Shown here: in pieces, positions 1-64,000 of the stretch
Position numbering within the stretch: the first letter of the stretch is position 1
Layout: each line of letters begins with the position of its first letter
Assembly: GCA_038728085.1 (NCBI GenBank)
Contig: JAVYUU010000002.1
Span: 1-64,000 of the forward strand
Direction: 5' to 3'
Length of the DNA: 64,000 nucleotides
Source of the DNA: Candidatus Bathyarchaeia archaeon
GTDB taxonomy: Archaea; Thermoproteota; Bathyarchaeia; Bathyarchaeales; Bathycorpusculaceae
Made by a program: the position numbers and the translations under genes
The notes under the pieces: model-generated
The model's database searches: none
What the model was told of the DNA's origin: nothing
The model's input: only the letters and a program-made list of their open reading frames with translations

Positions 1-1
1 A

Positions 2-130
2 GTGATGGGCGCTTACACCATTATTTTTGTGAATCCAAACCTGTTCGCATACCTATGCCTTGTGACGGGAACATCCATCATCCTCATCAGCGCAAGACGC
101 ACGCAAAAATGGAGAGGTGAAGATGTTTAG
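2..130 (+). CDS. C-terminal end of a membrane protein (cut by window edge)
   Basis: An open frame enters from the left edge and stops at 128-130. The 42 residues seen are strongly hydrophobic (runs such as YTIIFVNPNLFAYLCLV and SIILIS) and end in a short basic tail, as expected for the last membrane segment of an integral membrane protein. The stop lies 14 bases inside the next gene, which suggests translational coupling. No family can be named from so short a fragment. Confidence 0.45.
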   Translation: MMGAYTIIFVNPNLFAYLCLVTGTSIILISARRTQKWRGEDV

Positions 131-410
131 AAAGGAAATTGCTTTTGAAGGTTACCTCGTCCATTACTATGAAACCTCATGCCTCGAGAAATGGCCAGCA
201 TACTACCTCAGAGAAAAGGGAAAAGGACACGAGTCCATGAAAAGGTGGTTCCAAGAACTTCTAAAACAACTCGTAGAAAAGAGGAAAGAGGAACCCGAAA
301 TCATAAGTTTCGATGATATAATTCCAAAACAGGTTTATGAAAGGATGCTCCAAAACCCAATGTCGAAATTTCGCTTCAGAATAATTGTAGAAGCTGAGGA
401 GATATGTTAA
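117..410 (+). CDS. Conserved-looking hypothetical protein, 97 aa
   Basis: Starts with GTG at 117 preceded by GGAGAG, or with ATG at 123. The product is soluble and rich in Lys, Glu and aromatics, with no signal peptide, membrane segment or Cys cluster, and it reads like a small helical protein. It overlaps the upstream membrane-protein frame by 14 bases, so the two are probably one operon, and it overlaps the convergent gene at 407 by 4 bases. I do not recognise the family. Confidence 0.6.
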   Translation: MKMFRKEIAFEGYLVHYYETSCLEKWPAYYLREKGKGHESMKRWFQELLKQLVEKRKEEPEIISFDDIIPKQVYERMLQNPMSKFRFRIIVEAEEIC

Positions 411-763
411 AAGCGTATTCTCTTAGGCTTTAACTTACCCGTTTTGGGGTCAAACAGGAACCCCAAAGTTTCGAGAACAGTTACACCTAAAACGCTTTTA
501 TCCTTCTCCTCACCAAACACAACAGGGCCAACAGTCCTCCGCTCCATCAACTCAAAAAACACCACACCAATATCTCTGATGGCTTCCTTGCCATCAGCCA
601 ATGAAAGTTTAATTTTGTCGATGGGTTTAACTCCAATCTCCATCAACTTATGCGAAGGCACTACGCTAACAGGAAAGCCAACATCAACAGGCAGATCAAC
701 AAAAACAAACTTAAAAGGCTCCTCAACATTCGAAACCTTAACCTTAAAATTTGGATCTCTCAC
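407..763 (-). CDS. Retropepsin-like aspartic protease family protein (clan AA)
   Basis: 118 aa, the size of a single retropepsin-like domain. The catalytic loop, normally DTG, reads D27-V-G, and the second half carries the typical VLGVTVLETLGFLFDPKTG signature (flap-following helix and final strand). Such single-domain proteins in archaea and bacteria are thought to act as homodimers; their substrates are unknown. It lies alone, convergent with the 117 gene (4-bp overlap). The DTG to DVG change keeps the catalytic Asp but alters the fireman's-grip Thr, so activity is uncertain. The family call is firm, the function is not. Confidence 0.75.
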   Translation of the reverse strand: MRDPNFKVKVSNVEEPFKFVFVDLPVDVGFPVSVVPSHKLMEIGVKPIDKIKLSLADGKEAIRDIGVVFFELMERRTVGPVVFGEEKDKSVLGVTVLETLGFLFDPKTGKLKPKRIRF

Positions 764-981
764 AAAGAAATAACAAGACTAAGCAAAATATTAAATTAGC
801 CCCCAATCTCCCTCGGCGATTCATCCGTGTTACAATAAACGAAAATAAGTGCAATATTATTATGAAAATAGAAAAAGAGGGATTTGCGGGGGATTTCTCC
901 ATTAAAAGCGCAAATAGGCTACCCCGGCAGATTTTCCGGATTAGGTATGATTTTAGAGCTTGCTTATTTACGTTTTCTGAA

Positions 982-1053
982 ATGACATCCGAGAAGATAA
1001 TGAGGCTCTTTGGAAAGTTGAAGGCTCTGTTTAAGCGGAGGCTTAAGGCATAG
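982..1053 (+). CDS. Possible 23-residue basic amphipathic peptide
   Basis: In the 300-base gap between the aspartic protease gene and rpiA a frame is open to 1053. Its last part starts with ATG at 982 and encodes a short Lys/Arg-rich helix (KIMRLFGKLKALFKRRLKA) with coding-like codon use. The same frame can be extended back to ATG 862 (63 aa), but that upstream part looks random. Nothing else coding is visible from 764 to 981. Very short, so low confidence. Confidence 0.2.
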   Translation: MTSEKIMRLFGKLKALFKRRLKA

Positions 1054-1063
1054 ATGGCCTAAA

Positions 1064-1777
1064 CTAAGCCCCCTTTCTTTTTAGCCTTTCAACACTGTCA
1101 TGTTTTCCAAGGTATACTATATCCGCCATTTCTATGAAAAGTCCTGTTTCCACTATTCCCGGGATTGTTTTCAGCTTTTTCTCCAGTTCCGCCGGTTTTT
1201 CTATAGGTCCAAAGTTTGCGTCTATTATGAAGTTGCCGTTGTCCGTTATGATTGGACCCACTTTTCCGGCGCCTTCTCTTATGGTGGGCTTTCCTCCAAG
1301 CATGCTTATTTTGCGGATCACTGGGGACGAGGCGAAGGGTAAAACTTCTATGGGGACTGGTTGATCATTTTCGCCGAGCCTTTTCGCTTTTTTCCTCCAG
1401 TCTGCGATTATTATAAGGGTTTTTGAGGCTGAGGCTACTATTTTTTCGCGGGTTAGGGCGCCTCCCATGCCTTTGATTAGGTTTAGGTTTTCGTCTATCT
1501 GATCTGCACCGTCGATCGTCAGGTCCAAAGTTGGGTTTTCATCTAGAGTTGTTATTGGAATGCCGTTTTTTAATGCCAGCATTAGGGCTTGATATGATGT
1601 GGGAACAGCTTTAACGTTGAGGCCTTCACTCCTTATCCTACGTCCAATTTCCTCTGCAGCATAGGTAACTGTGCTTCCACTTCCAAGCCCAATCACAAAG
1701 CCATCTTTCACATGCCTAACGGCTTCTAATGCCGCGTTTCTTTTAGCTTTCTCTAACTCTTCGTTTCTAGGTTTCAA
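1064..1777 (-). CDS. rpiA: Ribose-5-phosphate isomerase A
   Basis: Interconverts ribose 5-phosphate and ribulose 5-phosphate in the cytosol; in archaea it serves the ribulose-monophosphate route to pentoses for nucleotide synthesis. Length (237 aa) is normal for RpiA. The phosphate loop GLGSGST (residues 30-36), the DGAD motif (D89, D92), the active-site lysine in KGMGG (K102) and the catalytic Glu in LTREK (E111) are all present. It starts with ATG and overlaps the 3' end of the upstream coiled-coil gene by 11 bases, so the two are probably cotranscribed. Confidence 0.95.
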   Translation of the reverse strand: MKPRNEELEKAKRNAALEAVRHVKDGFVIGLGSGSTVTYAAEEIGRRIRSEGLNVKAVPTSYQALMLALKNGIPITTLDENPTLDLTIDGADQIDENLNLIKGMGGALTREKIVASASKTLIIIADWRKKAKRLGENDQPVPIEVLPFASSPVIRKISMLGGKPTIREGAGKVGPIITDNGNFIIDANFGPIEKPAELEKKLKTIPGIVETGLFIEMADIVYLGKHDSVERLKRKGA

Positions 1778-2483
1778 TTTCCATCTGCCCCAACCTTTCC
1801 AAGACTTTCTCTACTTCAGCGCGGATCTCCTCTATACGTTTTTCAGCCTCGGATCTTGGAGGAGGCCTCGGAGATGGCTTTCGCTTCCTCTTTGCCTTTT
1901 CCTCGGCTTCCTCTGTTTTTTCCTCCGCCTCTGCTATCTTAGCGGGCTTTGCCGCTGGTATAATTATCTCCTTTATTGGTTTGGCTTCAACTTTTGCACG
2001 GAGCTCTTCAATTTTTGCGCTTATCTCGTCGAAGCGTTCGCTAAATAGTTTTACAAGGTCCTCCTGCATGGCTTCAAGCTCGTGTAAAGCTACGATGGAC
2101 TCGTCTTTTGCAATAGCCTCCTTAATGGTCATCATCCTTTCCTTATAGGTTTGGGCAAGCCGATCCCTTTCCTCCTCAGTTATTTTGCCCTCCGCATGAG
2201 CCTCGTAAAGCTTCCTTATGGCGTCGCTTAGAATTTCCCTCTCCAAATCCAGTATTCTAAGTTCCTCCTTAGCCCTCGCCGCCTCCTCTTGGGAAACAGT
2301 TCTAACAACCTTAAAGGGTATAAGCGGTTTTGTCCCCTTATCTCCCAAGTTCTCCGCCGTCCGCCCTTCTTGCTCCCTTTTCCCCATTTTCCTCCGTATA
2401 GAATACACAATTATGGAGCAGGCGATGATCGTCCCTAGGGTTATCGTTATAAGCGCAATGGCTAGCGGGTCGTCCAAGGGCAA
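1767..2483 (-). CDS. Membrane-anchored coiled-coil protein
   Basis: 238 aa. One N-terminal membrane segment (about residues 7-27) is followed by a basic stop-transfer patch, long Glu/Lys/Arg-rich helices with heptad character (about 60-170), an Ala/Lys/Pro low-complexity linker (about 175-210, including PSPRPPPRSE) and a final helix. Most of the protein is probably cytoplasmic. No enzymatic motif is visible. It precedes rpiA with an 11-bp overlap, which may only mean a shared transcript. Similar tail-linked helical proteins are common in TACK archaea, but I know no function for this one. Confidence 0.7.
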   Translation of the reverse strand: MPLDDPLAIALITITLGTIIACSIIVYSIRRKMGKREQEGRTAENLGDKGTKPLIPFKVVRTVSQEEAARAKEELRILDLEREILSDAIRKLYEAHAEGKITEEERDRLAQTYKERMMTIKEAIAKDESIVALHELEAMQEDLVKLFSERFDEISAKIEELRAKVEAKPIKEIIIPAAKPAKIAEAEEKTEEAEEKAKRKRKPSPRPPPRSEAEKRIEEIRAEVEKVLERLGQMEIET

Positions 2484-2607
2484 AAGTTTCCCTCTACCTC
2501 TCCATTAGATTTTCAATCCTTTGTATATATTAAATTATCCAGCCCAGTCGTTTCTGGAGCATTTTTATACATCTAGTGCTGATAAACTCTGGAAGTGGTG
2601 AGGACAT

Positions 2608-4029
2608 GTGAACAGAGAGAAAGTTTTCAAGTATATTAAGGAGCATTTCGATGAACACCTTAAACGTTTGCAGGAGCTCGTTAGGCAAAAGTCCATCTCA
2701 GCTGAGGGCCTCGGTATAAGGGAATGTGCAACCCTCGTAAGGGACTATTTTAGGGCTTTGGGATGTAAGGATGCTAGGCTTGTGGAAACCTCCGGCAACC
2801 CCGTCGTTTATGGCTATTATGATGCTGGCGCAGAAAAAACCCTGATAGTCTATATGATGTATGACACCCAGCCCGCTGATGAACCGGGATGGGTTATTCC
2901 GCCCTTTGAGGGACGAGTTGTCAAAATGGAACCCTTTGGCAAGTGCCTTGTGGCGAGGGGCGCCATAAACACGAAAGGTGAGCTTGGAGCGTTCCTAAAC
3001 GCCTGTGAGTCCATAATAGCAGTAGGTGAAGAGATACCCCTAAACCTTATTTTCGTGGTCGAAGGCGAAGAGGAGCTTGGAAGCCGTCATCTCCCCGAGT
3101 TTATAAACAAGTACCTGGACAAGCTTAGAGAGGCAGATGCTGTTTTCTTTCCAACAGCAGATCAAGATGAGAAGGGAAAAGTGCAAATGACTTTAGGCGT
3201 TAAGGGCATAGTGTATTTCGAGCTTGAACTTGACGGAAAAAGCTGGGGCTATGGCCCGACAGAATTTGATATTCATGGAAGCAATAAAGCTTGGGTTGAC
3301 AGCCCAGTCCTACGGATGATTCAAGCCTTGAGCACATTAACAACAAGGGATGGAAACACGGTTCTAGTGGAAGGCTTCTACGATAATGTGGCTCCTCCAA
3401 GCCAGGAGGATCTGGAACTGGTAGAAAAGCTGGCAAAAACCTTCGACGAAGAAACCATAAAAGAGGAGATGAGAGTTGAACGTTTCATAAACAACGTTCA
3501 CGGGAAAGAAGCATTGCTTAAGTATCTCTACTCGCCAACCCTAAACATCGACGGGATTTGGAGCGGATACACGGGTCAAGGCACAAAAACGGTCCTACCC
3601 CACAAGATAACGGTTAAAGTTGACGTGCGCCTAGTTCCCAACATGACCGCGGAGGAGGTTATTCCAAAAATAAGACGCCACCTGGATAAGCACGGCTTCA
3701 AAGAAGTGAAAATCGTGCAACTGGAGGAGGGGTACGGATGGGCAAAAACAAGCATTCGGGAACCGGCGGTCCAAGCGGTGTTAAAAACCTACCGCGAATT
3801 TGGCTATGAGCCTGAAATATGGCCCCTCATGGCTGGAAGCGCCCCCTTCTGCATGTTTAACCGTGAACCATTAAACCTGCCCTTTGTCATGGGTGGAATA
3901 GGCCATGGAGGAAGAGCCCACGCCCCCAACGAGTACATAGTTGTAGGCGAAGGAGGCCCAACAGGAGGCCTAATCACCCTAGAAAAGTCGTATGTGGTGA
4001 TACTGGACAACCTAGCAAAAATGCTTTAA
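2608..4029 (+). CDS. M20-family metallopeptidase relative with altered metal ligands
   Basis: 473 aa, the length of M20 peptidases and deacylases (ArgE/DapE/carnosinase type). GTG start at 2608 behind GGTGAGG. The fold signature is clear: VEGEEELGS carries the general-base Glu pair, and near the C-terminus HAPNE carries the final metal His. However, the first motif, normally GHxDxQP, reads YMMYDTQP, with Met where the metal His should be, and the second motif, normally GxxDxKG, reads GAINTKG, with Asn for the bridging Asp. The enzyme may bind one metal, use another metal, or have changed function. It stands alone between rpiA and a tRNA. Confidence 0.85.
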   Translation: MNREKVFKYIKEHFDEHLKRLQELVRQKSISAEGLGIRECATLVRDYFRALGCKDARLVETSGNPVVYGYYDAGAEKTLIVYMMYDTQPADEPGWVIPPFEGRVVKMEPFGKCLVARGAINTKGELGAFLNACESIIAVGEEIPLNLIFVVEGEEELGSRHLPEFINKYLDKLREADAVFFPTADQDEKGKVQMTLGVKGIVYFELELDGKSWGYGPTEFDIHGSNKAWVDSPVLRMIQALSTLTTRDGNTVLVEGFYDNVAPPSQEDLELVEKLAKTFDEETIKEEMRVERFINNVHGKEALLKYLYSPTLNIDGIWSGYTGQGTKTVLPHKITVKVDVRLVPNMTAEEVIPKIRRHLDKHGFKEVKIVQLEEGYGWAKTSIREPAVQAVLKTYREFGYEPEIWPLMAGSAPFCMFNREPLNLPFVMGGIGHGGRAHAPNEYIVVGEGGPTGGLITLEKSYVVILDNLAKML

Positions 4030-4039
4030 CAAGCAGGAA

Positions 4040-4140
4040 AGCCTCGGGCGGGATTTGAACCCGCGACCACCGCCTTTTCGGATCTCCAATTCACTTTCAC
4101 TTTACCAAGGCGGTGCTCCACCAGGCTGAGCTACCGAGGC
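4040..4140 (-). tRNA. tRNA-Thr (anticodon GGT) with a 27-nt intron
   Basis: Read on the minus strand: acceptor GCCTCGG (4134-4140) pairs with CCGAGGC (4041-4047); the D arm is GCTC/GAGC-like; the anticodon stem CCGCC (4109-4113) pairs with GGCGG (4070-4074); the T arm is GCGGG-TTCAAAT-CCCGC. The anticodon loop TTGGTA is interrupted after position 37 by an intron at 4076-4102, the canonical archaeal 37/38 site. Anticodon GGT and the U73 discriminator (4040) agree with archaeal tRNA-Thr. CCA is not encoded. Confidence 0.93.
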
Positions 4141-4161
4141 ATAGAGGCAAACACTTCGACA

Positions 4162-4169
4162 AATATATT
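4162..4169 (-). promoter_or_regulatory. TATA box of tRNA-Thr
   Basis: On the minus strand the element AATATATT is centred about 25 bases upstream of the tRNA-Thr 5' end at 4140, the normal archaeal distance. It lies in the 120-base spacer shared with the divergently transcribed tRNA-Leu. Confidence 0.6.
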
Positions 4170-4218
4170 CAAAAGCGTTTTTTAAAGGATTTCGCAACAA
4201 ATGGTTTATTATCCCGAG

Positions 4219-4228
4219 ATATTTTTAT
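4219..4228 (+). promoter_or_regulatory. TATA box of tRNA-Leu
   Basis: ATATTTTTAT on the plus strand lies 33-42 bases before the tRNA-Leu 5' end at 4261, consistent with initiation about 10 bases upstream of the mature tRNA. Confidence 0.5.
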
Positions 4229-4260
4229 GCAGAAATGGGGAGAGTCAAGCGAAGGCATGG

Positions 4261-4345
4261 GCGGGGGTCGCCAAGCCTGGTCAAAGGCGCAAGGCTTAGG
4301 ACCTTGTCCCGTAGGGGTTCGTGGGTTCAAATCCCACCCCCCGCA
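4261..4345 (+). tRNA. tRNA-Leu (anticodon TAG)
   Basis: Acceptor GCGGGGG pairs with CCCCCGC, discriminator A73 at 4345. The D arm contains GCC/GGC with the AGCCTGGTCAAA loop, the anticodon stem CAAGG/CCTTG encloses CTTAGGA (anticodon TAG), a long class II variable arm follows, and the T arm is GTGGG-TTCAAAT-CCCAC. The long variable arm fits Leu. No intron and no encoded CCA. The 3' half overlaps the end of the convergent radical SAM gene by 50 bases. Confidence 0.95.
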
Positions 4346-5504
4346 CTTCAACTGAACCCCCGAACTTTTCATAAGCTAAATGTGGAGCGATGTGGTTTAA
4401 AAGGTCTTTATTTTGGATGGTTTTGAGCATTCTTTTTTCGTGGTATTTGAGTGGTTTTGATACTTGTCTTGGATATTGCTTTAGTTTTTCTCCGCATACG
4501 CGTGTTGGATTAGACTCTAGACCCTTTAGGATGTCCTCTGGTTGGGTTGGTCCCTTTTCGGTTATGTGTTTGTAGATGTCGTAAAGGGTTGGTCTTATGG
4601 CATAGTCTTTTAGGAGGTATGCTCCACAGCAGTCTGGGGTTGTGTGGTAGGCGAAGAGCCCCTCCTTGCATGTTGCGAACCCTATCCCGTGTTTATTAAG
4701 TGTTTTGGATAAAATGCTGTACACGTTCTCTCTGGTGCTTGTTGAAATCCTTGCAACAGCGTCGTCTTTAACGCTGTAAGCTTCAATGTCCGCTTTAATT
4801 CCCAAACTGCTAAGAAACCACTCTATGCGGTTTTTCTCCATCCTTAGAGATTCAACAATAACATGTTTCACGCCATACTCTCTTGGGGTTGCCGCAAACT
4901 CTTCAATTTCGCTTGGATACGTTGGCGACAAACATGGAATGAATGGGGAGAGCCTCAGAACGATGGAATCACCGCCTAAGCTGCTGGCAGCTCTAAGCCT
5001 CTCAGTGGGAGGTGGAGCATGGGGTTCGATTTTCTTGGCGTCCTCCGCCTTTAGGGTTGATATTGATACTTGTAGGATGGCTAAACCCTTGTCTACAAGA
5101 TTTTCTATGAGCTTTCTGAGGGTGGGCTCTTGGGCGTAGAGAACGCTTTTCGTGTTGATTATCAAGGGGTATTCGTGGCTGAGAGCTTCAGCCAATATTT
5201 TTTCCACAATCTTATGGTGTTGCTCTTGGAGTGGGAAAGGATCCACAAGTGTTGAAAGCCTGAAAGGAATGGGCTTCAAACCCATCCTACGGACTTTACG
5301 GGCGAAACTCCTGAACAAGTTGAGGGTTTCCATGAGCGGTTGGGGCTCGCCGTCAAATATGACGCCGTACCATTTAGAATAGCAGTAAACGCACTTGAAA
5401 GCGCAGGGAGTGTAGGGCTCAAGCCTCAAAACTGTGTGGCATAGGGACGAGATGACGTTTCCGGCATTTACAACAAGTCCAAACGTCGCCCTCATAACTT
5501 CCAA
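4296..5504 (-). CDS. SPL-like radical SAM protein
   Basis: 402 aa. The radical SAM iron-sulfur motif CAFKCVYCY (C-x3-C-x2-C, about residues 34-41) lies at the N-terminus, followed by a barrel with motifs typical of the archaeal spore-photoproduct-lyase-like group (STLVDPFPLQEQ, IINTKS, VSISTL). These are uncharacterised SAM enzymes; DNA repair is only a guess from the name. A Cys-rich part (CKEGLF...TPDCCGAY, about 285-300) could hold a second cluster. The last 17 or so residues (GVGFEPTNPYGTRS) are the antisense translation of tRNA-Leu, so the stop codon lies inside the tRNA gene. Confidence 0.85.
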   Translation of the reverse strand: MEVMRATFGLVVNAGNVISSLCHTVLRLEPYTPCAFKCVYCYSKWYGVIFDGEPQPLMETLNLFRSFARKVRRMGLKPIPFRLSTLVDPFPLQEQHHKIVEKILAEALSHEYPLIINTKSVLYAQEPTLRKLIENLVDKGLAILQVSISTLKAEDAKKIEPHAPPPTERLRAASSLGGDSIVLRLSPFIPCLSPTYPSEIEEFAATPREYGVKHVIVESLRMEKNRIEWFLSSLGIKADIEAYSVKDDAVARISTSTRENVYSILSKTLNKHGIGFATCKEGLFAYHTTPDCCGAYLLKDYAIRPTLYDIYKHITEKGPTQPEDILKGLESNPTRVCGEKLKQYPRQVSKPLKYHEKRMLKTIQNKDLLNHIAPHLAYEKFGGSVEVRGVGFEPTNPYGTRS

Positions 5505-5525
5505 GTATTGGGAAATTGAAAGATA

Positions 5526-6440
5526 TCATTTGAAAATTTTGAATAGTGGATGTTCCTTTTCTAAGGGGCGCATCCTAAACTCCTGTGTTGATGCGTAGGC
5601 GACGTAGGCGTCGGCTAATCCACAGTAGAAGTATGCATGTTTCGCGTGTTCCACAGGCCCATATAGAATAAAGTTTGCTCCTGCGAATATGGGAAAGACG
5701 TTGGCTACGCTGCATGCGAGCAAGTACTCCGTTTTTTCAAGCCTACGTCTATCATTCCATCGGGCAACCGCATTGTGGGTTCCAGCTCCGCATGGTAGTC
5801 CATACTTGTCCTTGATTAGGTAAATAGCCTTACTTACGGGTCCTGGATCTGGCAAATCCAGTACCGCGGCGTCCACCAGTATGTTTTCTATGCCGGCTTT
5901 CTGGGCTATGTTTATGAGTTCATCCATAACCTGCAATCTTCCTGAGACCGTTGGATTTTTCGTGTTTAGGGCTAGGAGTATCGCGGATTTGACGTTAGCC
6001 TCCTTGATAGCGGCAATTTCATCTTCTTTGATGTGTGGTGTTATGGAGTTGTAGACAACCCTTCCTGAAAGACCAGCCTCCTTTACATATTTAAGTCCAG
6101 CAATCCGCACTTCGGCGGTGGCCCCATCAATTGTGAATGGACCGTTCACCACTTCTGCCACAAAATCTAGGAACTTTGGGAAGGCTTCTGGGAAAGAGCA
6201 GCACACGTCCACTATCCTCGGGTTTCCCGTTTTCCTAGAGATTTCCTCCTCTTCTTTTAGGATTCTCTCCGCTTCCTCTCTGTCAAATTCGCCTTTTCTC
6301 TCATCCTTCACTATCCTATGCTTGTGGTAGAATATGCTTCCAATCATGACCGTTGGCAGTTGTCCCGGCTGCCCTCCAACCTTCACACCCGCTATATCAA
6401 AAATTTTCTGCTCTCTTTCAAATCTGAACATTTTAGCCAC
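5526..6440 (-). CDS. MtrH-like methyltransferase (corrinoid to tetrahydromethanopterin)
   Basis: 304 aa, the usual MtrH length. The N-terminus matches the family closely (KMFRFEREQKIFDIAGVKVG, GGQPGQLPTVMIGSIFY), as do KTGNP, DGATAEVRIAGLKYV, VYNSI and the C-terminal FILYGPVEHAKHAYF. MtrH moves a methyl group between H4MPT and a corrinoid. No other mtr subunit is near; the gene instead overlaps a corrinoid-activator gene by 8 bases. That context fits the soluble MtgA/MtoA type, which transfers methyl groups taken from organic donors to H4MPT (or tetrahydrofolate), rather than the methanogen Mtr complex. Family firm, direction inferred. Confidence 0.88.
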   Translation of the reverse strand: MAKMFRFEREQKIFDIAGVKVGGQPGQLPTVMIGSIFYHKHRIVKDERKGEFDREEAERILKEEEEISRKTGNPRIVDVCCSFPEAFPKFLDFVAEVVNGPFTIDGATAEVRIAGLKYVKEAGLSGRVVYNSITPHIKEDEIAAIKEANVKSAILLALNTKNPTVSGRLQVMDELINIAQKAGIENILVDAAVLDLPDPGPVSKAIYLIKDKYGLPCGAGTHNAVARWNDRRRLEKTEYLLACSVANVFPIFAGANFILYGPVEHAKHAYFYCGLADAYVAYASTQEFRMRPLEKEHPLFKIFK

Positions 6441-8319
6441 CTTTTAGGAGGCGTTTAACGGATGGGAACTTATTTAAATTTTTATGCGGAATTAGAGTTG
6501 CATCTATGAACTCCTTATTGAAGTTTTGGTCAGCAGCCAACTCCACATAACGCGTTTTCCTCGATATTTCGTCGGCTTTTTCTCTGGCTTCAACAGAGAT
6601 TAACGCCATTTTTGCACCCGTTATGGCTGCGTTGCCGATAAACTCAATTTTCTCCAGCGGAATGTCAGGTATCAGCCCTAAAACCTTGGCATTTTCGAGG
6701 TTTAGGTAGTTTCCAAAGGCTCCGGCGACAAAAACTCTGTCAAAGTCATCCTCCTTTAGCCCTTTCTTCTCCATTAGGATTGAACATGCAGCGTATATGG
6801 CTGCCTTTGCAAGCTGTACTTCACGTATGTCTCCCTGGGTTATGGTGATGTCCCTCCCAGTTTTTGTTTCGCCTCCCCAAGCAACAACAAACTCTATTTC
6901 TCCATTCCTTTTCCTCAACCTTTCAGTTTTCATGTTGAGGTTGATTCTGCCGCCGGAGTCTATTAGACCACGCTTGAACATTTCCGCCACAAGATCTATC
7001 ATGGCTGACCCGCAAAGTCCAATGGGCTTTTTTCTTCCTATCGTTTCATACTCAACCTCGAAGTCTTCACGTATCCGAACCTTCTCTATGGCGCCTTCCA
7101 CGGCTTTCACGCCGTGTCGAATGTGAAAACCTTCAAAAGCGGGACCGGAAGCGCATGAGCATGCTATCACGTCTTGGGAGTTGCCCACCAACACCTCAGT
7201 GTTGGTTCCAACATCAATTAGCATGGAAACATCTTCCGAATCGCAGATTCCAGAAGCCAAGGCATCTGCAACGGCATCAGCTCCCACGAATCCAGCAATA
7301 ACAGGAAGAATGGTCACTATTCCAGAAGGCTTTATTCTGATTTTTAACTTGCTAGCTTCGACGTTTAACTGCTTCTTAACGGCTGGTGTGAACGGAGATA
7401 AAGCAACATATTTTGGCTGAATTCCCAGAAAGAGATGATGCATGGCAGTGTTGCCTACAACCACTGCTTCATATATCTGGCCTCTCTCAATCCCTTGTCT
7501 CCTGCAGATTTTCCCTACAATCTTGTTTATGACGTTCACTAGCGCCTTCTGAAGAGTCTCCAAATTTTTTGGATCGGCTGTTGCAAAGGTTATTCTGCTT
7601 ATAATGTCCTCACCATAAACCAGTTGGGGGTTCTCCGCAGACTCGATGTCTAAGGTTTTTCCATTCACTAGGTCCACTAGGTGGCATACGATTTTCGAAG
7701 TGCCTATGTCCACGGCTAAACCGAACACTTTTTCAGAAGTATCTCCACTCTCAACCGATATTATTCGGCGTCCACTCCATATGGTTGCTGTGACGTCGAA
7801 GTTTGACTGGCGGATAATTGTGGGGATTTCTTTAAGCACTTCATGGGCTACTTCTGCTTGCTGATAAATAGGCGGTAATGCGTCCACGAGCCTTTCATAG
7901 TCTGGCCTAATGTCCGACAACGTGGGCTTGGACATTTTGACATGAACCTTTTTTACGGCTGGTTTTGGCGTCAAAACCCGTTCCAGCCCGGTTGCTTGGA
8001 ACCTTCTAGTTCCTAAATGGCTTTCAGCGGGAAGCATGATGGTTGTGCTTCTCAAAACTTTGGCTTGACATGCCAGTCTGTATCCTTGGCTGACTTCGAA
8101 GGTTGATAGATGCCTCCTTTCCGAGTCTGTAAGCTCACTTAAACATTCGGGTTTGCCAACTATCACCCTACATTTTCCACAAGTTCCCTTTCCACCGCAT
8201 TCTGTCGTTAGGCTTATGCCAGCCTCATTTGCCGCTTGAAGAACCGTGGTCCCCGCATTTACCAAGACTCTTTTAGAAATGGGTTCAAATGTAACTTCCA
8301 CGTTTTCGTTTGACGCCAT
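6433..8319 (-). CDS. Corrinoid reductive activator (2Fe-2S ferredoxin + ASKHA ATPase domain)
   Basis: About 628 aa from ATG 8319 (the frame is open to a TTG at 8352). An N-terminal plant-type 2Fe-2S domain has Cys at C-x5-C-x2-C (ECGGKGTCGKC) and a fourth in RLACQ. A linker leads to the ASKHA/DUF4445 domain with phosphate loops LAVDIGTSKIV, VVGNTAMHH, VGADAVADAL, LIDVGTNTEV and GAFGNYLN. Proteins of this kind (RACo/MtoD/RamA-like) use ATP and low-potential electrons to return Co(II) corrinoid to Co(I). The 8-bp overlap with the MtrH-like gene argues that they serve the same corrinoid cycle. The probable corrinoid protein is encoded at 26778-27428. Confidence 0.9.
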   Translation of the reverse strand: MASNENVEVTFEPISKRVLVNAGTTVLQAANEAGISLTTECGGKGTCGKCRVIVGKPECLSELTDSERRHLSTFEVSQGYRLACQAKVLRSTTIMLPAESHLGTRRFQATGLERVLTPKPAVKKVHVKMSKPTLSDIRPDYERLVDALPPIYQQAEVAHEVLKEIPTIIRQSNFDVTATIWSGRRIISVESGDTSEKVFGLAVDIGTSKIVCHLVDLVNGKTLDIESAENPQLVYGEDIISRITFATADPKNLETLQKALVNVINKIVGKICRRQGIERGQIYEAVVVGNTAMHHLFLGIQPKYVALSPFTPAVKKQLNVEASKLKIRIKPSGIVTILPVIAGFVGADAVADALASGICDSEDVSMLIDVGTNTEVLVGNSQDVIACSCASGPAFEGFHIRHGVKAVEGAIEKVRIREDFEVEYETIGRKKPIGLCGSAMIDLVAEMFKRGLIDSGGRINLNMKTERLRKRNGEIEFVVAWGGETKTGRDITITQGDIREVQLAKAAIYAACSILMEKKGLKEDDFDRVFVAGAFGNYLNLENAKVLGLIPDIPLEKIEFIGNAAITGAKMALISVEAREKADEISRKTRYVELAADQNFNKEFIDATLIPHKNLNKFPSVKRLLKGG

Positions 8320-8388
8320 GCCCTTATCCGTCCAAACAAGTATCACGTTCAAAAGCCTTTATTATTTTCCTCCACCACTCGAATTTAG

Positions 8389-9444
8389 GTGTTCAAGTTG
8401 GATCGAAAGCTTGTAAAAGCTGAGGATCTACTTGGCTTCTGCATGAACATCCTTAAACGGGTTGGGGTAAGCGAGGAAAACTCGAGAATCGTGGCTGACA
8501 GCCTAGTTATGGCCAACCTGAGAGGCGTGGATTCTCATGGTGTGGCAAGACTACCCACATACGTTGAAAGGGTTTTAAGGGGATACATAAACCCCAACGG
8601 CCTCATAGAGATTGTGAAGGAGCATGGAGCAACTGCGCTTATAGATGCGCACAACAATTTTGGCCAAGTGGCAGCGATGCACGCTGTAAACCTCGCCGCC
8701 GAGAAAGTGAAAATGTATGGAGTTTCATGCGTTGGAGTTAGGAACGCAAACCATTTTGGCATGGCTGCTTATTACGCGCTTAAACTCGCAGAAAAAGGGC
8801 TTATCAGCATAATCTTGTCTAATGGCCCGCCAGCTATTGCTCCTTGGGGAGGAAAGAGGCCCATGCTTGGCACAAACCCCCTCTGTATAGGCTTTCCGGC
8901 GCTAAACAGGGACTCAATCATTTTGGATATGGCCGTGAGCGCTGTGGCCCGTGGAAAAATACGCTTAGCCGCCCTGAAAGGGGAAAGAATCCCCGAAGGC
9001 TGGGCCTTCGACGAGAATGGAAACCCCACAACGGATCCAGTGGCCGCTTTGAGGGGAACCCTCGCCCCCATAGGTGGACCAAAGGGGTACGGCTTAGCCC
9101 TCGCCATAGACATACTATGCGGGCTGATCACAGGCTCAAGCTACCTCCAAAACGTAAAGGCCCTCGACGACTTCAGCGGACCCTCTGGAACAGGCTTCTT
9201 CATAGAGGCCATCAATGTTGAGGCCTTCATTCCACGAAGAGAGTACGAGGAGAAAATCGCCGAATACGTGAAGATGGTTAAGGGCTGCCCGAAAAGGGAA
9301 GGAACCAGCGAAATATACCTGCCGGGGGAGATAGAGAAAAGGGAAATGGAACGGAGGATTAAAGAGGGGATACCACTAGACAGCGAAGTTCTATCGGAGC
9401 TAAAGAAACTGGCTGAAAGGTTTGATGTGAAATCACCCTTCTAG
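8389..9444 (+). CDS. Malate/L-lactate dehydrogenase family (Ldh2-type) oxidoreductase
   Basis: 351 aa, normal for this NAD(P)-dependent family (MdhII/ComC/AllD/sulfolactate dehydrogenases), unrelated to classical Rossmann MDH. Key motifs: RGVDSHGVARLP (about 46-57), the catalytic His in VRNANHFG (about 118-125), ILSNGPPAIAPWGG and GTNPLC. GTG start at 8389, 36 bases from the divergent corrinoid-activator gene, so both promoters are packed together. The substrate, a 2-hydroxyacid or ureidoglycolate-like compound, cannot be told from sequence. The 3' end overlaps the convergent AOR gene by 4 bases. Confidence 0.88.
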   Translation: MFKLDRKLVKAEDLLGFCMNILKRVGVSEENSRIVADSLVMANLRGVDSHGVARLPTYVERVLRGYINPNGLIEIVKEHGATALIDAHNNFGQVAAMHAVNLAAEKVKMYGVSCVGVRNANHFGMAAYYALKLAEKGLISIILSNGPPAIAPWGGKRPMLGTNPLCIGFPALNRDSIILDMAVSAVARGKIRLAALKGERIPEGWAFDENGNPTTDPVAALRGTLAPIGGPKGYGLALAIDILCGLITGSSYLQNVKALDDFSGPSGTGFFIEAINVEAFIPRREYEEKIAEYVKMVKGCPKREGTSEIYLPGEIEKREMERRIKEGIPLDSEVLSELKKLAERFDVKSPF

Positions 9445-11264
9445 ATTCCGAGCTCCCTAAGCTTCTCTTCCGAAGGCATCCCATCAGGGGTCCAGCCTCG
9501 GGCTTCATAGTATTCCCTTAGCATGAGTTCCATGTCTGGAACATTTCTCATGGTGCCGCCATCCTGTGGCTCCAGCAGCCTTCTTGGAAGAACATCATCC
9601 TTTGAGGATACCCCCCACCTGCAGTTAAGCACCCTTTTAAGGTTGAAGCTTCTTTCACCAACCTTCATCAGATCCTCCACGGCTACCCTTCTGCCAGTTA
9701 CAAGCTCAAAGAACACTGTTATCTGTGTGAGGGTTAAGCCGGCTGAGGATGCATACTTGCATATCATCAATGCATCGTAAAGCTCCATCATGTCCTGCAT
9801 TTTCTTAACGGTTATGGCTTTTCCTTTCGACTGGAACCTGTCGCTCTGCACTGTGATGCCAATTTCGGGTGCAAGCCTTCCCCTGTCCGGGTTATGTGGC
9901 CAGGCAAGGTGGCATCCTCCACGGTTCATTGTTGCATAGCTTAGGGCATGGCCGAAGAAGGCTCTTGGGTTGTGGGCGGCAACCTCGAGGCCTTTAACGT
10001 GGACGGCGAACTCCTCGCTTCCACGGTTCAACAGTCTGGCTGCTTCTCGAACGCCTTGAGCCAGCAGGCTGCCTATGCCTTTCCTTTCCGCTATCAACTC
10101 GACCAGTTTAACCAGATATTCGGATGGACCCCATGTGAGTTCCATTCCGCCAGTGTCCTCTTTTGTTATTATCCCCTTTTCGTAGGCTTCTATGGCGAAG
10201 GCGAGAACAGCCCCAACGGAAATCGTATCCATCCCCAGCCTGTTGCATAAGTCATTCAACTTTGCAATGAGGGAGAGATCGTCATTGAGCAGGTTTGAGC
10301 CCAACATGCATAAGGTTTCAAATTCCGGGCTGTCCGCCTTTAGACAGGCATACTTCCCATCCCTTATGTGAATCGTGCGCTTGCATCCTATAACACAATT
10401 GCAGCACGGCGTTATCTTGTCCAAGATTGTTTGGGCTATTTTGACTCCGCTGATTTTCTCCACCTTATCCTCAGCCCAAACGCCGTCTCTGTGATTTCTT
10501 ATGGGTATGTTGCCCATGTGATAGTAGGACTCCATGCCTCCGCCGGTGCCGTACTTGCGGAGGCCTTGGGCAGCCGGACTTTTGGCCAGCTGCGTTTGCA
10601 CCTCTCTTGCAAACTTTAGCAGAGCGTCCTCATCGGCCACGGGGATTTTGCCTGTTCCCTTGACGGCCACAGCCTTCAAGTTTTTAGAGCCCATGACCGC
10701 GCCCATGCCTGATCTTCCGGCTTTGCCTACACCAAAAATTATTGAGGCATAATACACACGTTTTTCGCCAGCTGGTCCTATGGCGCCTATCTGGACAGCG
10801 TTGTCCTTAAGCTCCCTTTTTATGAGGCTGTAAGTTTCGTAAACGTCTTTGCCCCAGAGGTTTCTTGCATCCTTGAATTCGACATGGCCGTCCATTATGG
10901 ACAGGTAGACCGGCTTTTCCGCCCTACCGCTTATGACGATTAAGTCGAAGCCCGCCTTCTTAAGCTGCTGACCAAACAAGCCTCCAGCATGTGACTCCCC
11001 CCAAATTCCAAGCGGAGACCTTGCACAAACACTGAGACGCCCAGAAGAGGGAACGGCTGTCCCTGTAAGGGGTCCGGTGGCAAATATCAGAAGGGCCTCG
11101 GGACTAAAGGGATCCACGTCGGAGGGCATCTCATCATAGATTATTTTTGCGGCTAAACTTGAGCCGCCCACATATTTTTCTTTCAAGTGTTGGGGGAGAC
11201 TTTCAGCTTTAACCCGCTGATTTGTAAGGTCTACTCGTAGAATTTTGCCTACATACCCAGTCAT
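9441..11264 (-). CDS. Aldehyde ferredoxin oxidoreductase family enzyme (AOR1)
   Basis: 607 aa, standard length. The N-terminal domain (MTGYVGKILRVDLTNQ, GTAVPSSGRLSVCARSPLG, GESHAGGLFG) binds the bis-pterin cofactor, and the cluster ligands PCCNCVIGC (C-x2-C-x3-C, about residues 288-295) with a later Cys in ETLCMLGSN hold the 4Fe-4S centre. AORs oxidise aldehydes to acids, or run in reverse, with ferredoxin and a tungsten or molybdenum pterin. It is the last gene of a minus-strand run (U32-like, creatininase-like, cupin, AOR), 50 bases after the cupin gene. The substrate is unknown. Confidence 0.92.
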   Translation of the reverse strand: MTGYVGKILRVDLTNQRVKAESLPQHLKEKYVGGSSLAAKIIYDEMPSDVDPFSPEALLIFATGPLTGTAVPSSGRLSVCARSPLGIWGESHAGGLFGQQLKKAGFDLIVISGRAEKPVYLSIMDGHVEFKDARNLWGKDVYETYSLIKRELKDNAVQIGAIGPAGEKRVYYASIIFGVGKAGRSGMGAVMGSKNLKAVAVKGTGKIPVADEDALLKFAREVQTQLAKSPAAQGLRKYGTGGGMESYYHMGNIPIRNHRDGVWAEDKVEKISGVKIAQTILDKITPCCNCVIGCKRTIHIRDGKYACLKADSPEFETLCMLGSNLLNDDLSLIAKLNDLCNRLGMDTISVGAVLAFAIEAYEKGIITKEDTGGMELTWGPSEYLVKLVELIAERKGIGSLLAQGVREAARLLNRGSEEFAVHVKGLEVAAHNPRAFFGHALSYATMNRGGCHLAWPHNPDRGRLAPEIGITVQSDRFQSKGKAITVKKMQDMMELYDALMICKYASSAGLTLTQITVFFELVTGRRVAVEDLMKVGERSFNLKRVLNCRWGVSSKDDVLPRRLLEPQDGGTMRNVPDMELMLREYYEARGWTPDGMPSEEKLRELGI

Positions 11265-11314
11265 TCTGAACCCTCACGCTTTAGTAACATGTCGACAAAA
11301 AGAGGGGATTGTTG

Positions 11315-11683
11315 CTATTTTTTAGCCCTTTCCCTTATGATTCTCTCGTCTCCTGGAGGAGTGTAGACCCATATAAATTGAAGTTCCTCGTCTCCAGAAT
11401 TTTCTATAGTGTGGGTTTCATTCGGCGGCACGTAAACTAAGTCGCCTGCCTCGAGAATGTGCTGTTCCCTTGCGCTTGAAACCTTCGCCCTCCCCTTCAA
11501 GATGAAAATCGTTTCCTCGCCGGTGTGCGCGTGGGGTGCACCTTTCTCGCCTACGGGATAGACTGTGAAGCCCATTGCCACATGTTTTGAGCCTATAACT
11601 GGATCCATAAGAATCTTTGTCACCTTTTTTGATGGTGGAGGTGCAGGAAAGACGGGAGCCTCATTCTTTTTAACAACTATCAT
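11315..11683 (-). CDS. Single-domain cupin protein
   Basis: About 122 aa from ATG 11683, chosen because GGTG lies 7-10 bases upstream and the start falls just past the creatininase stop; the frame is open to 11710. One cupin barrel with metal motif 1 PHAHTGEETIFILKGRA (two His and Glu) and motif 2 GDLVYVPPNETHTIEN (final His). Such cupins are isomerases, dioxygenases or sugar-binding proteins, and the reaction is not predictable. Its place between creatininase-like and AOR genes suggests work on the same substrate. Confidence 0.82.
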   Translation of the reverse strand: MIVVKKNEAPVFPAPPPSKKVTKILMDPVIGSKHVAMGFTVYPVGEKGAPHAHTGEETIFILKGRAKVSSAREQHILEAGDLVYVPPNETHTIENSGDEELQFIWVYTPPGDERIIRERAKK

Positions 11684-11687
11684 ATTT

Positions 11688-12512
11688 CTACACCTTGGGT
11701 GGATTTTCAAGAGGTGAAACTCCAGGTGGATATTTCCGCTTAAGTTCCTCTATAAATTCGCATAATTTATCAACAACGGCGTCCACTATTCTTCTGCCTT
11801 TTTCCCTAGTTGCCTTTGTTGCGTCTCCAAGGATGCCTAGCTTGTAGACGTCAACTTGAAAGTAGGAGGCTGTAATGTTGTGGTGGGGGAAACCGCCTTC
11901 CTCTGGGATTGTGCTCGTCGGATGCCCAAACCATTTCCTATCAACAATGCTGGGGGCTGACTCCTTACCAGCTTTGCTCATATCCACGAGCTCCGAGTAA
12001 AGCTCTAGAGCTACGGAAGTCTCTGCCTCGTCGGCGTGCACGAATGGGGTTTCACAAGCCTCCTCTATGGTTTTTCTAACAAGCTCCCACCATGTGGCAA
12101 CAGCGATGAACGCCTTAGTCTCTAACGCTAACTCATGCAAAGCTCCGGTGAAAACCCACTGTTGACCGTGTCCATTAAGAATTATGATCTTTTTGAAGCC
12201 GTTTTTAACGAATCCGGTCACAACGTCCTTCACAAATTGCTTGAGTATGTCTGATCTAATTGGAATGGTTCCCGGAAAACCGTACTGCATGTACATGTGG
12301 GCGCCATACCATATTGGAGGGGCAACTAGCACGCCTGTTCTCTTCGCCACACGTTCCGCCATTTTCTGAACGTTTAAGGAGTCCACTCCCACTGGGCAGT
12401 GGGGGCCATGCATTTCTATGGAGCCAATCGGGATTATGATTATGTCGCATTTTTTAATGTGCTCAACAATCTCTGGCCAGCTTAACTCCTGATACCAAAC
12501 GCTTTTCGGCAT
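11688..12512 (-). CDS. Creatininase-family amidohydrolase
   Basis: 274 aa. The family metal ligands are visible: Glu and His in PIGSIEMHGPHCPVGVD (about 27-43), NGHGQQ (about 114-119) and the Glu in HADEAETSVAL. The family includes creatininase, the riboflavin/F420-pathway formamide hydrolase ArfB and the mycofactocin peptidase MftE, all binuclear metal amide hydrolases. The neighbourhood here is not that of F420 synthesis or mycofactocin. It lies 15 bases downstream of the U32-like gene and just ahead of the cupin gene, so it is part of one operon. Confidence 0.88.
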   Translation of the reverse strand: MPKSVWYQELSWPEIVEHIKKCDIIIIPIGSIEMHGPHCPVGVDSLNVQKMAERVAKRTGVLVAPPIWYGAHMYMQYGFPGTIPIRSDILKQFVKDVVTGFVKNGFKKIIILNGHGQQWVFTGALHELALETKAFIAVATWWELVRKTIEEACETPFVHADEAETSVALELYSELVDMSKAGKESAPSIVDRKWFGHPTSTIPEEGGFPHHNITASYFQVDVYKLGILGDATKATREKGRRIVDAVVDKLCEFIEELKRKYPPGVSPLENPPKV

Positions 12513-12527
12513 TTGTTTCCCCTTTTT

Positions 12528-13457
12528 CTATTTGGGGATGGCAAGTCCCTTAGCGCCCTTCTTGGATTGAACAGCCTCTGGATAATATCTTTTAATCATG
12601 CGGTCCACGAGCACCGCTTGGATGGCCATTTTCACGCCGTCTTCCTTGGTTGTCAGCATACCGTGCTTTTCGAGCACCGAGTTTCCAGTCTTCAAGTGTA
12701 TAGGTGCCCCAATCCTCACCATTTCAGGCGCTTCGTAGGTCCTAATCATCCCGCCAGTGGAGGCCGGGTTGTCAACATGCACGTCAATTGGCACTTTAAC
12801 AGCCTGCCTTATGGCGGCGATCATGGGCAACGTTAGATCCCTCACCGGGTTTATGGAGTCGGCGCCGAGCATCTCCAAAACCTTGAAGGACACGGGGTTT
12901 CCATGGCCACAGTGAGCGGACAGCTTAAAGGACAGGTCTTTGGGAAGCTCTCCATCCTTCCTCATCTCATTTAACAGCCACAGAAGGCCCTCATCATAGA
13001 CGAGTATGCCCCTGCAGCCAAGCTCCACAGCCCTCTTGACATCTTCAACAGCCCTTACAACCTGTTCCATTCCCCTAAGCCTATAGCCAATTCTACCGGC
13101 TTCCATGGTGCCCGTTGCCCTTTGGGGGCTTAGGTCGTAGGCAGCCCTCGGCCCAACTGAGAGGTTTAGTTCAACTTTAAAATCCTTTGCAATCTGTATG
13201 TACTCTTCCAGCTCCTCGTCTGTGTGGCGCATAATCCCGCGGGTTTCATCAATCCTGTTGATGACAACACCATACTTCTCAGCTGTTTCAAGCAAGGCCC
13301 TCATAGCCTCAGCGGTGTTAACCGTTGGCACCTCCAGCCTGTACTGGGCGCCATCTGGAAACCTTAACTTTGATTCGGGAAGCTCGTAGAGGTCACGGTC
13401 CGGAAGCCCCTTCTTCCTCAAATATGCGCGGGTTTCCTTACCAACCAGTATCTCCAT
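12528..13457 (-). CDS. TIM-barrel protein distantly resembling U32 peptidases
   Basis: About 309 aa from ATG 13457, with AAGGGA 8 bases upstream; an in-frame GTG lies at 13472. Predicted alternating strands and helices with barrel-like ends: LNLSVGPRAAYDL, GYRLRGMEQ, RGILVYDEGLLW, LSAHCGHGNP, GADSINPVRD and VPIDVHVDNPASTGG. The layout recalls U32 collagenase-like proteins, but their Cys cluster is absent. It is the first gene of an operon with creatininase-like, cupin and AOR genes. No function should be assigned beyond the fold guess. Confidence 0.7.
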   Translation of the reverse strand: MEILVGKETRAYLRKKGLPDRDLYELPESKLRFPDGAQYRLEVPTVNTAEAMRALLETAEKYGVVINRIDETRGIMRHTDEELEEYIQIAKDFKVELNLSVGPRAAYDLSPQRATGTMEAGRIGYRLRGMEQVVRAVEDVKRAVELGCRGILVYDEGLLWLLNEMRKDGELPKDLSFKLSAHCGHGNPVSFKVLEMLGADSINPVRDLTLPMIAAIRQAVKVPIDVHVDNPASTGGMIRTYEAPEMVRIGAPIHLKTGNSVLEKHGMLTTKEDGVKMAIQAVLVDRMIKRYYPEAVQSKKGAKGLAIPK

Positions 13458-13494
13458 ATCGTATCCCTTCACTTCAAGTAGCGACGCTTCTACA

Positions 13495-13504
13495 CTTATT
13501 TAAA
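13495..13504 (-). promoter_or_regulatory. TATA box of the U32-like/creatininase/cupin/AOR operon
   Basis: On the minus strand ATTTAAATAA lies about 40 bases before ATG 13457, placing initiation near 13474 and leaving a short leader with the ribosome binding site. The rest of the 109-base spacer to 13582 holds nothing else I recognise. Confidence 0.5.
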
Positions 13505-13581
13505 TCTTCGCAGCTCCTAGAAGCCCTACAGTCCATTAACCTTAAAGATTCACGTCCAGAACGCCCTAAAGTTCTAGAAGT

Positions 13582-14883
13582 TTAGGGATAGTTTATCACA
13601 CCCTTCCTTTTAAGCTCCTCCAGTTCCTCCTCGTTTAGGCCCACAAGCTCCCTTAGAACCCTCTTGGTGTCCTCTCCAAGCTTTGGGACACCCCTCCAAA
13701 TTCTTCCCGGTGTCTTAGAGAATTTGGGGACTATTCCGATTTGTTTCACAAATGTCTCTGTTGTGGAATCCAGAACCTCAACTATGTCGCCTCTTTCAAT
13801 CCAATGTTTGTCCTTTAGAGCATCATCCGGCGTTGACACTCTTGAGCATGGTACATCATACTTGTTGAAGTGCTCCTCTATCTCCTCTCTCGTGTGGCTT
13901 TTAAGATATTCATTCAGAATTCTATCAAGCTCCCTGCCCTTCGGACTGTTTATGGCCTCGGGGCTTCCGGAGCACTCCTCATAGGGGAAGTCCTTGGGGT
14001 TTATTCCTGTAACATCGGCTAAAGCCTTTATGAATCGGCTGTAGGTTTGGGGTCCCACGGCTCCTATAGCCACCCAGCCGTCTTTTGCCTTGTAAAGTCC
14101 ATAGGGCTGCTGATTGAAAACTCGGTAGACGCCCTCTTTCTCCCTTAACACGCCAAGATTATAATACATGGTATGATACATTTCGATTATTCTGGCTATG
14201 GCCTCAAACTGTGCCGTGTCCACAACTTGGCCTTCCCCGGTTTTCTGCGCGTGGATGTAGGCTGCTAGGGCTCCGATTGTTCCGAAGAGGGCTGTGATGT
14301 AGTCTCCCGCGTAGAGGGGCAGCCGGTAAACTTCATGCTCCGGGGTTGAGGCTAGCTTGCACCATCCGGAATATGCCTGTGAAATTATGTCGTAGCTGCC
14401 TCTCCTGCATTTTTTGGGGTCTCCGCCAAACTCTGGCCGCCCATACCCGCTCACATGCACTATCACAATTTTGGGATTAACCCTGAAAATATCTTCATCC
14501 TTTATCCCAAATCTCTCTTCAAGCCAGACAAGGCTTTCAACAAATATGTCGGATTGCCTAATGAGCTCAAAGAATATTTTCTTCCCTTCCTCGGCCTTCA
14601 TGTCCAAGGCTACGCTGAGCTCGTTTCTTCTAACACACACAAATTCTCCGCCAATTTTTCTGCCGTTGGCCTCATAGAATGGGGGAAGCAGCCTCATGGT
14701 GTCACCGGTGTCCGGCCTTTCTATGTGTATTACTTCTGCTCCAAGGTCGCCGAGCAGTGTGCCTATGGTGGGGCCGGCCACTATGCTTCCGGCAACCAGA
14801 ACCCTAATCCCGCTCAGCGGGCCATACTCAGGTGAAAAATGTGGGGCTGAAATTCTTCCAGCGGGCATAAGTTGATTTGACAC
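13582..14883 (-). CDS. Family III (CaiB/Frc-type) acyl-CoA transferase
   Basis: 433 aa, the usual size. The N-terminus GPLSGIRVLVAGSIVAGPTIGTLLGDLGAEVIHIE is the family signature, here seen in part as VLVAGSIVAGPTIGTLL. Other motifs are NELSVALDMK, the nucleophile Asp in YAGDYITALFG and VDTAQFEA. These enzymes move CoA between carboxylic acids. It is followed after 2 bases by the dehydrogenase/hydratase fusion, and together they would activate an acid and carry it through hydration and oxidation. Carnitine, 2-hydroxyacids or branched acids are all possible substrates. Confidence 0.9.
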   Translation of the reverse strand: MSNQLMPAGRISAPHFSPEYGPLSGIRVLVAGSIVAGPTIGTLLGDLGAEVIHIERPDTGDTMRLLPPFYEANGRKIGGEFVCVRRNELSVALDMKAEEGKKIFFELIRQSDIFVESLVWLEERFGIKDEDIFRVNPKIVIVHVSGYGRPEFGGDPKKCRRGSYDIISQAYSGWCKLASTPEHEVYRLPLYAGDYITALFGTIGALAAYIHAQKTGEGQVVDTAQFEAIARIIEMYHTMYYNLGVLREKEGVYRVFNQQPYGLYKAKDGWVAIGAVGPQTYSRFIKALADVTGINPKDFPYEECSGSPEAINSPKGRELDRILNEYLKSHTREEIEEHFNKYDVPCSRVSTPDDALKDKHWIERGDIVEVLDSTTETFVKQIGIVPKFSKTPGRIWRGVPKLGEDTKRVLRELVGLNEEELEELKRKGVINYP

Positions 14884-14885
14884 CT

Positions 14886-16850
14886 CTAAAATTGGGGTTT
14901 CCTCTTATACATGAAGGCTTGGATCCCCTCAGCAACCTCTTCTGATGGAGAGATGTCCCCTGAAACCGTGGATTCTATGAAGCATCCGGTCTCCAATGAG
15001 GGCATGACTCCAAGAGCCACCGCCTTCTTGAAATATCTAACTGCGAGTGGAGGGAGCTCCGCCACCCTTTTGGCGAATTCAAAGGCTTTTTCCATAAACT
15101 CCGCACTTGGATAAACCTCAGAAACCAAGCCGAGCTCCAGCGCCTGCTTCGCGTCGATGTTTTTTCTCAGAAGTATTATATCTTTGAGTCTGCCAACGCC
15201 TACTAGGTAGGCTAGCCTCTGGGTTCCACCCCAGCCGGGTGTTATTCCAAGGTTTAGCTCCGGAAGCCCCATGAAGGCTTTATCGCTCATAACCCTCAAG
15301 TCGCAGGCCAACGCCAACTCAAAGCCTCCGCCTAGCGCCGGCCCATTTATCGCCGCGATTACAGGCTTCGGGTAAAGCTCAATCCTTCTGAGAACCTTGT
15401 GGCCAGCCTGGCTTGACTCAACAACGAGCTCCGGCCTTCCAGAGGCGAAAATTGAGATGTCTGCTCCGGCGCAGAAGTTTCTCCCAACCCCCGTGATCAT
15501 TATGGCTCTCACTTCGGCGTCCTCCTCAAGCATGCTTAAAGCGTCGTCGATCTCCTTGAGGAATGTTAAGTTGAGCGCATTAGCCCTTCTTGGCCTGTTA
15601 AGGTATATGATGCCAACGTTTTCGCGTTTTTCAACTATGACAAACTCGTACTTTCCCCTTCCATACTCGTAGAAGCCTTTGCCCGTTTTCCTTCCAAGCC
15701 TGTTCTCCTTAACCATCTGTTGAAGGACGGGGTTGGGCTTGTATCTTTCCTCCCCATACTTCTTGTAAAGTTCCTCCAGCTTTGCTACTATTCTATCGAT
15801 TCCTATGTCGTCGGCCATGCGGAGTAGGCCTCTTGGATAATTAAGTCCATTTAAAACTGCAAGGTCTATTTCCTCAGCGGTTGTTATGCCCTTCTCTATA
15901 AGCCATGCGGCTTCATTAACTGCCGGGGCGATCAGCCTGAGCACGTCAAATTTTGCCCCAGCCCTAAATGGAACCTCGTTTGTTTTGCCCCCGCTCCAGT
16001 CATAGAAGCCTCTGCCCGTCTTCTTCCCATAATGCCCAGCCTTGTAGAGCCTCTCAAAAAGTGGTGCAGGTCTATATGTTTCTCCAAGAGTCTTCCTAAA
16101 ATACTCTAAGACATGATAGCTTATGTCAATGCTTCCGCCGCCGAGAACATCGTGAAGTTCAAAAAGGCCCATGGGAAGGCCCATCACATACTTAACTGCG
16201 GAATCTATCTCCTCTACGGTGCCTTCACCCATCTCCACGGCCCATGCGGCTTCATTCGACATTGTGACGAAAATCCTATTCACTATGAAGCCGGGGACAT
16301 CCTTTTTCACGTGGACTATGATTCTGTCGATTTCCTTGGCGAATTCCTCAGCTATTTTGACGGTTTCTTGACTGGTTTTTTCGCCCCACACTATCTCGAG
16401 CAGTTTAAGGATTTTTGGTGGGTTGAAGAAGTGCATTCCTATCATTCTTTCAGGCTTTTTTACTGCCGTCGCAAGCTCCGTCACGCTTAACGAGGAGGTG
16501 TTTGTGGCGAATATCGCATGTTCCGGCGCGTACTTGTCAATTTCGCTGAAAACCCTCTTTTTCAGGTCCATTATTTCTGGAACAGCCTCGATTATTATGT
16601 CTGCGTCTCTTACAGCCTCAGCGAGGTTCACTGTTGCCTTTATTCTCTTCATTACGTCCTCGATGTTTTCGGTTACGTATCCCTTCTCATGGCTGCTTTT
16701 AAGTTCGCCTCTTATTTTTCCAAGGGCTTTCTGGAGTATTTCCTCGCTTATATCCACCAATTTCACGTGAAAGCCCTTAGTTGCAACAACCTCTGCGATG
16801 GCACTTCCCATGGTTCCCGCGCCGATAACTGCTACGTTTCTAACCCTCAA
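14886..16850 (-). CDS. Fused 3-hydroxyacyl-CoA dehydrogenase / enoyl-CoA hydratase
   Basis: 654 aa. The N-terminal NAD Rossmann domain (VAVIGAGTMGSAIAE, residues 7-21) is followed by the dehydrogenase active site GMHFFNPP (His) and LLEIV (Glu), two HADH C-terminal repeats (about 185-280 and 295-385, each with KTGRGFY or KTGKGFY) and a crotonase domain from about 395 with oxyanion-hole loops NFCAGADI and GPALGGGFELA and both catalytic Glu (GGGFEL, GLPELNLG). It resembles the archaeal bifunctional crotonyl-CoA hydratase/(S)-3-hydroxybutyryl-CoA dehydrogenase. It lies divergent from the thiolase gene, which supplies the next step. Confidence 0.93.
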   Translation of the reverse strand: MRVRNVAVIGAGTMGSAIAEVVATKGFHVKLVDISEEILQKALGKIRGELKSSHEKGYVTENIEDVMKRIKATVNLAEAVRDADIIIEAVPEIMDLKKRVFSEIDKYAPEHAIFATNTSSLSVTELATAVKKPERMIGMHFFNPPKILKLLEIVWGEKTSQETVKIAEEFAKEIDRIIVHVKKDVPGFIVNRIFVTMSNEAAWAVEMGEGTVEEIDSAVKYVMGLPMGLFELHDVLGGGSIDISYHVLEYFRKTLGETYRPAPLFERLYKAGHYGKKTGRGFYDWSGGKTNEVPFRAGAKFDVLRLIAPAVNEAAWLIEKGITTAEEIDLAVLNGLNYPRGLLRMADDIGIDRIVAKLEELYKKYGEERYKPNPVLQQMVKENRLGRKTGKGFYEYGRGKYEFVIVEKRENVGIIYLNRPRRANALNLTFLKEIDDALSMLEEDAEVRAIMITGVGRNFCAGADISIFASGRPELVVESSQAGHKVLRRIELYPKPVIAAINGPALGGGFELALACDLRVMSDKAFMGLPELNLGITPGWGGTQRLAYLVGVGRLKDIILLRKNIDAKQALELGLVSEVYPSAEFMEKAFEFAKRVAELPPLAVRYFKKAVALGVMPSLETGCFIESTVSGDISPSEEVAEGIQAFMYKRKPQF

Positions 16851-16872
16851 TTAGTCCCACCCTTCCAAACGG

Positions 16873-16934
16873 CTTTTAAAAGGAGAGTGTATTTTTGAGC
16901 GTTAATAAAAGTTGGGGTTGGGAAAATTTAAATC
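16873..16934. promoter_or_regulatory. Divergent promoter region
   Basis: The 117-base spacer between the fused dehydrogenase/hydratase gene (minus) and the thiolase gene (plus) carries CTTTTAAAAG near 16873-16882, a palindromic TATA-like element suited to the minus gene, and AAAATTTAAAT near 16923-16933, about 35 bases before the thiolase start, suited to the plus gene. The shared spacer would allow joint control of the two halves of the pathway. Confidence 0.45.
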
Positions 16935-16967
16935 CAAACGTAAGCCTTTCTAGTTTCAAGACGCGTA

Positions 16968-18170
16968 ATGTGGATGGTTATTATGCCGGGTGTAAGGGAC
17001 AAAGTTGCCATAATAGGTATGGGTTGTACAAGGTTTGCTGAACACTGGGACAAAAGCGTCAACGACCTGATTGTTGAAGCATGCTATGAAGCCTTCGAGG
17101 ACGCCAACATGGAACCCAGGGAAATCCAAGCGGCATGGTGGTCCACGGCTAGAAGCGGCGAGCTGGGCCGCAGTTTAGCTTACCCCCTAAAACTCAACTT
17201 TATTCCGGTCACGCGGGTTGAGAACAGATGCGCAAGTGGACACAACGCCTTTATTGATGCGTGTTACGCCGTTGCATGCGGTGCCTTCGATGTTGTTCTC
17301 GTTTGCGGTGCGGAAAAACTTAAGGATACGGGGTTGCCGATACCCGGGGACAGCAATCCCACAGACCTTTACACTAGCAGGGTTGATCCCCGCTTTATGC
17401 CTGTAACCTCCTTCGCCCAGCTTGCACTGAGATATTTTCACTATTATGGCATTCCAGTAGATGAGGGTAGGAGGATTTTGGCCAAGATTGCCGTTAAAAA
17501 CCACTATAATGGTTCATTGAATCCTAAAGCCCAGTTCCAGCGTAAAATAACCCTCGAGGAGGCGTTGAATGCGCCGATAGTCGCTTGGCCCTTAGGGCTT
17601 TATGACTGCTGTGGTGTAAGCGATGGGGCGGCTGCCGCCATAATTGTTCGCGCCGACTTGGCCAAAAAATATCGGGACGATTATGTCCTTGTGAAAGGCG
17701 TGGGGATGAGCACGGGCTTTTATCATGGGCAAGTGCAGGATGACTGGAGCTTGACGCATATAGAGGAGAACTTTAGAGCCGCGAGGATGGCTTACGCTGA
17801 AGCGGGCATCACTAATCCCCGTAAGGAGCTGGATTTGGCTATAGTGCACGACTGTTTCACGATACATGAGCTTGTAATTTATGAGGATTTTGGCTTCTCT
17901 CCTAGGGGAAAGGCGAAGGAAGACGTGGATGCGGGAGCCTTCGAGTTGAAGGGTGAGCTGCCCGTGAACACGGACGGCGGCTTAAAGTCCTTTGGACACC
18001 CAGTTGGCGCCAGCGGACTCAGAATGATGTATGAAGTTTACAAGCAACTTCAGGGAAAGGCTGGTCCACGGCAAGTGAACATAAGAAACCAGTTGGGATT
18101 GACGCATACATGTGGCGGCACCCCAATTGATTCTCAGACGGCCGCCGTGGTTATACTTGGGCTGAGGTGA
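16968..18170 (+). CDS. SCP2-type thiolase
   Basis: 400 aa. The nucleophilic Cys is in VENRCASGHNAF (about residue 88), the HDCF motif (about 297) replaces NEAF as in SCP-x-type thiolases, the catalytic His is in SFGHPVGASG and the second Cys in HTCGG. All active-site residues are therefore present. Start choice between ATG 16968 and ATG 16983 is open. The next gene, 7 bases on, encodes an HMG-CoA-synthase-like/DUF35 fusion. In archaea thiolase, HMG-CoA synthase and DUF35 protein are known to form one complex that channels acetoacetyl-CoA, and a related pairing occurs in BbsAB. The pathway here is likely thiolytic cleavage or condensation of a specific acyl-CoA. Confidence 0.9.
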   Translation: MWMVIMPGVRDKVAIIGMGCTRFAEHWDKSVNDLIVEACYEAFEDANMEPREIQAAWWSTARSGELGRSLAYPLKLNFIPVTRVENRCASGHNAFIDACYAVACGAFDVVLVCGAEKLKDTGLPIPGDSNPTDLYTSRVDPRFMPVTSFAQLALRYFHYYGIPVDEGRRILAKIAVKNHYNGSLNPKAQFQRKITLEEALNAPIVAWPLGLYDCCGVSDGAAAAIIVRADLAKKYRDDYVLVKGVGMSTGFYHGQVQDDWSLTHIEENFRAARMAYAEAGITNPRKELDLAIVHDCFTIHELVIYEDFGFSPRGKAKEDVDAGAFELKGELPVNTDGGLKSFGHPVGASGLRMMYEVYKQLQGKAGPRQVNIRNQLGLTHTCGGTPIDSQTAAVVILGLR

Positions 18171-18177
18171 GATAGGA

Positions 18178-19584
18178 ATGGTTGGAGTTTCCTCATATGG
18201 CGTTCACATCCCTGTATGGCGGATAAAGCGAGAACTCCTTGGTAAAGGGTTGCCGGGTGAAAGGGCTGTTGCCGGCAAGGATGAGGACAGTCTAACAATG
18301 GCGGTGGCTGCAGCCCTAGACTGTCTTGAGGGTGTTAATGGCGGCTCCATCGACGGCATATTCTTTGCCTCGACAACACCTCCATTCTATGAGAAAAGCG
18401 TGTCTGCCACCATAGCCGCTGTTCTTGACGCTCGCCGCGAGGTGTTCACAGCCGACTTCTCGGGATCGCTTAGAGCTGGCACAACAGCGCTTAAGGTTGC
18501 CCTTGAAATGGTTAGGGCGGGTTCAGCGGATAGAATTCTTGTGGCTGCAGCTGACTGCCGGCTGGGGGCTCCCGGCACACCTCTTGAACAGACATTTGGA
18601 GACGGTGCAGCTGCTCTTCTGGTGGAAAGGGACGCGAAAATTGCGGATGTAGAGTTTGCCGCGCATGTTTACGACGAGATTTATGATATATGGCGTAGAG
18701 ACGTTGACCTCTTTGTCAATTCATGGGAAGACCGATACGTTTACACATGCGGCTACATGAGAGTTGTCAAGGAAACAATTTCAAGGCTTATGGATAAAAG
18801 TGGTCTAAACCTAAAGGATGTGGCTAAGGTTGTGCTTCCAGTCCCTGAATCCAGAAGGGGAATAGAGCTTGCCAAGAGTTTAGGCTTAGATCCCAAAACG
18901 CAGCTCCAAGACCCCCTCATGGAAGTTATGGGCAACACTGGGACAGCTCAGCCGCTCATGTTGTTTGCAGCAGCCCTTGAAGAGGCGAATCCTAACGACT
19001 GGATATTAATGGCAAGCTATGGAAGCGGAGGTGACGCTTTCCTCTTCAAAGTCAAGGAGAACTTGAAAATGCCATCTCTTGGGAAAAAGAAAATCGCCCA
19101 AAAAATAGCGAACAAAAAGACGCTTCCCGATTACATCACCTACCTCAAGTGGCGCAAACTCGTCAAAACACCTGAACCAAGAGTGGACATGACTGTTTCT
19201 TATCCAAGCGCCGTTGCCATTTGGAGGGAAACCCACCGCATCTACCCACTCCACGGGGTAAAATGCAAGGTATGCGGCACCGTTCAGTATCCACCCCAAA
19301 GAGTATGCGTAAAATGCCAATCCAAAGACAATTTCGAGGAAGTCCGGCTATGCGACAAAAAGGGAAGGCTGTTCTCCTACTCTTTCGACCCAATAAGAGA
19401 GAACACGCCAGTCGGCCTAATAAACCTCGAGGGGGGAGGCAGAGTTTTCCTTGACTTGACAGACGTTGATGCCGAGGAGCTGAAAATCGACATGCCAGTG
19501 AAGCTGACCTTCAGAAGGGTAGACCTTAGACGCGAGGATGGCATGTACGTCTACTTCTGGAAAGCCACGCCGATAAGAGAATGA
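18178..19584 (+). CDS. HMG-CoA-synthase-like protein lacking the catalytic Cys, fused to a DUF35 domain
   Basis: 468 aa. The thiolase-fold part (1-300) follows archaeal HMG-CoA synthase (MVGVSSYGVHIPVWRIK, FGDGAAALLVE, GNTGTAQPLML). The active-site segment, where the family has a Cys before a conserved K/R-A-G-T, reads ADFSGSLRAGTTAL: Leu occupies the Cys position. After a linker, residues 360-468 form a DUF35 unit, a rubredoxin-like zinc knuckle (CKVCG...CVKCQ) and an OB fold (RLFSYSFDPI onwards). The DUF35 part probably bridges and organises the thiolase complex. Mevalonate synthesis is unlikely without the nucleophile. Confidence 0.85.
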   Translation: MVGVSSYGVHIPVWRIKRELLGKGLPGERAVAGKDEDSLTMAVAAALDCLEGVNGGSIDGIFFASTTPPFYEKSVSATIAAVLDARREVFTADFSGSLRAGTTALKVALEMVRAGSADRILVAAADCRLGAPGTPLEQTFGDGAAALLVERDAKIADVEFAAHVYDEIYDIWRRDVDLFVNSWEDRYVYTCGYMRVVKETISRLMDKSGLNLKDVAKVVLPVPESRRGIELAKSLGLDPKTQLQDPLMEVMGNTGTAQPLMLFAAALEEANPNDWILMASYGSGGDAFLFKVKENLKMPSLGKKKIAQKIANKKTLPDYITYLKWRKLVKTPEPRVDMTVSYPSAVAIWRETHRIYPLHGVKCKVCGTVQYPPQRVCVKCQSKDNFEEVRLCDKKGRLFSYSFDPIRENTPVGLINLEGGGRVFLDLTDVDAEELKIDMPVKLTFRRVDLRREDGMYVYFWKATPIRE

Positions 19585-19657
19585 AGCCTTTTCCACGGAA
19601 AAATTGAAAAGCTCCTCGCAAGCCAAAACTAAAGCGTGGTGCGTCGCTGTGAAAGCC

Positions 19658-20674
19658 ATGCGCGTGCACGAATATGGACAACCATTAAGGCTTGATGAGG
19701 TGGAACCGCAAAAACCCGGACCAAAGGATGCCATGGTGAAAATTGAGGCGTGCGGAGTATGCCACACAGACATCCACCTAGCTGAAGGCGCTTTGAAAAC
19801 AGAGGTTTTCGGCGGCAAGAGACCATGGATTCTCGGGCATGAAATCGCCGGGAAAATTGTTGAAGTAGGCTCAGAAGTTGCCGACGTCAAGGTTGGTGAT
19901 ACGGTTTTAGTTGACTCATGGACAGCATACACATGTGGCCTGTGCGTGCCCTGCAGAACAGGATTTGAAAACTGCTGCATCAACAACAGACCCATAGGAT
20001 TCGGCAGGGACGGCGGATACGCCGAATACATAACAGTTCCAGCCAGAGCGCTCATAAAAATTGAAAACCTAAAACCGCAGGACGCTGCACCCCTAGCCTG
20101 CGGAGGCGTCACGGTTTTCAGAGCCCTAAGAAAGGCTGCAGTGACCCCAAGCGACACCGTTGTGGTTTATGGAGCCGGCGGCTTGGGAATGTTCGCCGTC
20201 CAATTAGCCAAATTTATGGGTTCAACAGTTATAGCCGTAAGCCGATCCGCCGAGAAACTTGAAATGGCCAAAAAGTTCGGGGCAGACTACATTGTTGATG
20301 CATCCAAAGACCCAGTAAATGAGGTTTTAAAGTTGACCAATGGGCGTGGCGCAAACGTTGTTTTGGACATGGTTGGCCTCGAGCAAACATTAGAAAATGG
20401 ATTGAAAATGCTGGGCGTGCTAGGCCGCTTCTTTGTCATCGGAGTAGGTCCAGGTCCGCTTAAGTGTTTACCTGACACGGCTGTTAACTTTGAGTTAACA
20501 ATTTCAGGCGTAAAGGTTGGCACGCATAAGGATTTAGTCGACCTAGTCGAGTTGGCCAAAAAGGGTTTCGTGAAGCCCATAACAACAAAAACCTTCAAAC
20601 TGAGGGACGTCAACGAAGCCCTTGAGCGAGTTAAGAAAGGCGAAATTCTAGGAAGATGCGTGATCAAGCCTTAA
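19658..20674 (+). CDS. Zinc-dependent alcohol dehydrogenase (MDR family)
   Basis: About 338 aa from ATG 19658. The frame is open to a TTG at 19604, but family homology begins at MRVHEYGQPL, and GTG 19649 is another option. Catalytic zinc ligands: Cys in EACGVCHTD and His-Glu in GHEIAGK. Structural zinc: the Cys run TCGLCVPCRTGFENCC. NAD(P) site VYGAGGLGMFAVQLA. It lies some 70 bases after the DUF35 fusion gene and is probably cotranscribed. It may act on an alcohol, aldehyde or 6-hydroxy-CoA-type intermediate of the same pathway; the substrate is unknown. Confidence 0.9.
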   Translation: MRVHEYGQPLRLDEVEPQKPGPKDAMVKIEACGVCHTDIHLAEGALKTEVFGGKRPWILGHEIAGKIVEVGSEVADVKVGDTVLVDSWTAYTCGLCVPCRTGFENCCINNRPIGFGRDGGYAEYITVPARALIKIENLKPQDAAPLACGGVTVFRALRKAAVTPSDTVVVYGAGGLGMFAVQLAKFMGSTVIAVSRSAEKLEMAKKFGADYIVDASKDPVNEVLKLTNGRGANVVLDMVGLEQTLENGLKMLGVLGRFFVIGVGPGPLKCLPDTAVNFELTISGVKVGTHKDLVDLVELAKKGFVKPITTKTFKLRDVNEALERVKKGEILGRCVIKP

Positions 20675-20820
20675 ATGCATAATTCTCCCCCTTTTATCTC
20701 AAAATTTTGACTGGAAGATAAACACGCGGGGTTGGCCAAAAGCATTAAGCCGCCATGTACCTAACATGCGTTTTCATTATCGCGGCCATCATGAGGTATA
20801 GCCAGCGTTAGGACGCAAGT

Positions 20821-20877
20821 TTTATATACAGTTTACAAAATACGTTGTCTGAGCCGGGATGGAGGCTTTCACTCCAT
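20821..20877 (+). promoter_or_regulatory. Promoter and start-codon hairpin of the ABC transporter operon
   Basis: TTTATATA at 20821-20828 is a strong TATA box about 50 bases before the start at 20876, placing the transcript start near 20850. In the leader, ATGGAG (20859-20864) is the exact reverse complement of CTCCAT (20872-20877) with a 7-base loop. The stem pairs the GGAGG ribosome binding site with the start codon, so translation could be controlled by opening this hairpin. The rest of the 200-base spacer 20675-20820 shows no gene. Confidence 0.45.
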
Positions 20878-22153
20878 GAAAAAGCCTTTGCTTTTAAGTA
20901 AAGCCGCAATAACCAAGATGCAGGCTATCATTATCGCCGTGATAATCATCATCGCGGCCATCGCGGGAGTTGCCTACTACTTCTACAGTAAGCCTCCGGT
21001 GGAGAAGACGGAGATAGTTATCGGTGTTGTGCACTCTAAAACTGGGGTTATGCAGCCCCAGATGATTTATCACGTCTACCAGATGTGGCTTGTCAACAAG
21101 ACAAATGCTAAGGGCGGCCTTTACGTGCCGGAGTACGGCAAACGTCTACCCATCAGAGTCATAGAATACGATGACGAGAGCAACCTTGAAAGGATGCTTA
21201 CCCTAACCAAGAAGCTAATAATTGAGGATAAAGTTGACCTAATCTTTGCGCCCATAAGCACCGCCTTCTGCTTCGCGGCGTTCTCGCTCTACGAGCAGTA
21301 CCATTATCCAGTAATCGCCCTAACATTCGGCTCAGACATCGCCGCGGAGAAGATGAGGACAGGCGAATACAAGTACTGCTTCTCCGTACTCGGCATGCCC
21401 TCCGAAACGGGCAAAGAAGTAGCCGACCTCCTAGTACATGTAAACAGCACTAAAACCCGCATCTCCAAGATTGGCATACTATTCCACGCAGACCAGCATG
21501 GCGTGGAATATGCCGGAGCCATATACTCTAACCTCGCTATGAAAGGGTTCAGCATTCCAGTCTACCAGTCCTATCAACCCTACACTACAGACTTTACGCC
21601 AATGATAAACAGTCTTAAAGATGCAAATGTGGACGTGGCAATTCTATGCGGCTATCAGGAGGGCTCAACCTTCATAAAGCAATGCAAGACCCTGAACTTC
21701 AATCCAAAGCTTATATTCACCGGCCCAACAATAGAAGTTCCATTCCTAGTCTACGGACCTTTCGGATTCACAAAGCAAGATCTTATAGGCGTATGCTACT
21801 ATGATGGTTGGCCAGCCACAGCTTACAACACTCCAACACTACAGCAATGGCGTCAAGAACACGTGCAACACTTTGGCTATGAGCCGTTCCCCGCCTCAGC
21901 CGTGTTCTATGCGGCTATTGAATGCCTATTCCAAGCTGTTGAAAGGGTTGGCCTTGACAGGGAGAAAATCAGAAATGCCCTTGCAACCCAAGAGTTCGAC
22001 ACCATCGTAGGCAAGACCAGGCTTAGGCCGGGCTATAGCATGCAATGCGAATTAGCGGGCACGATAACCCAGTGGCAAGGCGGAGATATCATGGAGGTTG
22101 TTTGGCCACTAAGCGCCAAATCAGCAGACATAGTGCTGCGGCCTGGATACTGA
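20876..22153 (+). CDS. ABC importer substrate-binding protein (Liv/branched-chain amino acid type)
   Basis: 425 aa. An N-terminal membrane anchor (about 14-38) is followed by a type I periplasmic-binding fold: IVIGVVHSKTGVMQPQM, then LTKKLIIEDKVDLIFAPIST, ADQHGVEYA and AILCGYQEGSTFIKQ. In archaea such proteins stay anchored outside the membrane and hand the ligand to LivHM. Ligands of the family include branched-chain amino acids, amides, urea and aromatic acids, and the pocket cannot be read here. The location between CoA-thioester and methyltransferase genes suggests that it imports the substrate of that region. Confidence 0.9.
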   Translation: MKKPLLLSKAAITKMQAIIIAVIIIIAAIAGVAYYFYSKPPVEKTEIVIGVVHSKTGVMQPQMIYHVYQMWLVNKTNAKGGLYVPEYGKRLPIRVIEYDDESNLERMLTLTKKLIIEDKVDLIFAPISTAFCFAAFSLYEQYHYPVIALTFGSDIAAEKMRTGEYKYCFSVLGMPSETGKEVADLLVHVNSTKTRISKIGILFHADQHGVEYAGAIYSNLAMKGFSIPVYQSYQPYTTDFTPMINSLKDANVDVAILCGYQEGSTFIKQCKTLNFNPKLIFTGPTIEVPFLVYGPFGFTKQDLIGVCYYDGWPATAYNTPTLQQWRQEHVQHFGYEPFPASAVFYAAIECLFQAVERVGLDREKIRNALATQEFDTIVGKTRLRPGYSMQCELAGTITQWQGGDIMEVVWPLSAKSADIVLRPGY

Positions 22154-22187
22154 TCTCCCCCTCTTTATTTTTGGATGGTGACCCCTC

Positions 22188-23048
22188 ATGTTGGACATAT
22201 TGATTGGAGGTGCAATTTTAGGAGCAATATTCACCCTAGTCTCTATCGGATTGAACCTCCAGTATGGTGTGACCCGAATATTAAATATAGCCCACGGAGA
22301 CTTCATGGTGCTTGGCGCCTACTTAACCTACGTTTTCGTTCAAAGCTTAAGTCTGTCCCCCCTAGCCGCCATGGTGATAGGCGCGCCCCTAGTATTCCTT
22401 TTGGGCGTTATAATTCAGTTGGCCATCTTCCGTTGGCTGGTGCGGCTCTCCAAATCCGCGGAGGAGCTTGAATTCAGGTCGCTCTTAGCATGCTTTGGGC
22501 TTTCATTCATAATCCAAAATGTGCTGTACCAGATATTTGGCCCTTATCCTATAGGCAACCCATGTCTTGACCAAGCCATAAACGTTATGGGGCAACCCTG
22601 CCGACTAAACATGATCGTGGCTGCTGGTATATCAATAGCAATAAGCCTAGCCCTATACTTTCTACTGCGCTATACCCGAATTGGGCTGATTATGAGAGCT
22701 ACAGTTGAAGAGCCCACAGGCGCCCAGATAGTTGGGATAAATATATACAAGGTTCACGCGTTATCCTTTGGTTTGGGAGCCTTTTTAAGCGCCCTGGCTG
22801 GTTCACTGTGGTCCACGATTTATTTGGACATTTACCCATATTCAGGGGCCACCTTCACCTTCATCGCCCTAACTATCATAGTTTTGGGTGGGATGGGAAG
22901 CTTTATGGGCAGCCTCGCTGGAGGCTTCATTCTGGGATACCTCTACTATATAACCTACAAGTTTGAACCTCTCCTGCACATGGCGGTGGTTTACATTTTC
23001 CTCCTCATAATGCTGATAGTTAGACCAAAAGGATTGTTCGGGAGATGA
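22188..23048 (+). CDS. ABC transporter permease, LivH type
   Basis: 286 aa integral membrane protein with about eight hydrophobic segments. The family motif GLNLQYGVTRILNIAHGDFMVLGAY (seen here in part as GVTRILNIAHGDF, about 28-40) and the late loop TIIVLGGMGSFMGSLAGG identify LivH. The start ATG 22188 follows a T-rich stretch after the binding-protein gene, so the upstream gene may be expressed at a higher level. Four bases separate it from livM. Confidence 0.92.
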   Translation: MLDILIGGAILGAIFTLVSIGLNLQYGVTRILNIAHGDFMVLGAYLTYVFVQSLSLSPLAAMVIGAPLVFLLGVIIQLAIFRWLVRLSKSAEELEFRSLLACFGLSFIIQNVLYQIFGPYPIGNPCLDQAINVMGQPCRLNMIVAAGISIAISLALYFLLRYTRIGLIMRATVEEPTGAQIVGINIYKVHALSFGLGAFLSALAGSLWSTIYLDIYPYSGATFTFIALTIIVLGGMGSFMGSLAGGFILGYLYYITYKFEPLLHMAVVYIFLLIMLIVRPKGLFGR

Positions 23049-23052
23049 TTCT

Positions 23053-24012
23053 ATGAACGAGAAACAGGAATTATGGAAAAGCCTGCTGGGTTTCTTGGCG
23101 CTGATAGCCGTCTTGACAGGCGCACCTTACCTTCTAAACAACATATATTACCTGAACGTCTTAAGAGATGTGATCTTCTGGGTGGCCCTCTCCGTAAGCT
23201 GGTACCTGTTCTCCGGCCTTACAAAATATGTGGCCTTGGGCTCCGCTGCCTTCTTCGGTTTAGGACTATACTTCACCGCTAAAGTCTTAAATTATTGGCC
23301 CGTCCTGCCCTTCCCGGTTGTGGTGATTTTGGCTGGGCTTCTGAACTTCACAATAGCCCTAGCTGTCGGCCTGATTTCTTTGAGGCTTAAGGGCATATAC
23401 TTCGCCATAGTCACTTTCGGAATAGCTGAAATAGTGAAAGTGATCTTTGACTGGTGGGAGATAAGGATTACAGGAACCCTTGGAACATATCTACCCATCT
23501 TCAGCGACATAACAACCTACTACTCAATATTAACGACGTCCCTAACATCGCTAGTGCTGGTCACACTCTTGCGTAGGTCAAAGTTTGGTCTAGCCTTAAG
23601 GATGATAGGTGAAAGCGAGGAGACCGCCGCGCACACCGGTGTGAACACAAGCCTGTACAAAACCATAGGCTTTGCAATCAGCGCCGCCTGCATAGGCCTT
23701 GTAGGAGCAAGCTGCATCACCATATCCCCCTACACAAACACGCGCATAGCCTTCGGATCCCGCTACTCATTCTATCCCGCCGTAATGACCCTACTTGGAG
23801 GAGCAGGGACGCCCTACGGGCCGGTGATAGGCGCGTCGGCGCTATCCCTAATCAACGAATACCTCAGTGTGGCGTTCCCCCAGGTCTTCCAGATAATCCT
23901 AGGCGCACTGCTGATAATAATAGTCCTCGTAATGCCTAACGGCATCATGGGCATTGTTGAGAAATTCAAAACATTAGGTTCCCGGGAAGGGGAAAAGAAG
24001 AAGGAGGATTAG
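23053..24012 (+). CDS. ABC transporter permease, LivM type
   Basis: 319 aa with about nine membrane segments. Diagnostic parts are KYVALGSAAFFGLGLY (about 57-72), LRLKGIYFAIVTFGIAEI and MTLLGGAGTPYGPVIGA. It partners LivH to form the pore. Its stop overlaps by 4 bases the stop region of the ATPase gene on the opposite strand, so the permeases and ATPases converge tail to tail instead of forming one operon. Confidence 0.92.
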   Translation: MNEKQELWKSLLGFLALIAVLTGAPYLLNNIYYLNVLRDVIFWVALSVSWYLFSGLTKYVALGSAAFFGLGLYFTAKVLNYWPVLPFPVVVILAGLLNFTIALAVGLISLRLKGIYFAIVTFGIAEIVKVIFDWWEIRITGTLGTYLPIFSDITTYYSILTTSLTSLVLVTLLRRSKFGLALRMIGESEETAAHTGVNTSLYKTIGFAISAACIGLVGASCITISPYTNTRIAFGSRYSFYPAVMTLLGGAGTPYGPVIGASALSLINEYLSVAFPQVFQIILGALLIIIVLVMPNGIMGIVEKFKTLGSREGEKKKED

Positions 24013-24713
24013 AGGCCCAGAAACGCCTTTCTAACATACTCGTTGTTTAGCAGGTCTGACCCCTTGCCCTCCAAGGTCACTTTTCCAGTTTCAATAACAT
24101 AGGCGCGATCAGCATATTTCAATGCCTGATAAACATTCTGCTCGGCGAGGAGAATGCTGACCCCCCGCTCTTTAAGCCTCTTTAACGCTTCAAAAACCTC
24201 TAGGACTATTTTGGGAGCCAAACCCTGCGATGGTTCATCCAAAATTAGCAGCTCCGGATCTGACATTAAACCCCGGGCTATGGCGAGCATCCTTTGCTCT
24301 CCTCCGCTCAGGGTGGAAGCTGCCTGTTTCTCCCTATCCCTTAGTACTGGGAAAAGCTGGTAAACCTCCTTGAGTTTCTCTTCTCTTGAACGTCCCCTCC
24401 TCGAGCCGTGAGCGCCTAAGATAAGGTTTTCACGGACACTCATGCCTGCGAAAAGTTTTCTGTCCTCCGGTATGAAGGCTATTCCAAGATTCACGATTTT
24501 ATATGGCGGCAGATCGTTGATCACCCTGCCGTTAAAGCGGATAACCCCTGAAGCTGGCTTCAGAAGCCCGGCAATAGTGCTTAAAAGGCTGGTTTTTCCA
24601 GCTCCATTGGCGCCTACGAGGGTCACAAATTCTCCCTTTTCAACGTGAAGGGAGGCATTCCACAAGACTTGGATTTTGCCGCGTAGAACGTTTAGTTTTT
24701 CAACTTCGAGCAT
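24009..24713 (-). CDS. ABC transporter ATPase, LivF type
   Basis: 234 aa. Walker A GANGAGKTS (about 33-41), signature LSGGEQRMLAIARGL, Walker B ELLILDEPSQGLAP and the switch His position replaced by AEQN, which is usual for LivF. It overlaps the livG-like gene by 14 bases. This second operon must be balanced with the plus-strand permease genes to build one transporter. Confidence 0.92.
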   Translation of the reverse strand: MLEVEKLNVLRGKIQVLWNASLHVEKGEFVTLVGANGAGKTSLLSTIAGLLKPASGVIRFNGRVINDLPPYKIVNLGIAFIPEDRKLFAGMSVRENLILGAHGSRRGRSREEKLKEVYQLFPVLRDREKQAASTLSGGEQRMLAIARGLMSDPELLILDEPSQGLAPKIVLEVFEALKRLKERGVSILLAEQNVYQALKYADRAYVIETGKVTLEGKGSDLLNNEYVRKAFLGL

Positions 24714-25434
24714 AGGCCTCGCCTAGAAAGGCTTCGATAACCGCGGGGTTTCGAGTTATCTCCTTCGGCTTGCCCTCGGCTATTTTTACTCCCTGATGTA
24801 GGGCCATTATGCGGTCTGTTATCTCCATTATGGCGCGCATGTTATGCTCTATCATGAAGATTGTTATTCCCTCCTCGTCCCGCAGTTTCCGAATCACCTT
24901 AAGCAGTTGACCTGTCTCTGTTGGATTTAAACCCGCCATCACTTCATCCAAAAGCAGTAGTTGAGGCTTTATTGAGAGGGCTCTGACTATTTCAAGCATT
25001 CTAAGCTCGAACACTGTTAAGTTTGAGGCGGGCATTCTGCTTTTTTGGGCTAACCCAAACTTTTCAAGCAGCGCGTTCAATTCTCGTTTAGTATCGGCAA
25101 GCTTGCCCTTAGCGCATCCGAAAAGCGCTGCAGCCCAAACATTCTCATAAACGGTCATGTTGAGGAATGGTTTTGGTATCTGGAATGTTCGCCCTATGCC
25201 CAGCCTGCAAATTTCGTGGGGCTTGAGGCCTGTAATGTTCTTGTCCTTAAATTTTATGGTTCCAGAAGTGGGACGGAAGGTTCCCGAGATCACATTGAAG
25301 AGGGTGCTTTTCCCAGCTCCATTGGGCCCTATGAGGCCAACTATTTCCTCCTCATCTATGCTGAAGTCCACGTTGTTAAGGGCTGTTAACCCGCCGAATT
25401 TCTTGGTAACCTTTATTCCCTCAATAAATCCCAA
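24700..25434 (-). CDS. ABC transporter ATPase, LivG type
   Basis: 244 aa. Walker A GPNGAGKST (about 36-44), Walker B QLLLLDEVMAGLNPTE and switch His in FMIEHNM. The signature motif is unusual: where LivG normally has LSYGQQR, this protein reads LTVFELRMLEIVRAL. The rest of the helix is intact, so a functional partner of LivF is still likely. It lies 20 bases after the end of the URO-D methyltransferase gene on the same strand, so the ATPases and the methyltransferase genes may share a transcript. Confidence 0.9.
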   Translation of the reverse strand: MGFIEGIKVTKKFGGLTALNNVDFSIDEEEIVGLIGPNGAGKSTLFNVISGTFRPTSGTIKFKDKNITGLKPHEICRLGIGRTFQIPKPFLNMTVYENVWAAALFGCAKGKLADTKRELNALLEKFGLAQKSRMPASNLTVFELRMLEIVRALSIKPQLLLLDEVMAGLNPTETGQLLKVIRKLRDEEGITIFMIEHNMRAIMEITDRIMALHQGVKIAEGKPKEITRNPAVIEAFLGEAYARS

Positions 25435-25454
25435 GCTGATCCCTTAACCGCTCA

Positions 25455-26777
25455 TTATTTGTACACGCCGTATTTCTTTGTGGCTTCGATCATGGCCTTA
25501 ACGTTCTCCGGCTTTGCCTGATCAATAACTGCTCCATTCATCACTATAAATCCTCCGCCTTCGCCGGCCACCTCAATGAGGTTTTTAATGTATTTTTCCA
25601 CGTCCTTCGGGGAGCCCACTTGCAGCAAATGGCTTGGAACGTTGCCTCCGATACACGCTACATCGCCTAAAATCTCCTTGGCTCTACGCATGTCTGTTTG
25701 GTCGAAGCCCCAAATGGTCTTGCCCTTAGGCAGATCCTTGATGATTTCTAGACGTGAGCCATAGGCGCCTTCAGCCCATGGGAAGGGCACACATCCCTCA
25801 TCTATTAAGCCCAAAATGACCTTTTTGAGTGTTGGCCAATAGAAGGTTTCAAACTGCTTAATGGACATGAAACCGTCAGCACCCTTATGCAGCGGTATGA
25901 ACACTATGGGGTTTCCATTCATTTTTGCCGCTGAGGCTCCCATTTTAATCATTAGGGGTGTTATTTCCTCCATAGCTTGGAGAAGCTTGTCCTTGTTGCG
26001 GTACATGTCCAGCATTATCCCCCTTGTTCCCCTCAGAGTGTCGCCTAACACGTCGAAGGGCGCCTTTGTTCCACCGCCGAAAAAGTTTGGAAAGCCTAGG
26101 CCTGCTATTTCCTTTTCCCATGCCACCACATATCCTATCCACTTTAGGGCTTCGTTTCCAGCCTCCATGATAGCTTTTAATGCCGCTTGGACATCTGGGA
26201 AACCGAATGGTATGAAGTTGGCTGGCGTGAAGCCTCCATACATTTCTAGGATGTTGGTGAAGCGCGGAAGCTTTTTGAAGGGCTCCAAGGCTCCGAAAAT
26301 CCTTGGGAAATACGTTGTTAAGAAGAAATGTGTTGGATCCTCAATTAGGGCGTCATATTCTTCCGCCTTCATGTATTCGCCTTCAATGCACTGATAAGAG
26401 CTCTCCTTGGGAACCCCGTGTCCAGGCCAAGCATATAGTTTGTAGTCGAGAATTTCGAAGAATCTGCCAGGACCTGGCCCTATTACTCCTACATGAGCGT
26501 CTGGCTCGAAATCTAGGACGTACTTTTTGAAGGCGAAGGTTAGCTTTTCATAGTCATACATCATGTCGTAGGGTGTTAAACCAACATAGTAGGCGGGGAA
26601 AAACCCTATTATTGGAAAGACAGGCACCCTGTCGGGCAACTTTTTCAGTTCAATAGCATCCTTTATTCGGGTAACTCTCCCCTTGTAGCCTTTTTCAGCC
26701 TCTTCGCTGGCGAATTTTACGCCATCCGGAGAAAGCCACCGTTTAAACAGTTCTTCCCGCTTTTCGTCTGCCGACAA
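25455..26777 (-). CDS. Uroporphyrinogen-decarboxylase-like corrinoid methyltransferase
   Basis: 440 aa, URO-D superfamily barrel with late motifs IGGNVPSHLLQVGSPKDVE and KPENVKAM. It is not heme-pathway UroD: it directly follows a corrinoid-protein gene with no gap, the classic context of methyltransferases such as MtaA/MtbA and O-demethylases such as MtvB/MtoB. The H-x-C-G zinc motif of MtaA/MtbA is absent; the equivalent strand reads PFPWAEGAYGSRLE, and the late Cys position reads VMNGAV. It would take a methyl group from a donor (or pass it on) through the partner corrinoid protein. The donor is unknown. Confidence 0.85.
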   Translation of the reverse strand: MSADEKREELFKRWLSPDGVKFASEEAEKGYKGRVTRIKDAIELKKLPDRVPVFPIIGFFPAYYVGLTPYDMMYDYEKLTFAFKKYVLDFEPDAHVGVIGPGPGRFFEILDYKLYAWPGHGVPKESSYQCIEGEYMKAEEYDALIEDPTHFFLTTYFPRIFGALEPFKKLPRFTNILEMYGGFTPANFIPFGFPDVQAALKAIMEAGNEALKWIGYVVAWEKEIAGLGFPNFFGGGTKAPFDVLGDTLRGTRGIMLDMYRNKDKLLQAMEEITPLMIKMGASAAKMNGNPIVFIPLHKGADGFMSIKQFETFYWPTLKKVILGLIDEGCVPFPWAEGAYGSRLEIIKDLPKGKTIWGFDQTDMRRAKEILGDVACIGGNVPSHLLQVGSPKDVEKYIKNLIEVAGEGGGFIVMNGAVIDQAKPENVKAMIEATKKYGVYK

Positions 26778-27428
26778 CTATTTCACCCCCACCCATTTTT
26801 TGGCTAGAGCAACGGCTTCCATAGCGTCTTTGCCATAAGCGTCAGCTCCAACGTATCGCTTAACCTCCTCGGTTATCTGGCCTCCTCCAATCATTATTTT
26901 GACTTTGTCTCTTAGACCAGCCTTCTCTATGGCCTCAACGGTTCTTTTCATAGAGTCGAAGGCCAACGTTAGGAAGCCGCTTAAGCCAACAATTGTGGCG
27001 CCCGTTTCCCTTATTTTCTCCACAAACTTTTCCTCTGGGACGTCCACGCCGAGATCGTAGACTTCGAAGCCGTTAACCTCCAGCATGAAAACAACTATGT
27101 CTTTGCCGATGTCATGTATGTCTCCGGCCACCGTTCCAATGACAATTTTGCCCAGCTTCTTGGTTTGGGCCTCTTTTGCGGCGAGTTTGGGCTTTATTAG
27201 GGCTGTTATCTCCTTTAATATTTCACCAGCATAGATTAGGTCGGATATGAAGTATTCGCTGTTGGCAAAACGGTTGCCGACGATTTCCATTCCCCTGCGG
27301 ACATAATCCATGATTTTGAATGGGTCTTCACCAGCATTAAGCAGGTCCTTGACAAGTCTGAGGGCCTCTTCCTCCTTTAAATCAGCCAGAGCGTTCACAA
27401 GATCATCTGGTTTTCCCATCTTAACCAC
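26778..27428 (-). CDS. Corrinoid-binding methyl carrier protein (MtaC/MtbC/MtoC type)
   Basis: 216 aa. The N-terminal four-helix cap (about 5-90, with LKEEEALRLVKDLL and EYFISDLIYAGEI) is followed by a B12-binding Rossmann domain. Cobalt-ligand motif D103-x-H105-x-x-G108 is in GDIHDIGKD, with the later GLSGFLTLAFDSMK and GGGQIT loops that hold the nucleotide tail. It directly precedes the URO-D methyltransferase gene, so the two form a methyltransferase pair. The likely activator is the ferredoxin-ASKHA protein at 6433-8319, and the likely acceptor enzyme is the MtrH-like protein. Confidence 0.93.
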   Translation of the reverse strand: MVKMGKPDDLVNALADLKEEEALRLVKDLLNAGEDPFKIMDYVRRGMEIVGNRFANSEYFISDLIYAGEILKEITALIKPKLAAKEAQTKKLGKIVIGTVAGDIHDIGKDIVVFMLEVNGFEVYDLGVDVPEEKFVEKIRETGATIVGLSGFLTLAFDSMKRTVEAIEKAGLRDKVKIMIGGGQITEEVKRYVGADAYGKDAMEAVALAKKWVGVK

Positions 27429-27515
27429 GAAAGGTGATAAACTTCATGCGTAATAAAAAATTTGCCCTAAAGGTTAAAGCTGGCTGTACGATGCAATTTG
27501 CCGAAGCACTTCATG

Positions 27516-27533
27516 AAAAACTTTAAAGTTTTT
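27516..27533. promoter_or_regulatory. 18-bp perfect palindrome in a divergent promoter
   Basis: AAAAACTTTAAAGTTTTT is an exact palindrome centred on TTTAAA, flanked on both sides by CATG. It lies in the 142-base spacer between the corrinoid operon (minus) and AOR2 (plus), about 40-55 bases before the AOR2 start, where a TATA box is expected. It may be the TATA box itself, a regulator site overlapping it, or both. Confidence 0.45.
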
Positions 27534-27570
27534 TGCATGCTATGAAAGTAGAATCGTTGAGGGCTGAAGA

Positions 27571-29436
27571 ATGTACGAAAAAGCGGATTCTTGGTTTGGC
27601 TATATGGGGCGAATTCTGAGGGTAAACCTGACCCAACGTAAATTCGCCGTAGAACCGCTGAAAAAGGAACTTGCTGAAAAGTTCATAGGCGGCCGCGGGT
27701 TTGGAGCAAAAATACTATTTGACGAGGTACCAAAGGGAACAGATCCTCTCGGTCCTGGCAACAAGCTAATTTTTACTGTGGGCCCGTTAACGGGCACTAA
27801 AGCCCAGTCGGCGAGCAGGTGGATTGCCCAGTTTAAGTCCCCGCTTACAAACGCCTACTGCAGAAGTGTGGGTGGAGGCTTCTTCGGGGCTGAACTAAAG
27901 TTCGCGGGGTACGACGCCATAATTGTTGAGGGGGCTTCTGAAAAACCCATCTACCTCTGGGTGAACGATGACAAGGTGGAGTTTAGGGATGCCTCTAAAG
28001 TTTGGGGCATGGCAACGTTGGCTGCCAGAGACTTTATCCGTGAAGAAACGGATGAAAGGGCAAGGATGGTTTTGATAGGCCCAGCTGGGGAGAGGCTTGT
28101 CAAAATTTCAGCCATAGTCACTGATGATATGCGGACTGCGGCGAGGGGTGGCGGCGGTACCGTGATGGGTTCTAAGAGGCTTAAAGCCATAGCTATAAGG
28201 GGTTCTAGGCATCCTGCAATTTATGATGATAAAGCCTTTGATGAGGCGGTTAAGGAGCAAATAGAGAATTTCCGCAAGAACCCAGCCCTTGAAGGGTTTA
28301 GGAGCTTAGGCACCAACGGCATAGTCTACCTATTCTACACTATGGGTAATTTTCCAACATACAACTTCAAACAGCTTCCATTTGAGGGCGCCCACAGGTT
28401 TACACCAGACATTCTAGCCAGCTACGTGGTTAAACATGAGGGCTGCTATGGCTGCATGATTAGATGCTGGAAGAAATTCAAGATCACGAGGGGACCCTAC
28501 GCTGGAATTGTTTGGGATTTCCCAGAATATGAAACCCACTGGTCCTACGGTGGAATTCTCGGAAACTGTAATATAGAGGCTATATCCTACGCCAACATGC
28601 TCTCAGACCTATATGGCTTGGACACTATTTCAACGGGGGTTGCCATAGCCTTCGCCACTGAACTCTACGAGAAGGGCATCATAAGCAAAAGCGAAACTGA
28701 CGGCCTTGAGCTTAGATGGGGAGACCCAGACGTTATAGTGGAGCTTGTGAGGCGCATAGCCCTGAGAATCGGCATAGGCGCATTGCTCGGCGAGGGAGTC
28801 AAAAGAGCCGCCGAGATAATTGGAAGAGGTGCCGAAAAATACGCCATGCACGTTAAAGGGCTTGAGTTTCCGGCTTACGACCCGCGTTCAGTGAAAGCCC
28901 ATGGATTGAACTTTGCCACATCGCCTATGGGCGCAAGCCACTGCATCGGCTGGAACAAATTCGAGATATTGGGTGTTCCAAGGAAAGTTGACCCCTTCGC
29001 CGTGGAGGGGAAGGGTGAAATAACCAAATATGTGCAGGATGAGACAGCGGTGGCTGAAACAGCCGTATTCTGCTCTTTCCCCCTCAGCAGTGACATGATA
29101 ACTCTAGACGTGTACAGTAGGCTGTTGCATGCGGCTACGGGCATTGAAAAGTTTAAGGATCCAAGATACCTGTGGCTTGTGGGCGAGAGAATCTTCAACC
29201 TTGAAAGGGCATTCATAGCCAGGGATGGCTTTGACGCCAGCCATGACTCTATGCCCGAGAGGATCCTCAAGGAGCCAGTGCCCAGAGAGCCTTCAAAGGG
29301 ACAAATCTTTGAGCTTGATCTCCTCCTCAAAGACTATTATAGGGCTAGGGGCTGGAGTGAGCTGGGGATCCCAACGAAGGAAAAACTAGTCCAGCTAGAG
29401 CTAACGGAAGCCGCCAACGAGCTTTATCCACCCTAG
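27571..29436 (+). CDS. Aldehyde ferredoxin oxidoreductase family enzyme (AOR2)
   Basis: 621 aa. Same family as the enzyme at 9441-11264 but clearly divergent. The N-terminal domain GYMGRILRVNLTQRK, GTKAQSASRWIAQFKSP and GGGFFGAELK binds the pterin; the cluster ligands are GCYGCMIRC (about residues 292-300) with a further Cys in GGILGNCN. It is paired with a MoaD-like gene 23 bases downstream, a common arrangement for AORs that need dedicated pterin sulfur transfer. It probably exchanges electrons with ferredoxin. The substrate is unknown. Confidence 0.92.
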   Translation: MYEKADSWFGYMGRILRVNLTQRKFAVEPLKKELAEKFIGGRGFGAKILFDEVPKGTDPLGPGNKLIFTVGPLTGTKAQSASRWIAQFKSPLTNAYCRSVGGGFFGAELKFAGYDAIIVEGASEKPIYLWVNDDKVEFRDASKVWGMATLAARDFIREETDERARMVLIGPAGERLVKISAIVTDDMRTAARGGGGTVMGSKRLKAIAIRGSRHPAIYDDKAFDEAVKEQIENFRKNPALEGFRSLGTNGIVYLFYTMGNFPTYNFKQLPFEGAHRFTPDILASYVVKHEGCYGCMIRCWKKFKITRGPYAGIVWDFPEYETHWSYGGILGNCNIEAISYANMLSDLYGLDTISTGVAIAFATELYEKGIISKSETDGLELRWGDPDVIVELVRRIALRIGIGALLGEGVKRAAEIIGRGAEKYAMHVKGLEFPAYDPRSVKAHGLNFATSPMGASHCIGWNKFEILGVPRKVDPFAVEGKGEITKYVQDETAVAETAVFCSFPLSSDMITLDVYSRLLHAATGIEKFKDPRYLWLVGERIFNLERAFIARDGFDASHDSMPERILKEPVPREPSKGQIFELDLLLKDYYRARGWSELGIPTKEKLVQLELTEAANELYPP

Positions 29437-29459
29437 TCCCTCTTTTTGTGTGATTTATA

Positions 29460-29723
29460 ATGAGGGTTCGCGTCAAGTTTGTGAGCACCACACGCAAGAA
29501 GTATGGTTTAACGGACTTCTGGCTTTTCCTCGGCGACGACGCCACCGTTGAGGATGTTCTAGCAAGAATTGAAAGGGAACACGGAGTCAGCATAAACCTC
29601 GAGGACACGGGTGTGGCTGTTCTGGTGAATGGTAAACGTCTTGAATTCATCGGCGGACCCAAAGCGAAGCTCAGAGACTTGGATGAAATCGTGATAATGC
29701 CTATAATTGCTGGAGGAATCTAG
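29460..29723 (+). CDS. MoaD/ThiS-like sulfur carrier protein
   Basis: 87 aa beta-grasp protein (MRVRVKFVSTTRKKYG, VAVLVNGKRLEF, DEIVIMPIIAGGI). Carriers of this type load sulfur on a C-terminal Gly-Gly. Here the chain ends in Gly-Gly-Ile, one residue beyond the usual end, so trimming would be needed for activation unless the protein has another role. It follows AOR2 in the same direction, supporting a job in tungsten/molybdenum pterin assembly for that enzyme. A short T run (about 29448-29452) in the spacer may reduce its transcription. Confidence 0.85.
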   Translation: MRVRVKFVSTTRKKYGLTDFWLFLGDDATVEDVLARIEREHGVSINLEDTGVAVLVNGKRLEFIGGPKAKLRDLDEIVIMPIIAGGI

Positions 29724-29751
29724 AAAATAAAAAGCAGAAGGGGGAAGAGGT

Positions 29752-31089
29752 CTAGGCGGGCACCAATTTTATCGCTTTGGCCGGACACACCATAACGCAT
29801 AAGCCGCAGCCTATGCACCTTTCGGAAACCTTAACTTTATTGTTTTCCACGTAAAGGGCGGCGCAGATGTTGTCCACGCATGTCTTGCAGAGCGTACACT
29901 TGTTCTCGTCAATGCTGGCTTTTGCAGCTATGTCCACCGCTTCATCCGCCATCCTCAGCTCTTTCACGCCTACACTGCGCATTTCCTCTATGCTGTTGTA
30001 GCCCTGCTCCTCCATAAACTTCCTAATAAACTCGAGTTCGGCTTTCAAGTATCTGATGCCCTTGAAGAATATGGCGGCGCACTGTCCCGTGGCTTTGGCT
30101 CCAAGCATTATTACCTGGATTATATGCTCGGCGTTCATCAGGCCGCCCATGGCTAGTATGTCCAGTTCCGGCACGAACATGCTTATGGCGGCGACATGCT
30201 TACGCACTATGGGTCTTAATGGTTCTCCGCCATATCCAATGAAGGGGTTTCCATCCGTGAAAGGTAGTGTCGTCTTCCCTCTGTTATAAATGTCTGGCGG
30301 CGGAATTGTCACGCCCATGTTGGCGGTGCTGATGAAGGAGGCACCCGCCTTCTTCACTCGTCTGGCGATTTCCACAACCCTTGGGAAGCCGGTTTCTGGA
30401 GTGAGTTTAACCCCCACGGGGATGCTGACTTCCTTGACGACCTCTTTAACAACCTCCTCCAGGAATTCTGGGGAGTCACCCATGATGGCGCCCATGTTGG
30501 AGAAGATAAACTTTCCATCCAGAAAGGCTTTCACGTTGCCGCTTACCGTGGCGAAGAAGGGACAAGAAACGTTAATCTCAATCATGTCGAAGCCTGCTTC
30601 CTCAGCCCTTCTAGAAGCTATGGCAAACGATTCTGGGTCTCCGGCGGCTTCAATGTTTGCGATTAGCGGGACATCCTCCGGCTTCTTCTCCATCAACATT
30701 TTAATTATGGGCATTTTAAGCTCCAGGGATTTCGCGAACCCCTCTATTGGAATGCCATAGGGCGTTAGGGCGCCAAGCCTATGCAGAAAGCATCCTTCCC
30801 CATCCTTCATCCATCGCCTAACGGGTCTCCCGCCAAAATGTTTTCGAATTATCTGCTGCCACTCCTCAGACGCAACTTCCCTCTTCTTCCTCTTAACGTA
30901 GTCCTCGGGCAGGGAGCAAAGCGCTCCCACATTTATGTATCCAGCTCCAGCCTCCGCCGACTTGAGCAGTATCTTTGCGACATCCTCGTCGGGTATTGAA
31001 CTGCCCATAAAGGTTGCGATGGCGCCAACGCCGATGGGGCTTGGGAGGGTTACTCCGGCAAAATCCACAAACAACCTTTCATCTCTCAT
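29752..31089 (-). CDS. Dihydroorotate-dehydrogenase-like flavoprotein with C-terminal ferredoxin domain (PreA type)
   Basis: 445 aa. An FMN-binding TIM barrel (LPSPIGVGAIATFMGS, IEINVSCPFF with the catalytic Cys region, IPVGVKLTPETG, ILAMGGLMNAEHI) is followed by two 4Fe-4S motifs at the end (CTLCKTCVDNIC and CIGCGLCVMVC). This matches PreA, the catalytic part of dihydropyrimidine dehydrogenase, rather than biosynthetic PyrD, which this genome has at 41607-42527. No PreT partner is adjacent. It may couple reduction or oxidation of a cyclic substrate to ferredoxin. Confidence 0.88.
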   Translation of the reverse strand: MRDERLFVDFAGVTLPSPIGVGAIATFMGSSIPDEDVAKILLKSAEAGAGYINVGALCSLPEDYVKRKKREVASEEWQQIIRKHFGGRPVRRWMKDGEGCFLHRLGALTPYGIPIEGFAKSLELKMPIIKMLMEKKPEDVPLIANIEAAGDPESFAIASRRAEEAGFDMIEINVSCPFFATVSGNVKAFLDGKFIFSNMGAIMGDSPEFLEEVVKEVVKEVSIPVGVKLTPETGFPRVVEIARRVKKAGASFISTANMGVTIPPPDIYNRGKTTLPFTDGNPFIGYGGEPLRPIVRKHVAAISMFVPELDILAMGGLMNAEHIIQVIMLGAKATGQCAAIFFKGIRYLKAELEFIRKFMEEQGYNSIEEMRSVGVKELRMADEAVDIAAKASIDENKCTLCKTCVDNICAALYVENNKVKVSERCIGCGLCVMVCPAKAIKLVPA

Positions 31090-31154
31090 GGTGGCTCATT
31101 CCTCTCGAGTATTTTGAACGTTTGACTGTAAATTTGACCCTTATATTAACCTTG

Positions 31155-31442
31155 TCAATTAGAGCCATGGCAATTTCCTATAAAAGTCGCTTGTCCAGCA
31201 TGGTAATGTGTTTGGTAATGTGGGGGCTGGTGTATTTGAAGGGCAAATTGGAGTTTGGGTTGGCGGAGCGCAGGTTGCAGTGTAGGTATCTTTTTCTCTC
31301 CTTTTTCTTCCTCAAGCTTTTCCTCGGAAGGTTTTGTTCTAGGTTTTTCCTCTGGTTTTCCTATAACAATGGATTTGACGCCCGGGGGCAGCTTCTCACC
31401 TTTTATTTTCTCCAAATCCTTTTCGCTTGTAATCACCCTCAA
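31155..31442 (-). CDS. Small charged protein of unknown function, 95 aa
   Basis: The first half (MRVITSEKDLEKIKGEKLPP, then a Lys/Glu/Pro-rich linker) looks genuine; the last 40 residues are rich in Gln, Pro and His and may be a disordered tail. It overlaps the preceding coiled-coil gene by 4 bases at 31439-31442, a translational-coupling arrangement. No domain is recognised. Confidence 0.5.
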   Translation of the reverse strand: MRVITSEKDLEKIKGEKLPPGVKSIVIGKPEEKPRTKPSEEKLEEEKGEKKIPTLQPALRQPKLQFALQIHQPPHYQTHYHAGQATFIGNCHGSN

Positions 31443-31687
31443 TAGGTTGAAGGGGTTCTGATTTCACTTACCGCAGATCTAATGTCAATTATGGACCGTT
31501 TAAGCTCAGCCACAGCGGTATTCAACTCTTCAGAAAGCTTCTCTACGCTGAATTTTAACCTCTCAATCTCCTGCTTTTCCGACTTTTCCCCTTCGGTTGA
31601 TTTTTCCTCCTTCGCTGGCTTCTCCTCCGCAGGAGGCCTCTTCGCTTCCTCGGAGTTTTCCTTTTTGCCGTTTTCCGTCTTCGCCAT
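31439..31687 (-). CDS. Small coiled-coil protein of unknown function
   Basis: About 82 aa from ATG 31687 (an upstream in-frame ATG lies at 31702). The first 40 residues are a Lys/Glu/Ala/Pro-rich low-complexity segment, and the rest is a heptad-like helix (EIERLKFSVEKLSEELNTAV) ending in a short hydrophobic turn. It may assemble with the product of the coupled downstream gene. A TATA-like AATTTAAAT at about 31739-31748 serves as the likely promoter. Confidence 0.55.
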   Translation of the reverse strand: MAKTENGKKENSEEAKRPPAEEKPAKEEKSTEGEKSEKQEIERLKFSVEKLSEELNTAVAELKRSIIDIRSAVSEIRTPSTY

Positions 31688-31840
31688 AACATAACATCCC
31701 AAGCTGGCTAACTGATTTACTATACGAATCCCAAATGTGCATTTAAATTATGTGAATCCAGAATCAATATTTGTAAATTTTTCAAATTTTGATCAGAATT
31801 TTATAAAATTTACAAGTCTGTAATCGAACAAGATTACGAA

Positions 31841-31883
31841 CGAACAGTGTACGAACAGTGTACGAACCAAAAAACATATTTAG
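31841..31883 (+). promoter_or_regulatory. 11-bp tandem repeats next to a TATA box
   Basis: CGAACAGTGTA occurs twice in tandem (31841-31851, 31852-31862) and a third time in part (CGAAC, 31863-31867). The TATA-like CATATTTAG follows at 31875-31883, about 30 bases before the start at 31914. Repeats one helical turn apart just upstream of the TATA box look like a regulator site for the secreted-protein gene. The remainder of the 31703-31913 spacer is A/T-rich without a gene. Confidence 0.4.
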
Positions 31884-31913
31884 ATTAAAAGCCGAATAAC
31901 TTGCAGAAAGCCA

Positions 31914-33071
31914 ATGAAGCATAAATACCTACTCATAATACTTCCCATATCGATTGTAGCCTCCATTTTGGCTCCGGCGATTTACATTCTCTACTACAGC
32001 GACGACAGCCTAGAAAACGCCAATGAAAAAGTTTTCTTTGGAGTTACCTTCAGCAAAGGAAGCCCCCAGGATGCAAAACGCCTAATCGAAAAAGTGAAGA
32101 ATTATACGAACCTCCTCGTCATAACTGCTTGGGATGAACTCTGCGCCCAAAATGATAATGGAGCAGCCCTAACCGAAGTTTGCGAGTACGCAGCGAACGC
32201 CGACCTCCACTTCATAGTCTACTTAAGCTTTGTATCCCAAGTTGCCTACCCATGGCATAGGCCTTGGCTGGAAAACGCCTCAGAAAGGTTTGGCAAATAC
32301 TTCTTGGGAGTTTATTTCTACGATGAGCCAGGCGGAAAACAAGTAGACACCGGGACGTGGCGAGGTTTCAGACCTGAACTATTCAATTACAGTGAGGCGG
32401 CAAACTGGTATGTCAGCAGTATTGGTTCCAGCGAAAGTCTGCGAATTCTAAAGGGCTTGGGCATTAGAGTTTTTACGGCTGATTATGCGCTTTACTGGTT
32501 TGATTATTTGGCTGGTTATGACTGCGTTTTCGTTGAGTTCGGATGGAACCATAGCCGAATCCAACACATAGCCCTTGGGCGGGGAGCCGCCAACGTGCAG
32601 GGCAAGGATTGGGGCGTTATCATAACATGGACATACAATCACCCACCATACCTCGAAAATGGAACAAGATTGTACGAGGATTTGGTGACCGCCTACAAGG
32701 CTGGGGCGAAATACATAGTCATATTTAACTATCCAAGGATTGAGGGAAATCCCTACGGCATACTAACCGAAGAACACTTCAAGGCGATGGAGGATTTTTG
32801 GCATCTCATAACCTCGCCTAAACCATTCGAAAAAGTGAGGGGACAAGTGGCCTACGTGCTCCCAAAAGATTATGGTTGGGGGATGCGGAGCCCAGACGAC
32901 AAGATATGGGGGATATGGCCTCCGGATGACAAGTCTCTAACAATATGGGAAAACATGGGCAAGCTCCTTGAAAAGTATGGTTTAAAACTTGACATAATCT
33001 ATGACGATCCAAAATTCAACTTCAAAAGGAAATATGCCATCCTATATTATTGGAACAGCACGATAACCTAG
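31914..33071 (+). CDS. Membrane-anchored extracellular protein, possible glycosidase-like barrel
   Basis: 385 aa. A signal-anchor (about 5-27) precedes a large extracellular domain with repeated barrel-like strands (VFFGVTFSKGSPQDA, LLVITAWDEL, LHFIVYLSFV, GVYFYDEPGGKQ, IRVFTADYALYWFDYLAGYD, KDWGVIITWTYNHPP, KYIVIFNYP) and late C-terminal sheets. The YFYDEPGG strand with acidic residues would suit a glycoside-hydrolase-like active site, but I cannot match it to a named family. Several N-glycosylation sequons support an outside location. A second anchored protein gene follows. Confidence 0.65.
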   Translation: MKHKYLLIILPISIVASILAPAIYILYYSDDSLENANEKVFFGVTFSKGSPQDAKRLIEKVKNYTNLLVITAWDELCAQNDNGAALTEVCEYAANADLHFIVYLSFVSQVAYPWHRPWLENASERFGKYFLGVYFYDEPGGKQVDTGTWRGFRPELFNYSEAANWYVSSIGSSESLRILKGLGIRVFTADYALYWFDYLAGYDCVFVEFGWNHSRIQHIALGRGAANVQGKDWGVIITWTYNHPPYLENGTRLYEDLVTAYKAGAKYIVIFNYPRIEGNPYGILTEEHFKAMEDFWHLITSPKPFEKVRGQVAYVLPKDYGWGMRSPDDKIWGIWPPDDKSLTIWENMGKLLEKYGLKLDIIYDDPKFNFKRKYAILYYWNSTIT

Positions 33072-33090
33072 ACGAAATGTAAATAAGCCC

Positions 33091-33693
33091 GTGCAAAATA
33101 AGACATTTTGGGCTCGGCCGTTGAAGCGGAAATCCATCGCAATAATTCTATTGTTAATTGGATGCTTTATGGCAGTAGCAGTGGCGCTTGCAGTTTACAA
33201 CCTAAATAAACCGTTCAACCCCCACGTCGAGTTCCTATACTCAAAAAGGCATGTTTTCCATGTTGTAAACCGCACTATTTCGGACGTTTTTGGCAACAAA
33301 ACCTTCGCCATAAGCATCATAGAAAACCATAGCGACGAAGACCCATCATGGAGCCTTGAAAAGGCATTTGCCGAAAACTTCACCATCATAACCACCTTCG
33401 AAACCCATGAATACCGATTTGGAATAGCCGGAAACCTAAACTATACCCAGATACAATCAAAAGACATTAGAGAAGCCATCCAAGCAGTCATAGGCGAGGA
33501 AAGAAGAGATCTCCCGGTTAATAAAAGCCTCCTCACCGGCGAGCCGTTCCCGTCAATTTCATACTGGCAAGGCGACCCCTTCAGCCCATCAAGCAAAGGC
33601 TTTGAAAAAGGAATAATCATAGAAACCACCAAAGAATTAACTGAAGAACAGATAAGACGCCTGTGCGAAACCATCCTAAGCTACCTATACTAG
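33091..33693 (+). CDS. Membrane-anchored extracellular protein of unknown function
   Basis: 200 aa, GTG start at 33091. A basic N-terminus and one membrane segment (about 16-37) precede an extracellular domain with several N-x-S/T sequons (NRTISDVFGNKTF, NFTIITTF, NYTQIQ). No catalytic motif or Cys pair is seen. It lies 19 bases behind the barrel-like anchored protein gene and probably shares its promoter. The family is unknown. Confidence 0.6.
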   Translation: MQNKTFWARPLKRKSIAIILLLIGCFMAVAVALAVYNLNKPFNPHVEFLYSKRHVFHVVNRTISDVFGNKTFAISIIENHSDEDPSWSLEKAFAENFTIITTFETHEYRFGIAGNLNYTQIQSKDIREAIQAVIGEERRDLPVNKSLLTGEPFPSISYWQGDPFSPSSKGFEKGIIIETTKELTEEQIRRLCETILSYLY

Positions 33694-33713
33694 CAGTTAC
33701 CTTTACAAAGTGG

Positions 33714-33787
33714 TGGACCGGGCGGGATTTGAACCCGCGACCTCCCGAGTGCAAGTCGGGCGTTCGTACCAGCTGAACTACCGGCCC
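33714..33787 (-). tRNA. tRNA-Ala (anticodon TGC)
   Basis: On the minus strand acceptor GGGCCGG (33781-33787) pairs with CCGGTCC, including the G3-U70 wobble that identifies alanine. The anticodon stem CCCGA/TCGGG holds CTTGCAC (anticodon TGC), the T arm is GCGGG-TTCAAAT-CCCGC, and A73 is at 33714. No intron and no encoded CCA. A weak TATA-like CCTAAATCC on the minus strand (about 33815-33823) fits as promoter. Confidence 0.95.
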
Positions 33788-33900
33788 ACACACCCTTAAC
33801 AGAGATTTGCTTTGGATTTAGGCTTTCTGTATTGGGGTGGCTCAGGAAGTATGCCCCCTCGTCATCCTTTGTCGGCGGAGAGAGGAGGACCCCCTCATCA

Positions 33901-33920
33901 CCATCCAAAAAAATGGATGG
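33901..33920. repeat. Perfect 7-bp inverted repeat in the spacer before the KaiC-like gene
   Basis: CCATCCA (33901-33907) and TGGATGG (33914-33920) flank six A residues; on the plus strand a T run follows (33925-33929). It could be a terminator-like hairpin or part of a small RNA. The 258-base spacer 33788-34045 also carries a TATA-like CTTTTATAG near 33971-33979 for the KaiC-like gene, and otherwise no gene I can defend. Confidence 0.35.
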
Positions 33921-34045
33921 GCTGTTTTTAAGCCTTTACTGTGTTTTGTGGTTATCAGAATATGCGAAAAGCTTTTATAGAAGTGTAATTCAATGCTTGA
34001 TGTTCATCACGAACCGTGGTTTGGCTGATTTCAAGGAGGTTTTGG

Positions 34046-34810
34046 ATGAGTGACCGTGTTGATGTTGGGATTCCCGGAATGAACGAGATCCTGAATGGCG
34101 GCATACCAAAGAGAAATGTTGTTCTCTTATCTGGTGGTCCGGGCACTGGCAAGTCCATTTTTGGCCAGCAGTTTCTTTATGCTGGGTTTAGGCTCGGCGA
34201 ACCCGGTGTATTAGTAACTTTGGAGGAGCATCCCGTTCAAGTTCGGATTAACATGGATCGTTTCGGATGGGAGCCCCGGCGTTTTGAGCAGGAGGGCAAA
34301 TTTGCCATCGTGGACGCTTTTACTTCAGGCATTGGCGAGGCGGCGAGGAGGGAACGCTACGTTGTCAAGGATCCCGATGATGTTCCAAGTTTTTTGGATG
34401 TTATTCGGCAGGCGGTCACCGACCTGAACGCCCAACGGGTTGTCATAGACTCTGTTTCAACGCTTTACATGACTAAGCCGGCGCTGGCAAGATCCACCAT
34501 TATGCTGATAAAGAAGGTTCTGGCTGGTTTGGGATGCACAGGCTTCCTTGTTTCTCAAGTCAGTGTTACGGATCGGGGTTTCGGCGGTCCAGGTGTTGAG
34601 CATGCAGCCGATGGCATTATAAGGCTCGACTTGGACGAGTTTCAAGGCGAACTTAAACGTTCAATAATTATTTGGAAGATGAGAGGAACAAGTCACTCCA
34701 TGAGGAGGCATCCTTTCGACATAACAAGCAAGGGCATAATAGTTTATCCGGATAAAACTATTAGGATAACTCCGAGAGGCTTTTTTGAGGGAGGAGATGA
34801 AAGCTCATGA
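34046..34810 (+). CDS. KaiC-like RecA-superfamily ATPase
   Basis: About 254 aa from ATG 34046, chosen for the strong AAGGAGG 9 bases upstream (the frame is open to 34016). Single KaiC domain: Walker A GGPGTGKS (residues 30-37), catalytic Glu pair in VTLEEHP, Walker [12 protein letters not shown] and the late [11 protein letters not shown] and FDITSKGI typical of archaeal KaiC/RAD55-like proteins. These single-domain ATPases are thought to act in signalling rather than as clocks; several bind regulators or receptor proteins. It overlaps the HTH gene by 4 bases, so the pair is translationally coupled and probably works together. Confidence 0.9.
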
Positions 34811-35316
34811 GCGAAGTTGAGGTTCCCCTAAAGCCCTTAGGCAGAGAAGACATCCAAAAACTTGAGGCCGTCCTCCTGCTCGGAACGGTTTCTAGGCAGG
34901 ATGTCATCGAGAAAATGCGAAGCGCAGACCCCAAAGACCGAATAACATGGATAGATTCGCTGGCTGTGGCAGCCGGAGCCCTTGCCAGAGAAAAAGCCGG
35001 CATGACTGTTCCACGAATAGCCAACGAACTTGGAAGAGGCGAACAGACAATCCGCTCCCATCTAACCGGGAAAACCGAGGCTGGAAAACTTGTAAGGGAA
35101 ACCTATGAAATGCTGGTGCGCGGCGAGAAGGTTCTATCCTTCATGCTCAAGGAGGCTGAGACTCCATCCAAGGAGGAGCTGGAGAAACTCAAACTTGAAT
35201 TAGATAAAGAGCGTAGGGAGAAAGCCGAACTTCAAGAGAAGTTGGCTAAACTCCAAAACAAAATCGAGAATGTGGCCAAGGCCTTGGAGGCAGCCATAAA
35301 CCAGCTGAAAGCCTAA
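34807..35316 (+). CDS. HTH regulatory protein, COG1318-like
   Basis: 169 aa. The helix-turn-helix [20 protein letters not shown] (about 64-83) is followed by [20 protein letters not shown], a conserved tail of an archaeal predicted-regulator family. Residues 117-169 form a long coiled coil with many Glu, Lys and Leu that may mediate dimerisation. It is coupled to the KaiC-like ATPase by a 4-bp overlap and probably passes that protein's state to DNA or to another regulator. Its target genes are unknown. Confidence 0.8.
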
Positions 35317-35321
35317 CTCCG

Positions 35322-35714
35322 CTAGGCTTTTTCCACCCTAAGTTTTTCTCCTTCCTCCACCTTTTCAAGGATTTTCGGGTCGTCTAGGATTTTCCCTATC
35401 ACGTTTACTGGACTGTAGGGCTTTATTATATTGGGGTTTGGGCTTGAGAGGGTTGGCCCAAAGAATAGGCAAAGGGCTGGACCTTCAGGCCAGTAGGCTA
35501 CATCCCCGTAGTCTACGATTTCCTTAGCCTTCTCTAGGCCCACCTTGAAGGGTGCAGCGAAATAGATTTCCTTGCCCCAGAATTCAGCTCTCGCCTCGAA
35601 GGGTAAAGCCCTCATAAGAGCTTCAGCTGTTTTCGGGTTTTCTTTAAAGCGTATTTCACATGTTATGGTTATTCCCGATTCAAAAGTGATTTTTATCCTT
35701 TCCTTTCGCTCCAT
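35322..35714 (-). CDS. Cyclophilin-like fold protein
   Basis: 130 aa, matching the small archaeal/bacterial cyclophilin-like family (PF04126 type): IKITFESGITITCEIRFKEN, TAEALMRALPFEARAEFWG, EIYFAAPF, GDVAYWPEGPALCLFFGPT and NVIGKIL. The active-site Arg/Phe set of real peptidyl-prolyl isomerases is not conserved, so isomerase activity is doubtful. It precedes no partner closely except the Cys-motif gene 17 bases upstream on the same strand. Confidence 0.82.
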   Translation of the reverse strand: MERKERIKITFESGITITCEIRFKENPKTAEALMRALPFEARAEFWGKEIYFAAPFKVGLEKAKEIVDYGDVAYWPEGPALCLFFGPTLSSPNPNIIKPYSPVNVIGKILDDPKILEKVEEGEKLRVEKA

Positions 35715-35731
35715 ACGCTGTGTCCCTCCAC

Positions 35732-36184
35732 CTATTCTCTTGTCAAATTTAACAGTATCCTCATGGCTTCCGCCACGTATCTAGCGCATTTCTTCTCTCT
35801 TATCTGCTCCACTTTAAATTTTTGTCTGCCCTCAGCTGTTGTTAGGTCGCAGTTTGTTAGTTCTCGGCAGAGAGTGCTTCCAAAGTTTTCCTCAAAACTT
35901 TTTAGGAGTTGCTGAACCTTCGCCATGCATTTTTCATAGTTTTCCATTTCGCCCAGCGTTTTTCGTCCATATTTTAGGCTTAATGCCATAACAGCTCCCG
36001 TTATAGCCCCGCACACCAAGCCCCTTCTACCCATTCCCCCTCCGAATCCCGTGGCTATTTTTGGAATGTGTTCACATGCCATCCCATGGGCTTCAGCAAA
36101 GGTCTTCAATATGGATTCTGAGCAGAGGTAGCCCTCCCTAAACATTGAAACAGCCCTCTCTATAATCTCTTCTTCAGCGCTCAT
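35732..36184 (-). CDS. C-GCAxxG-C-C family redox-type protein
   Basis: 150 aa. The family signature is complete: an N-terminal Cys in GYLCSES, then GLVCGAITGA, and two late Cys in NCDLTTAEG and KKCARYV. Many members follow genes for redox enzymes and are suspected to bind a metal cluster, but their activity is unproven. It lies 12 bases beyond ileS and just ahead of the cyclophilin-like gene, all on the minus strand. Confidence 0.88.
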   Translation of the reverse strand: MSAEEEIIERAVSMFREGYLCSESILKTFAEAHGMACEHIPKIATGFGGGMGRRGLVCGAITGAVMALSLKYGRKTLGEMENYEKCMAKVQQLLKSFEENFGSTLCRELTNCDLTTAEGRQKFKVEQIREKKCARYVAEAMRILLNLTRE

Positions 36185-36196
36185 GGCTGCAGCCTT

Positions 36197-39100
36197 TTAG
36201 GATATCGCGATGTAAACCTTTTTGTCGTCTAGGGGGTATTCATGCCATTCCGCTTCGACTTCGCTTTGGCTTTTATGGAGTTGCACGTTTTTAGCGCGGA
36301 CCAGCGCAGCCATCTCGTCCAAGTATGGCTTTAGAAGCTTCACACCCTCTTCGTCTAGTCCTGCCACGTGGACGGTTTCGAGGATGTCTGTCGGCATGTA
36401 GCCCAACTCCTTTCTTAGGGACTGAACTCTTCTGGCTATGTCGCGCATGAGACCCTCGCCTAGAAGCGCCTCATCCCTGTAGACGTCCAAGTACACGTTT
36501 ATGCCCTTTTCAGAGGCTTCAACCCATCTCCCGGCTTCAACTTCAGCTTTAACATTTTCTGGAAGGTTTTTAGCGTATTCTGCCTCCTTCACATTTGCAA
36601 GCTCTAGGAGAACATCATTTAGACTTTGGAGGGCTTGCAGGGCTCTTTCATGAGCTACAATCAGCATTTTCCTTAGTGGCCATCTCCGCTTGAGCTTGGC
36701 TGACTGCCGTGCAGAATAAACCAGTGAAACACATTCCAGCATTATCTCAAAATCCTCTTCCAAGGCTTTGTTGCGGAGGCTTTCATCCGGCTCTGGCCAC
36801 CTTTCAAAGTTTATGGATTCTGGCAGTGTGGGGTTGAGGCGTCTGTAGATTTTCTGGTATAGTGCCTCGCATAGGAAGGGTGTCACTGGATTGAATAGGA
36901 GCATTGTTGTTTTTAGCACGTGCCATAGGGTTGCGTATATGGCTAGTCTGCGGTTTAGGGTTTCAGGGTCATCTGTCCAAAGCTCTTTTCTTATCATTGG
37001 CACGTATAGGCGGCTTACGATTTCCACAACAAACTCTTCGAGTTCTGCAAGCGCCGTGTTGAATTCACATTTCTCCAGATCCGCCGTGTAGTCGCTTATA
37101 GTCTTCTGGAGTTTGGAGAGCAGCCAGAGGTCTGGTTTTCTGAGCAAGTCTTTAGCTTTCGCCCACTCCAGCGTGTGCTCTTGCGGGTTGAAGCCATCGT
37201 ATTCAGCATTTTGTACAAAAAACCTGTTCAAGTGATATAGGGTTGCGAGCACCTGGTAGGGGCGGCGGTTCATCTCGTTTAGGTCGAAGTTCATGAAATC
37301 TATAGGTGAACATTTCCTTAGCATGTAAAACCGGCAGACGTCAGCTGAGGCCTTCTCCAGAAGCTTGTTCACCTCTATTATGTTGCCTAGGCTTTTGCTC
37401 ATCTTCCTGCCCCTGGCGTCTTGGGTTAACCCCTGGAATAGGAAAGCCTTGTAGGGGGCTTCTGCCCTTCCAGTCAATATGACGTGTTCCAGCAGCAGCG
37501 AGTTTGCCCACCCACGGGTTTGATCTATTCCCTCTGTGAGGAAGGCTACTGGCACGTATTTGGCGAACTCCTCGTCCGTGAACCTTGCATAGGGGGCTGC
37601 GCCGCTGTTGTGCCACGTGTCTAGGACGAAGGGCTCCCGATGCATGATGCCTCCGCATTTTTCGCACTTTATTTTTATGCGGTCTATCCATGGCTTGTGG
37701 AGCTCAAAGTTTGGAGGTGGCTTCTCCAAGGCTTTTTCAACAAGCTCCCTCTTGCTTGCTATGAACGTTTTCGCTCCACATTTTTCGCAAACCCATATTG
37801 GGAGTGGAGCACCCCAGACGCGTTCTCTTGAAATACACCATGGCTTGCCCTCTTTTAGGAAGGAGAGGAAGCGGTTCTTCGGAGCTTCGAAGAAGTATTC
37901 GACTTTCTCCGCTGCAGCTACAACCTTGTCGTTTATGCGGTCCGTTCTAAGGAAGTATTCGCGCCTGGCAAGCCAAACCAGCTTGTGGTGGGAGCGCCAG
38001 CAAGTTGGGTACTCATGTCTTATCCTGCCGGCTTTAACGAGCAAGCCTCTCTTGCGCAGTTCCTCAATAACCATGCTGTCGGCGTCCCTTGCAAAAACGC
38101 CCTGGAAGAAGCCCGCCTCATCAGTGAATTTCACCTCATCGTCGAAGGGGGCGAAAACTGGGACGCCCCGCTTCTGGGCGGCAACAAAGTCCTCTTCACC
38201 GTTGCCAGGCGAGAGATGCACAACACCTGTGGCTGTGTTCACGTCCACAAAATCCTCGCAGACAACCCGGTGCACCAGCGGATGCTCATCCAATTCCGCC
38301 TGTTTCGGAATCAAATCCTTGAACGGATAATCGTACTTTACGCCTTCCAAGCCTTTGCCCGGAACTGTTTCGACTATGCTGTAGTCTTTTATGCCAAGCT
38401 CCTGCATCACGGGTTCAACGCGCTGCCTCACCATAATCCATTTCTCATCGCCCACCTGGACCTTAGCGTATTCAGCGTCGGGGTGAACCGCCAACATCAA
38501 GTCCGTTACAATTGTGAAGGGCATGGTTGTCCAGACTAGGAAGTACTCGTTTTGGCTGTGGGCCACCTTGAATTTAAAATATAGGGATGGATCCTCCACC
38601 TCCACATAGGAGCCCTCATAGCCCACTTCAGCGCTACTTAGGCTTGTTTGACATCCAGGACAGTAGGCCACCACATAATAGCCCTCTTCCAGGAGGCCTT
38701 GTTCCCAAGCGCGTTTGAGATACTGCCACTCCCGCTCAATATACTCGTCTGTGTAAGTCCAATATGCCCTCTTCTGGTCTATGAATATGCCGAGTTTGCG
38801 GTCAGCCTCCACCCACTCCTTATGGTAGCGCATAATCGTCTTCTTGCACTCCTCCACAAAGCGTTCCTCGCCAACCTGCTCCAGCAGCTCCCGCTTGTTT
38901 CGTACGCCCAGCAGCTTTTCCACCTCAAGCTCCACAGGCAAACCTTGACAGTCCCAGCCAGCCCAGAAGGGCACAAAATAGCCCTGCATGGTTCTCCATC
39001 GGAACCACAAGTCCTTCATAACGCGGCCTCTAGCATGCCCCACATGGGGTATGCCATTCAGCGTCGGCGGCCCCTCAACCCAGCCTAAAACGCCTACATT

Positions 39101-39238
39101 GCTCTTTTCGCGGCACTCCATCAGTTTTTCCTGTATACGGTTTTTATCCCAGAACTCGCGGATCTCCCTTTCAATTTCAAGCGGGCGGTAATCCATGCTC
39201 AGCGACGCGTCAAAATTAGCTTTTGATTTGGCAATCAC
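36197..39238 (-). CDS. ileS: Isoleucyl-tRNA synthetase
   Basis: 1013 aa, normal for the archaeal/eukaryotic-type enzyme. HIGH-like motif PHVGHARG (about 64-71), the editing domain (about 190-390, with TTMPFTIVTDLMLAV and TGVVHLSPGNGEEDF), zinc-binding Cys pairs (CEKCGAKTF, CEKCGG), KMSKS motif at about residue 613 (GRKMSKSLGN) and an anticodon-binding C-terminus. It charges tRNA-Ile. A later start at MDYRPLE (residue 15) is possible. Two small hairpins lie about 90-125 bases upstream. Confidence 0.97.
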   Translation of the reverse strand: MIAKSKANFDASLSMDYRPLEIEREIREFWDKNRIQEKLMECREKSNVGVLGWVEGPPTLNGIPHVGHARGRVMKDLWFRWRTMQGYFVPFWAGWDCQGLPVELEVEKLLGVRNKRELLEQVGEERFVEECKKTIMRYHKEWVEADRKLGIFIDQKRAYWTYTDEYIEREWQYLKRAWEQGLLEEGYYVVAYCPGCQTSLSSAEVGYEGSYVEVEDPSLYFKFKVAHSQNEYFLVWTTMPFTIVTDLMLAVHPDAEYAKVQVGDEKWIMVRQRVEPVMQELGIKDYSIVETVPGKGLEGVKYDYPFKDLIPKQAELDEHPLVHRVVCEDFVDVNTATGVVHLSPGNGEEDFVAAQKRGVPVFAPFDDEVKFTDEAGFFQGVFARDADSMVIEELRKRGLLVKAGRIRHEYPTCWRSHHKLVWLARREYFLRTDRINDKVVAAAEKVEYFFEAPKNRFLSFLKEGKPWCISRERVWGAPLPIWVCEKCGAKTFIASKRELVEKALEKPPPNFELHKPWIDRIKIKCEKCGGIMHREPFVLDTWHNSGAAPYARFTDEEFAKYVPVAFLTEGIDQTRGWANSLLLEHVILTGRAEAPYKAFLFQGLTQDARGRKMSKSLGNIIEVNKLLEKASADVCRFYMLRKCSPIDFMNFDLNEMNRRPYQVLATLYHLNRFFVQNAEYDGFNPQEHTLEWAKAKDLLRKPDLWLLSKLQKTISDYTADLEKCEFNTALAELEEFVVEIVSRLYVPMIRKELWTDDPETLNRRLAIYATLWHVLKTTMLLFNPVTPFLCEALYQKIYRRLNPTLPESINFERWPEPDESLRNKALEEDFEIMLECVSLVYSARQSAKLKRRWPLRKMLIVAHERALQALQSLNDVLLELANVKEAEYAKNLPENVKAEVEAGRWVEASEKGINVYLDVYRDEALLGEGLMRDIARRVQSLRKELGYMPTDILETVHVAGLDEEGVKLLKPYLDEMAALVRAKNVQLHKSQSEVEAEWHEYPLDDKKVYIAIS

Positions 39239-39327
39239 CTTTCACCACAACACACCCGCAAACACAACAAAATAACCCAAGCAAAATATAACCTTTTTGA
39301 AGCAAACATCGCCAAGCGTCAAATTTA

Positions 39328-39365
39328 GGACTCGAGCAGTCCAAAATGGATAGTTCCTCCATTTT
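39328..39365. repeat. Two adjacent short inverted repeats upstream of ileS
   Basis: GGACT (39328-39332) pairs with AGTCC (39338-39342), and directly after it AAAATGGA (39343-39350) pairs with TCCATTTT (39358-39365). They sit in the 196-base spacer between the 3' end of the carbohydrate-binding-like gene and the ileS start. They may terminate, attenuate or bind a regulator; no gene is seen in the spacer. Confidence 0.35.
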
Positions 39366-39434
39366 CAGCTAACAGCATGTATTCAAAGAAAAAGGGTGGG
39401 ATTCTCACGCAGAGCTTCCGCCATCTCTACCGAT

Positions 39435-40220
39435 TTAGCTTCGCTCTAAGCGTTTCCGCAACGTATAAGAGCCAACTATCACACTAAAAGAGGACAGGAG
39501 CACCGTGGCACCTATATTTAAGCCTTCTGGAACAACCTCCATTCTAAAGTCCTGAAAGCCATAGCGGTCCGGCACATCTCTTGGAGTAGGTGGCCATGAA
39601 AGGAGTTCACCAGTGCTTTCATCGTAAACTGCCAAGCGAAAGTTCCAATAGGGACCTGCCCCCAAGTCTGGCTTGTTGAACCTGAGCTCTAAAATCCAGT
39701 GGGGTGTACTGTTCATCGGAGAGGCACTTATGGAGTTAGCCCATTGTATGGAGGCTGGAGGAGTCACCTCACTCCAGCCCGTACCAGTGCCCTGATAAAC
39801 CTTTAAGGTGGTGTGGCCTATGATATCTATTCTATAGTCACCAGCTTGAGGAGCGAATCCCCCGCTCTGGTCTCCGTCAATGCACATTTGCCAATAATCC
39901 CCAGTATCGTTGGTGTTGTCGGTGAAAAATTCGACGAGCCATGTATCGTACACTTCGCTCATCGAAACAAAGCTCCATACACTTCTAAAAAGCACTTTGT
40001 TTTCTATCCATGTGATTTCACCATTATTTGTCCATTCATTGTCAACAGTCCATCGTCCATCAATGGTTATCGTCACATTTGGGTCTGGCATGTAATCTAT
40101 TCTTACATAGCCTGGCTCGGCTGCCTCGACGGGGTCTATTTTTGGCATAGATCCCGTTTTTAGCAACAATAAACTGCAAAGTGCTGCTGCGAAAATGGCT
40201 ATGTACACAATTCTCTTCAA
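39435..40220 (-). CDS. Secreted CBM9-like carbohydrate-binding protein with C-terminal anchor
   Basis: 261 aa. Signal peptide (about 1-20), then a beta-sandwich typical of family 9 carbohydrate-binding/DOMON-like domains: ITIDGRWTVDNEWTNNGE (about 51-68), WLVEFFTDNTNDTGDYWQMC and HWILELRFNKPDLG. A C-terminal membrane segment with VPEGLNIG before it and a basic tail after it (about 232-261) anchors it outside the cell. It probably binds sugars or a surface polymer. Its minus-strand neighbour 48 bases upstream encodes a membrane protein. Confidence 0.75.
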   Translation of the reverse strand: MKRIVYIAIFAAALCSLLLLKTGSMPKIDPVEAAEPGYVRIDYMPDPNVTITIDGRWTVDNEWTNNGEITWIENKVLFRSVWSFVSMSEVYDTWLVEFFTDNTNDTGDYWQMCIDGDQSGGFAPQAGDYRIDIIGHTTLKVYQGTGTGWSEVTPPASIQWANSISASPMNSTPHWILELRFNKPDLGAGPYWNFRLAVYDESTGELLSWPPTPRDVPDRYGFQDFRMEVVPEGLNIGATVLLSSFSVIVGSYTLRKRLERS

Positions 40221-40268
40221 CTTTCTCCCATTCCTTTAATTCAACCTTTAATTATAGCCTATGTTGCC

Positions 40269-40778
40269 TTAAAATTTTTGTTTACCTTTAAACCAGCAGA
40301 ACAACGAGTAAAGTGTTAGAAGGATGACTGTTATCTCCACGATTATTGCTGCTTCCTGACTGTAGAAGGGGTTTCCGTAAGCAATGGGATATAGAACCCA
40401 AAACATTTCTCGGTGGGTGAACATGTCTAGGGCTATGTGGCTGAAGCCTCCAAAAAGGCTTAGCAAATAAATGTTCCAAGGTGGGTATCTAACCTTGACG
40501 GGATTAAGCCCCATACTCCTATAAATTGTCCATAAGGCGTTCTCGAAGGTTCGTTCCATTAGATAGACGCCTAACGTCACCATAATTGGGTAGACTGTCA
40601 AGGCCAATAAGAAGCTGTGCCAAACCCTATGATGTAGGGGTTCGCCCAAGATGATATAGTATAAGGGCTCGATGTCTGTGAAGGTTGTTGGAACCGCTAA
40701 AGCCAGGGGGTCTATTCGCCTCTTATCCCTAAAATATAGGAAGAGGAGGGCCAGCGGATGGAATGGTGTGAGGGGCAT
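40269..40778 (-). CDS. DUF4184-like polytopic membrane protein
   Basis: 169 aa. Starts MPLTPFHPLALLFLYF and has about four membrane segments with His and Asp residues inside or between them (LHHRVWHSFLLAL, FGGFSHIALDMFTH), the pattern of YdjM/DUF4184 membrane proteins suspected to be metal-dependent hydrolases. The active-site-like His and Asp residues are visible, the activity is unproven. It ends 48 bases before the CBM9-like gene. Confidence 0.7.
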   Translation of the reverse strand: MPLTPFHPLALLFLYFRDKRRIDPLALAVPTTFTDIEPLYYIILGEPLHHRVWHSFLLALTVYPIMVTLGVYLMERTFENALWTIYRSMGLNPVKVRYPPWNIYLLSLFGGFSHIALDMFTHREMFWVLYPIAYGNPFYSQEAAIIVEITVILLTLYSLFCWFKGKQKF

Positions 40779-40804
40779 TTGTCCACAGCTCTATCGTTCA
40801 CTTG

Positions 40805-41638
40805 CTAGATTGGGATCCTTTTTCCGTTGAAGTCGCGTTTCCAAACCCCAAATTCGCCTTTAACCGTTTTCAGTTGGTTTATGTTGAAGACTGGACCGTC
40901 TCGGCATACGCGGTATTTGCCTATCACGCAGCTTCCGCAGATGCCGACGGCGCATCGCATGATCCTTTCGAGGCTTGCCTCGGCGTAGACGCCCAACCTT
41001 TCGGCGCATTCCAGAACCGCCCTTGTCATGAGCTCTGGACCGCAAGTGTAGATTACGTCGAATTTTTCTTTTGCCATAGCTGATTCCGCAAGGGTTGAAG
41101 CTAGGCCTTTCACGCCGTAGCTTCCATCTTCAGTGGTTGCCAGCACGTTTTCTTCCCCGCATAGCCCCTTCAATCTGTCTAGGAAGATTAGCTCCTCCTT
41201 TGTCTTGGCTCCCACAACAATGACGACTTTTGATGCTTTTTGGTTTGCCAATTCTTTGGCCAGGAAGGTTAGGGGGGCTATTCCGACACCACCTCCCACC
41301 AGCAGAGCCTTGCCTCCCTTAATGGTGAAGCCGTTTCCAAAGGGACCTCGCACTCCAATTAAGTCGCCTGCCTTCATTTTGTGCAGTGCCTCTGTTGCCT
41401 CGCCAACCCGTTTCACAGCCACCGAAACCTCTGCCCCCCCACGGTCCACGTCGAAAATGCTTAGGGGAATCTCATCCACCCCCGGAATCCACAGCATTAT
41501 GAACTGGCCTGGCCTCGCCTTAGCGCACGGTCTATCCCTAAAGGTGAAGGCTTTCACCGTGGGGCTTACAATTTCAACGTTTAAAATGCGGGTTGCCCTA
41601 TGCCTGTTAGCTGCGGTGAGCCAAGCCGACAATCTCAT
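40805..41638 (-). CDS. pyrK: Dihydroorotate dehydrogenase electron-transfer subunit
   Basis: 277 aa. FAD-binding barrel (PGQFIMLWIPG, EIPLSIFDV), NAD-binding part (GKALLVGGGVGIAPLTFLA) and a C-terminal 2Fe-2S motif (CAVGICGSCVIGKYRVCRDG). PyrK accepts electrons from PyrD and passes them to NAD. It overlaps pyrD by 32 bases, so either the start is later (homology begins near residue 15) or the overlap is real and couples the subunits. Confidence 0.93.
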   Translation of the reverse strand: MRLSAWLTAANRHRATRILNVEIVSPTVKAFTFRDRPCAKARPGQFIMLWIPGVDEIPLSIFDVDRGGAEVSVAVKRVGEATEALHKMKAGDLIGVRGPFGNGFTIKGGKALLVGGGVGIAPLTFLAKELANQKASKVVIVVGAKTKEELIFLDRLKGLCGEENVLATTEDGSYGVKGLASTLAESAMAKEKFDVIYTCGPELMTRAVLECAERLGVYAEASLERIMRCAVGICGSCVIGKYRVCRDGPVFNINQLKTVKGEFGVWKRDFNGKRIPI

Positions 41639-42527
41639 TCACGCTCCTAAAGCCTTTCCTTTTAAGGTAGGTGTCTAACCCTCTAACAATTGACTGAAAA
41701 ACTCTCGGCCCCTTTATGGCTATGGCTGTTCCAATCTGCACGGCTGAGGCTCCAGCAAGGAGAAATTCCACAGCGTCTCGCCAGCTGTTTATGCCTCCGC
41801 ATCCAATTATGGGAGCTTTAACCCTTTCGTAAATGTCGTAGACGCACCTAACTGCGATGGGTTTTATGGCTGGACCGGACAAGCCGCCCCTTTTGTTGCT
41901 GAGGATGGGTTTGGCTGTTTCGATGTCTATGGCCATGGCTTTAACCGTGTTTATGGCGGTTACGGCGTCAGCTCCAGCCTTGACGGCGGCTTCTGCGATT
42001 TCCGCTATATCCGCCACGTTTGGTGAAAGTTTTACGAAAACAGGCTTATCCACAGCACCCTTAACCTTCCTCACAACTTCAGCCAGAACCTTCGGGTTCT
42101 GCCCGATCTCGGCACCCGTCTCCTTAACGTGGGGACATGAAACGTTAAGCTCCACGGCGTCAGCTCCTGCCTCCACCGCCTTCCCAGCTACAACCGCATA
42201 TTCCTCAGCTGAAAAACCATAAACGCTCACTATCAAGGGTACATCCAGAAGAGCCTTGGCTTCTCTAATGTCCCGTGTAAACTCATCTATCCCCGGATTG
42301 GAAAGCCCAACAGCATTCAATAAGCCACATGCAACCTGCACAACCGTAGGATTCGCATATCCGCTCCTGGGCTTTAAACCAACAGACTTGGTCACAACAG
42401 CGCCTGCGCCGCCTTCAACAACGCCCTTAAGGGTTTCAGCCGAATAACCCAGAATTCCAGAAGCCAGCATGGTGGGGTTGTTGAGGCTTAAACCCACCAG
42501 CCTAACCCTCAAACGTTCACTTTTCAA
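41607..42527 (-). CDS. pyrD: Dihydroorotate dehydrogenase, class 1B catalytic subunit
   Basis: 306 aa. FMN barrel with N-terminal GLSLNNPTMLASGILG, catalytic Cys in VELNVSCPHV (about residue 125-134), PVFVKLSPNV, AINTVKAMAIDIE, IGCGGINSWRD and VQIGTA. It oxidises dihydroorotate to orotate in pyrimidine synthesis. The adjacent pyrK makes it a class 1B NAD-linked enzyme. Confidence 0.95.
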   Translation of the reverse strand: MKSERLRVRLVGLSLNNPTMLASGILGYSAETLKGVVEGGAGAVVTKSVGLKPRSGYANPTVVQVACGLLNAVGLSNPGIDEFTRDIREAKALLDVPLIVSVYGFSAEEYAVVAGKAVEAGADAVELNVSCPHVKETGAEIGQNPKVLAEVVRKVKGAVDKPVFVKLSPNVADIAEIAEAAVKAGADAVTAINTVKAMAIDIETAKPILSNKRGGLSGPAIKPIAVRCVYDIYERVKAPIIGCGGINSWRDAVEFLLAGASAVQIGTAIAIKGPRVFQSIVRGLDTYLKRKGFRSVNEIVGLAHRS

Positions 42528-42652
42528 GGCCTTTCCACCAGAGCTTTCTTTTATGTTTGTTGTTTTCTAAAGATAAAGTTTCATTTTCCGCCTTGCTTGG
42601 GCTTGGAAATCCTTTAAAAGGGTTTAGGGGCCTAGTGAAGGTGGTGTGTCAA

Positions 42653-42913
42653 ATGGTTATTGTTGAGGTTACGGTGAAAAGCCAAAAGGGGACATGTGCC
42701 CAAAGGCACAAGGTTGGAGACAAAATTGTTTTCGACGGCAAATCCATTAAGGGCGATGTATGCTACAGCGCGCTTATGGCGCTGCTTCCAAAGGTTTACG
42801 CCATGCTCTATGGCGCAGAGTTTCCATGGGCAGAGGATAAAAACGTCATTTACAATGCATGTCCGGATCCGGAAAACCCCATCGTCTTTGAAATCCGTCG
42901 GATTGGGAAGTAG
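42653..42913 (+). CDS. TIGR04076-family small protein
   Basis: 86 aa from ATG 42653, chosen for GGTGGTG about 8 bases upstream; the open frame reaches back to 42557. Matches the small TIGR04076-like family: MVIVEVTVKSQKGTCAQRHK, VFDGKSIKGDVCYSALMALLPK and late CPDPENPIVFEI. Three conserved Cys may bind metal, but no function is known. A TATA-like CCTTTAAAAGG at about 42610-42620 lies at a good distance upstream. Confidence 0.75.
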   Translation: MVIVEVTVKSQKGTCAQRHKVGDKIVFDGKSIKGDVCYSALMALLPKVYAMLYGAEFPWAEDKNVIYNACPDPENPIVFEIRRIGK

Positions 42914-42984
42914 GCTGGCTATGGTTTCAGAATCCTTTATTTATGTAAGCCATGTAGATAGTAGTGATAATTATCTGAGGAATA

Positions 42985-44214
42985 ATGATGAAGGCGACTG
43001 TGATCCCAACATTGTTTGGCGTTTTAGCCTTTGACGAATCGAATAGGATTATTTCGCATGCCCTTTTCCCCAAAAAGCCGGAGGAAGCCGCGAAGACTCT
43101 ATTGGAAATCGAGTCCGGGAGGGCCGTCAAGGAAGTTGAAGAATTGATAAATCACCTCAAGGACAAGGGCTATACGGCCTTCGTCTTCGAGAACCCCGCC
43201 TTGGCAGCCGAGGTTAAGGGGAGATTCGCCGTGGCAACGGAGGTCTCAAGGGTTTCTGAAGCCGGACAGCTTTTACGCTCCAATATTGAAGGCTTCGCCC
43301 TAGAAACGGGTTTCGCCAAGGACTACGAGGAGTTTAGACGTTGGATGCACAGTGTCTCCATGGAAATCGCCAAGTTGAAGGTGAAGGGAGCCGTTGAAAA
43401 GAGAGACTTGCTCGTAGCCCAAGCCATCCAAACCCTAGACGACATAGACAAGACAATAAACCTATTCATGAGCCGTATGCGGGAATGGTATGGCGTTCAC
43501 TTTCCCGAACTTGACCGCCTCCTAGAGAAGCATGAAACCTACGCCCGCCTAGTCGTAAACATTGGAAGCCGCGAAGACTTCAACGCTGAAAGACTCGAGA
43601 GGGAAGGCTTGCCAAGGCAGAAGGCTGAACAGATAGCCAGCGCCGCCAAATCCTCCATGGGCGCAGATCTCTCCGAAAGAGACCTAGCCCAGATACAGGC
43701 TTTAGGCCGGACGGTGCTGGGCCTATACGACCTAAGAGAGGCCATGGAAAAATACATAGACGACGTTATGGAGGAAGTGGCTCCAAACATAAAGGCCTTA
43801 ACAGGAGCCCTTCTCGGTGCACGTCTTATAGCTTTGGCTGGTGGTTTAACGAATTTGGCTAAGATGCCCGCCAGCACGCTGCAGGTACTCGGCGCCGAGA
43901 AAGCCTTGTTCCGCTCGCTTAAAACGGGCACAAGGCCGCCCAAGCATGGAATAATCTTTCAACACCCGTATTTGCATGAGGCGAAAAAGTGGCAGAGGGG
44001 TAAGATTGCAAGGGCCTTGGCTGGAAAACTTGCCATAGCCGCCCGCACCGACGTTTTTGGAGGCAGATTCATTGGCGACGAGTTAAAGGCTGACCTTGAA
44101 AAGCGAATCGAGGAGATCCGCCAAAAATACGCTGAGCCGCCGCCAAAAGCCCCGGAGAAAAAGCCTAAGCCAAAACCTGAAAAGAAACGGTGGAAACGGA
44201 AACATGCAAGTTAA
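42985..44214 (+). CDS. Nop5 (Nop56/58-like) C/D-box RNP core protein
   Basis: 409 aa. N-terminal fibrillarin-binding domain (about 1-120), a long coiled coil (about 125-230) and the NOP domain (APNIKALTGALLGARLIALAGG, about 271-292; PASTLQVLGAEKALFRSLKT; PKHGIIFQHP). The tail is Lys/Pro-rich. It joins L7Ae and fibrillarin on guide RNAs for 2'-O-methylation of RNA. The fibrillarin gene starts 11 bases before its stop, so the pair is one operon, as in other archaea. Confidence 0.95.
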   Translation: MMKATVIPTLFGVLAFDESNRIISHALFPKKPEEAAKTLLEIESGRAVKEVEELINHLKDKGYTAFVFENPALAAEVKGRFAVATEVSRVSEAGQLLRSNIEGFALETGFAKDYEEFRRWMHSVSMEIAKLKVKGAVEKRDLLVAQAIQTLDDIDKTINLFMSRMREWYGVHFPELDRLLEKHETYARLVVNIGSREDFNAERLEREGLPRQKAEQIASAAKSSMGADLSERDLAQIQALGRTVLGLYDLREAMEKYIDDVMEEVAPNIKALTGALLGARLIALAGGLTNLAKMPASTLQVLGAEKALFRSLKTGTRPPKHGIIFQHPYLHEAKKWQRGKIARALAGKLAIAARTDVFGGRFIGDELKADLEKRIEEIRQKYAEPPPKAPEKKPKPKPEKKRWKRKHAS

Positions 44215-44899
44215 ACCCCACCCCCGCTTCCTCCAAGTCTACATAGTCACGTTAGATGATGGAACCGAGAGGCTTGCCACGAGAAACCTCGCTCCAGGCA
44301 GAACCGTCTACGGCGAAAAACTTGTAAGGTTTGAGGGCGTCGAATACCGTCTCTGGGACCCATTCAGAAGCAAGCTGGCAGCCGCCATTCTGAAAGGCAT
44401 TAAGGCTGTGCCCATAAAACCGGAACATCAAGTGCTATATTTGGGCGCGGCTTCAGGCACCACAGCCAGCCACGTCTCAGACATAGTGGGCGAAAAGGGC
44501 CACGTGTACTGCGTAGAGTTTGCAGCCAGAGCCCTCCGAGAACTCGTGAACAATGTCTGCCCCTATAGGCTGAATATGACACCCATACTGGAGGATGCCC
44601 GTTTCCCAGAAAAATATGCCATATTCATTAGGGGCAAGGTGGATGATATATACTGCGACATAGCCCAGCCCGAGCAAGCGAAAATTTTGGCGGATAACGC
44701 CGACCTATACCTTAAAGAGGGCGGTTGGATAATGTTGGCTGTGAAGGCCCAAAGCATAGATGTCACGAAAGAGCCATCTGAGGTTTATAGGCGGGAGCTG
44801 AAGGTTCTAGAAAACAGAGGCTTCATCATAGAAGATGTGGTGCACCTTGAACCCTACGACAAGGCCCACGCCATGATAGTGGCACGGTTTAGAGGCTAA
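44204..44899 (+). CDS. flpA: Fibrillarin-like rRNA/tRNA 2'-O-methyltransferase
   Basis: 231 aa from ATG 44204; the open frame begins at 44096 but that part merely re-reads nop5. SAM-binding motif LYLGAASGTTASHVSDIV (about 83-100), VYCVEFAARALREL and the catalytic residues of the K-D-K-H set, including Asp in YCDIAQPEQAKIL and Lys in LAVKAQSIDVTKEP. It methylates RNA at sites chosen by C/D guide RNAs together with Nop5. Confidence 0.96.
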   Translation: MQVKPHPRFLQVYIVTLDDGTERLATRNLAPGRTVYGEKLVRFEGVEYRLWDPFRSKLAAAILKGIKAVPIKPEHQVLYLGAASGTTASHVSDIVGEKGHVYCVEFAARALRELVNNVCPYRLNMTPILEDARFPEKYAIFIRGKVDDIYCDIAQPEQAKILADNADLYLKEGGWIMLAVKAQSIDVTKEPSEVYRRELKVLENRGFIIEDVVHLEPYDKAHAMIVARFRG

Positions 44900-44907
44900 A
44901 AAGCCCT

Positions 44908-45366
44908 TTAAGGAGTGATGAGCATTTTCTCCCACATCACGCTCACAGAAACATCAAACCTATTCACTGCGATGTTCAGCTCCTCCAAAGCCTTCCGGAG
45001 ATTGTAGATGCATGTTCCAACATCATCCTTATCGCAGAGTATAGTCACAATTATGTCGTGGTGCCCATAAGTCCTCCACAAAAATTTGACTTGATGCTGA
45101 ACCTTCAGAAATGAGATGGCCTTCTCAACGTCCTTCGGATTCAGATTCATGCCGATAACCACGGCGGAAAAGCCGATCTTACCGAAGTCCGGAATAGCCA
45201 TAACCCTCCTCTTTATGATGCCCTTCTCCTCGAGTTTGGCTATTCTCCGATAAACAGTGTTCCGACTGGTTCCACATTTCCGAGCCAAATCCTCATAGGA
45301 GTACAAGCCCTCACACATATACCTCAGAATTTTCATGTCCAACTCGTCTACATCGTTCATGGCCAC
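44908..45366 (-). CDS. Lrp/AsnC-family transcription regulator
   Basis: 152 aa. Winged HTH (MKILRYMCEGLYSYEDLARK, CGTSRNTVYRRIAKLEEKG, about 10-50) and an AsnC/RAM ligand domain with SAVVIGMNLN and TYGHHDIIVTILC. Such proteins form octamers and sense small ligands, often amino acids. It is divergent from a small Cys-rich protein gene. Two TATATACT repeats and a dyad in the spacer are likely control sites, perhaps autoregulatory. Confidence 0.92.
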   Translation of the reverse strand: MAMNDVDELDMKILRYMCEGLYSYEDLARKCGTSRNTVYRRIAKLEEKGIIKRRVMAIPDFGKIGFSAVVIGMNLNPKDVEKAISFLKVQHQVKFLWRTYGHHDIIVTILCDKDDVGTCIYNLRKALEELNIAVNRFDVSVSVMWEKMLITP

Positions 45367-45374
45367 TCACTTGG

Positions 45375-45524
45375 TATATACTTTCAGCTTTTTCTATATA
45401 CTCTCTTGGTTAAATATTTACCGATCAGCGGTGACAAATGTCCACATAGAACGTAGAGGATTGCACGTTCTTCACCACTAGTTAATGATAACCAATAGAT
45501 TCGCCCTAGAATATCACGGTGATA
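45375..45524. promoter_or_regulatory. Spacer with direct repeats and dyads upstream of the Lrp gene
   Basis: TATATACT occurs at 45375-45382 and 45395-45402, exactly 20 bases apart; on the minus strand either could be the TATA box of the Lrp gene. Further on, AGAACGT (45448-45454) pairs with ACGTTCT (45465-45471), bracketed by GGTGA (45430-45434) and TCACC (45472-45476). TATCAC-G-GTGATA (45512-45524) is a perfect palindrome covering the GGTGAT ribosome binding site of the plus gene. Confidence 0.4.
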
Positions 45525-45527
45525 AAG

Positions 45528-45749
45528 ATGGCGCAGCGATTATTGGTCGTTGAAAAAACTCCGGATCTAGGGGACCAAATTGTTGGATTGAGGAGAATGA
45601 TGTGTGCTAATGGTCACCCTCATAAGGTCTGTGTAGCTAGGTATAGAGATGGCTCTATATGGGTTTTCTGTCCCCACTTCGGGCGTTTAGGGCTGGAGCT
45701 GGGATGCAAGATTAGGCAGGCCCGCTGCAGGTACTTCAAGGCGATTTAA
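45528..45749 (+). CDS. Small Cys-rich protein, probably metal-binding
   Basis: 73 aa from ATG 45528, behind GGTGAT (an in-frame GTG lies at 45519). Five or six Cys and several His (MMCANGHPHKVCVARY, VFCPHFGRLGLELGCKI, ARCRYF) suggest zinc or iron-sulfur binding. It is divergent from the Lrp gene and 80 bases upstream of the COG1395 regulator gene. The family is not recognised. Confidence 0.65.
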   Translation: MAQRLLVVEKTPDLGDQIVGLRRMMCANGHPHKVCVARYRDGSIWVFCPHFGRLGLELGCKIRQARCRYFKAI

Positions 45750-45830
45750 GGGCGACTTTCAGCACTCCATTTTTATGAGGCGTATATGCTTATATTCGAG
45801 ACTAATATTGAGTATTTTTGTGAAAGTCCA

Positions 45831-46775
45831 ATGACTTGTCGGGAGACGGAGAAGATAAGGGCGGCGGAGGCCATACTGAAGGAGGGCGGCTTCACCGTCT
45901 CCCAGATATGCCGCTCTAGACCAAGCTGTTTTGACATTGCAGCAAGGAAAAGCGAGGCCTTAGTCCTCATAAAGGTGCAGCAGGATATTGGATGCGTCTC
46001 TCCCTATGACTCCTTAGAGCTTAGGATGATCGCCGAGCATATATCAGCGGCCTCGCTTTTCATAAGCGAGAAAACCCGAGATAGGCCATTAGAGGATGAT
46101 ACGGTTTACTCACGCTATAATGTTTTAGCCGTGACCCCTAAAACCTTCGAAAATGTTGTGCTGCGGGGTATATACCCCCTAATCCAAGCTGGGCCGGGCG
46201 GATATTACGTTGAGATAGATGGCGAAGCCATCAAAAGGCGGCGGCAGGAGTTAGGCATGTCAGTTGGCGAGGTGGCCGAGAAAATAGGCATTTCAAGAAG
46301 AACTCTCTACGGCTATGAGAGGGGGATGGCGAAGGCCTCTGTGACTGCAGCCTACAATCTCCTTTGCATCCTTGGAGTTCCTGTGGCTAAACCGGTTAAC
46401 ATTTTCGAGGCGCCTAGGAGCCGTCGAAAACCCTTCATGACAAGGGCTAGGCAAATATTCACCCGGAACAATCTTCTCCAGAAGATTTTCAAGAGACTGG
46501 CTGGCTACAATATTGTAGCCGTCAGAAAGGCGCCCTTTGACTTCGTAGTTACAGTTCCAGAGGAAAACATGAAAATAATCGGCGGGGTGGCGGACAGCCA
46601 AGAAGCGACGCTGAGCCGAAGGATTGAGGAAATCCTAAGCTTAAGCGAGGTTGTCCAAGCTCATCCAGTCCTCGTGACGGATGGGCAGAAACCGCCATTA
46701 GATAAGGACATTCCATGCGTGAAGGGCGAGGAGATATCCAAAATCAAAAGTCCAGAAGACCTCTGCAAAATTTAA
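45831..46775 (+). CDS. COG1395-type archaeal HTH transcription regulator
   Basis: 314 aa from ATG 45831; the frame also has ATG 45786. An N-terminal nuclease-like fold (about 1-120, with ALVLIKVQQDIG) is followed by a Cro/C1-type HTH (IKRRRQELGMSVGEVAEKIG, then SRRTLYGYERG, about 130-175) and a C-terminal region resembling the N-terminal one. This is a widespread archaeal regulator family of unknown target. It converges on rnhB with a 4-base overlap. Confidence 0.85.
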   Translation: MTCRETEKIRAAEAILKEGGFTVSQICRSRPSCFDIAARKSEALVLIKVQQDIGCVSPYDSLELRMIAEHISAASLFISEKTRDRPLEDDTVYSRYNVLAVTPKTFENVVLRGIYPLIQAGPGGYYVEIDGEAIKRRRQELGMSVGEVAEKIGISRRTLYGYERGMAKASVTAAYNLLCILGVPVAKPVNIFEAPRSRRKPFMTRARQIFTRNNLLQKIFKRLAGYNIVAVRKAPFDFVVTVPEENMKIIGGVADSQEATLSRRIEEILSLSEVVQAHPVLVTDGQKPPLDKDIPCVKGEEISKIKSPEDLCKI

Positions 46776-47434
46776 ATGAGCCTTGTCTGTCTAGAATCAT
46801 TTTCGTTTTTGACTTTTCTCGCGGGCTTCCAGCTTCTCCGAACGAATTCCGGGTACTCCTTGAAGGTTTCGAGGCATCGGCGCAGAAACTCTATTGTTTT
46901 TGGATCGGTGGGGTAGCCGCAACCGAAATCGCCATATTTGGCTTTTAATTCGGCTATTTCGTGGTCTCGCTCCACTTTAGCTATTATGGAGGCAGCTGAA
47001 ACCACCGGGTACTTGCGGTCCGCCTTGTGCTCTGAAACAATTTCAATCTTGAAGGGCAAAAACTCTAGGATTTGCTGTTTAAAACGTTCCTCTAAGACAT
47101 CTGAGGCATCTACATAGGCTATGTCCGGATGGAGAAGCTCAATTACCCTGGCCATGGCCTGTGCCTCCAGCCAATTAAGCCTATGAAGCTTCCTGCCGGT
47201 CATGACAACCCTGTCAATTTCAGCTGGTGACAACTTCACTACTACATGTTTTTTGGCTATACGCTTTATCTCGGCGGCTAGGGCTTCTCTGCGGTTTGGC
47301 GACAAGAGCTTAGAGTCCTTAACACCCAATCGAACAAGTTTTGGCAAGTCTTCGCTGTCAACTAGGATTCCAGCAATGACTAGTGGCCCTATGACGGAGC
47401 CGCGTCCAGCATCATCAACGCCTGCAACCAACAT
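46772..47434 (-). CDS. rnhB: Ribonuclease HII
   Basis: 220 aa. The catalytic segment is GVDDAGRGSVIGPLV (residues 5-19), where most homologs have an Asp-Glu pair and this one has Asp-Asp. Later carboxylates are in YVDASDV and EHKADRKYPVVSAASIIAK. The Gly-Arg-Gly motif for 5'-RNA-DNA junction recognition is kept. It removes ribonucleotides and RNA primers from DNA. The Glu to Asp swap keeps a metal ligand but may lower or retune activity. Confidence 0.94.
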   Translation of the reverse strand: MLVAGVDDAGRGSVIGPLVIAGILVDSEDLPKLVRLGVKDSKLLSPNRREALAAEIKRIAKKHVVVKLSPAEIDRVVMTGRKLHRLNWLEAQAMARVIELLHPDIAYVDASDVLEERFKQQILEFLPFKIEIVSEHKADRKYPVVSAASIIAKVERDHEIAELKAKYGDFGCGYPTDPKTIEFLRRCLETFKEYPEFVRRSWKPARKVKNENDSRQTRLI

Positions 47435-47566
47435 CGCGAAACCTTCGTTTACTTTTGTCTTGATTGTCTGTTAAAGGTTTTTAGGTTGTGGTTTGTATTT
47501 GGCGTGAAATGTGTATCGCAGTATTTAGATATGGGTTTAACGTCATCTACTTATGAGGCACTATAA

Positions 47567-47764
47567 ATGGGATTTATAGGCAATGTCGTTAAGGCAATCC
47601 TTGTGGTGACTGTGGTTTGTTGGCTCTATCTTGTAATAGAATTTGTAGTGATGGAGCAGTATGCTTTAGCCCTGTTTCTTTCTATCGGCTTGCTAATTAC
47701 TTCATCTATAATGCTTTACGAGTATAGAAAAAGCAAGAAAAGCGAGGAAAAGAATACTCTGTAG
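47567..47764 (+). CDS. Small two-segment membrane protein, 65 aa
   Basis: Two hydrophobic helices (about 5-28 and 32-50) are followed by a charged tail with Lys, Ser and Glu. ATG at 47567. No motif suggests a function. It stands alone between rnhB and the convergent NTPase gene, with 1 base between its stop and that gene's stop. Confidence 0.55.
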   Translation: MGFIGNVVKAILVVTVVCWLYLVIEFVVMEQYALALFLSIGLLITSSIMLYEYRKSKKSEEKNTL

Positions 47765-47765
47765 T

Positions 47766-48326
47766 TCACCGTTTGTTTGCTGTCTCTACCAGAAACCGTA
47801 AAGCCTTATCCACAACTTTTTGATGCAGTTCATTGCGATTCTCGAAAGTGACCGTAAACACTTCCGCGTCTTGCCGTGTTTTCACAGCATCCACAAGCTT
47901 GTCCCGGGCCTTCCAGTGGATCACACCCAAAACAAGTTTGCCGCTTTCAACAGCTTCTTGAACTGCTTTCCTAAATTTTTCAGAGAAAAGCTCCATGGGT
48001 CCAATTTCGTCTATAGCGATAACATCGCACTCCCTTATAGCCCTTAAAATTGCCTCAACGCCTACACTGTCCAAGTCGGCGAGGTTTACGCGGTATTTGC
48101 CCACCTTGGGGCCTGTTTTCTGGTTTATGTGAGCAAGCCATCCTTGTTTATTGCCAGCTAGGTCTATCATCTCGAAGCCTATGCGGGTTCCTCCCTCCCG
48201 AACTTCGCGGCTTATCATTCCGCCAACATGGTAGCCCTTAGCCCTTAAAGCTTCAACAACCTTAAGCAGCAGTGTTGTCTTTCCGATGCTTGGACTGCCC
48301 GTCAAAAGAAGGATGCGCTTATTCAA
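47766..48326 (-). CDS. THEP1-family nucleoside-triphosphatase
   Basis: 186 aa. Walker A GSPSIGKTT (residues 10-18), HVGGMISREVREGGTRIGF, Walker B VIAIDEIGPMELFS and a late VIHWK segment match the archaeal THEP1/NTPCR family, which hydrolyses NTPs and dNTPs; its cell role is unclear. It follows the M55 peptidase gene by 15 bases on the minus strand. Confidence 0.93.
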   Translation of the reverse strand: MNKRILLLTGSPSIGKTTLLLKVVEALRAKGYHVGGMISREVREGGTRIGFEMIDLAGNKQGWLAHINQKTGPKVGKYRVNLADLDSVGVEAILRAIRECDVIAIDEIGPMELFSEKFRKAVQEAVESGKLVLGVIHWKARDKLVDAVKTRQDAEVFTVTFENRNELHQKVVDKALRFLVETANKR

Positions 48327-48341
48327 GCCTTTTCGCCCCTT

Positions 48342-49190
48342 TCATGTTTGTTGAGTTAGGAGGGCTGACACTCCGCTGGCGGCGAGCACAAGCAACTCGA
48401 AGGTTTTATAGGCTTCAATTATGTTTTGTGTCGTGTACTCGACTGTTAGGGCGTCAACCCTCCTCACTATTGGTAGGAGTTCCGCTACATCTGCAAAGTG
48501 ACTTGTTAGGAAGGTTACCCGCATGTCAACCGGCTTGCCCGCTATCAATGGCCTTGCCTTTCCATCTTTAAGTTTCAGCGACGCCCTTCTAACCGCCTCT
48601 CTAAGCTCTTTCTCGATTTTTGTAATGCTTGGGCTTCTGGCGGAAACACGGCTTAATGAATCCTTCAGGGCGACGGCTTCAGCCCAAGGCGTCCACTTTT
48701 CAACGTCGTCTCTCAAAAGTTGGGCTTCCCCAGCCACCATTATCGCCGGAACACCTAATTCGCCGGCAACATAGGCGTTCAGCAGGAACTCGCTGACCTC
48801 AACATCGTTAACCTCAACCTTCCTTATGCTTCCGCCGCTATAGGTGTGATCGAAGGTGGATTTAGCTGTTCCAAACTTGGCATGATAACCCAAGAAAAGG
48901 GCGGCACTGCATCCCTCAACGCCAGCCACCATGCTTAGGGGGCGGGGAAATCCCCGGATAATTTCCACATATTCAGGCAAGTCTTCCACATGAATGTTAA
49001 CCATTGGGCCATGACTGTCCGCCACCAAAACTTCTTTGAAGCCGTTTTTGTATAGCTCATCAGCCACTGTAAGCGTTATTTTTGTGGCTATTTTCCTAGC
49101 CTCCTCATATAGGGCACCCTTTAGGTTTAGGTGGCTTGGCGCCACAATGTAGGGCATCCCCTCCAAATCCACGGATATGAAGGCCTTCAT
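48342..49190 (-). CDS. M55-family D-aminopeptidase (DppA-like)
   Basis: About 282 aa from ATG 49190 (the frame is open to 49217). Metal ligands are visible: DLEG (Asp-x-Glu), ADSHGPM, GYHAKFG and a Glu in VEVSEFLLNAYVAGE; the nucleophile-side His is in FDHTYSGGSI. DppA forms a decamer and cleaves N-terminal D-amino acids from peptides. It precedes the THEP1 gene. Function in archaea is not settled, with peptide or D-amino-acid recycling most likely. Confidence 0.92.
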   Translation of the reverse strand: MKAFISVDLEGMPYIVAPSHLNLKGALYEEARKIATKITLTVADELYKNGFKEVLVADSHGPMVNIHVEDLPEYVEIIRGFPRPLSMVAGVEGCSAALFLGYHAKFGTAKSTFDHTYSGGSIRKVEVNDVEVSEFLLNAYVAGELGVPAIMVAGEAQLLRDDVEKWTPWAEAVALKDSLSRVSARSPSITKIEKELREAVRRASLKLKDGKARPLIAGKPVDMRVTFLTSHFADVAELLPIVRRVDALTVEYTTQNIIEAYKTFELLVLAASGVSALLTQQT

Positions 49191-49319
49191 TTTGGGTGCA
49201 CGCTCTTGCATATGCATTGACTCGGCTATCCCCTAAAAGATTTTGCATGGGCGGTTTACCAGAAGTCTAATATCCAACCCTTCTCGAAAAATAGCCAATA
49301 AATGGCTGGTTAAAGCCGC

Positions 49320-50087
49320 ATGGATGGCGAGAAAGAGCGGGAAGGGCTGGTTTCATCCTTCGAAAAGCAGTTAAGCGAGTGGATAGTCCGCAGACACAGC
49401 AAGGTCTTTAGGCTAGCCCTACTATTAATCATAATCCTACTGATTTTCCTGTCATCCTTCCGCTTCACGGTGGGCGGCTTAAAAGAGTGGGTTCAAATAG
49501 ACCCCGCTGCAATTTTGAACATTTCTATCCAACTCTTTACGATAATGAATCCCATAAGCACTATTCCCACGTTCCTCATTTACACCGGCAAGCTCAGAGA
49601 GGATGAAAGGCTTAAAATAACAAGCACAACCACGATGATAGTCATAGCGTTGCTGTTAACATTCACCCTTTTCGGGCCACTGATATTGAAGGCTCTCGAC
49701 GTCTCCGTCACAAACTTCCGGTTCGGCGGCGGGATACTACTGCTTATTCTCGCCATAGACATGCTTGGCGGAATGTCGAGGTCGAAAACCATAGACATAA
49801 GGCAGGTGGCAGTTGTGCCATTAGCCACACCCCTTCTCGTGGGGCCTGGAACTATGACCACCCTCATCGTCTTGTCCAGCACCTATTCCATAATCAACGT
49901 TTTGATAGGCGGTTTGATTGCCGCCGTGGGCGTTTACCTAACGCTTCGCTTTGCACCGCTGCTAGTTTCAGTTATGGGCAACAATGGCGTCCAAGCAGCA
50001 AGCCGCATCATGGCGGTCATACTGGCGGCCATAGCATCCCAAATGATTCACTCCGCCCTACTGGAATGGGGCATAGCGAAGACATGA
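49320..50087 (+). CDS. MarC/NAAT-family membrane protein
   Basis: 255 aa with an extra N-terminal cytoplasmic helix and about six membrane segments. The family motif TIMNPISTIPTFL (about 75-87) and the repeat-like PLATPLLVGPGTMTTLI (about 163-179) are present. Members include amino-acid permeases of thermophilic archaea, but most have no proven substrate. It overlaps trm1 by 22 bases. Confidence 0.9.
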   Translation: MDGEKEREGLVSSFEKQLSEWIVRRHSKVFRLALLLIIILLIFLSSFRFTVGGLKEWVQIDPAAILNISIQLFTIMNPISTIPTFLIYTGKLREDERLKITSTTTMIVIALLLTFTLFGPLILKALDVSVTNFRFGGGILLLILAIDMLGGMSRSKTIDIRQVAVVPLATPLLVGPGTMTTLIVLSSTYSIINVLIGGLIAAVGVYLTLRFAPLLVSVMGNNGVQAASRIMAVILAAIASQMIHSALLEWGIAKT

Positions 50088-51322
50088 AAAAACCCGTAGA
50101 TGAAATAGAGTTTCCAACAGAAGTAGTCCGAGAAGGCAAGGCGCAAGTGCTTGTTCCAAAGCTATCAGCCTTTGTAGAAAAGCCCGGCGAGTATGCTCCT
50201 TCAAAAGCTCCGGTCTTCTATAACCCGGTTATGGAGTTAAACCGCGACATTGCAGTTCTAGCCCTACAAGCTTACCAGCAAACCGTAAATCGGGAAATCC
50301 TGGTCTGCGAGCCTTTGGCAGGTTGTGGCGTAAGGGGGATACGATTTGCACTGGAGGTTGATGGAGTTAAAGAAGTCATGATAAATGATATAAATGAGAA
50401 GGCCTACAGGCTGGCAAGATATAACGTTGATTTAAACAGGGTTAGTAAGCGTGTAATCGTTAAAAATATGGATGCAAATCTTCTTCTGGCCAGACACAGC
50501 GCACCCCATAAAAGGTTTGACGTTATAGACGTGGACCCCTTCGGCTCTCCAGTGCCTTTTTTGGATTCCGCCATCAGAGCAACCCGTGACGGTGGAATGT
50601 TGGCTTTAACCGCAACGGACATGGCGCCTCTCTGTGGAGTTCACCCAAAAGCATGCATACGCAAGTATGGCGGAAAACCTCTCCGCACTGAATATTGCCA
50701 CGAAATTGCCCTAAGACTGGTTATTGGATGCACAGCGGCCTCAGCGGCGAAATATGAAATTGGCATAACCCCAATCTTCAGCCACAGCACCGACCACTAT
50801 GTACGCATGTACATGCTCCTAAACCACGGTGCCCATGAAGCTGACCAAAGCCTCAAAAGGCTGGGCTACATTCTCCATTGCTTCAACTGCTTCCACAGAG
50901 AAACCACAAACACCCTGCTGGGACACAGCGGCACATGCCCAAACTGCAACTCAAAAATGGACTATGCAGGGCCATTATGGCTTGGAAAAATAGCGGAGGA
51001 AGACTTCTGCGCCCTGATGGAAAAAGAAGCTGAAAAAAGACTCTTCAAAATGAAAGGGAGAATCGGGAAAATTTTGGCGTTAGTGAAGGCTGACAGCTCA
51101 GCCCCGCCCACCTACTACGTTCTTGACAAGATATGCGACAAAATGCGCTGGCCTGTGCCACCCGTTAGACTTGTCCTTGAAAATCTAAGAGGGAGGGGAT
51201 TTGAAGCCCATCTGACCCACTTCAACCCTAAAGGCGTCAAGACGAATGCGCCAGCCTCGGAGGTTACAACAGTTATCAGTCAGCTTCTGAATTTTAATAA
51301 GAATATTGGAATCAGATGCTGA
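50066..51322 (+). CDS. trm1: tRNA (guanine-26) N2/N2,N2-dimethyltransferase
   Basis: 418 aa. N-terminal PTEVVREGKAQVLVP-like start, SAM motif EPLAGCGVRGIRF (about 80-92), catalytic DVDPFGSPVPFLDSAI and LTATDMAPLCG, then a zinc-binding CFNCFHRE...CPNC set and the Trm1 C-terminal domain. It methylates G26 in tRNA. The start at 50066 overlaps the MarC gene; ATG 50084 is the alternative. Confidence 0.95.
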   Translation: MGHSEDMKKPVDEIEFPTEVVREGKAQVLVPKLSAFVEKPGEYAPSKAPVFYNPVMELNRDIAVLALQAYQQTVNREILVCEPLAGCGVRGIRFALEVDGVKEVMINDINEKAYRLARYNVDLNRVSKRVIVKNMDANLLLARHSAPHKRFDVIDVDPFGSPVPFLDSAIRATRDGGMLALTATDMAPLCGVHPKACIRKYGGKPLRTEYCHEIALRLVIGCTAASAAKYEIGITPIFSHSTDHYVRMYMLLNHGAHEADQSLKRLGYILHCFNCFHRETTNTLLGHSGTCPNCNSKMDYAGPLWLGKIAEEDFCALMEKEAEKRLFKMKGRIGKILALVKADSSAPPTYYVLDKICDKMRWPVPPVRLVLENLRGRGFEAHLTHFNPKGVKTNAPASEVTTVISQLLNFNKNIGIRC

Positions 51323-51374
51323 CTCAACAAGCTTTAAAAGTCAACAACAATCATATTCTAAACCCGGTGATTCC

Positions 51375-51950
51375 TTGGAAAGGAAAGTCCTAATTTTGGT
51401 TGTTCTGGCAGTTGCTGCTCTTGCTCTAGCAAGCCCTGCAAAGTGCATCGCCAACGTCAAGGTCTACGGCTATACCGATAAGCCACAATATGTGGCCGGC
51501 GAAACCGTAACGCTGAAACTCTGGGTTTACAATCATGGCCCAGACGAAATAGTCCTGAAAAATGTGACGATCTACTGTCCATGGTACGCGCCAGTTTGGG
51601 GTGGAAACTACAGCCTTACTGGCATAGACGCTGTTCTATCCGCTGGTAAAAATTGGAGCTTGACAAAACAGTTCACGGTACCCACTGACGGCAGGGCCCT
51701 TGGCGGAGACATAAAAATTGAGGTTGCGTACACCTCTATTGGCGGTGCATATAAGTTTACAGATGAAATTCCATTGGATGTTGTTAGGCCTTCGCTTCGC
51801 TCTTTGGAAAGCATGGACAAACTCTTGACATTGGTTACTATACAGGCGGTGTTGGTGATTGTTTGCACGATAATTTTGGCTGCGACGATATTTCTTTCAG
51901 TGCGAAGGCCGAAAGTTGTTTTAGAAGAAACCATTGAGAAAACAGAATAG
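51375..51950 (+). CDS. Secreted, C-terminally anchored immunoglobulin-like protein
   Basis: 191 aa from TTG 51375, chosen because GGTGATT precedes it and a signal peptide (ERKVLILVVLAVAALALASP) then follows directly; the frame is open to 51306 within trm1. A beta-sandwich of CARDB/NEW3-like type (DKPQYVAGETVTLKLWVYNH, GKNWSLTKQFTVP) is exposed outside, and a membrane segment (about 155-182) with a basic tail holds the C-terminus. It is probably a surface protein. Confidence 0.72.
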   Translation: MERKVLILVVLAVAALALASPAKCIANVKVYGYTDKPQYVAGETVTLKLWVYNHGPDEIVLKNVTIYCPWYAPVWGGNYSLTGIDAVLSAGKNWSLTKQFTVPTDGRALGGDIKIEVAYTSIGGAYKFTDEIPLDVVRPSLRSLESMDKLLTLVTIQAVLVIVCTIILAATIFLSVRRPKVVLEETIEKTE

Positions 51951-52044
51951 CCTTTCACCCTCCATTTTTCCACTCAGTTTTTAAGCATGTTCTGTAAATT
52001 CCCTATAATAGCTTATCAGCCATCTTAAGAAGTGTTGGGGGTGC

Positions 52045-53739
52045 GTGGAGCTCGGGAAAGTTTTAGTCACATCGGCTTGGCCCTACATAAATGTGACTCC
52101 GCATATCGGCAATCTAGTGGGTTCTGTGCTTTCAGCGGATGTTGTCGCCCGCTATTACCGGCTTAAGGGCGAAGAGGTTGTCATGGTGAGCGGCTCCGAC
52201 GAGCATGGAACACCTATCGAAGTGGAAGCCATAAGGCTTGGCGTAAAACCGAAAGATTTAACGGACAAAAACCATGCGAGGGTGGCTGAGCTCTTTAAGA
52301 GGTGGGGTATATCCTTTGACAATTATACGCGCACCGAAAGCCCCGTGCACAAGGAATTTGTCCAGCAGCACCTAATGAAAATCTACAATAACGGCTACAT
52401 TTTCACGCAGGAAACCGAAATGCTCTACTGTGAGAGATGCCAGCGTTTCCTCCCAGACCGTTTTGTTGAGGGCAAATGTCCCCACTGTGGTCATGTGCCA
52501 GCCCGGGGAGACCAATGTGACGCCTGTGGAAGACTGCTTGAACCCACAACCCTCATAGAGCCCTACTGTGTAATCTGCAAGGGTAAACCGGTAGTCAGAA
52601 AGACGAAGCACTGGTACTTCGACCTTGCAAAATTCTCGGACAAACTAGCCGAGTACATAAGCGAAAACAAGCAGTTGCCAGCTAACGCCAAAAACTTCAG
52701 CTTAAACCTCATAAAGGAAGGGTTGAAGCCGAGAGCTGTCACCCGCGATGTTAGTTGGGGGATTCCGGCGCCTTTTCCAGGCGCTGAGGGCAAAACCATT
52801 TATGTTTGGGTTGAAGCCGTTTTGGGGTATGTCTCCGCCACCATAGAATACTTTAGAAACCGCGGAGATCCAGAGGGCTGGAAAGCCTACTGGTTTGACA
52901 AGAACGCAAAAACCCTCTACTTTATCGGCAAAGATAACATTCCATTCCACACCATAATTTTGCCAGCTCTGCTCATGGCTTCCCATGAGAACTACAATTT
53001 ACCATGGAATGTTTCAGCCACTGAGTTCCTCCAGTTTAAGGGCGAAAAAGCCTCAAAAAGCTTAAGGATAGGCATCTGGATAGATGAAGCCCTAGAACTT
53101 TTCCCGCCGGACTATTGGCGCTACTTCCTAATTGCCACGCGTCCAGAAACAAAAGACTCCAACTTCTCATGGGAAATCTTCGCAGAAAAAATCAACGCAG
53201 ACCTAAACGATACTTATGGAAACTTTGTCCACAGAACATTATCCTTCATAAACAAGCATTTCGACAGCCGAGTACCGGAACCCGGCAATTTTGATGCTGG
53301 GGACAACCAAGTTTTAGAAAGCCTCAAGGAACGCGTCAATGAAATTGCTGGCAACTATGAGGCTTGCAGACTCCAAGCTGCGGCAAGCGGGGTTATGGGC
53401 ATAGCTAGGCTTGGCAACCAGTACCTCAACGAGAAGGAGCCTTGGAACCTTATAAAGCTGGATAAAGCCAAGGCGGCGACAACCATGTATGTAGCCGTTC
53501 AGCTCGTGAAAGCCCTGGCGATAATCTCCGCTCCAATAATTCCGTTCACAGCGGAGGAACTTTGGAAAACCCTAAACCTTCCGGGCAGCGTTCACCAGCA
53601 GAAATGGGAGGAAGCACTTAAGCCTCTGCCAGCTGGGCACATGATAGCCGAAGCCAAACCCTTGTTCCGCAAGATAGAGGCTGACGAGAAAAAGCTTGAC
53701 GAGATGCTGGAAAAAGTTAGGAAAGCCATGGCGAAGTGA
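52045..53739 (+). CDS. metG: Methionyl-tRNA synthetase
   Basis: 564 aa, GTG start with GGGGGTG upstream. HIGH-like PHIGN (residues 19-23), two zinc knuckles (CERCQRF, CPHCG, CDACG, CVICKG), KMSKS variant KASKS at about residue 334, and an alpha-helical anticodon domain. It lacks the C-terminal EMAP/TRBP111-like domain, which many archaea encode separately. It charges both initiator and elongator tRNA-Met. The next gene starts within its stop codon. Confidence 0.96.
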   Translation: MELGKVLVTSAWPYINVTPHIGNLVGSVLSADVVARYYRLKGEEVVMVSGSDEHGTPIEVEAIRLGVKPKDLTDKNHARVAELFKRWGISFDNYTRTESPVHKEFVQQHLMKIYNNGYIFTQETEMLYCERCQRFLPDRFVEGKCPHCGHVPARGDQCDACGRLLEPTTLIEPYCVICKGKPVVRKTKHWYFDLAKFSDKLAEYISENKQLPANAKNFSLNLIKEGLKPRAVTRDVSWGIPAPFPGAEGKTIYVWVEAVLGYVSATIEYFRNRGDPEGWKAYWFDKNAKTLYFIGKDNIPFHTIILPALLMASHENYNLPWNVSATEFLQFKGEKASKSLRIGIWIDEALELFPPDYWRYFLIATRPETKDSNFSWEIFAEKINADLNDTYGNFVHRTLSFINKHFDSRVPEPGNFDAGDNQVLESLKERVNEIAGNYEACRLQAAASGVMGIARLGNQYLNEKEPWNLIKLDKAKAATTMYVAVQLVKALAIISAPIIPFTAEELWKTLNLPGSVHQQKWEEALKPLPAGHMIAEAKPLFRKIEADEKKLDEMLEKVRKAMAK

Positions 53740-54392
53740 AAACTCTGAAAGCTAAAATCGACCTTCACGTTCACACATGCTACTCTTATGACGGGCTAAT
53801 CAAACCTGAAGAACTGGTCCTCTACGCTAAAAAGGCAGGGTTAAACGGCATCGCCATAACAGACCATGACAGAATAGACGGCGCCCTCAAAATTGCAAGG
53901 GAGGTAAAAGATCTTCTCATAATCCCCGGGATAGAAGTTTCAAGTCTAAACGGCCATGTGATTGGGCTTAACCTCCAAGAGCCCGTACCCAGAAAACTAA
54001 GCGTGGAGGAAACAGTGGACAAGATTCATGAGCTTGGCGGCTTAGCCATCGCATGCCATCCCAAAGCCATTTTAAAGGCTAGCCTGGGACAAGAAATCAG
54101 CAAAATTTTTGACGCTGTTGAAGTGATAAACGCTTCAGCCTTCCCATTTAGGCACTTCGTCGAGAAGGCGCGGGAAATAGCCAACCGGCTTGGTTTGCCT
54201 CAGGTGGCTGGAAGCGACGCCCACTACGCTCCAGAGGTTGGTATGGCATATACGCTTGTGGAGGCTGAGCTTAACTGCGAAAGCGTGGTTAAAGCCATAA
54301 GTAGGGGGCTCTGCGAGCCCATGGGCAACACCATACCGCTTGGAACAAGGCTTAAAAGAGAATTTTTGGCCATCAAAGTCAAGATATTTTAG
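53736..54392 (+). CDS. PHP-domain metal-dependent phosphoesterase
   Basis: 218 aa, GTG start overlapping the metG stop by 4 bases. Metal ligands: HVHTCYSYDG (residues 11-20), AITDHDRIDG, a Glu in GIEVSS, ACHPKA and GSDAHYAPEVG. These place it in the PHP family near TrpH/YciV-like and polymerase-associated phosphoesterases. The substrate is unknown, with nucleoside 3',5'-bisphosphates or phospho-sugars possible. Confidence 0.88.
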   Translation: MKTLKAKIDLHVHTCYSYDGLIKPEELVLYAKKAGLNGIAITDHDRIDGALKIAREVKDLLIIPGIEVSSLNGHVIGLNLQEPVPRKLSVEETVDKIHELGGLAIACHPKAILKASLGQEISKIFDAVEVINASAFPFRHFVEKAREIANRLGLPQVAGSDAHYAPEVGMAYTLVEAELNCESVVKAISRGLCEPMGNTIPLGTRLKREFLAIKVKIF

Positions 54393-54403
54393 CAAAGTTG
54401 CGT

Positions 54404-55225
54404 TTATGTTCCGACAACAATAGGTTCGGTGATCTTCTTCAGCATTGCAATGGCTGAGAGCGCCGCCAACAAACTCGTTTTTGGATTCTCGGCGGACGGC
54501 ACATTCTCCACGTGAACCGTTAACTCGCCAAACTCGCCTTTAACCTCAATTTCATGGACATTCCTTTCCAACGTCGGGTCAGCTATCACTTTTACAATTG
54601 TTTCTTCCGCGCCAATACCTGCCAAGCTTAGAGTGGCTGCCACATTAACGTTCGCCGGGAAAAGCCTACAAGCCTCTGCTGCAGCCCCCTCGTATATGAC
54701 GGTTGGCTCCTCAATTTTTCCGCCAAACCTCTCATTAAAGTAGGTGTTGTCCTTCAAAGCTTCTAAGGGCTTCCTTGTGGTTAGAACTATCCTCTCTATT
54801 TTGCCAATTGCTGAAGCCTTCACTCCATCCAGCCCCGCGATGGCACCGGATGGCACGTAAACCTTCCGGCCGTTTTCTCTGGCTGTGTGGCTTATCTCGT
54901 TTGTCAGTCTCGCATCCACGAGGGCGCCGGCACTCATGATCATCAAGTCTTTCCCAGCCCTAAGCACTTTAGTGGCGTAAGCCCTAACCGCCTCTTGGGA
55001 AGCCGCCTCCACAACCAACTTTACATCTCCACATTCAAGGAGCTCCTCAAAGCTTTCGGCAATTTTAGGCCTATTTTTTAGCCCCCGCACTAAATTCTTA
55101 GCCCTTTCAAGGTTTTTATCATAAACCATAACTAAACAAGCATTTCCAGCTTGTCCCCTGTCCATTGCCTTAGCCAGCACGGTTCCTATGGCGCCACATC
55201 CAATTAGACCCACACCCAATGGCAT
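54404..55225 (-). CDS. nadX: L-aspartate dehydrogenase
   Basis: 273 aa from ATG 55225 (GGAAG upstream; the frame is open to 55255). NAD-binding GVGLIGCGAIGTVLA at the N-terminus, VYVPSGAIAGLDGVK (about 120-134), FPANVNVAATLSLAG with the catalytic His/Asn region and VENVPSAENPKTS near the end, all diagnostic. It makes iminoaspartate for NAD synthesis. It lies 76+ bases downstream of ftsZ on the same strand. Confidence 0.94.
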   Translation of the reverse strand: MPLGVGLIGCGAIGTVLAKAMDRGQAGNACLVMVYDKNLERAKNLVRGLKNRPKIAESFEELLECGDVKLVVEAASQEAVRAYATKVLRAGKDLMIMSAGALVDARLTNEISHTARENGRKVYVPSGAIAGLDGVKASAIGKIERIVLTTRKPLEALKDNTYFNERFGGKIEEPTVIYEGAAAEACRLFPANVNVAATLSLAGIGAEETIVKVIADPTLERNVHEIEVKGEFGELTVHVENVPSAENPKTSLLAALSAIAMLKKITEPIVVGT

Positions 55226-55331
55226 AGCCGCTTCCTTCTGGCAGAACTTGCTCAACTGAATGCATGCAAGTCTCCCTATAAACGATTCTCCTAAAAATAG
55301 CGTGGATTCCGTAAAAAAAGGCTGGGGAATG

Positions 55332-56447
55332 CTATACGTCCTGTTCCATCTGGTAGAGATTTAAGTCTATGTTTAAGGGCTTCTCCAGCTCGGCATAAGG
55401 CTCCAAGTTGAACAATTGTGGAGCTATTGCGCCAAAACCGCTTAGAATATAAGGCGAATTCACACCTGTCAGAATCAGCGTCACCTTTATCTTGCCATCC
55501 AGCTCTGGATTTACTCTGGCTCCCCAAATGACCAGCGAATCATTGTCCATTATTTCCGTGACTATTTCTCCCACACGGTTTGCCTCCTCAATAGTCATGT
55601 TAGCGTCCCCTGAAACGTGAATCAGTGCACCCTTTGCCCCAACATAGTCCACGTCTAAAAGCGGGTTTCTCAATGCTTTTCTGACAGCATCCTCCGCTCT
55701 GTTGGGAGCATCTGACTCGCCTATGCCAATCACCGCCAAGCCGCCCCGCTTCACAATGGTCTTGAAATCTGCAAAATCAAGATTTATGAGGCTTGGCGCC
55801 GAAATGGTCTCCACAATCCCCTTGATCATGTTCGCCAAAACCTGATCAGCCAGCTTGAAAGCCTCGTTTATCGGAAGGTGAGGCGCAAGCTGAAGTAGCT
55901 TATTGTTGTCAATAACCACAACGGTGTCGCAATATCTACGCAGCTCGGTCAGAGCGAAAGCCGCATACTCCATACGCCCTTTCTCAATTCTAAAGGGTGT
56001 TGTGACAACTCCTACTGTCAGCGCTCCTTTTCTTTTTGCAATTTCAGCAATCACTGGTGCAGCACCCGTACCTGTTCCGCCGCCTAACCCAGCTGTTATG
56101 AAGACTATGTCTGCCCCCGTAAGCAACTCCTCAATCCGCTTTCTGGATTCCTCTATAGCGGCTCTTCCAAGCTTGGGGTCTCCGCCAACCCCCAAGCCCT
56201 TCGTCAACTTTTCACCTATCAAAATTTTCCTGTGAGCCTTCGAAAATCTCAGGTGGAGGGCATCCGTGTTTATGGCCACGCATTCCGCGCCAACTATGCC
56301 CATTTCCATAAGCCTTGTCACGGTGTTGTTTCCAGCCCCGCCCACGCCGAGCACGAGCATGCGGCAAAAGCTGGGTGGACGGATTTCCTCGGCAACGGTG
56401 TTTTGCCATGAATAACGAAAAGTTTGCTGACCAATGGTTGACTGCAT
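55332..56447 (-). CDS. ftsZ: Cell-division protein FtsZ
   Basis: 371 aa from ATG 56447; the frame is open to 56471, but this ATG forms a TAATG overlap with the upstream RHH stop and has GGAAGAGGG about 8 bases before it. GTP-binding GVGGAGNN (34-41), signature GGGTGTGAAP (about 121-130), T7 loop NLDFADFKTIV with the catalytic Asp, and a normal C-terminal GTPase-activating domain. The tail is short, without a clear bacterial-type interaction motif. It polymerises into the division ring. Coupling to an RHH gene recalls haloarchaeal cdrS-ftsZ2. Confidence 0.97.
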   Translation of the reverse strand: MQSTIGQQTFRYSWQNTVAEEIRPPSFCRMLVLGVGGAGNNTVTRLMEMGIVGAECVAINTDALHLRFSKAHRKILIGEKLTKGLGVGGDPKLGRAAIEESRKRIEELLTGADIVFITAGLGGGTGTGAAPVIAEIAKRKGALTVGVVTTPFRIEKGRMEYAAFALTELRRYCDTVVVIDNNKLLQLAPHLPINEAFKLADQVLANMIKGIVETISAPSLINLDFADFKTIVKRGGLAVIGIGESDAPNRAEDAVRKALRNPLLDVDYVGAKGALIHVSGDANMTIEEANRVGEIVTEIMDNDSLVIWGARVNPELDGKIKVTLILTGVNSPYILSGFGAIAPQLFNLEPYAELEKPLNIDLNLYQMEQDV

Positions 56448-56602
56448 TAGCCAACCCTCTTCCTGCGCCAAATCTCATTATTTATTAGGTCGCGTATAGC
56501 TACACGAATAGCCTCAGCTCTATTCGGGTAAAGCTTCTCATTAACTAACTGATCCAACGCCTCAATGTAGGGTTCAGGAAGATACAGTGTTATCAGCTTC
56601 AT
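56447..56602 (-). CDS. Ribbon-helix-helix transcription regulator upstream of ftsZ
   Basis: 51 aa from ATG 56602, behind GGGGGAG; the frame reads back to 56719 through the promoter, which is not credible. A CopG-type RHH: beta strand MKLITLYLPEPYIEALDQL, then NRAEAIRVAIRDLINNEIW. Its stop and the ftsZ start share TAATG, so translation is coupled. Three AATATG repeats of 11-bp period upstream are a plausible operator for a dimer array. It is most simply read as a regulator of its own operon and perhaps of other division genes. Confidence 0.85.
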   Translation of the reverse strand: MKLITLYLPEPYIEALDQLVNEKLYPNRAEAIRVAIRDLINNEIWRRKRVG

Positions 56603-56649
56603 TTCAACTCCCCCTACCGGTGAGCGACAAAACTGTTCCAGATCGTTAT

Positions 56650-56692
56650 ACTTGTATATAATATGCTTTAAATATGTTTCAAATATGTTTGT
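56650..56692 (-). promoter_or_regulatory. TATA box and three 11-bp direct repeats ahead of the RHH-ftsZ operon
   Basis: AATATG recurs at 56660-56665, 56671-56676 and 56682-56687, each followed by a T-rich pentamer, giving a strict 11-bp period. The first copy abuts a TATA-like TATATA stretch at about 56655-56660, some 55 bases before ATG 56602. RHH dimers commonly bind such tandem sites, so autoregulation is likely. Confidence 0.5.
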
Positions 56693-56798
56693 TCTTTCTT
56701 TTTTAAAGTTTGCTGCCATCCCGTTTCAAGAAGCTGTAAATTCGGTTTCTGTCCACCTCTAGGTTTTTATTCCTTCTTGAGGCATCTACTGTATTGCC

Positions 56799-58094
56799 AT
56801 GGATGGCTTGCGGGTGTTCCTTAAAAGCTTCGGGTGTTCGACGAATTTGGCTGATGGGGAGGTTATGGCCGGTTGCCTAGCTAGGGCTGGATATGTTCTT
56901 GTGGATAGTTTGGCAGGTGCTGACGTGGTTGTCTACAATACCTGTGCGGTTAAGGGTCCAACAGAAAACCGCATGATAGACCTCTTGAAACGAGTTCCAA
57001 AGAGCAAGAAACTAATCGTGGTTGGATGTTTACCCCTCATAAATTTTGAGCGATTACAACGTGAAGCCTCCTTTGACGGGGTAGCTGGACCCGCTCTGGG
57101 CGAGAGAATAGTTGACATTGTTGAGGCTGTTTTGAAGGGAGATAAGGTTGTTGCCTTGGAGGATGCGGAGAGGGCTAAGCCTGACATGCATCTTCCAAGG
57201 GTTCGCCTCAACCCGGTGATCGGCATAATTCCCATAAGCTATGGATGTCTAGGTTCATGTGCCTACTGCTGTGTTGTCTTTGCTAGAGGCCGCTTAAGGA
57301 GCTATTCTGTGAGCGAGATAGTTGAGAGGGTTAAGATGGACTTAGCTGAGGGGGTTCGAGAGTTTTGGCTCACCTCGCAGGATACGGCTTGTTATGGCCT
57401 TGATTTAGGCACAAGCCTTCCAGAGCTTGTGGAAGCCGTATGCAGGGTTGAGGGAAACTTTAAGGTTCGCATTGGGATGATGACGCCCAACATGACGCTA
57501 AAAATTTTAGATCGCCTTGTGAAGGCTTATGAAAACGACAAAGTCTTCAAGTTTCTCCATCTCCCCGTTCAAAGCGGCGATGACAAAATCCTCCAGCGCA
57601 TGCGGAGATTCTACACTGCAGATGATTTCCGCCACATAATAGAGGTTTTCCGCAGTGTCTTCCCAAAAATGACAATTGCAACCGACGTTATCTGCGGCTT
57701 TCCAGGAGAAACCAGAGAAGCCTTCGAGAGAACTGTGCAGTTAATCAGGGACATAAAACCAGATGTGGTTAATGTTTCAAAGTTCTTTGCGAGACCGCGA
57801 ACAATTGCCGCTCAGATGAGGGATATCGTGCCCTTTTCCGAGATTAAGGCTAGGAGCGCCTTCATGAGTCGTTTGGCTTTAGACATGGCTCTTGAACGGA
57901 ATAGGGAGTGGGTTGGCTGGGAAGGCGAAATTCTTGTAGATGAATCTGGAACTGTTTCAGGCTCATGGATTGGCAGAAACTTTGCCTACAAGCCCATCGT
58001 GATAAAACGGGATGGCGGTATGCTCGGCAATTTTGTCCGCGTTAAGGCTGTTGAGGCTTTTCCAACCCATTTAGAGGGTGAAATCATAGACTAA
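56799..58094 (+). CDS. tRNA methylthiotransferase (MiaB/CDKAL1-type radical SAM)
   Basis: 431 aa. N-terminal UPF0004 domain with three Cys (FGCSTNLADG, YNTCAVK, VVGCLPL), radical SAM motif GCLGSCAYCCV (C-x3-C-x2-C, about 151-158) and C-terminal TRAM domain (about 370-428). In archaea this group makes ms2t6A at position 37 of tRNAs. It is divergent from the RHH-ftsZ operon, with 196 bases between starts. Confidence 0.93.
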   Translation: MDGLRVFLKSFGCSTNLADGEVMAGCLARAGYVLVDSLAGADVVVYNTCAVKGPTENRMIDLLKRVPKSKKLIVVGCLPLINFERLQREASFDGVAGPALGERIVDIVEAVLKGDKVVALEDAERAKPDMHLPRVRLNPVIGIIPISYGCLGSCAYCCVVFARGRLRSYSVSEIVERVKMDLAEGVREFWLTSQDTACYGLDLGTSLPELVEAVCRVEGNFKVRIGMMTPNMTLKILDRLVKAYENDKVFKFLHLPVQSGDDKILQRMRRFYTADDFRHIIEVFRSVFPKMTIATDVICGFPGETREAFERTVQLIRDIKPDVVNVSKFFARPRTIAAQMRDIVPFSEIKARSAFMSRLALDMALERNREWVGWEGEILVDESGTVSGSWIGRNFAYKPIVIKRDGGMLGNFVRVKAVEAFPTHLEGEIID

Positions 58095-58226
58095 TCACGC
58101 TTGCCTCGTAATTTTTACATGTGTGATGGCTTGCAGATGGCTGTTTTTGCTTTTCTTACCAATTTTCAATGTTGAAGGTTTATACATGCGGATGGCAATA
58201 GGCTACGGGGTATAGAGCTGATCTCA

Positions 58227-59804
58227 ATGGGCGTTGAGAGGAAGATCCCAAGGACCATGTCCACTCAGCATCCGGACAATGTGTCCCTCCCCAGCTGGGT
58301 GAGCGGAGACGTCATTCAGGGGGATGCCGAAGTCGACGAGGCTTTCTTCGCTTACAAGGAGCTCGGCTGTATGGAGGTCATGTGGGATTCAGAGGGCAAG
58401 GATGTGGACACCCATGTCGTCAGAAAACTTCTAGGCAAGTATGACGAGTTCTTCAAAGAGCATGTTTTAGGTGAGGATGTATTCCTAACCTATCGTGTTC
58501 CAAACCCAAAGGTTGAAGCAACTGAGCGCAAAATCCTCCTAGAATCCCTTGTCAATATTCCAGTAGCCCATGACATTGCAAGCACTTTTTACAAGCGGGA
58601 TGTCTCGCCAATCTTTGAGGTCATTTTACCCTTCACGACGAGCAGCAACGAGCTCCTTTGGCTTCTAAGGTACTACGAGAAAACCATAGCTGGAGCCGAA
58701 AAGGTGGAGTTGAACGGCTCCGTAAGAGTGGAGGACTGGATTGGCCCATTCAAACCTAGAACCATAGAGGTTATTCCCCTAGTAGAGGATATGGAGAGCA
58801 TACTGAAAATTGGCGATATCATAGGTCCATACGTGGAGGCAGTTAAGCCAAAATACCTCCGAGTCTTCATAGCCCGCTCCGACCCAGCCCTAAACTATGG
58901 GCTTGTCTGCGCCGTGCTGCTTTGTAAGCTGGCTTTTTCACAGCTGAGAAATCTTGAGGAAAAGTTTGGCGTCAAAATATATCCCATAATCGGCGTAGGA
59001 ACTATGCCCTTCCGGGGACACTTGACGCCGGAAAACATGGACCGCTTCATGGAGGAGTATTTGGGAGTCTGCACGGTGACTATTCAATCTGCCCTAAAAT
59101 ATGACTATCCACTGGAAGATGTGAGGCGTGTAGTCAAAATTTTGAATGACCGTCTTCCATGTGGCGCGCTTCCTGCAATAGAGCCTCATGAAATTAGAAT
59201 TTTAAAAAGCATTCTAGCCAAGTTTATGGCGGAATATCAGAGGGTTGTGGAGAGGCTTGCCGCCCTAATAAATGCGGTGGCGGGGTATGTGCCTCAGAGG
59301 CGGGCTAGAAAACTTCACATAGGCTTGTTCGGCTACAGCCGAAGCGTTGGAAGGGTTTCCCTTCCAAGAGCCATACCTTTCGCGGCGGCGCTTTACTCGC
59401 TTGGGATTCCACCGGAATTCATTGGCTTCAGAGCCTTAAACAGCCTTGATGAGGTCGAGTGGGAGGCTCTGAACAAGTATTATGTCAACCTTAAACGCGA
59501 CTTAGAATTCGCTGGCGTCCTCCTTTCTTGGCGAAACCTAAACTTGCTGGCGGACATGCATGACCAAATTGCCAAGATGGTGGGTGCAAGCCGTGAAGAA
59601 CTTCGCCTCGGAATAGCCGAGCTCATAAAGGACCTTGAAACAGTTGAGGAAAGGCTTTCCATTAAACTTGGACCAGTAAACTTGACGCAACGGAGATATG
59701 AGAACATAGTCAATGACTTCCTCATAGCCTTCCTCGAGCAAAACGGCCAAGACGCCCAGAAATGCCTCGTAGAAGCAGCTAGAATCCGCAGATGCCTTGG
59801 CTAA
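58227..59804 (+). CDS. ppcA: Archaeal-type phosphoenolpyruvate carboxylase
   Basis: 525 aa, the archaeal length (about half the bacterial enzyme). N-terminal RTMSTQHPDNVSLP, then IPVAHDIASTFYKRD, EVILPFTTSSNE, the barrel strands with RVFIARSDPALNYG, GTMPFRGHLTPENM and late HIGLFGYSRSVGRVSLPRAI. It makes oxaloacetate from PEP and bicarbonate, feeding biosynthesis. It overlaps the small beta-barrel gene's open frame, but that gene probably starts after the stop. Confidence 0.96.
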   Translation: MGVERKIPRTMSTQHPDNVSLPSWVSGDVIQGDAEVDEAFFAYKELGCMEVMWDSEGKDVDTHVVRKLLGKYDEFFKEHVLGEDVFLTYRVPNPKVEATERKILLESLVNIPVAHDIASTFYKRDVSPIFEVILPFTTSSNELLWLLRYYEKTIAGAEKVELNGSVRVEDWIGPFKPRTIEVIPLVEDMESILKIGDIIGPYVEAVKPKYLRVFIARSDPALNYGLVCAVLLCKLAFSQLRNLEEKFGVKIYPIIGVGTMPFRGHLTPENMDRFMEEYLGVCTVTIQSALKYDYPLEDVRRVVKILNDRLPCGALPAIEPHEIRILKSILAKFMAEYQRVVERLAALINAVAGYVPQRRARKLHIGLFGYSRSVGRVSLPRAIPFAAALYSLGIPPEFIGFRALNSLDEVEWEALNKYYVNLKRDLEFAGVLLSWRNLNLLADMHDQIAKMVGASREELRLGIAELIKDLETVEERLSIKLGPVNLTQRRYENIVNDFLIAFLEQNGQDAQKCLVEAARIRRCLG

Positions 59805-59845
59805 AACAAGTTTTTTATGGAAAAACAGCCTTATATTCTTTGGAG

Positions 59846-60115
59846 ATGAGTTGTTTGGCTGAGGAAAACCTTGTGGAGGTTGGACGTATAACCCACTATT
59901 TCACCAAAATTGGCGTGGCTGTTGTCGAGCTTAAGGCTCCATTAGCAGTTGGCGATCGCATAGTCATCAAGGGGCCCACAACAGACTTCGAGCAAGTCGT
60001 AGAGTCCATGCAAATCGAGCACAAAAACGTGCAGAGAGCGGAAGCCGGACAAAGCATAGGCTTGAAAGTCGCACAGCGCGTGAGGGAAAAGGACATAATT
60101 TACAAGAAACTTTAG
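59846..60115 (+). CDS. Translation-factor-like beta-barrel protein
   Basis: 89 aa from ATG 59846; TTG 59855 is also possible and the open frame begins inside ppcA. It matches the second domain of EF-Tu-like proteins: VEVGRITHYFTKIGVAVVEL, PLAVGDRIVIKG and VQRAEAGQSIGLKV. It is a small archaeal family often annotated elongation-factor-like, with no known function. It is followed by two conserved genes in the same direction. Confidence 0.82.
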   Translation: MSCLAEENLVEVGRITHYFTKIGVAVVELKAPLAVGDRIVIKGPTTDFEQVVESMQIEHKNVQRAEAGQSIGLKVAQRVREKDIIYKKL

Positions 60116-60137
60116 CTTGAGATCTTGAGGTAAAACA

Positions 60138-60506
60138 GTGAATAAAATGGAAGAGGGCAAGGCTGAAGGATCAACAGAGGATAAAGGTGTAGTTAAGATT
60201 AGAAGCTGGGTTGAGTTTAAGCATCTTGTTGAAGATTTCAAGCCGAAAGCCATAGTCTACAACATTGAGCAGGATGGTTTATCGCCAAAACGGGAGCTGA
60301 CAAATCTAAGGTTGATATTGCCCTCCGGACCCGCCTACTATGTTTTTCTGGATTCTGCAGGGGGTGACAGACTCAGAGGGACGGGCATACCGCTGCGGAG
60401 GGATACAAAGGGAAACCGCTACTTGGAAGAGGAGGACGTTGTAAAATTTCTTAGGGAACATTTCAAGCGTGAAGACTTAACTTTATGCTCATATTGGACA
60501 ATCTAG
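60138..60506 (+). CDS. Conserved hypothetical protein, 122 aa
   Basis: GTG start at 60138 after GAGGTAAAA (an in-frame ATG lies at 60147). A soluble protein with an acidic N-terminal stretch, then mixed strands and helices (VVKIRSWVEFKHLVEDF, AIVYNIEQDGLSP, AYYVFLDSAGGDRLRGTGIP, VVKFLREHFKRED). No catalytic motif is seen. The next gene's frame overlaps its 3' end, suggesting an operon. I do not recognise the family. Confidence 0.7.
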   Translation: MNKMEEGKAEGSTEDKGVVKIRSWVEFKHLVEDFKPKAIVYNIEQDGLSPKRELTNLRLILPSGPAYYVFLDSAGGDRLRGTGIPLRRDTKGNRYLEEEDVVKFLREHFKREDLTLCSYWTI

Positions 60507-60526
60507 AAAATTGGGTGAGCCTAAAC

Positions 60527-61102
60527 ATGCCAATAGAAGAGAGAATAGTTTACTTCGAATTCGGCGGACGCCACAACACCGAAGCCACCCTTAAACTAGC
60601 TAGGGAGCGGGCTGAGAAAAGGGGAATCAAAAATGTTGTTTTAGCCTCCATAACAGGCTTTTCCGCAGAGAAAGCCCTAGAAATATTCAAAGACACGGAC
60701 ATAAAGCTGACCATTGTCGGCATAAAGGGTGCAGGGTTCCCGGAATTTCCAAAGGACTTGCAAGAGAGATTGAGACGGTTGGGCCACAACTTCTGCTACG
60801 CATCGGACGTTCAGTACGAGTTTCCGGGACAAGTGCAGGATGCCCTTCGCAGGTTTTGTGAAGGCCTAAAGGTGTGTGTTGAAGTAGCCTTGGTTGCGGC
60901 GGACGCTGGCTACGTTAAGCCCGGCGAAGAAATCATTGCGATTGGCGGTACCGGGATGCTGGGCTATGAAAAGGGTGGAGGCTTGGACACTGCCATAGTT
61001 ATAGAAGCTGTAAAAAGCAAGGATTTCCTGCAGCTGGAGTCCATTTTTGGAATGAAGGAAAAAAGACGCAGAATTCGGGAAATAATATGCAAACCAAGAT
61101 GA
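60527..61102 (+). CDS. Pyruvate-kinase C-terminal-domain-like protein (COG1751 type)
   Basis: 191 aa from ATG 60527; an open frame begins at 60485 within the upstream gene. It matches the stand-alone alpha/beta domain related to the pyruvate kinase C-terminus: IVYFEFGGRHNTEATLKLA, VLASITGFSAEKAL, LTIVGIKGAGFPEFP, VEVALVAADAGYV and EEIIAIGGTG followed by GGGLDTAIVIEA. There is no kinase barrel, so it is not a pyruvate kinase. Function unknown. Confidence 0.85.
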   Translation: MPIEERIVYFEFGGRHNTEATLKLARERAEKRGIKNVVLASITGFSAEKALEIFKDTDIKLTIVGIKGAGFPEFPKDLQERLRRLGHNFCYASDVQYEFPGQVQDALRRFCEGLKVCVEVALVAADAGYVKPGEEIIAIGGTGMLGYEKGGGLDTAIVIEAVKSKDFLQLESIFGMKEKRRRIREIICKPR

Positions 61103-61146
61103 AAGTCGCTGCTATATTTGCCTGGCTGCGCTTTCAGTATTTACCA

Positions 61147-61249
61147 CTATTGGACGCCTGCCTCCCTTAGGGCTTCTTTGAGGGTTTCCTCGCTTGGGCA
61201 AACGCCAATTATGCGTATATCCTTGTCAACGACTATGGTGGGACTGGCG
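61147..61249 (-). pseudogene. C-terminal remnant of a thioredoxin-like protein
   Basis: On the minus strand the frame ASPTIVVDKDIRIIGVCPSE, then TLKEALREAGVQ and stop at 61147-61149, is a good match to the end of small thioredoxin-fold proteins, with the cis-Pro (SPT) intact. The upstream part with the CxxC site is missing. At about 61249 the sequence switches to the remnant of a plus-strand permease. Confidence 0.55.
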
Positions 61250-61401
61250 TTTGGCTTATGGGGCAGCCCTACGATTTTGCCAACGCCATGGCCGTCTCAA
61301 GAATAGCCAAATGGAAGGTTGTAGCCACTTATGTGGTGGCCGCCTGGGCTGGAAGCGTAACCTTTGGGCTGTTATATGGCCTTTTAAGCGGGTCGCTGTA
61401 G
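61250..61401 (+). pseudogene. C-terminal remnant of a permease (ArsP-like)
   Basis: The frame VWLMGQPYDFANAMAVSRIA, then KWKVVATYVVAAWAGSVTFG and LLYGLLSGSL with stop 61399-61401, resembles the last two segments of DUF318/ArsP-type permeases. No start or earlier membrane segments exist. Such permeases are often neighbours of small thioredoxins, so the two fragments may be the ends of one lost gene pair, joined by a deletion. Confidence 0.5.
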
Positions 61402-61404
61402 GGT

Positions 61405-61599
61405 ATGACAAGCGAAAACGAATTTGGAGTTAAAAGTCCATGCCCATGCGCCCAAGAGGCAGTGGACGCGTTGAGAACTGTTCAACCGATAAAGGAGGGT
61501 ATGCTCAAAGAAGTGCAATGCAAGGGGTGCGGCAAAACCTTCCTAACAAACTTTGACACGGAATACTGCTACGACTGCCGCAAAAGCATGAAACAGTGA
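61405..61599 (+). CDS. Small zinc-ribbon protein, 64 aa
   Basis: ATG 61405 directly behind the permease remnant with a GGGT sequence. A single ribbon: CKGCGKTF then CYDCRK (C-x2-C-x15-C-x2-C), with an N-terminal CPC pair. It probably binds zinc. A second, degenerate copy of the ribbon is seen at 61856-61948. Confidence 0.6.
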   Translation: MTSENEFGVKSPCPCAQEAVDALRTVQPIKEGMLKEVQCKGCGKTFLTNFDTEYCYDCRKSMKQ

Positions 61600-61855
61600 A
61601 AACGCGCCATGGCAAGAGCATGTGCACCGTGCTATCCAACAATTTTTCCGGAAAATGCGACGGCTATGCTCCTTATGGCAAGCCCGCTGTATAGTTCTCC
61701 CAAACCAATATACTCGCTTCATTAATGGTAAAGCTGTTGTAGCATCCCGGATAGTGTGTTTATGGATGCACAGCATGTAAGCCCTGTGCCACAAAAAGGC
61801 TATAGTCCTTCCAAAGCCGCAATTTGCTTCCGTAACAAGGACTGAGGGGAAGGGC

Positions 61856-61948
61856 TTGCTGCGAAAGACTGTGCGCAGAAGATGTGGAAAAGTCTTCTGG
61901 ACAAACCGTGAAGATGATTTATGCTTTAACTGTAAAGGCGAAGGCTAA
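61856..61948 (+). pseudogene. Degenerate second copy of the small zinc-ribbon gene
   Basis: A frame ending at 61946-61948 reads LLRKTVRRRCGKVFWTNRED, then DLCFNCKGEG, and aligns without gaps to the ribbon of the 61405 gene, but the first zinc Cys is Arg. There is no credible start: the frame has a stop near 61780. The rest of 61600-61855 holds no gene I can support, only short broken frames. Confidence 0.4.
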
Positions 61949-62569
61949 CTAGCCCTGTTTAAGCCTATAACCCCACTTCTTGTTTATCGCCTCAAGTTTC
62001 TCCGAAAGCCTCTTCGCCCTGTCCTCGGCTTCCTCGAAAAGAGCAGACCACTCCCGTCTCTTCACGAGGTTTGTCAGCTTCTCAATGTTGGATGGTATCT
62101 TCTCCATGGCTAAAACCCACTTCTTTGTTACCGCATCGTCTTCCCTCACGAGTTCCAGGGCCTCCTCGGGGCAGAACTGGATGCATTGAGGCCCTTCTGG
62201 ATTGTTTTTGCAAAGGTCGCAGACCAAAACCGAAGGCTTGTCCGGGTGGAGTGAAATTCCACCGTAGGGACAAGCTTGAATACACCAGCCGCACCGGTCG
62301 CACTTAGCCTCATCCACAAGAATGAAGCCTTCCTCAGACTGGATTAAGGCGTTTCTCGAGCAAGCCCTCACACAGGGCGCGTTCTCGCAGAAACGACATG
62401 TTAAGGCGAGGTTAAAGGCTGGGGTTAAGCGTATAACTCTAATCCTAGACCTTAATGGGTTCCAGAGGGGTTCATTTTTTTCCAATACGCAGACGTACTC
62501 GCATAGGCTGCAGCCAGTGCATTTAGCCGGATCCACAGCCACAAACTTTCTCTCAGCTTGTCCAGCCAT
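61949..62569 (-). CDS. Ferredoxin-type four-cluster iron-sulfur protein (HycB/CooF-like)
   Basis: 206 aa from ATG 62569, chosen for GGAG 9 bases upstream and a TATA box further back; the frame is open to 62683. Cys motifs: CTGCSLCEYVC, CRFCENAPCVRAC, CDRCGWCIQACPYG and CDLCKNNPEGPQCIQFC, four 4Fe-4S cluster sets, followed by a helical C-terminal tail (about 150-206). Proteins of this type carry electrons for AORs, hydrogenases and formate dehydrogenases. It may serve one of the two AORs in this window. Confidence 0.88.
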   Translation of the reverse strand: MAGQAERKFVAVDPAKCTGCSLCEYVCVLEKNEPLWNPLRSRIRVIRLTPAFNLALTCRFCENAPCVRACSRNALIQSEEGFILVDEAKCDRCGWCIQACPYGGISLHPDKPSVLVCDLCKNNPEGPQCIQFCPEEALELVREDDAVTKKWVLAMEKIPSNIEKLTNLVKRREWSALFEEAEDRAKRLSEKLEAINKKWGYRLKQG

Positions 62570-62620
62570 GAACAGCATCTCCGTCAAACTTGAGTTAAGT
62601 GTTCTCATGTGGAACTTGTT

Positions 62621-62630
62621 TTTATAATTT
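62621..62630 (-). promoter_or_regulatory. TATA box of the iron-sulfur protein gene
   Basis: AAATTATAAA on the minus strand, centred near 62625, predicts initiation close to 62600. This supports the later ATG 62569 (with GGAG) over the upstream start codons in the same frame. Confidence 0.5.
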
Positions 62631-62657
62631 CCCATACCAAAAATGGAGCAGACATGT

Positions 62658-63368
62658 TTAAAGCCTAACCTCAACCCTTCCATCCAACACTATTCCATCC
62701 TCAGTAAACCTCGCCCGATAGGCATAAACCTCCACACCGCGCCTCACCGCCTCCCGAAGAGCCGCCCCAAATCTCGGGTCCATCTCATCGTTTGGTGTGA
62801 AAACCACAGCGTCTCCCCTCTGGATTACAAAGAGCACGGCAGCCCTAAAACCTTCATCCAAAGCTTTGGAAAGCTCTAAAACATGTCTGGCACCCCTCTC
62901 GGTGGGAGCATCTGGAAACATAGCAACTCCGTCCCGCACAAGAGTACAGGACTTAACCTCTAAAAGGCAGGGCTTAACCTCTGATCCCTCATAAAGGAGA
63001 AAATCAAATCTGGCGTGTCCATAACTGTATTCAGCCTTAACACCGCTATAACCGCGAAACTCCGGCAAATCTCCATGCTTCAAAGCCGCGAGAACAAGTT
63101 TGTTGGGAACTCGGGAATCAACCGAAACAATCACACCATTACAGTAAACACCTATAATATCGTAAACGGTTTTCCTCCCTGTCGCGGTGGCTCCCTCCCT
63201 CAAAATCACCTTCACACCGGAAACCAGAAGCTCACTCAATCTCCCGGGATTGGGTAGAAAACATGGAAAGCCTTTCCCGCCGACGTTTACCAGCGCCGAA
63301 AACCTTGTCAGCCTTCTCTCAAAAACTCCTTCCAAGATTTTGCCCTCAACCTTGATGAAGGCGACCAC
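62658..63368 (-). CDS. sfsA: SfsA-family protein
   Basis: 236 aa from GTG 63368, chosen because GGAGGT lies 6-11 bases upstream (the frame is open to 63443). Family signature: FIKVEGKILEGVFERRLTRF, CFLPNPGRLSELL, VDSRVPNKLV, RFDFLLYEG and FPDAPTERGARHVLEL. The fold contains an OB unit and a nuclease-like domain (acidic pair and EVK in CLLEVKSCTL). DNA binding or nuclease activity has been suggested for the family, but its role is not settled. Confidence 0.93.
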   Translation of the reverse strand: MVAFIKVEGKILEGVFERRLTRFSALVNVGGKGFPCFLPNPGRLSELLVSGVKVILREGATATGRKTVYDIIGVYCNGVIVSVDSRVPNKLVLAALKHGDLPEFRGYSGVKAEYSYGHARFDFLLYEGSEVKPCLLEVKSCTLVRDGVAMFPDAPTERGARHVLELSKALDEGFRAAVLFVIQRGDAVVFTPNDEMDPRFGAALREAVRRGVEVYAYRARFTEDGIVLDGRVEVRL

Positions 63369-63461
63369 CCCTAAACCTCCATAAGCGTTGAGCCAAAATT
63401 CATATTTAACTTTCACAAACCATATCCACAAAACTGGCAACAATAAAATTCTGGATAAAAA

Positions 63462-63611
63462 ATGCTACAGGGATTTTTCCAAAAGAACAAAAAAGTGAAC
63501 TCCGCTAAATGCACGAAATGCGGTAGAAGAGACGCAACGGGCGATGATAGCCTTTGCGATAGCTGCCGATTCACTCAAACCATGGAGAGCATAGTTCGAA
63601 CGAGAAAGTGA
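63462..63611 (+). CDS. 49-residue zinc-ribbon peptide
   Basis: A short frame with ATG at 63462 and stop at 63609-63611. It has C17-x2-C20-x11-C32-x2-C35 (CTKCGRRDATGDDSLCDSC), a zinc-ribbon spacing, with Lys/Arg-rich flanks. It is divergent from sfsA (93 bases between starts) and convergent with the radical SAM gene (34 bases between ends). Codons look coding-like. Alternatively it could be a substrate of the neighbouring enzyme, but a plain zinc ribbon is simpler. Confidence 0.5.
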   Translation: MLQGFFQKNKKVNSAKCTKCGRRDATGDDSLCDSCRFTQTMESIVRTRK

Positions 63612-63645
63612 AAAAGGCGATTCCCATTAACCGCCAATGGAAAGG

Positions 63646-64000
63646 TTAAGGAATTATCTCGCAGCCCACATACTGCATAAACTCGAAATCCTCCATTTTT
63701 ATTCTCCCAGAATCAATAAGCCTCTTAATTCTTGGAATTTCACATGTCACGGCGTCAATCATATTTTCAACAGTTTTACAGACAAGCCTGTAGGCTTCAG
63801 GCTTCCAGCGTTTCGTTATATTTGCATAGAGGCATCTGCCCCCACAAACATTGAATATACCGCAACTCATGCAGGGCTCGCCGACAAACACTTTTCTAAG
63901 CCTAAGCGGATGTGCAGTGCTTATATGCCCCAAATAAAAGTCCCGCATGCCCCACATACTCGGACAGGGCACAATGTGCCCATCCGTCTGAATAGCATAG
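63646..64000 (-). CDS. Radical SAM/SPASM protein, C-terminal part (cut by window edge)
   Basis: About 117 codons in frame to the right edge. The SPASM region YAIQTDGHIVPCPSMWGMRD (YLGHI after it), then EPCMSCGIFNVCGGRCLYAN binds auxiliary 4Fe-4S clusters, and the end DFEFMQYVGCEIIP resembles the AF1577 (TIGR04084) group of putative peptide-modifying enzymes. The radical SAM core lies beyond the edge. No clear RiPP precursor is seen except possibly the 49-residue Cys-rich peptide. Confidence 0.8.
   Translation of the reverse strand, partial: YAIQTDGHIVPCPSMWGMRDFYLGHISTAHPLRLRKVFVGEPCMSCGIFNVCGGRCLYANITKRWKPEAYRLVCKTVENMIDAVTCEIPRIKRLIDSGRIKMEDFEFMQYVGCEIIP

Follow-up and report, generated by a model that had tools for sequence, protein, structure and literature searches.

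A live thiolase that works with an inactive, synthase-like partner is a principle already known, as PhlABC and passages of the SSO2064 paper show. PhlABC (PpATase), a Friedel-Crafts acylase of secondary metabolism, and its relatives (9SKH and MucABC, 9VBO) combine a live thiolase, a subunit with the fold of HMG-CoA synthase that lacks the catalytic Cys and Glu, and a DUF35 component. In PhlA, the synthase-like subunit, Gly115 and Cys83 replace these two residues; in the account of the reaction given there, only residues of PhlC act, PhlA is non-catalytic, and none of the three subunits is dispensable (PMC6392133). The same account describes the HMG-CoA synthase of the archaeal acetoacetyl-CoA thiolase/HMG-CoA synthase/DUF35 complex (6ESQ, 6ET9) as catalytic, with Cys114 and Glu82 (PMC6392133). 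PhlA had already been described as an inactive thiolase-superfamily member in passages of the SSO2064 paper, which also note DUF35 fused to thiolase-superfamily domains (PMC2954200).

In the window (the whole 64,000-nucleotide stretch of DNA analyzed, from an archaeon of Candidatus Bathyarchaeia), a thiolase gene (16968..18170, + strand, 400 residues) is followed by a gene (18178..19584, + strand, 468 residues) for a protein in which an HMG-CoA-synthase-like domain and DUF35 are fused. In sequence, all three parts match the archaeal complex best, as does the synthase-like part in fold, but that complex consists of three separate proteins and serves mevalonate synthesis, whereas the synthase-like part in the window is dead and fused. 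PhlA and PhlB are likewise separate proteins, with Gly115 and Cys83 where the fused protein has Leu and Thr, and their secondary metabolism contrasts with the catabolic setting of the fused family. Benzoylsuccinyl-CoA thiolase, BbsAB, is a two-subunit enzyme that is not known to contain an HMG-CoA-synthase-like domain. It resembles the window pair in joining a degradative SCP2-type thiolase to a DUF35 subunit, and 7PXP is among the sequence matches; the window pair misses the NCBIfam cut-offs for BbsA (32 of 250 bits) and BbsB (161.5 of 750 bits). The first-pass annotation had likened the fused protein to BbsA, an analogy that holds for DUF35 working with a degradative thiolase but is weaker than that with PhlA plus PhlB. 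Relative to these known architectures, the differences are a dead synthase and DUF35 in one protein, outside the Phl/Muc branch and in a degradation context.

We propose, with a probability of roughly three in four, that the two genes encode a two-protein thiolase with the fused protein as its non-catalytic, pseudoenzyme subunit; the neighboring thiolase would do the chemistry, and the fused protein would act as a scaffold and help to form its partner's pocket. This proposal draws on sequence comparison, gene adjacency and a predicted fold, and on analogy with the complexes above. The pair is probably an unrecognized two-part thiolase and not a synthase.

Active-site residues of the fused protein and its partner

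The nucleophile-elbow segment of the fused protein reads SGSLRAGTT, in which residue 98 is Leu, encoded by CTT (18469..18471, + strand). When aligned with archaeal HMG-CoA synthases, Leu98 occupies the column of the nucleophilic Cys, Thr67 (18376..18378, + strand) that of the catalytic Glu, and Pro221 (18838..18840, + strand) that of the catalytic His in the HQPN motif, so that the replacement of Cys reported in the first-pass annotation is joined by two more. Live synthase loci have E, C and H in 26/26 aligned frames, one of them from the window's genome; the count is partly circular because a frame was accepted if it contained any of four motif strings, and every one of the 26 loci yielded a frame. 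Sequencing error or chance is ruled out as the source of Leu98 by its presence in 24/24 first-aligned sequences, which comprise the query and 23 loci (of the 24 fetched, L058 was excluded as a fragment of 106 residues). A frameshift, a pseudogene or a lone substitution is also ruled out: the frame is open, three residues are gone and the relatives agree.

Pfam confirms the annotated fusion, with ACP_syn_III and ACP_syn_III_C joined to the DUF35 families zf-ChsH2 (27.2 bits, cut-off 23.2) and OB_ChsH2_C (34.7 bits, cut-off 27.1). The NCBIfam cut-offs for HMG-CoA synthase are missed (PRK04262, 212.4 of 244 bits; TIGR00748, 148.2 of 353 bits). By fold comparison with 6ESQ chain I, the synthase-like thiolase-fold domain covers approximately residues 1–334 (18178..19179, + strand). 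Pfam and a structure-database sequence match place DUF35 at 19213..19581 (+ strand), where it forms a Cys4 zinc ribbon (C363, C366, C377 and C380) and an OB fold; the ribbon columns hold Cys in 107/107, 107/107, 106/106 and 106/107 rows of the family. An AlphaFold2 model built from a 26-row alignment (mean pLDDT 82.8, pTM 0.88) has a predicted HMG-CoA synthase fold. Its top fold match (Foldseek, VIA-align 2) is the synthase in 6ESQ chain I (Z 45.8 with an rmsd of 1.6 across 327 residues, at 30% identity), followed by PhlA and its relative at Z about 44 and MucA at Z about 41. For the DUF35 part and the partner thiolase, the closest sequence matches are again in 6ESQ, in its DUF35 and thiolase chains, respectively.

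The three losses extend across the family. Among 111 distinct members (119 matches), 108 are readable at the Cys column and none has Cys; the column holds 72 Leu, 11 Thr, 7 Gln, 6 Val, 5 Ile, 3 Pro and one each of Met, Phe, Gly and Ser, counts that come from a profile built from Leu members and applied at strict E-values and hence from sampling biased towards members without Cys. In all 108, the Glu column is without Glu and the His column without His. A further 26 matches, 20 actinomycetotal (one of which, L180, duplicates L055) and 6 from plasmids, have Leu in 20, Gln in 3, Ile in 2 and Pro in 1, again with no Cys, Glu or His. A requirement for Leu as such is made less plausible by its share of only 72/108; the constant feature is the absence of Cys. 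Thr or Ser at this column could in principle act, which we count against a non-catalytic reading, as we do the presence of Cys at position 49 in 89/108 family rows.

These observations bear on an alternative in which the synthase-like domain has acquired catalysis of its own, for example as a hydrolase, a hydratase or a second thiolase, through other residues. In its favor, some residues invariant in the family alignment, such as R128, are not kept in the 6ESQ synthase, and Ibero et al. proposed ‘other activities (e.g., thiolase)’ for an HMG-CoA-synthase-like protein of an estrogen cluster (PMC7793797). We nevertheless consider independent catalysis unlikely, given that no readable member has any of the three catalytic residues in its place and that, beyond the zinc ribbon, the 108 rows contain no invariant or nearly invariant Cys, leaving no substitute nucleophile of this kind by conservation. 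Moreover, in the published description of its complex, PhlA, which is the nearest characterized relative without catalysis, supplies none of the reacting residues (PMC6392133).

The pseudoenzyme reading is also favored by the state of the partner. The window thiolase is SCP2-type and PRK06157-like in NCBIfam (Pfam Thiolase_N and Thiolase_C_1), and its true start is probably at 16983 (MPGV...), matching L035, L036 and L043. It retains Cys88, His294-Asp-Cys296-Phe (HDCF) and Gly-His344-Pro (GHP) and is thus intact, as first annotated. Cys88, His294, Cys296 and His344 are invariant in 20/20 aligned partner thiolases; across 127 distinct partners, the nucleophilic Cys is kept in all 127, and the other three residues are kept in 119/119 that are readable. 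A same-strand thiolase lies within 450 nucleotides of the fused gene in 136 of 145 family matches, a set that includes some places fetched twice. Of the nine matches without a thiolase this near, seven are close to a contig or locus end; L123 is among them, with its thiolase 1,631 nucleotides away. No thiolase was found at L118 or L140 despite at least 400 nucleotides of sequence on each side, and in some cases the fused protein may therefore act in another way. The earlier suggestion that a dead synthase domain had become a non-catalytic thiolase partner is supported by the family-wide loss of three residues and by the nearly constant adjacency of the thiolase.

Paralogues within a single genome each have their own thiolase alongside. 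For nine paralogous pairs in one chloroflexotal genome (G303), distances between fused proteins correlate with distances between thiolases at r 0.87, and 0/5000 permutations reach as high a value. Four pairs each in G305 and G300 give r 0.95 and 0.97 (201 and 198 of 5000 permutations), with too few rows to carry weight.

Spread and ancestry of the family

A single scan of genome contigs yielded 24 loci from archaea, Desulfobacterota (‘Deltaproteobacteria’), Nitrospinota, Chloroflexi and Actinomycetota. With a 26-member profile at E <= 1e-90, the family is found in 76/247 genomes of the phylum of the desulfobacterial genome G300, 34/246 of that of the actinomycetotal G304 and 12/201 of that of the chloroflexotal G303, which itself has 15 matches at E <= 1e-20, fragments among them. 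In the archaeon's own phylum, full members are present in just 5/300 genomes searched, at 58–100% identity; G266, a genome from the archaeon's order, carries the pair. In G306, the one match outside the family scored 7.0e-47 with the profile and is presumably the HMG-CoA synthase of that genome. Family proteins currently carry the labels ‘OB-fold domain-containing protein’, ‘3-oxoacyl-ACP synthase III C-terminal domain-containing protein’ and ‘hypothetical protein’, and a search of open-access literature found no published description of the fused synthase-like/DUF35 family. The family is broad and apparently unnamed.

In a quick tree, unrooted and from a short search without bootstrap, the fused family lies on its own side (SH-aLRT 95), live HMG-CoA synthases form a group (99), and the Phl/Muc proteins join the live synthases (95), with MucA on a very long branch. 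This placement disfavors a loss of catalysis shared with PhlA and suggests that the fused family lost it independently, a conclusion that we do not call proven because of the quick, bootstrap-free search and the long MucA branch. Six archaeal rows (100) are nested inside a mostly bacterial radiation, which would fit acquisition of the archaeal members by transfer from bacteria.

Degradative neighborhoods and the estrogen cluster

Divergent from the pair in the window are genes for a 3-hydroxyacyl-CoA dehydrogenase/enoyl-CoA hydratase fusion (14886..16850, – strand) and a family III CoA-transferase (13582..14883, – strand). Downstream are genes for a zinc alcohol dehydrogenase-like oxidoreductase (19604..20674, + strand) and a Liv transporter, an ABC transporter of the branched-chain-amino-acid type (20876..25434; binding protein and two permeases on the + strand, two ATPases on the – strand). 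These assignments are from Pfam; within the transporter, it covered the binding protein and a single permease and ATPase. The dehydrogenase/hydratase fusion also lies beside the pair in L035, L036 and L058; archaeal L036 shares both the divergent layout and the CoA-transferase, and L036 and L037 likewise have transporter genes close to the pair. Bacterial loci have recurrent acyl-CoA dehydrogenase, enoyl-CoA hydratase and methylmalonyl-CoA-mutase-like genes. With few seeds and no background rate, at least one acyl-CoA gene is within 4 kb in 23 of 46 matches that have 2.5 kb on both sides. In 6/6 plasmid loci read, an ‘acetyl-CoA acetyltransferase’ gene directly follows the fused gene and acyl-CoA genes surround it. 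Judged by gene content, the setting of the family is catabolic, often among genes for acid breakdown.

This context suggests a route in which an acid would be imported, activated by the CoA-transferase and oxidized, with the neighboring hydratase/dehydrogenase generating a 3-oxoacyl-CoA. The neighboring thiolase would most likely then cleave this product in a CoA-dependent reaction, the direction and substrate here being read from context. As in the archaeal complex and PhlABC, DUF35 would bind both the thiolase and the attached synthase-like domain. The latter, predicted to be unable to form an acyl-cysteine, would complete the complex structurally and would probably continue to line a shared CoA/acyl cavity.

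One published cluster appears to contain such a pair. In the edc estrogen cluster of Novosphingobium tardaugens, an ‘HMG-CoA synthase’ gene, EGO55_13555, lies between a thiolase gene and genes for a 3-hydroxyacyl-CoA dehydrogenase and an acyl-CoA dehydrogenase; the authors stated that the presence of HMG-CoA synthase in this degradative route makes no sense and left its role open (PMC7793797). A plasmid locus of Novosphingobium sp. ES2-1 (L200) reproduces the published edc gene order over the stretch that runs from acyl-CoA dehydrogenase to P450 and TetR, plus one extra short gene, and its fused gene is a family member that has Leu in place of the catalytic Cys and Thr in place of the Glu. From gene order, with the sequence comparison being that of L200, we infer that EGO55_13555 is the equivalent of the L200 fused gene. 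A term search of the main text of a 2025 review of estrogen degradation found no ‘HMG-CoA’ (PMC12507874).

Mevalonate genes and alternative functions

The archaeal host genome (1.43 Mb, 97.7% complete) contains a second, catalytic HMG-CoA synthase (G000:C5:54126-55631), which carries an N-terminal DUF35, as well as a gene for HMG-CoA reductase. The first-pass annotation had advised looking for such a synthase and named its absence as an objection to a non-catalytic fused protein, an objection that its presence removes. The thiolase beside this live DUF35–synthase fusion has lost its Cys, with HDCF changed to YDQS and GHP to GNP. Orthologues of this dead thiolase occur in 37/40 genomes of the archaeon's family (E <= 2.1e-76); in the orthologue loci read, Cys is absent in 24/24 and a synthase frame lies alongside in 22. 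Among 26 HMG-CoA synthase loci of the phylum, a thiolase is in the fetched stretch in 21, with Cys present in 6 and absent in 15. The archaeon thus has a live synthase with a dead thiolase in one place and a dead synthase with a live thiolase in another, and either active site of the thiolase/HMG-CoA synthase/DUF35 architecture seems, from these sequences, to be removable while the scaffold remains.

The dead mevalonate-side thiolase also means that acetoacetyl-CoA must come from elsewhere, and the window pair could be the source if it formed carbon–carbon bonds in the manner of PhlABC or an acetoacetyl-CoA synthase. Its three-part composition, equal to that of PhlABC and the archaeal complex, is compatible with such a role. 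The prospect is slim, however: the pair is as rare among relatives as the survey of the phylum indicates, its gene neighbors are degradative, and two other thiolases of the genome (L152 and L153) retain Cys, HDCF and GHP and could provide acetoacetyl-CoA. A retro-aldolase of the Ltp2/Sal kind, which likewise combines a thiolase fold with DUF35 and is described from degradation clusters, is highly improbable, as Sal is reported to rely on a YDCY motif, through Tyr302 and Cys304 (PMC12329534), whereas the partners in distinct pairs keep the thiolase Cys and, where readable, the HDCF/GHP residues without exception.

Extending the two-part thiolase reading, we tentatively suggest, at somewhat less than even odds, that the pair represents an unrecognized, widespread class of degradative thiolase holoenzyme comprising a live thiolase and a dead synthase–DUF35 polypeptide, sometimes with the preceding dehydrogenase. 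The dead pocket would form the second half of a shared tunnel for bulky or ring-derived acyl-CoAs, catalysis would have been lost independently of PhlA, and the class would mirror the mevalonate pair of many Thermoproteota. If so, many proteins in degradation clusters now labeled OB-fold, 3-oxoacyl-ACP synthase III, hypothetical or HMG-CoA synthase would gain a role, and the synthase said not to fit the estrogen route would be accounted for (PMC7793797). Such genes would then also be poor ground for inferring mevalonate or ketone metabolism. The use of a dead paralogue by a thiolase to shape its substrate range would also become testable.

Nine loci (L109–L117) have open frames of 811–939 residues. 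Fusion to the thiolase was rejected as the explanation, with the thiolase a separate, following frame in 9/9; in the two frames scanned with Pfam, L109 and L116, the extra domain is a short-chain dehydrogenase, and L109 has SCP2 as well. Members bearing the dehydrogenase would join the preceding step of beta-oxidation to the same polypeptide.

Inactivated thiolases in mevalonate gene pairs

In the genome that contains the window (G000), the live HMG-CoA synthase (G000:C5:54126-55631, minus strand) adjoins a thiolase (G000:C5:55635-56861, minus strand; loci L078/L155) whose sequence motifs have lost the nucleophilic Cys, HDCF and GHP and read RSFS, YDQS and GNP instead. The Cys loss recurs in all 24 of the related loci that we read. 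With these motifs missing from the G000 thiolase, the acetoacetyl-CoA used for mevalonate would have to be made by another enzyme. Across 26 HMG-CoA synthase loci taken from this archaeal phylum (L010-L034 and L078), the nucleophilic Cys is absent from 15 of the 21 thiolases found beside the synthase. A dead thiolase thus appears to be common in the mevalonate pairs of the phylum. Elsewhere in G000, two neighbouring thiolase-like genes (G000:C4:49665-51993; L152/L154) both lack Cys, HDCF and GHP; close to them lie a thiolase that is live and two matches to DUF35.

Fusions to DUF35 and variants of the family

Live synthases, too, occur fused to DUF35, which is C-terminal at L014 and N-terminal in the window's own genome (L002/L078). 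Within the fused pseudo-synthase/DUF35 family, some members carry Gln at the Cys position of the alignment. Open frames reach 811-939 aa at nine loci (L109-L117), and a separate thiolase frame adjoins these long members in every case; domain scans show SDR and SCP2 domains at L109 and, following DUF35, SDR at L116. A family-like synthase domain 366 aa long (L068:5984-7081, minus strand) has Leu at the Cys column, no fused DUF35 and a thiolase of its own, and is possibly an unfused relative.

Other genes around the pair

A URO-D-type protein and a corrinoid (B12-binding) protein (window 25455-27428, minus strand), paired as in corrinoid methyl-transfer systems, adjoin an ABC transporter. Two aldehyde ferredoxin oxidoreductases (9441-11264, minus strand; 27571-29436, plus strand) lie on either side of the region, and a relative of the former is found near the thiolase/pseudo-synthase pair at L036, a related archaeal locus.
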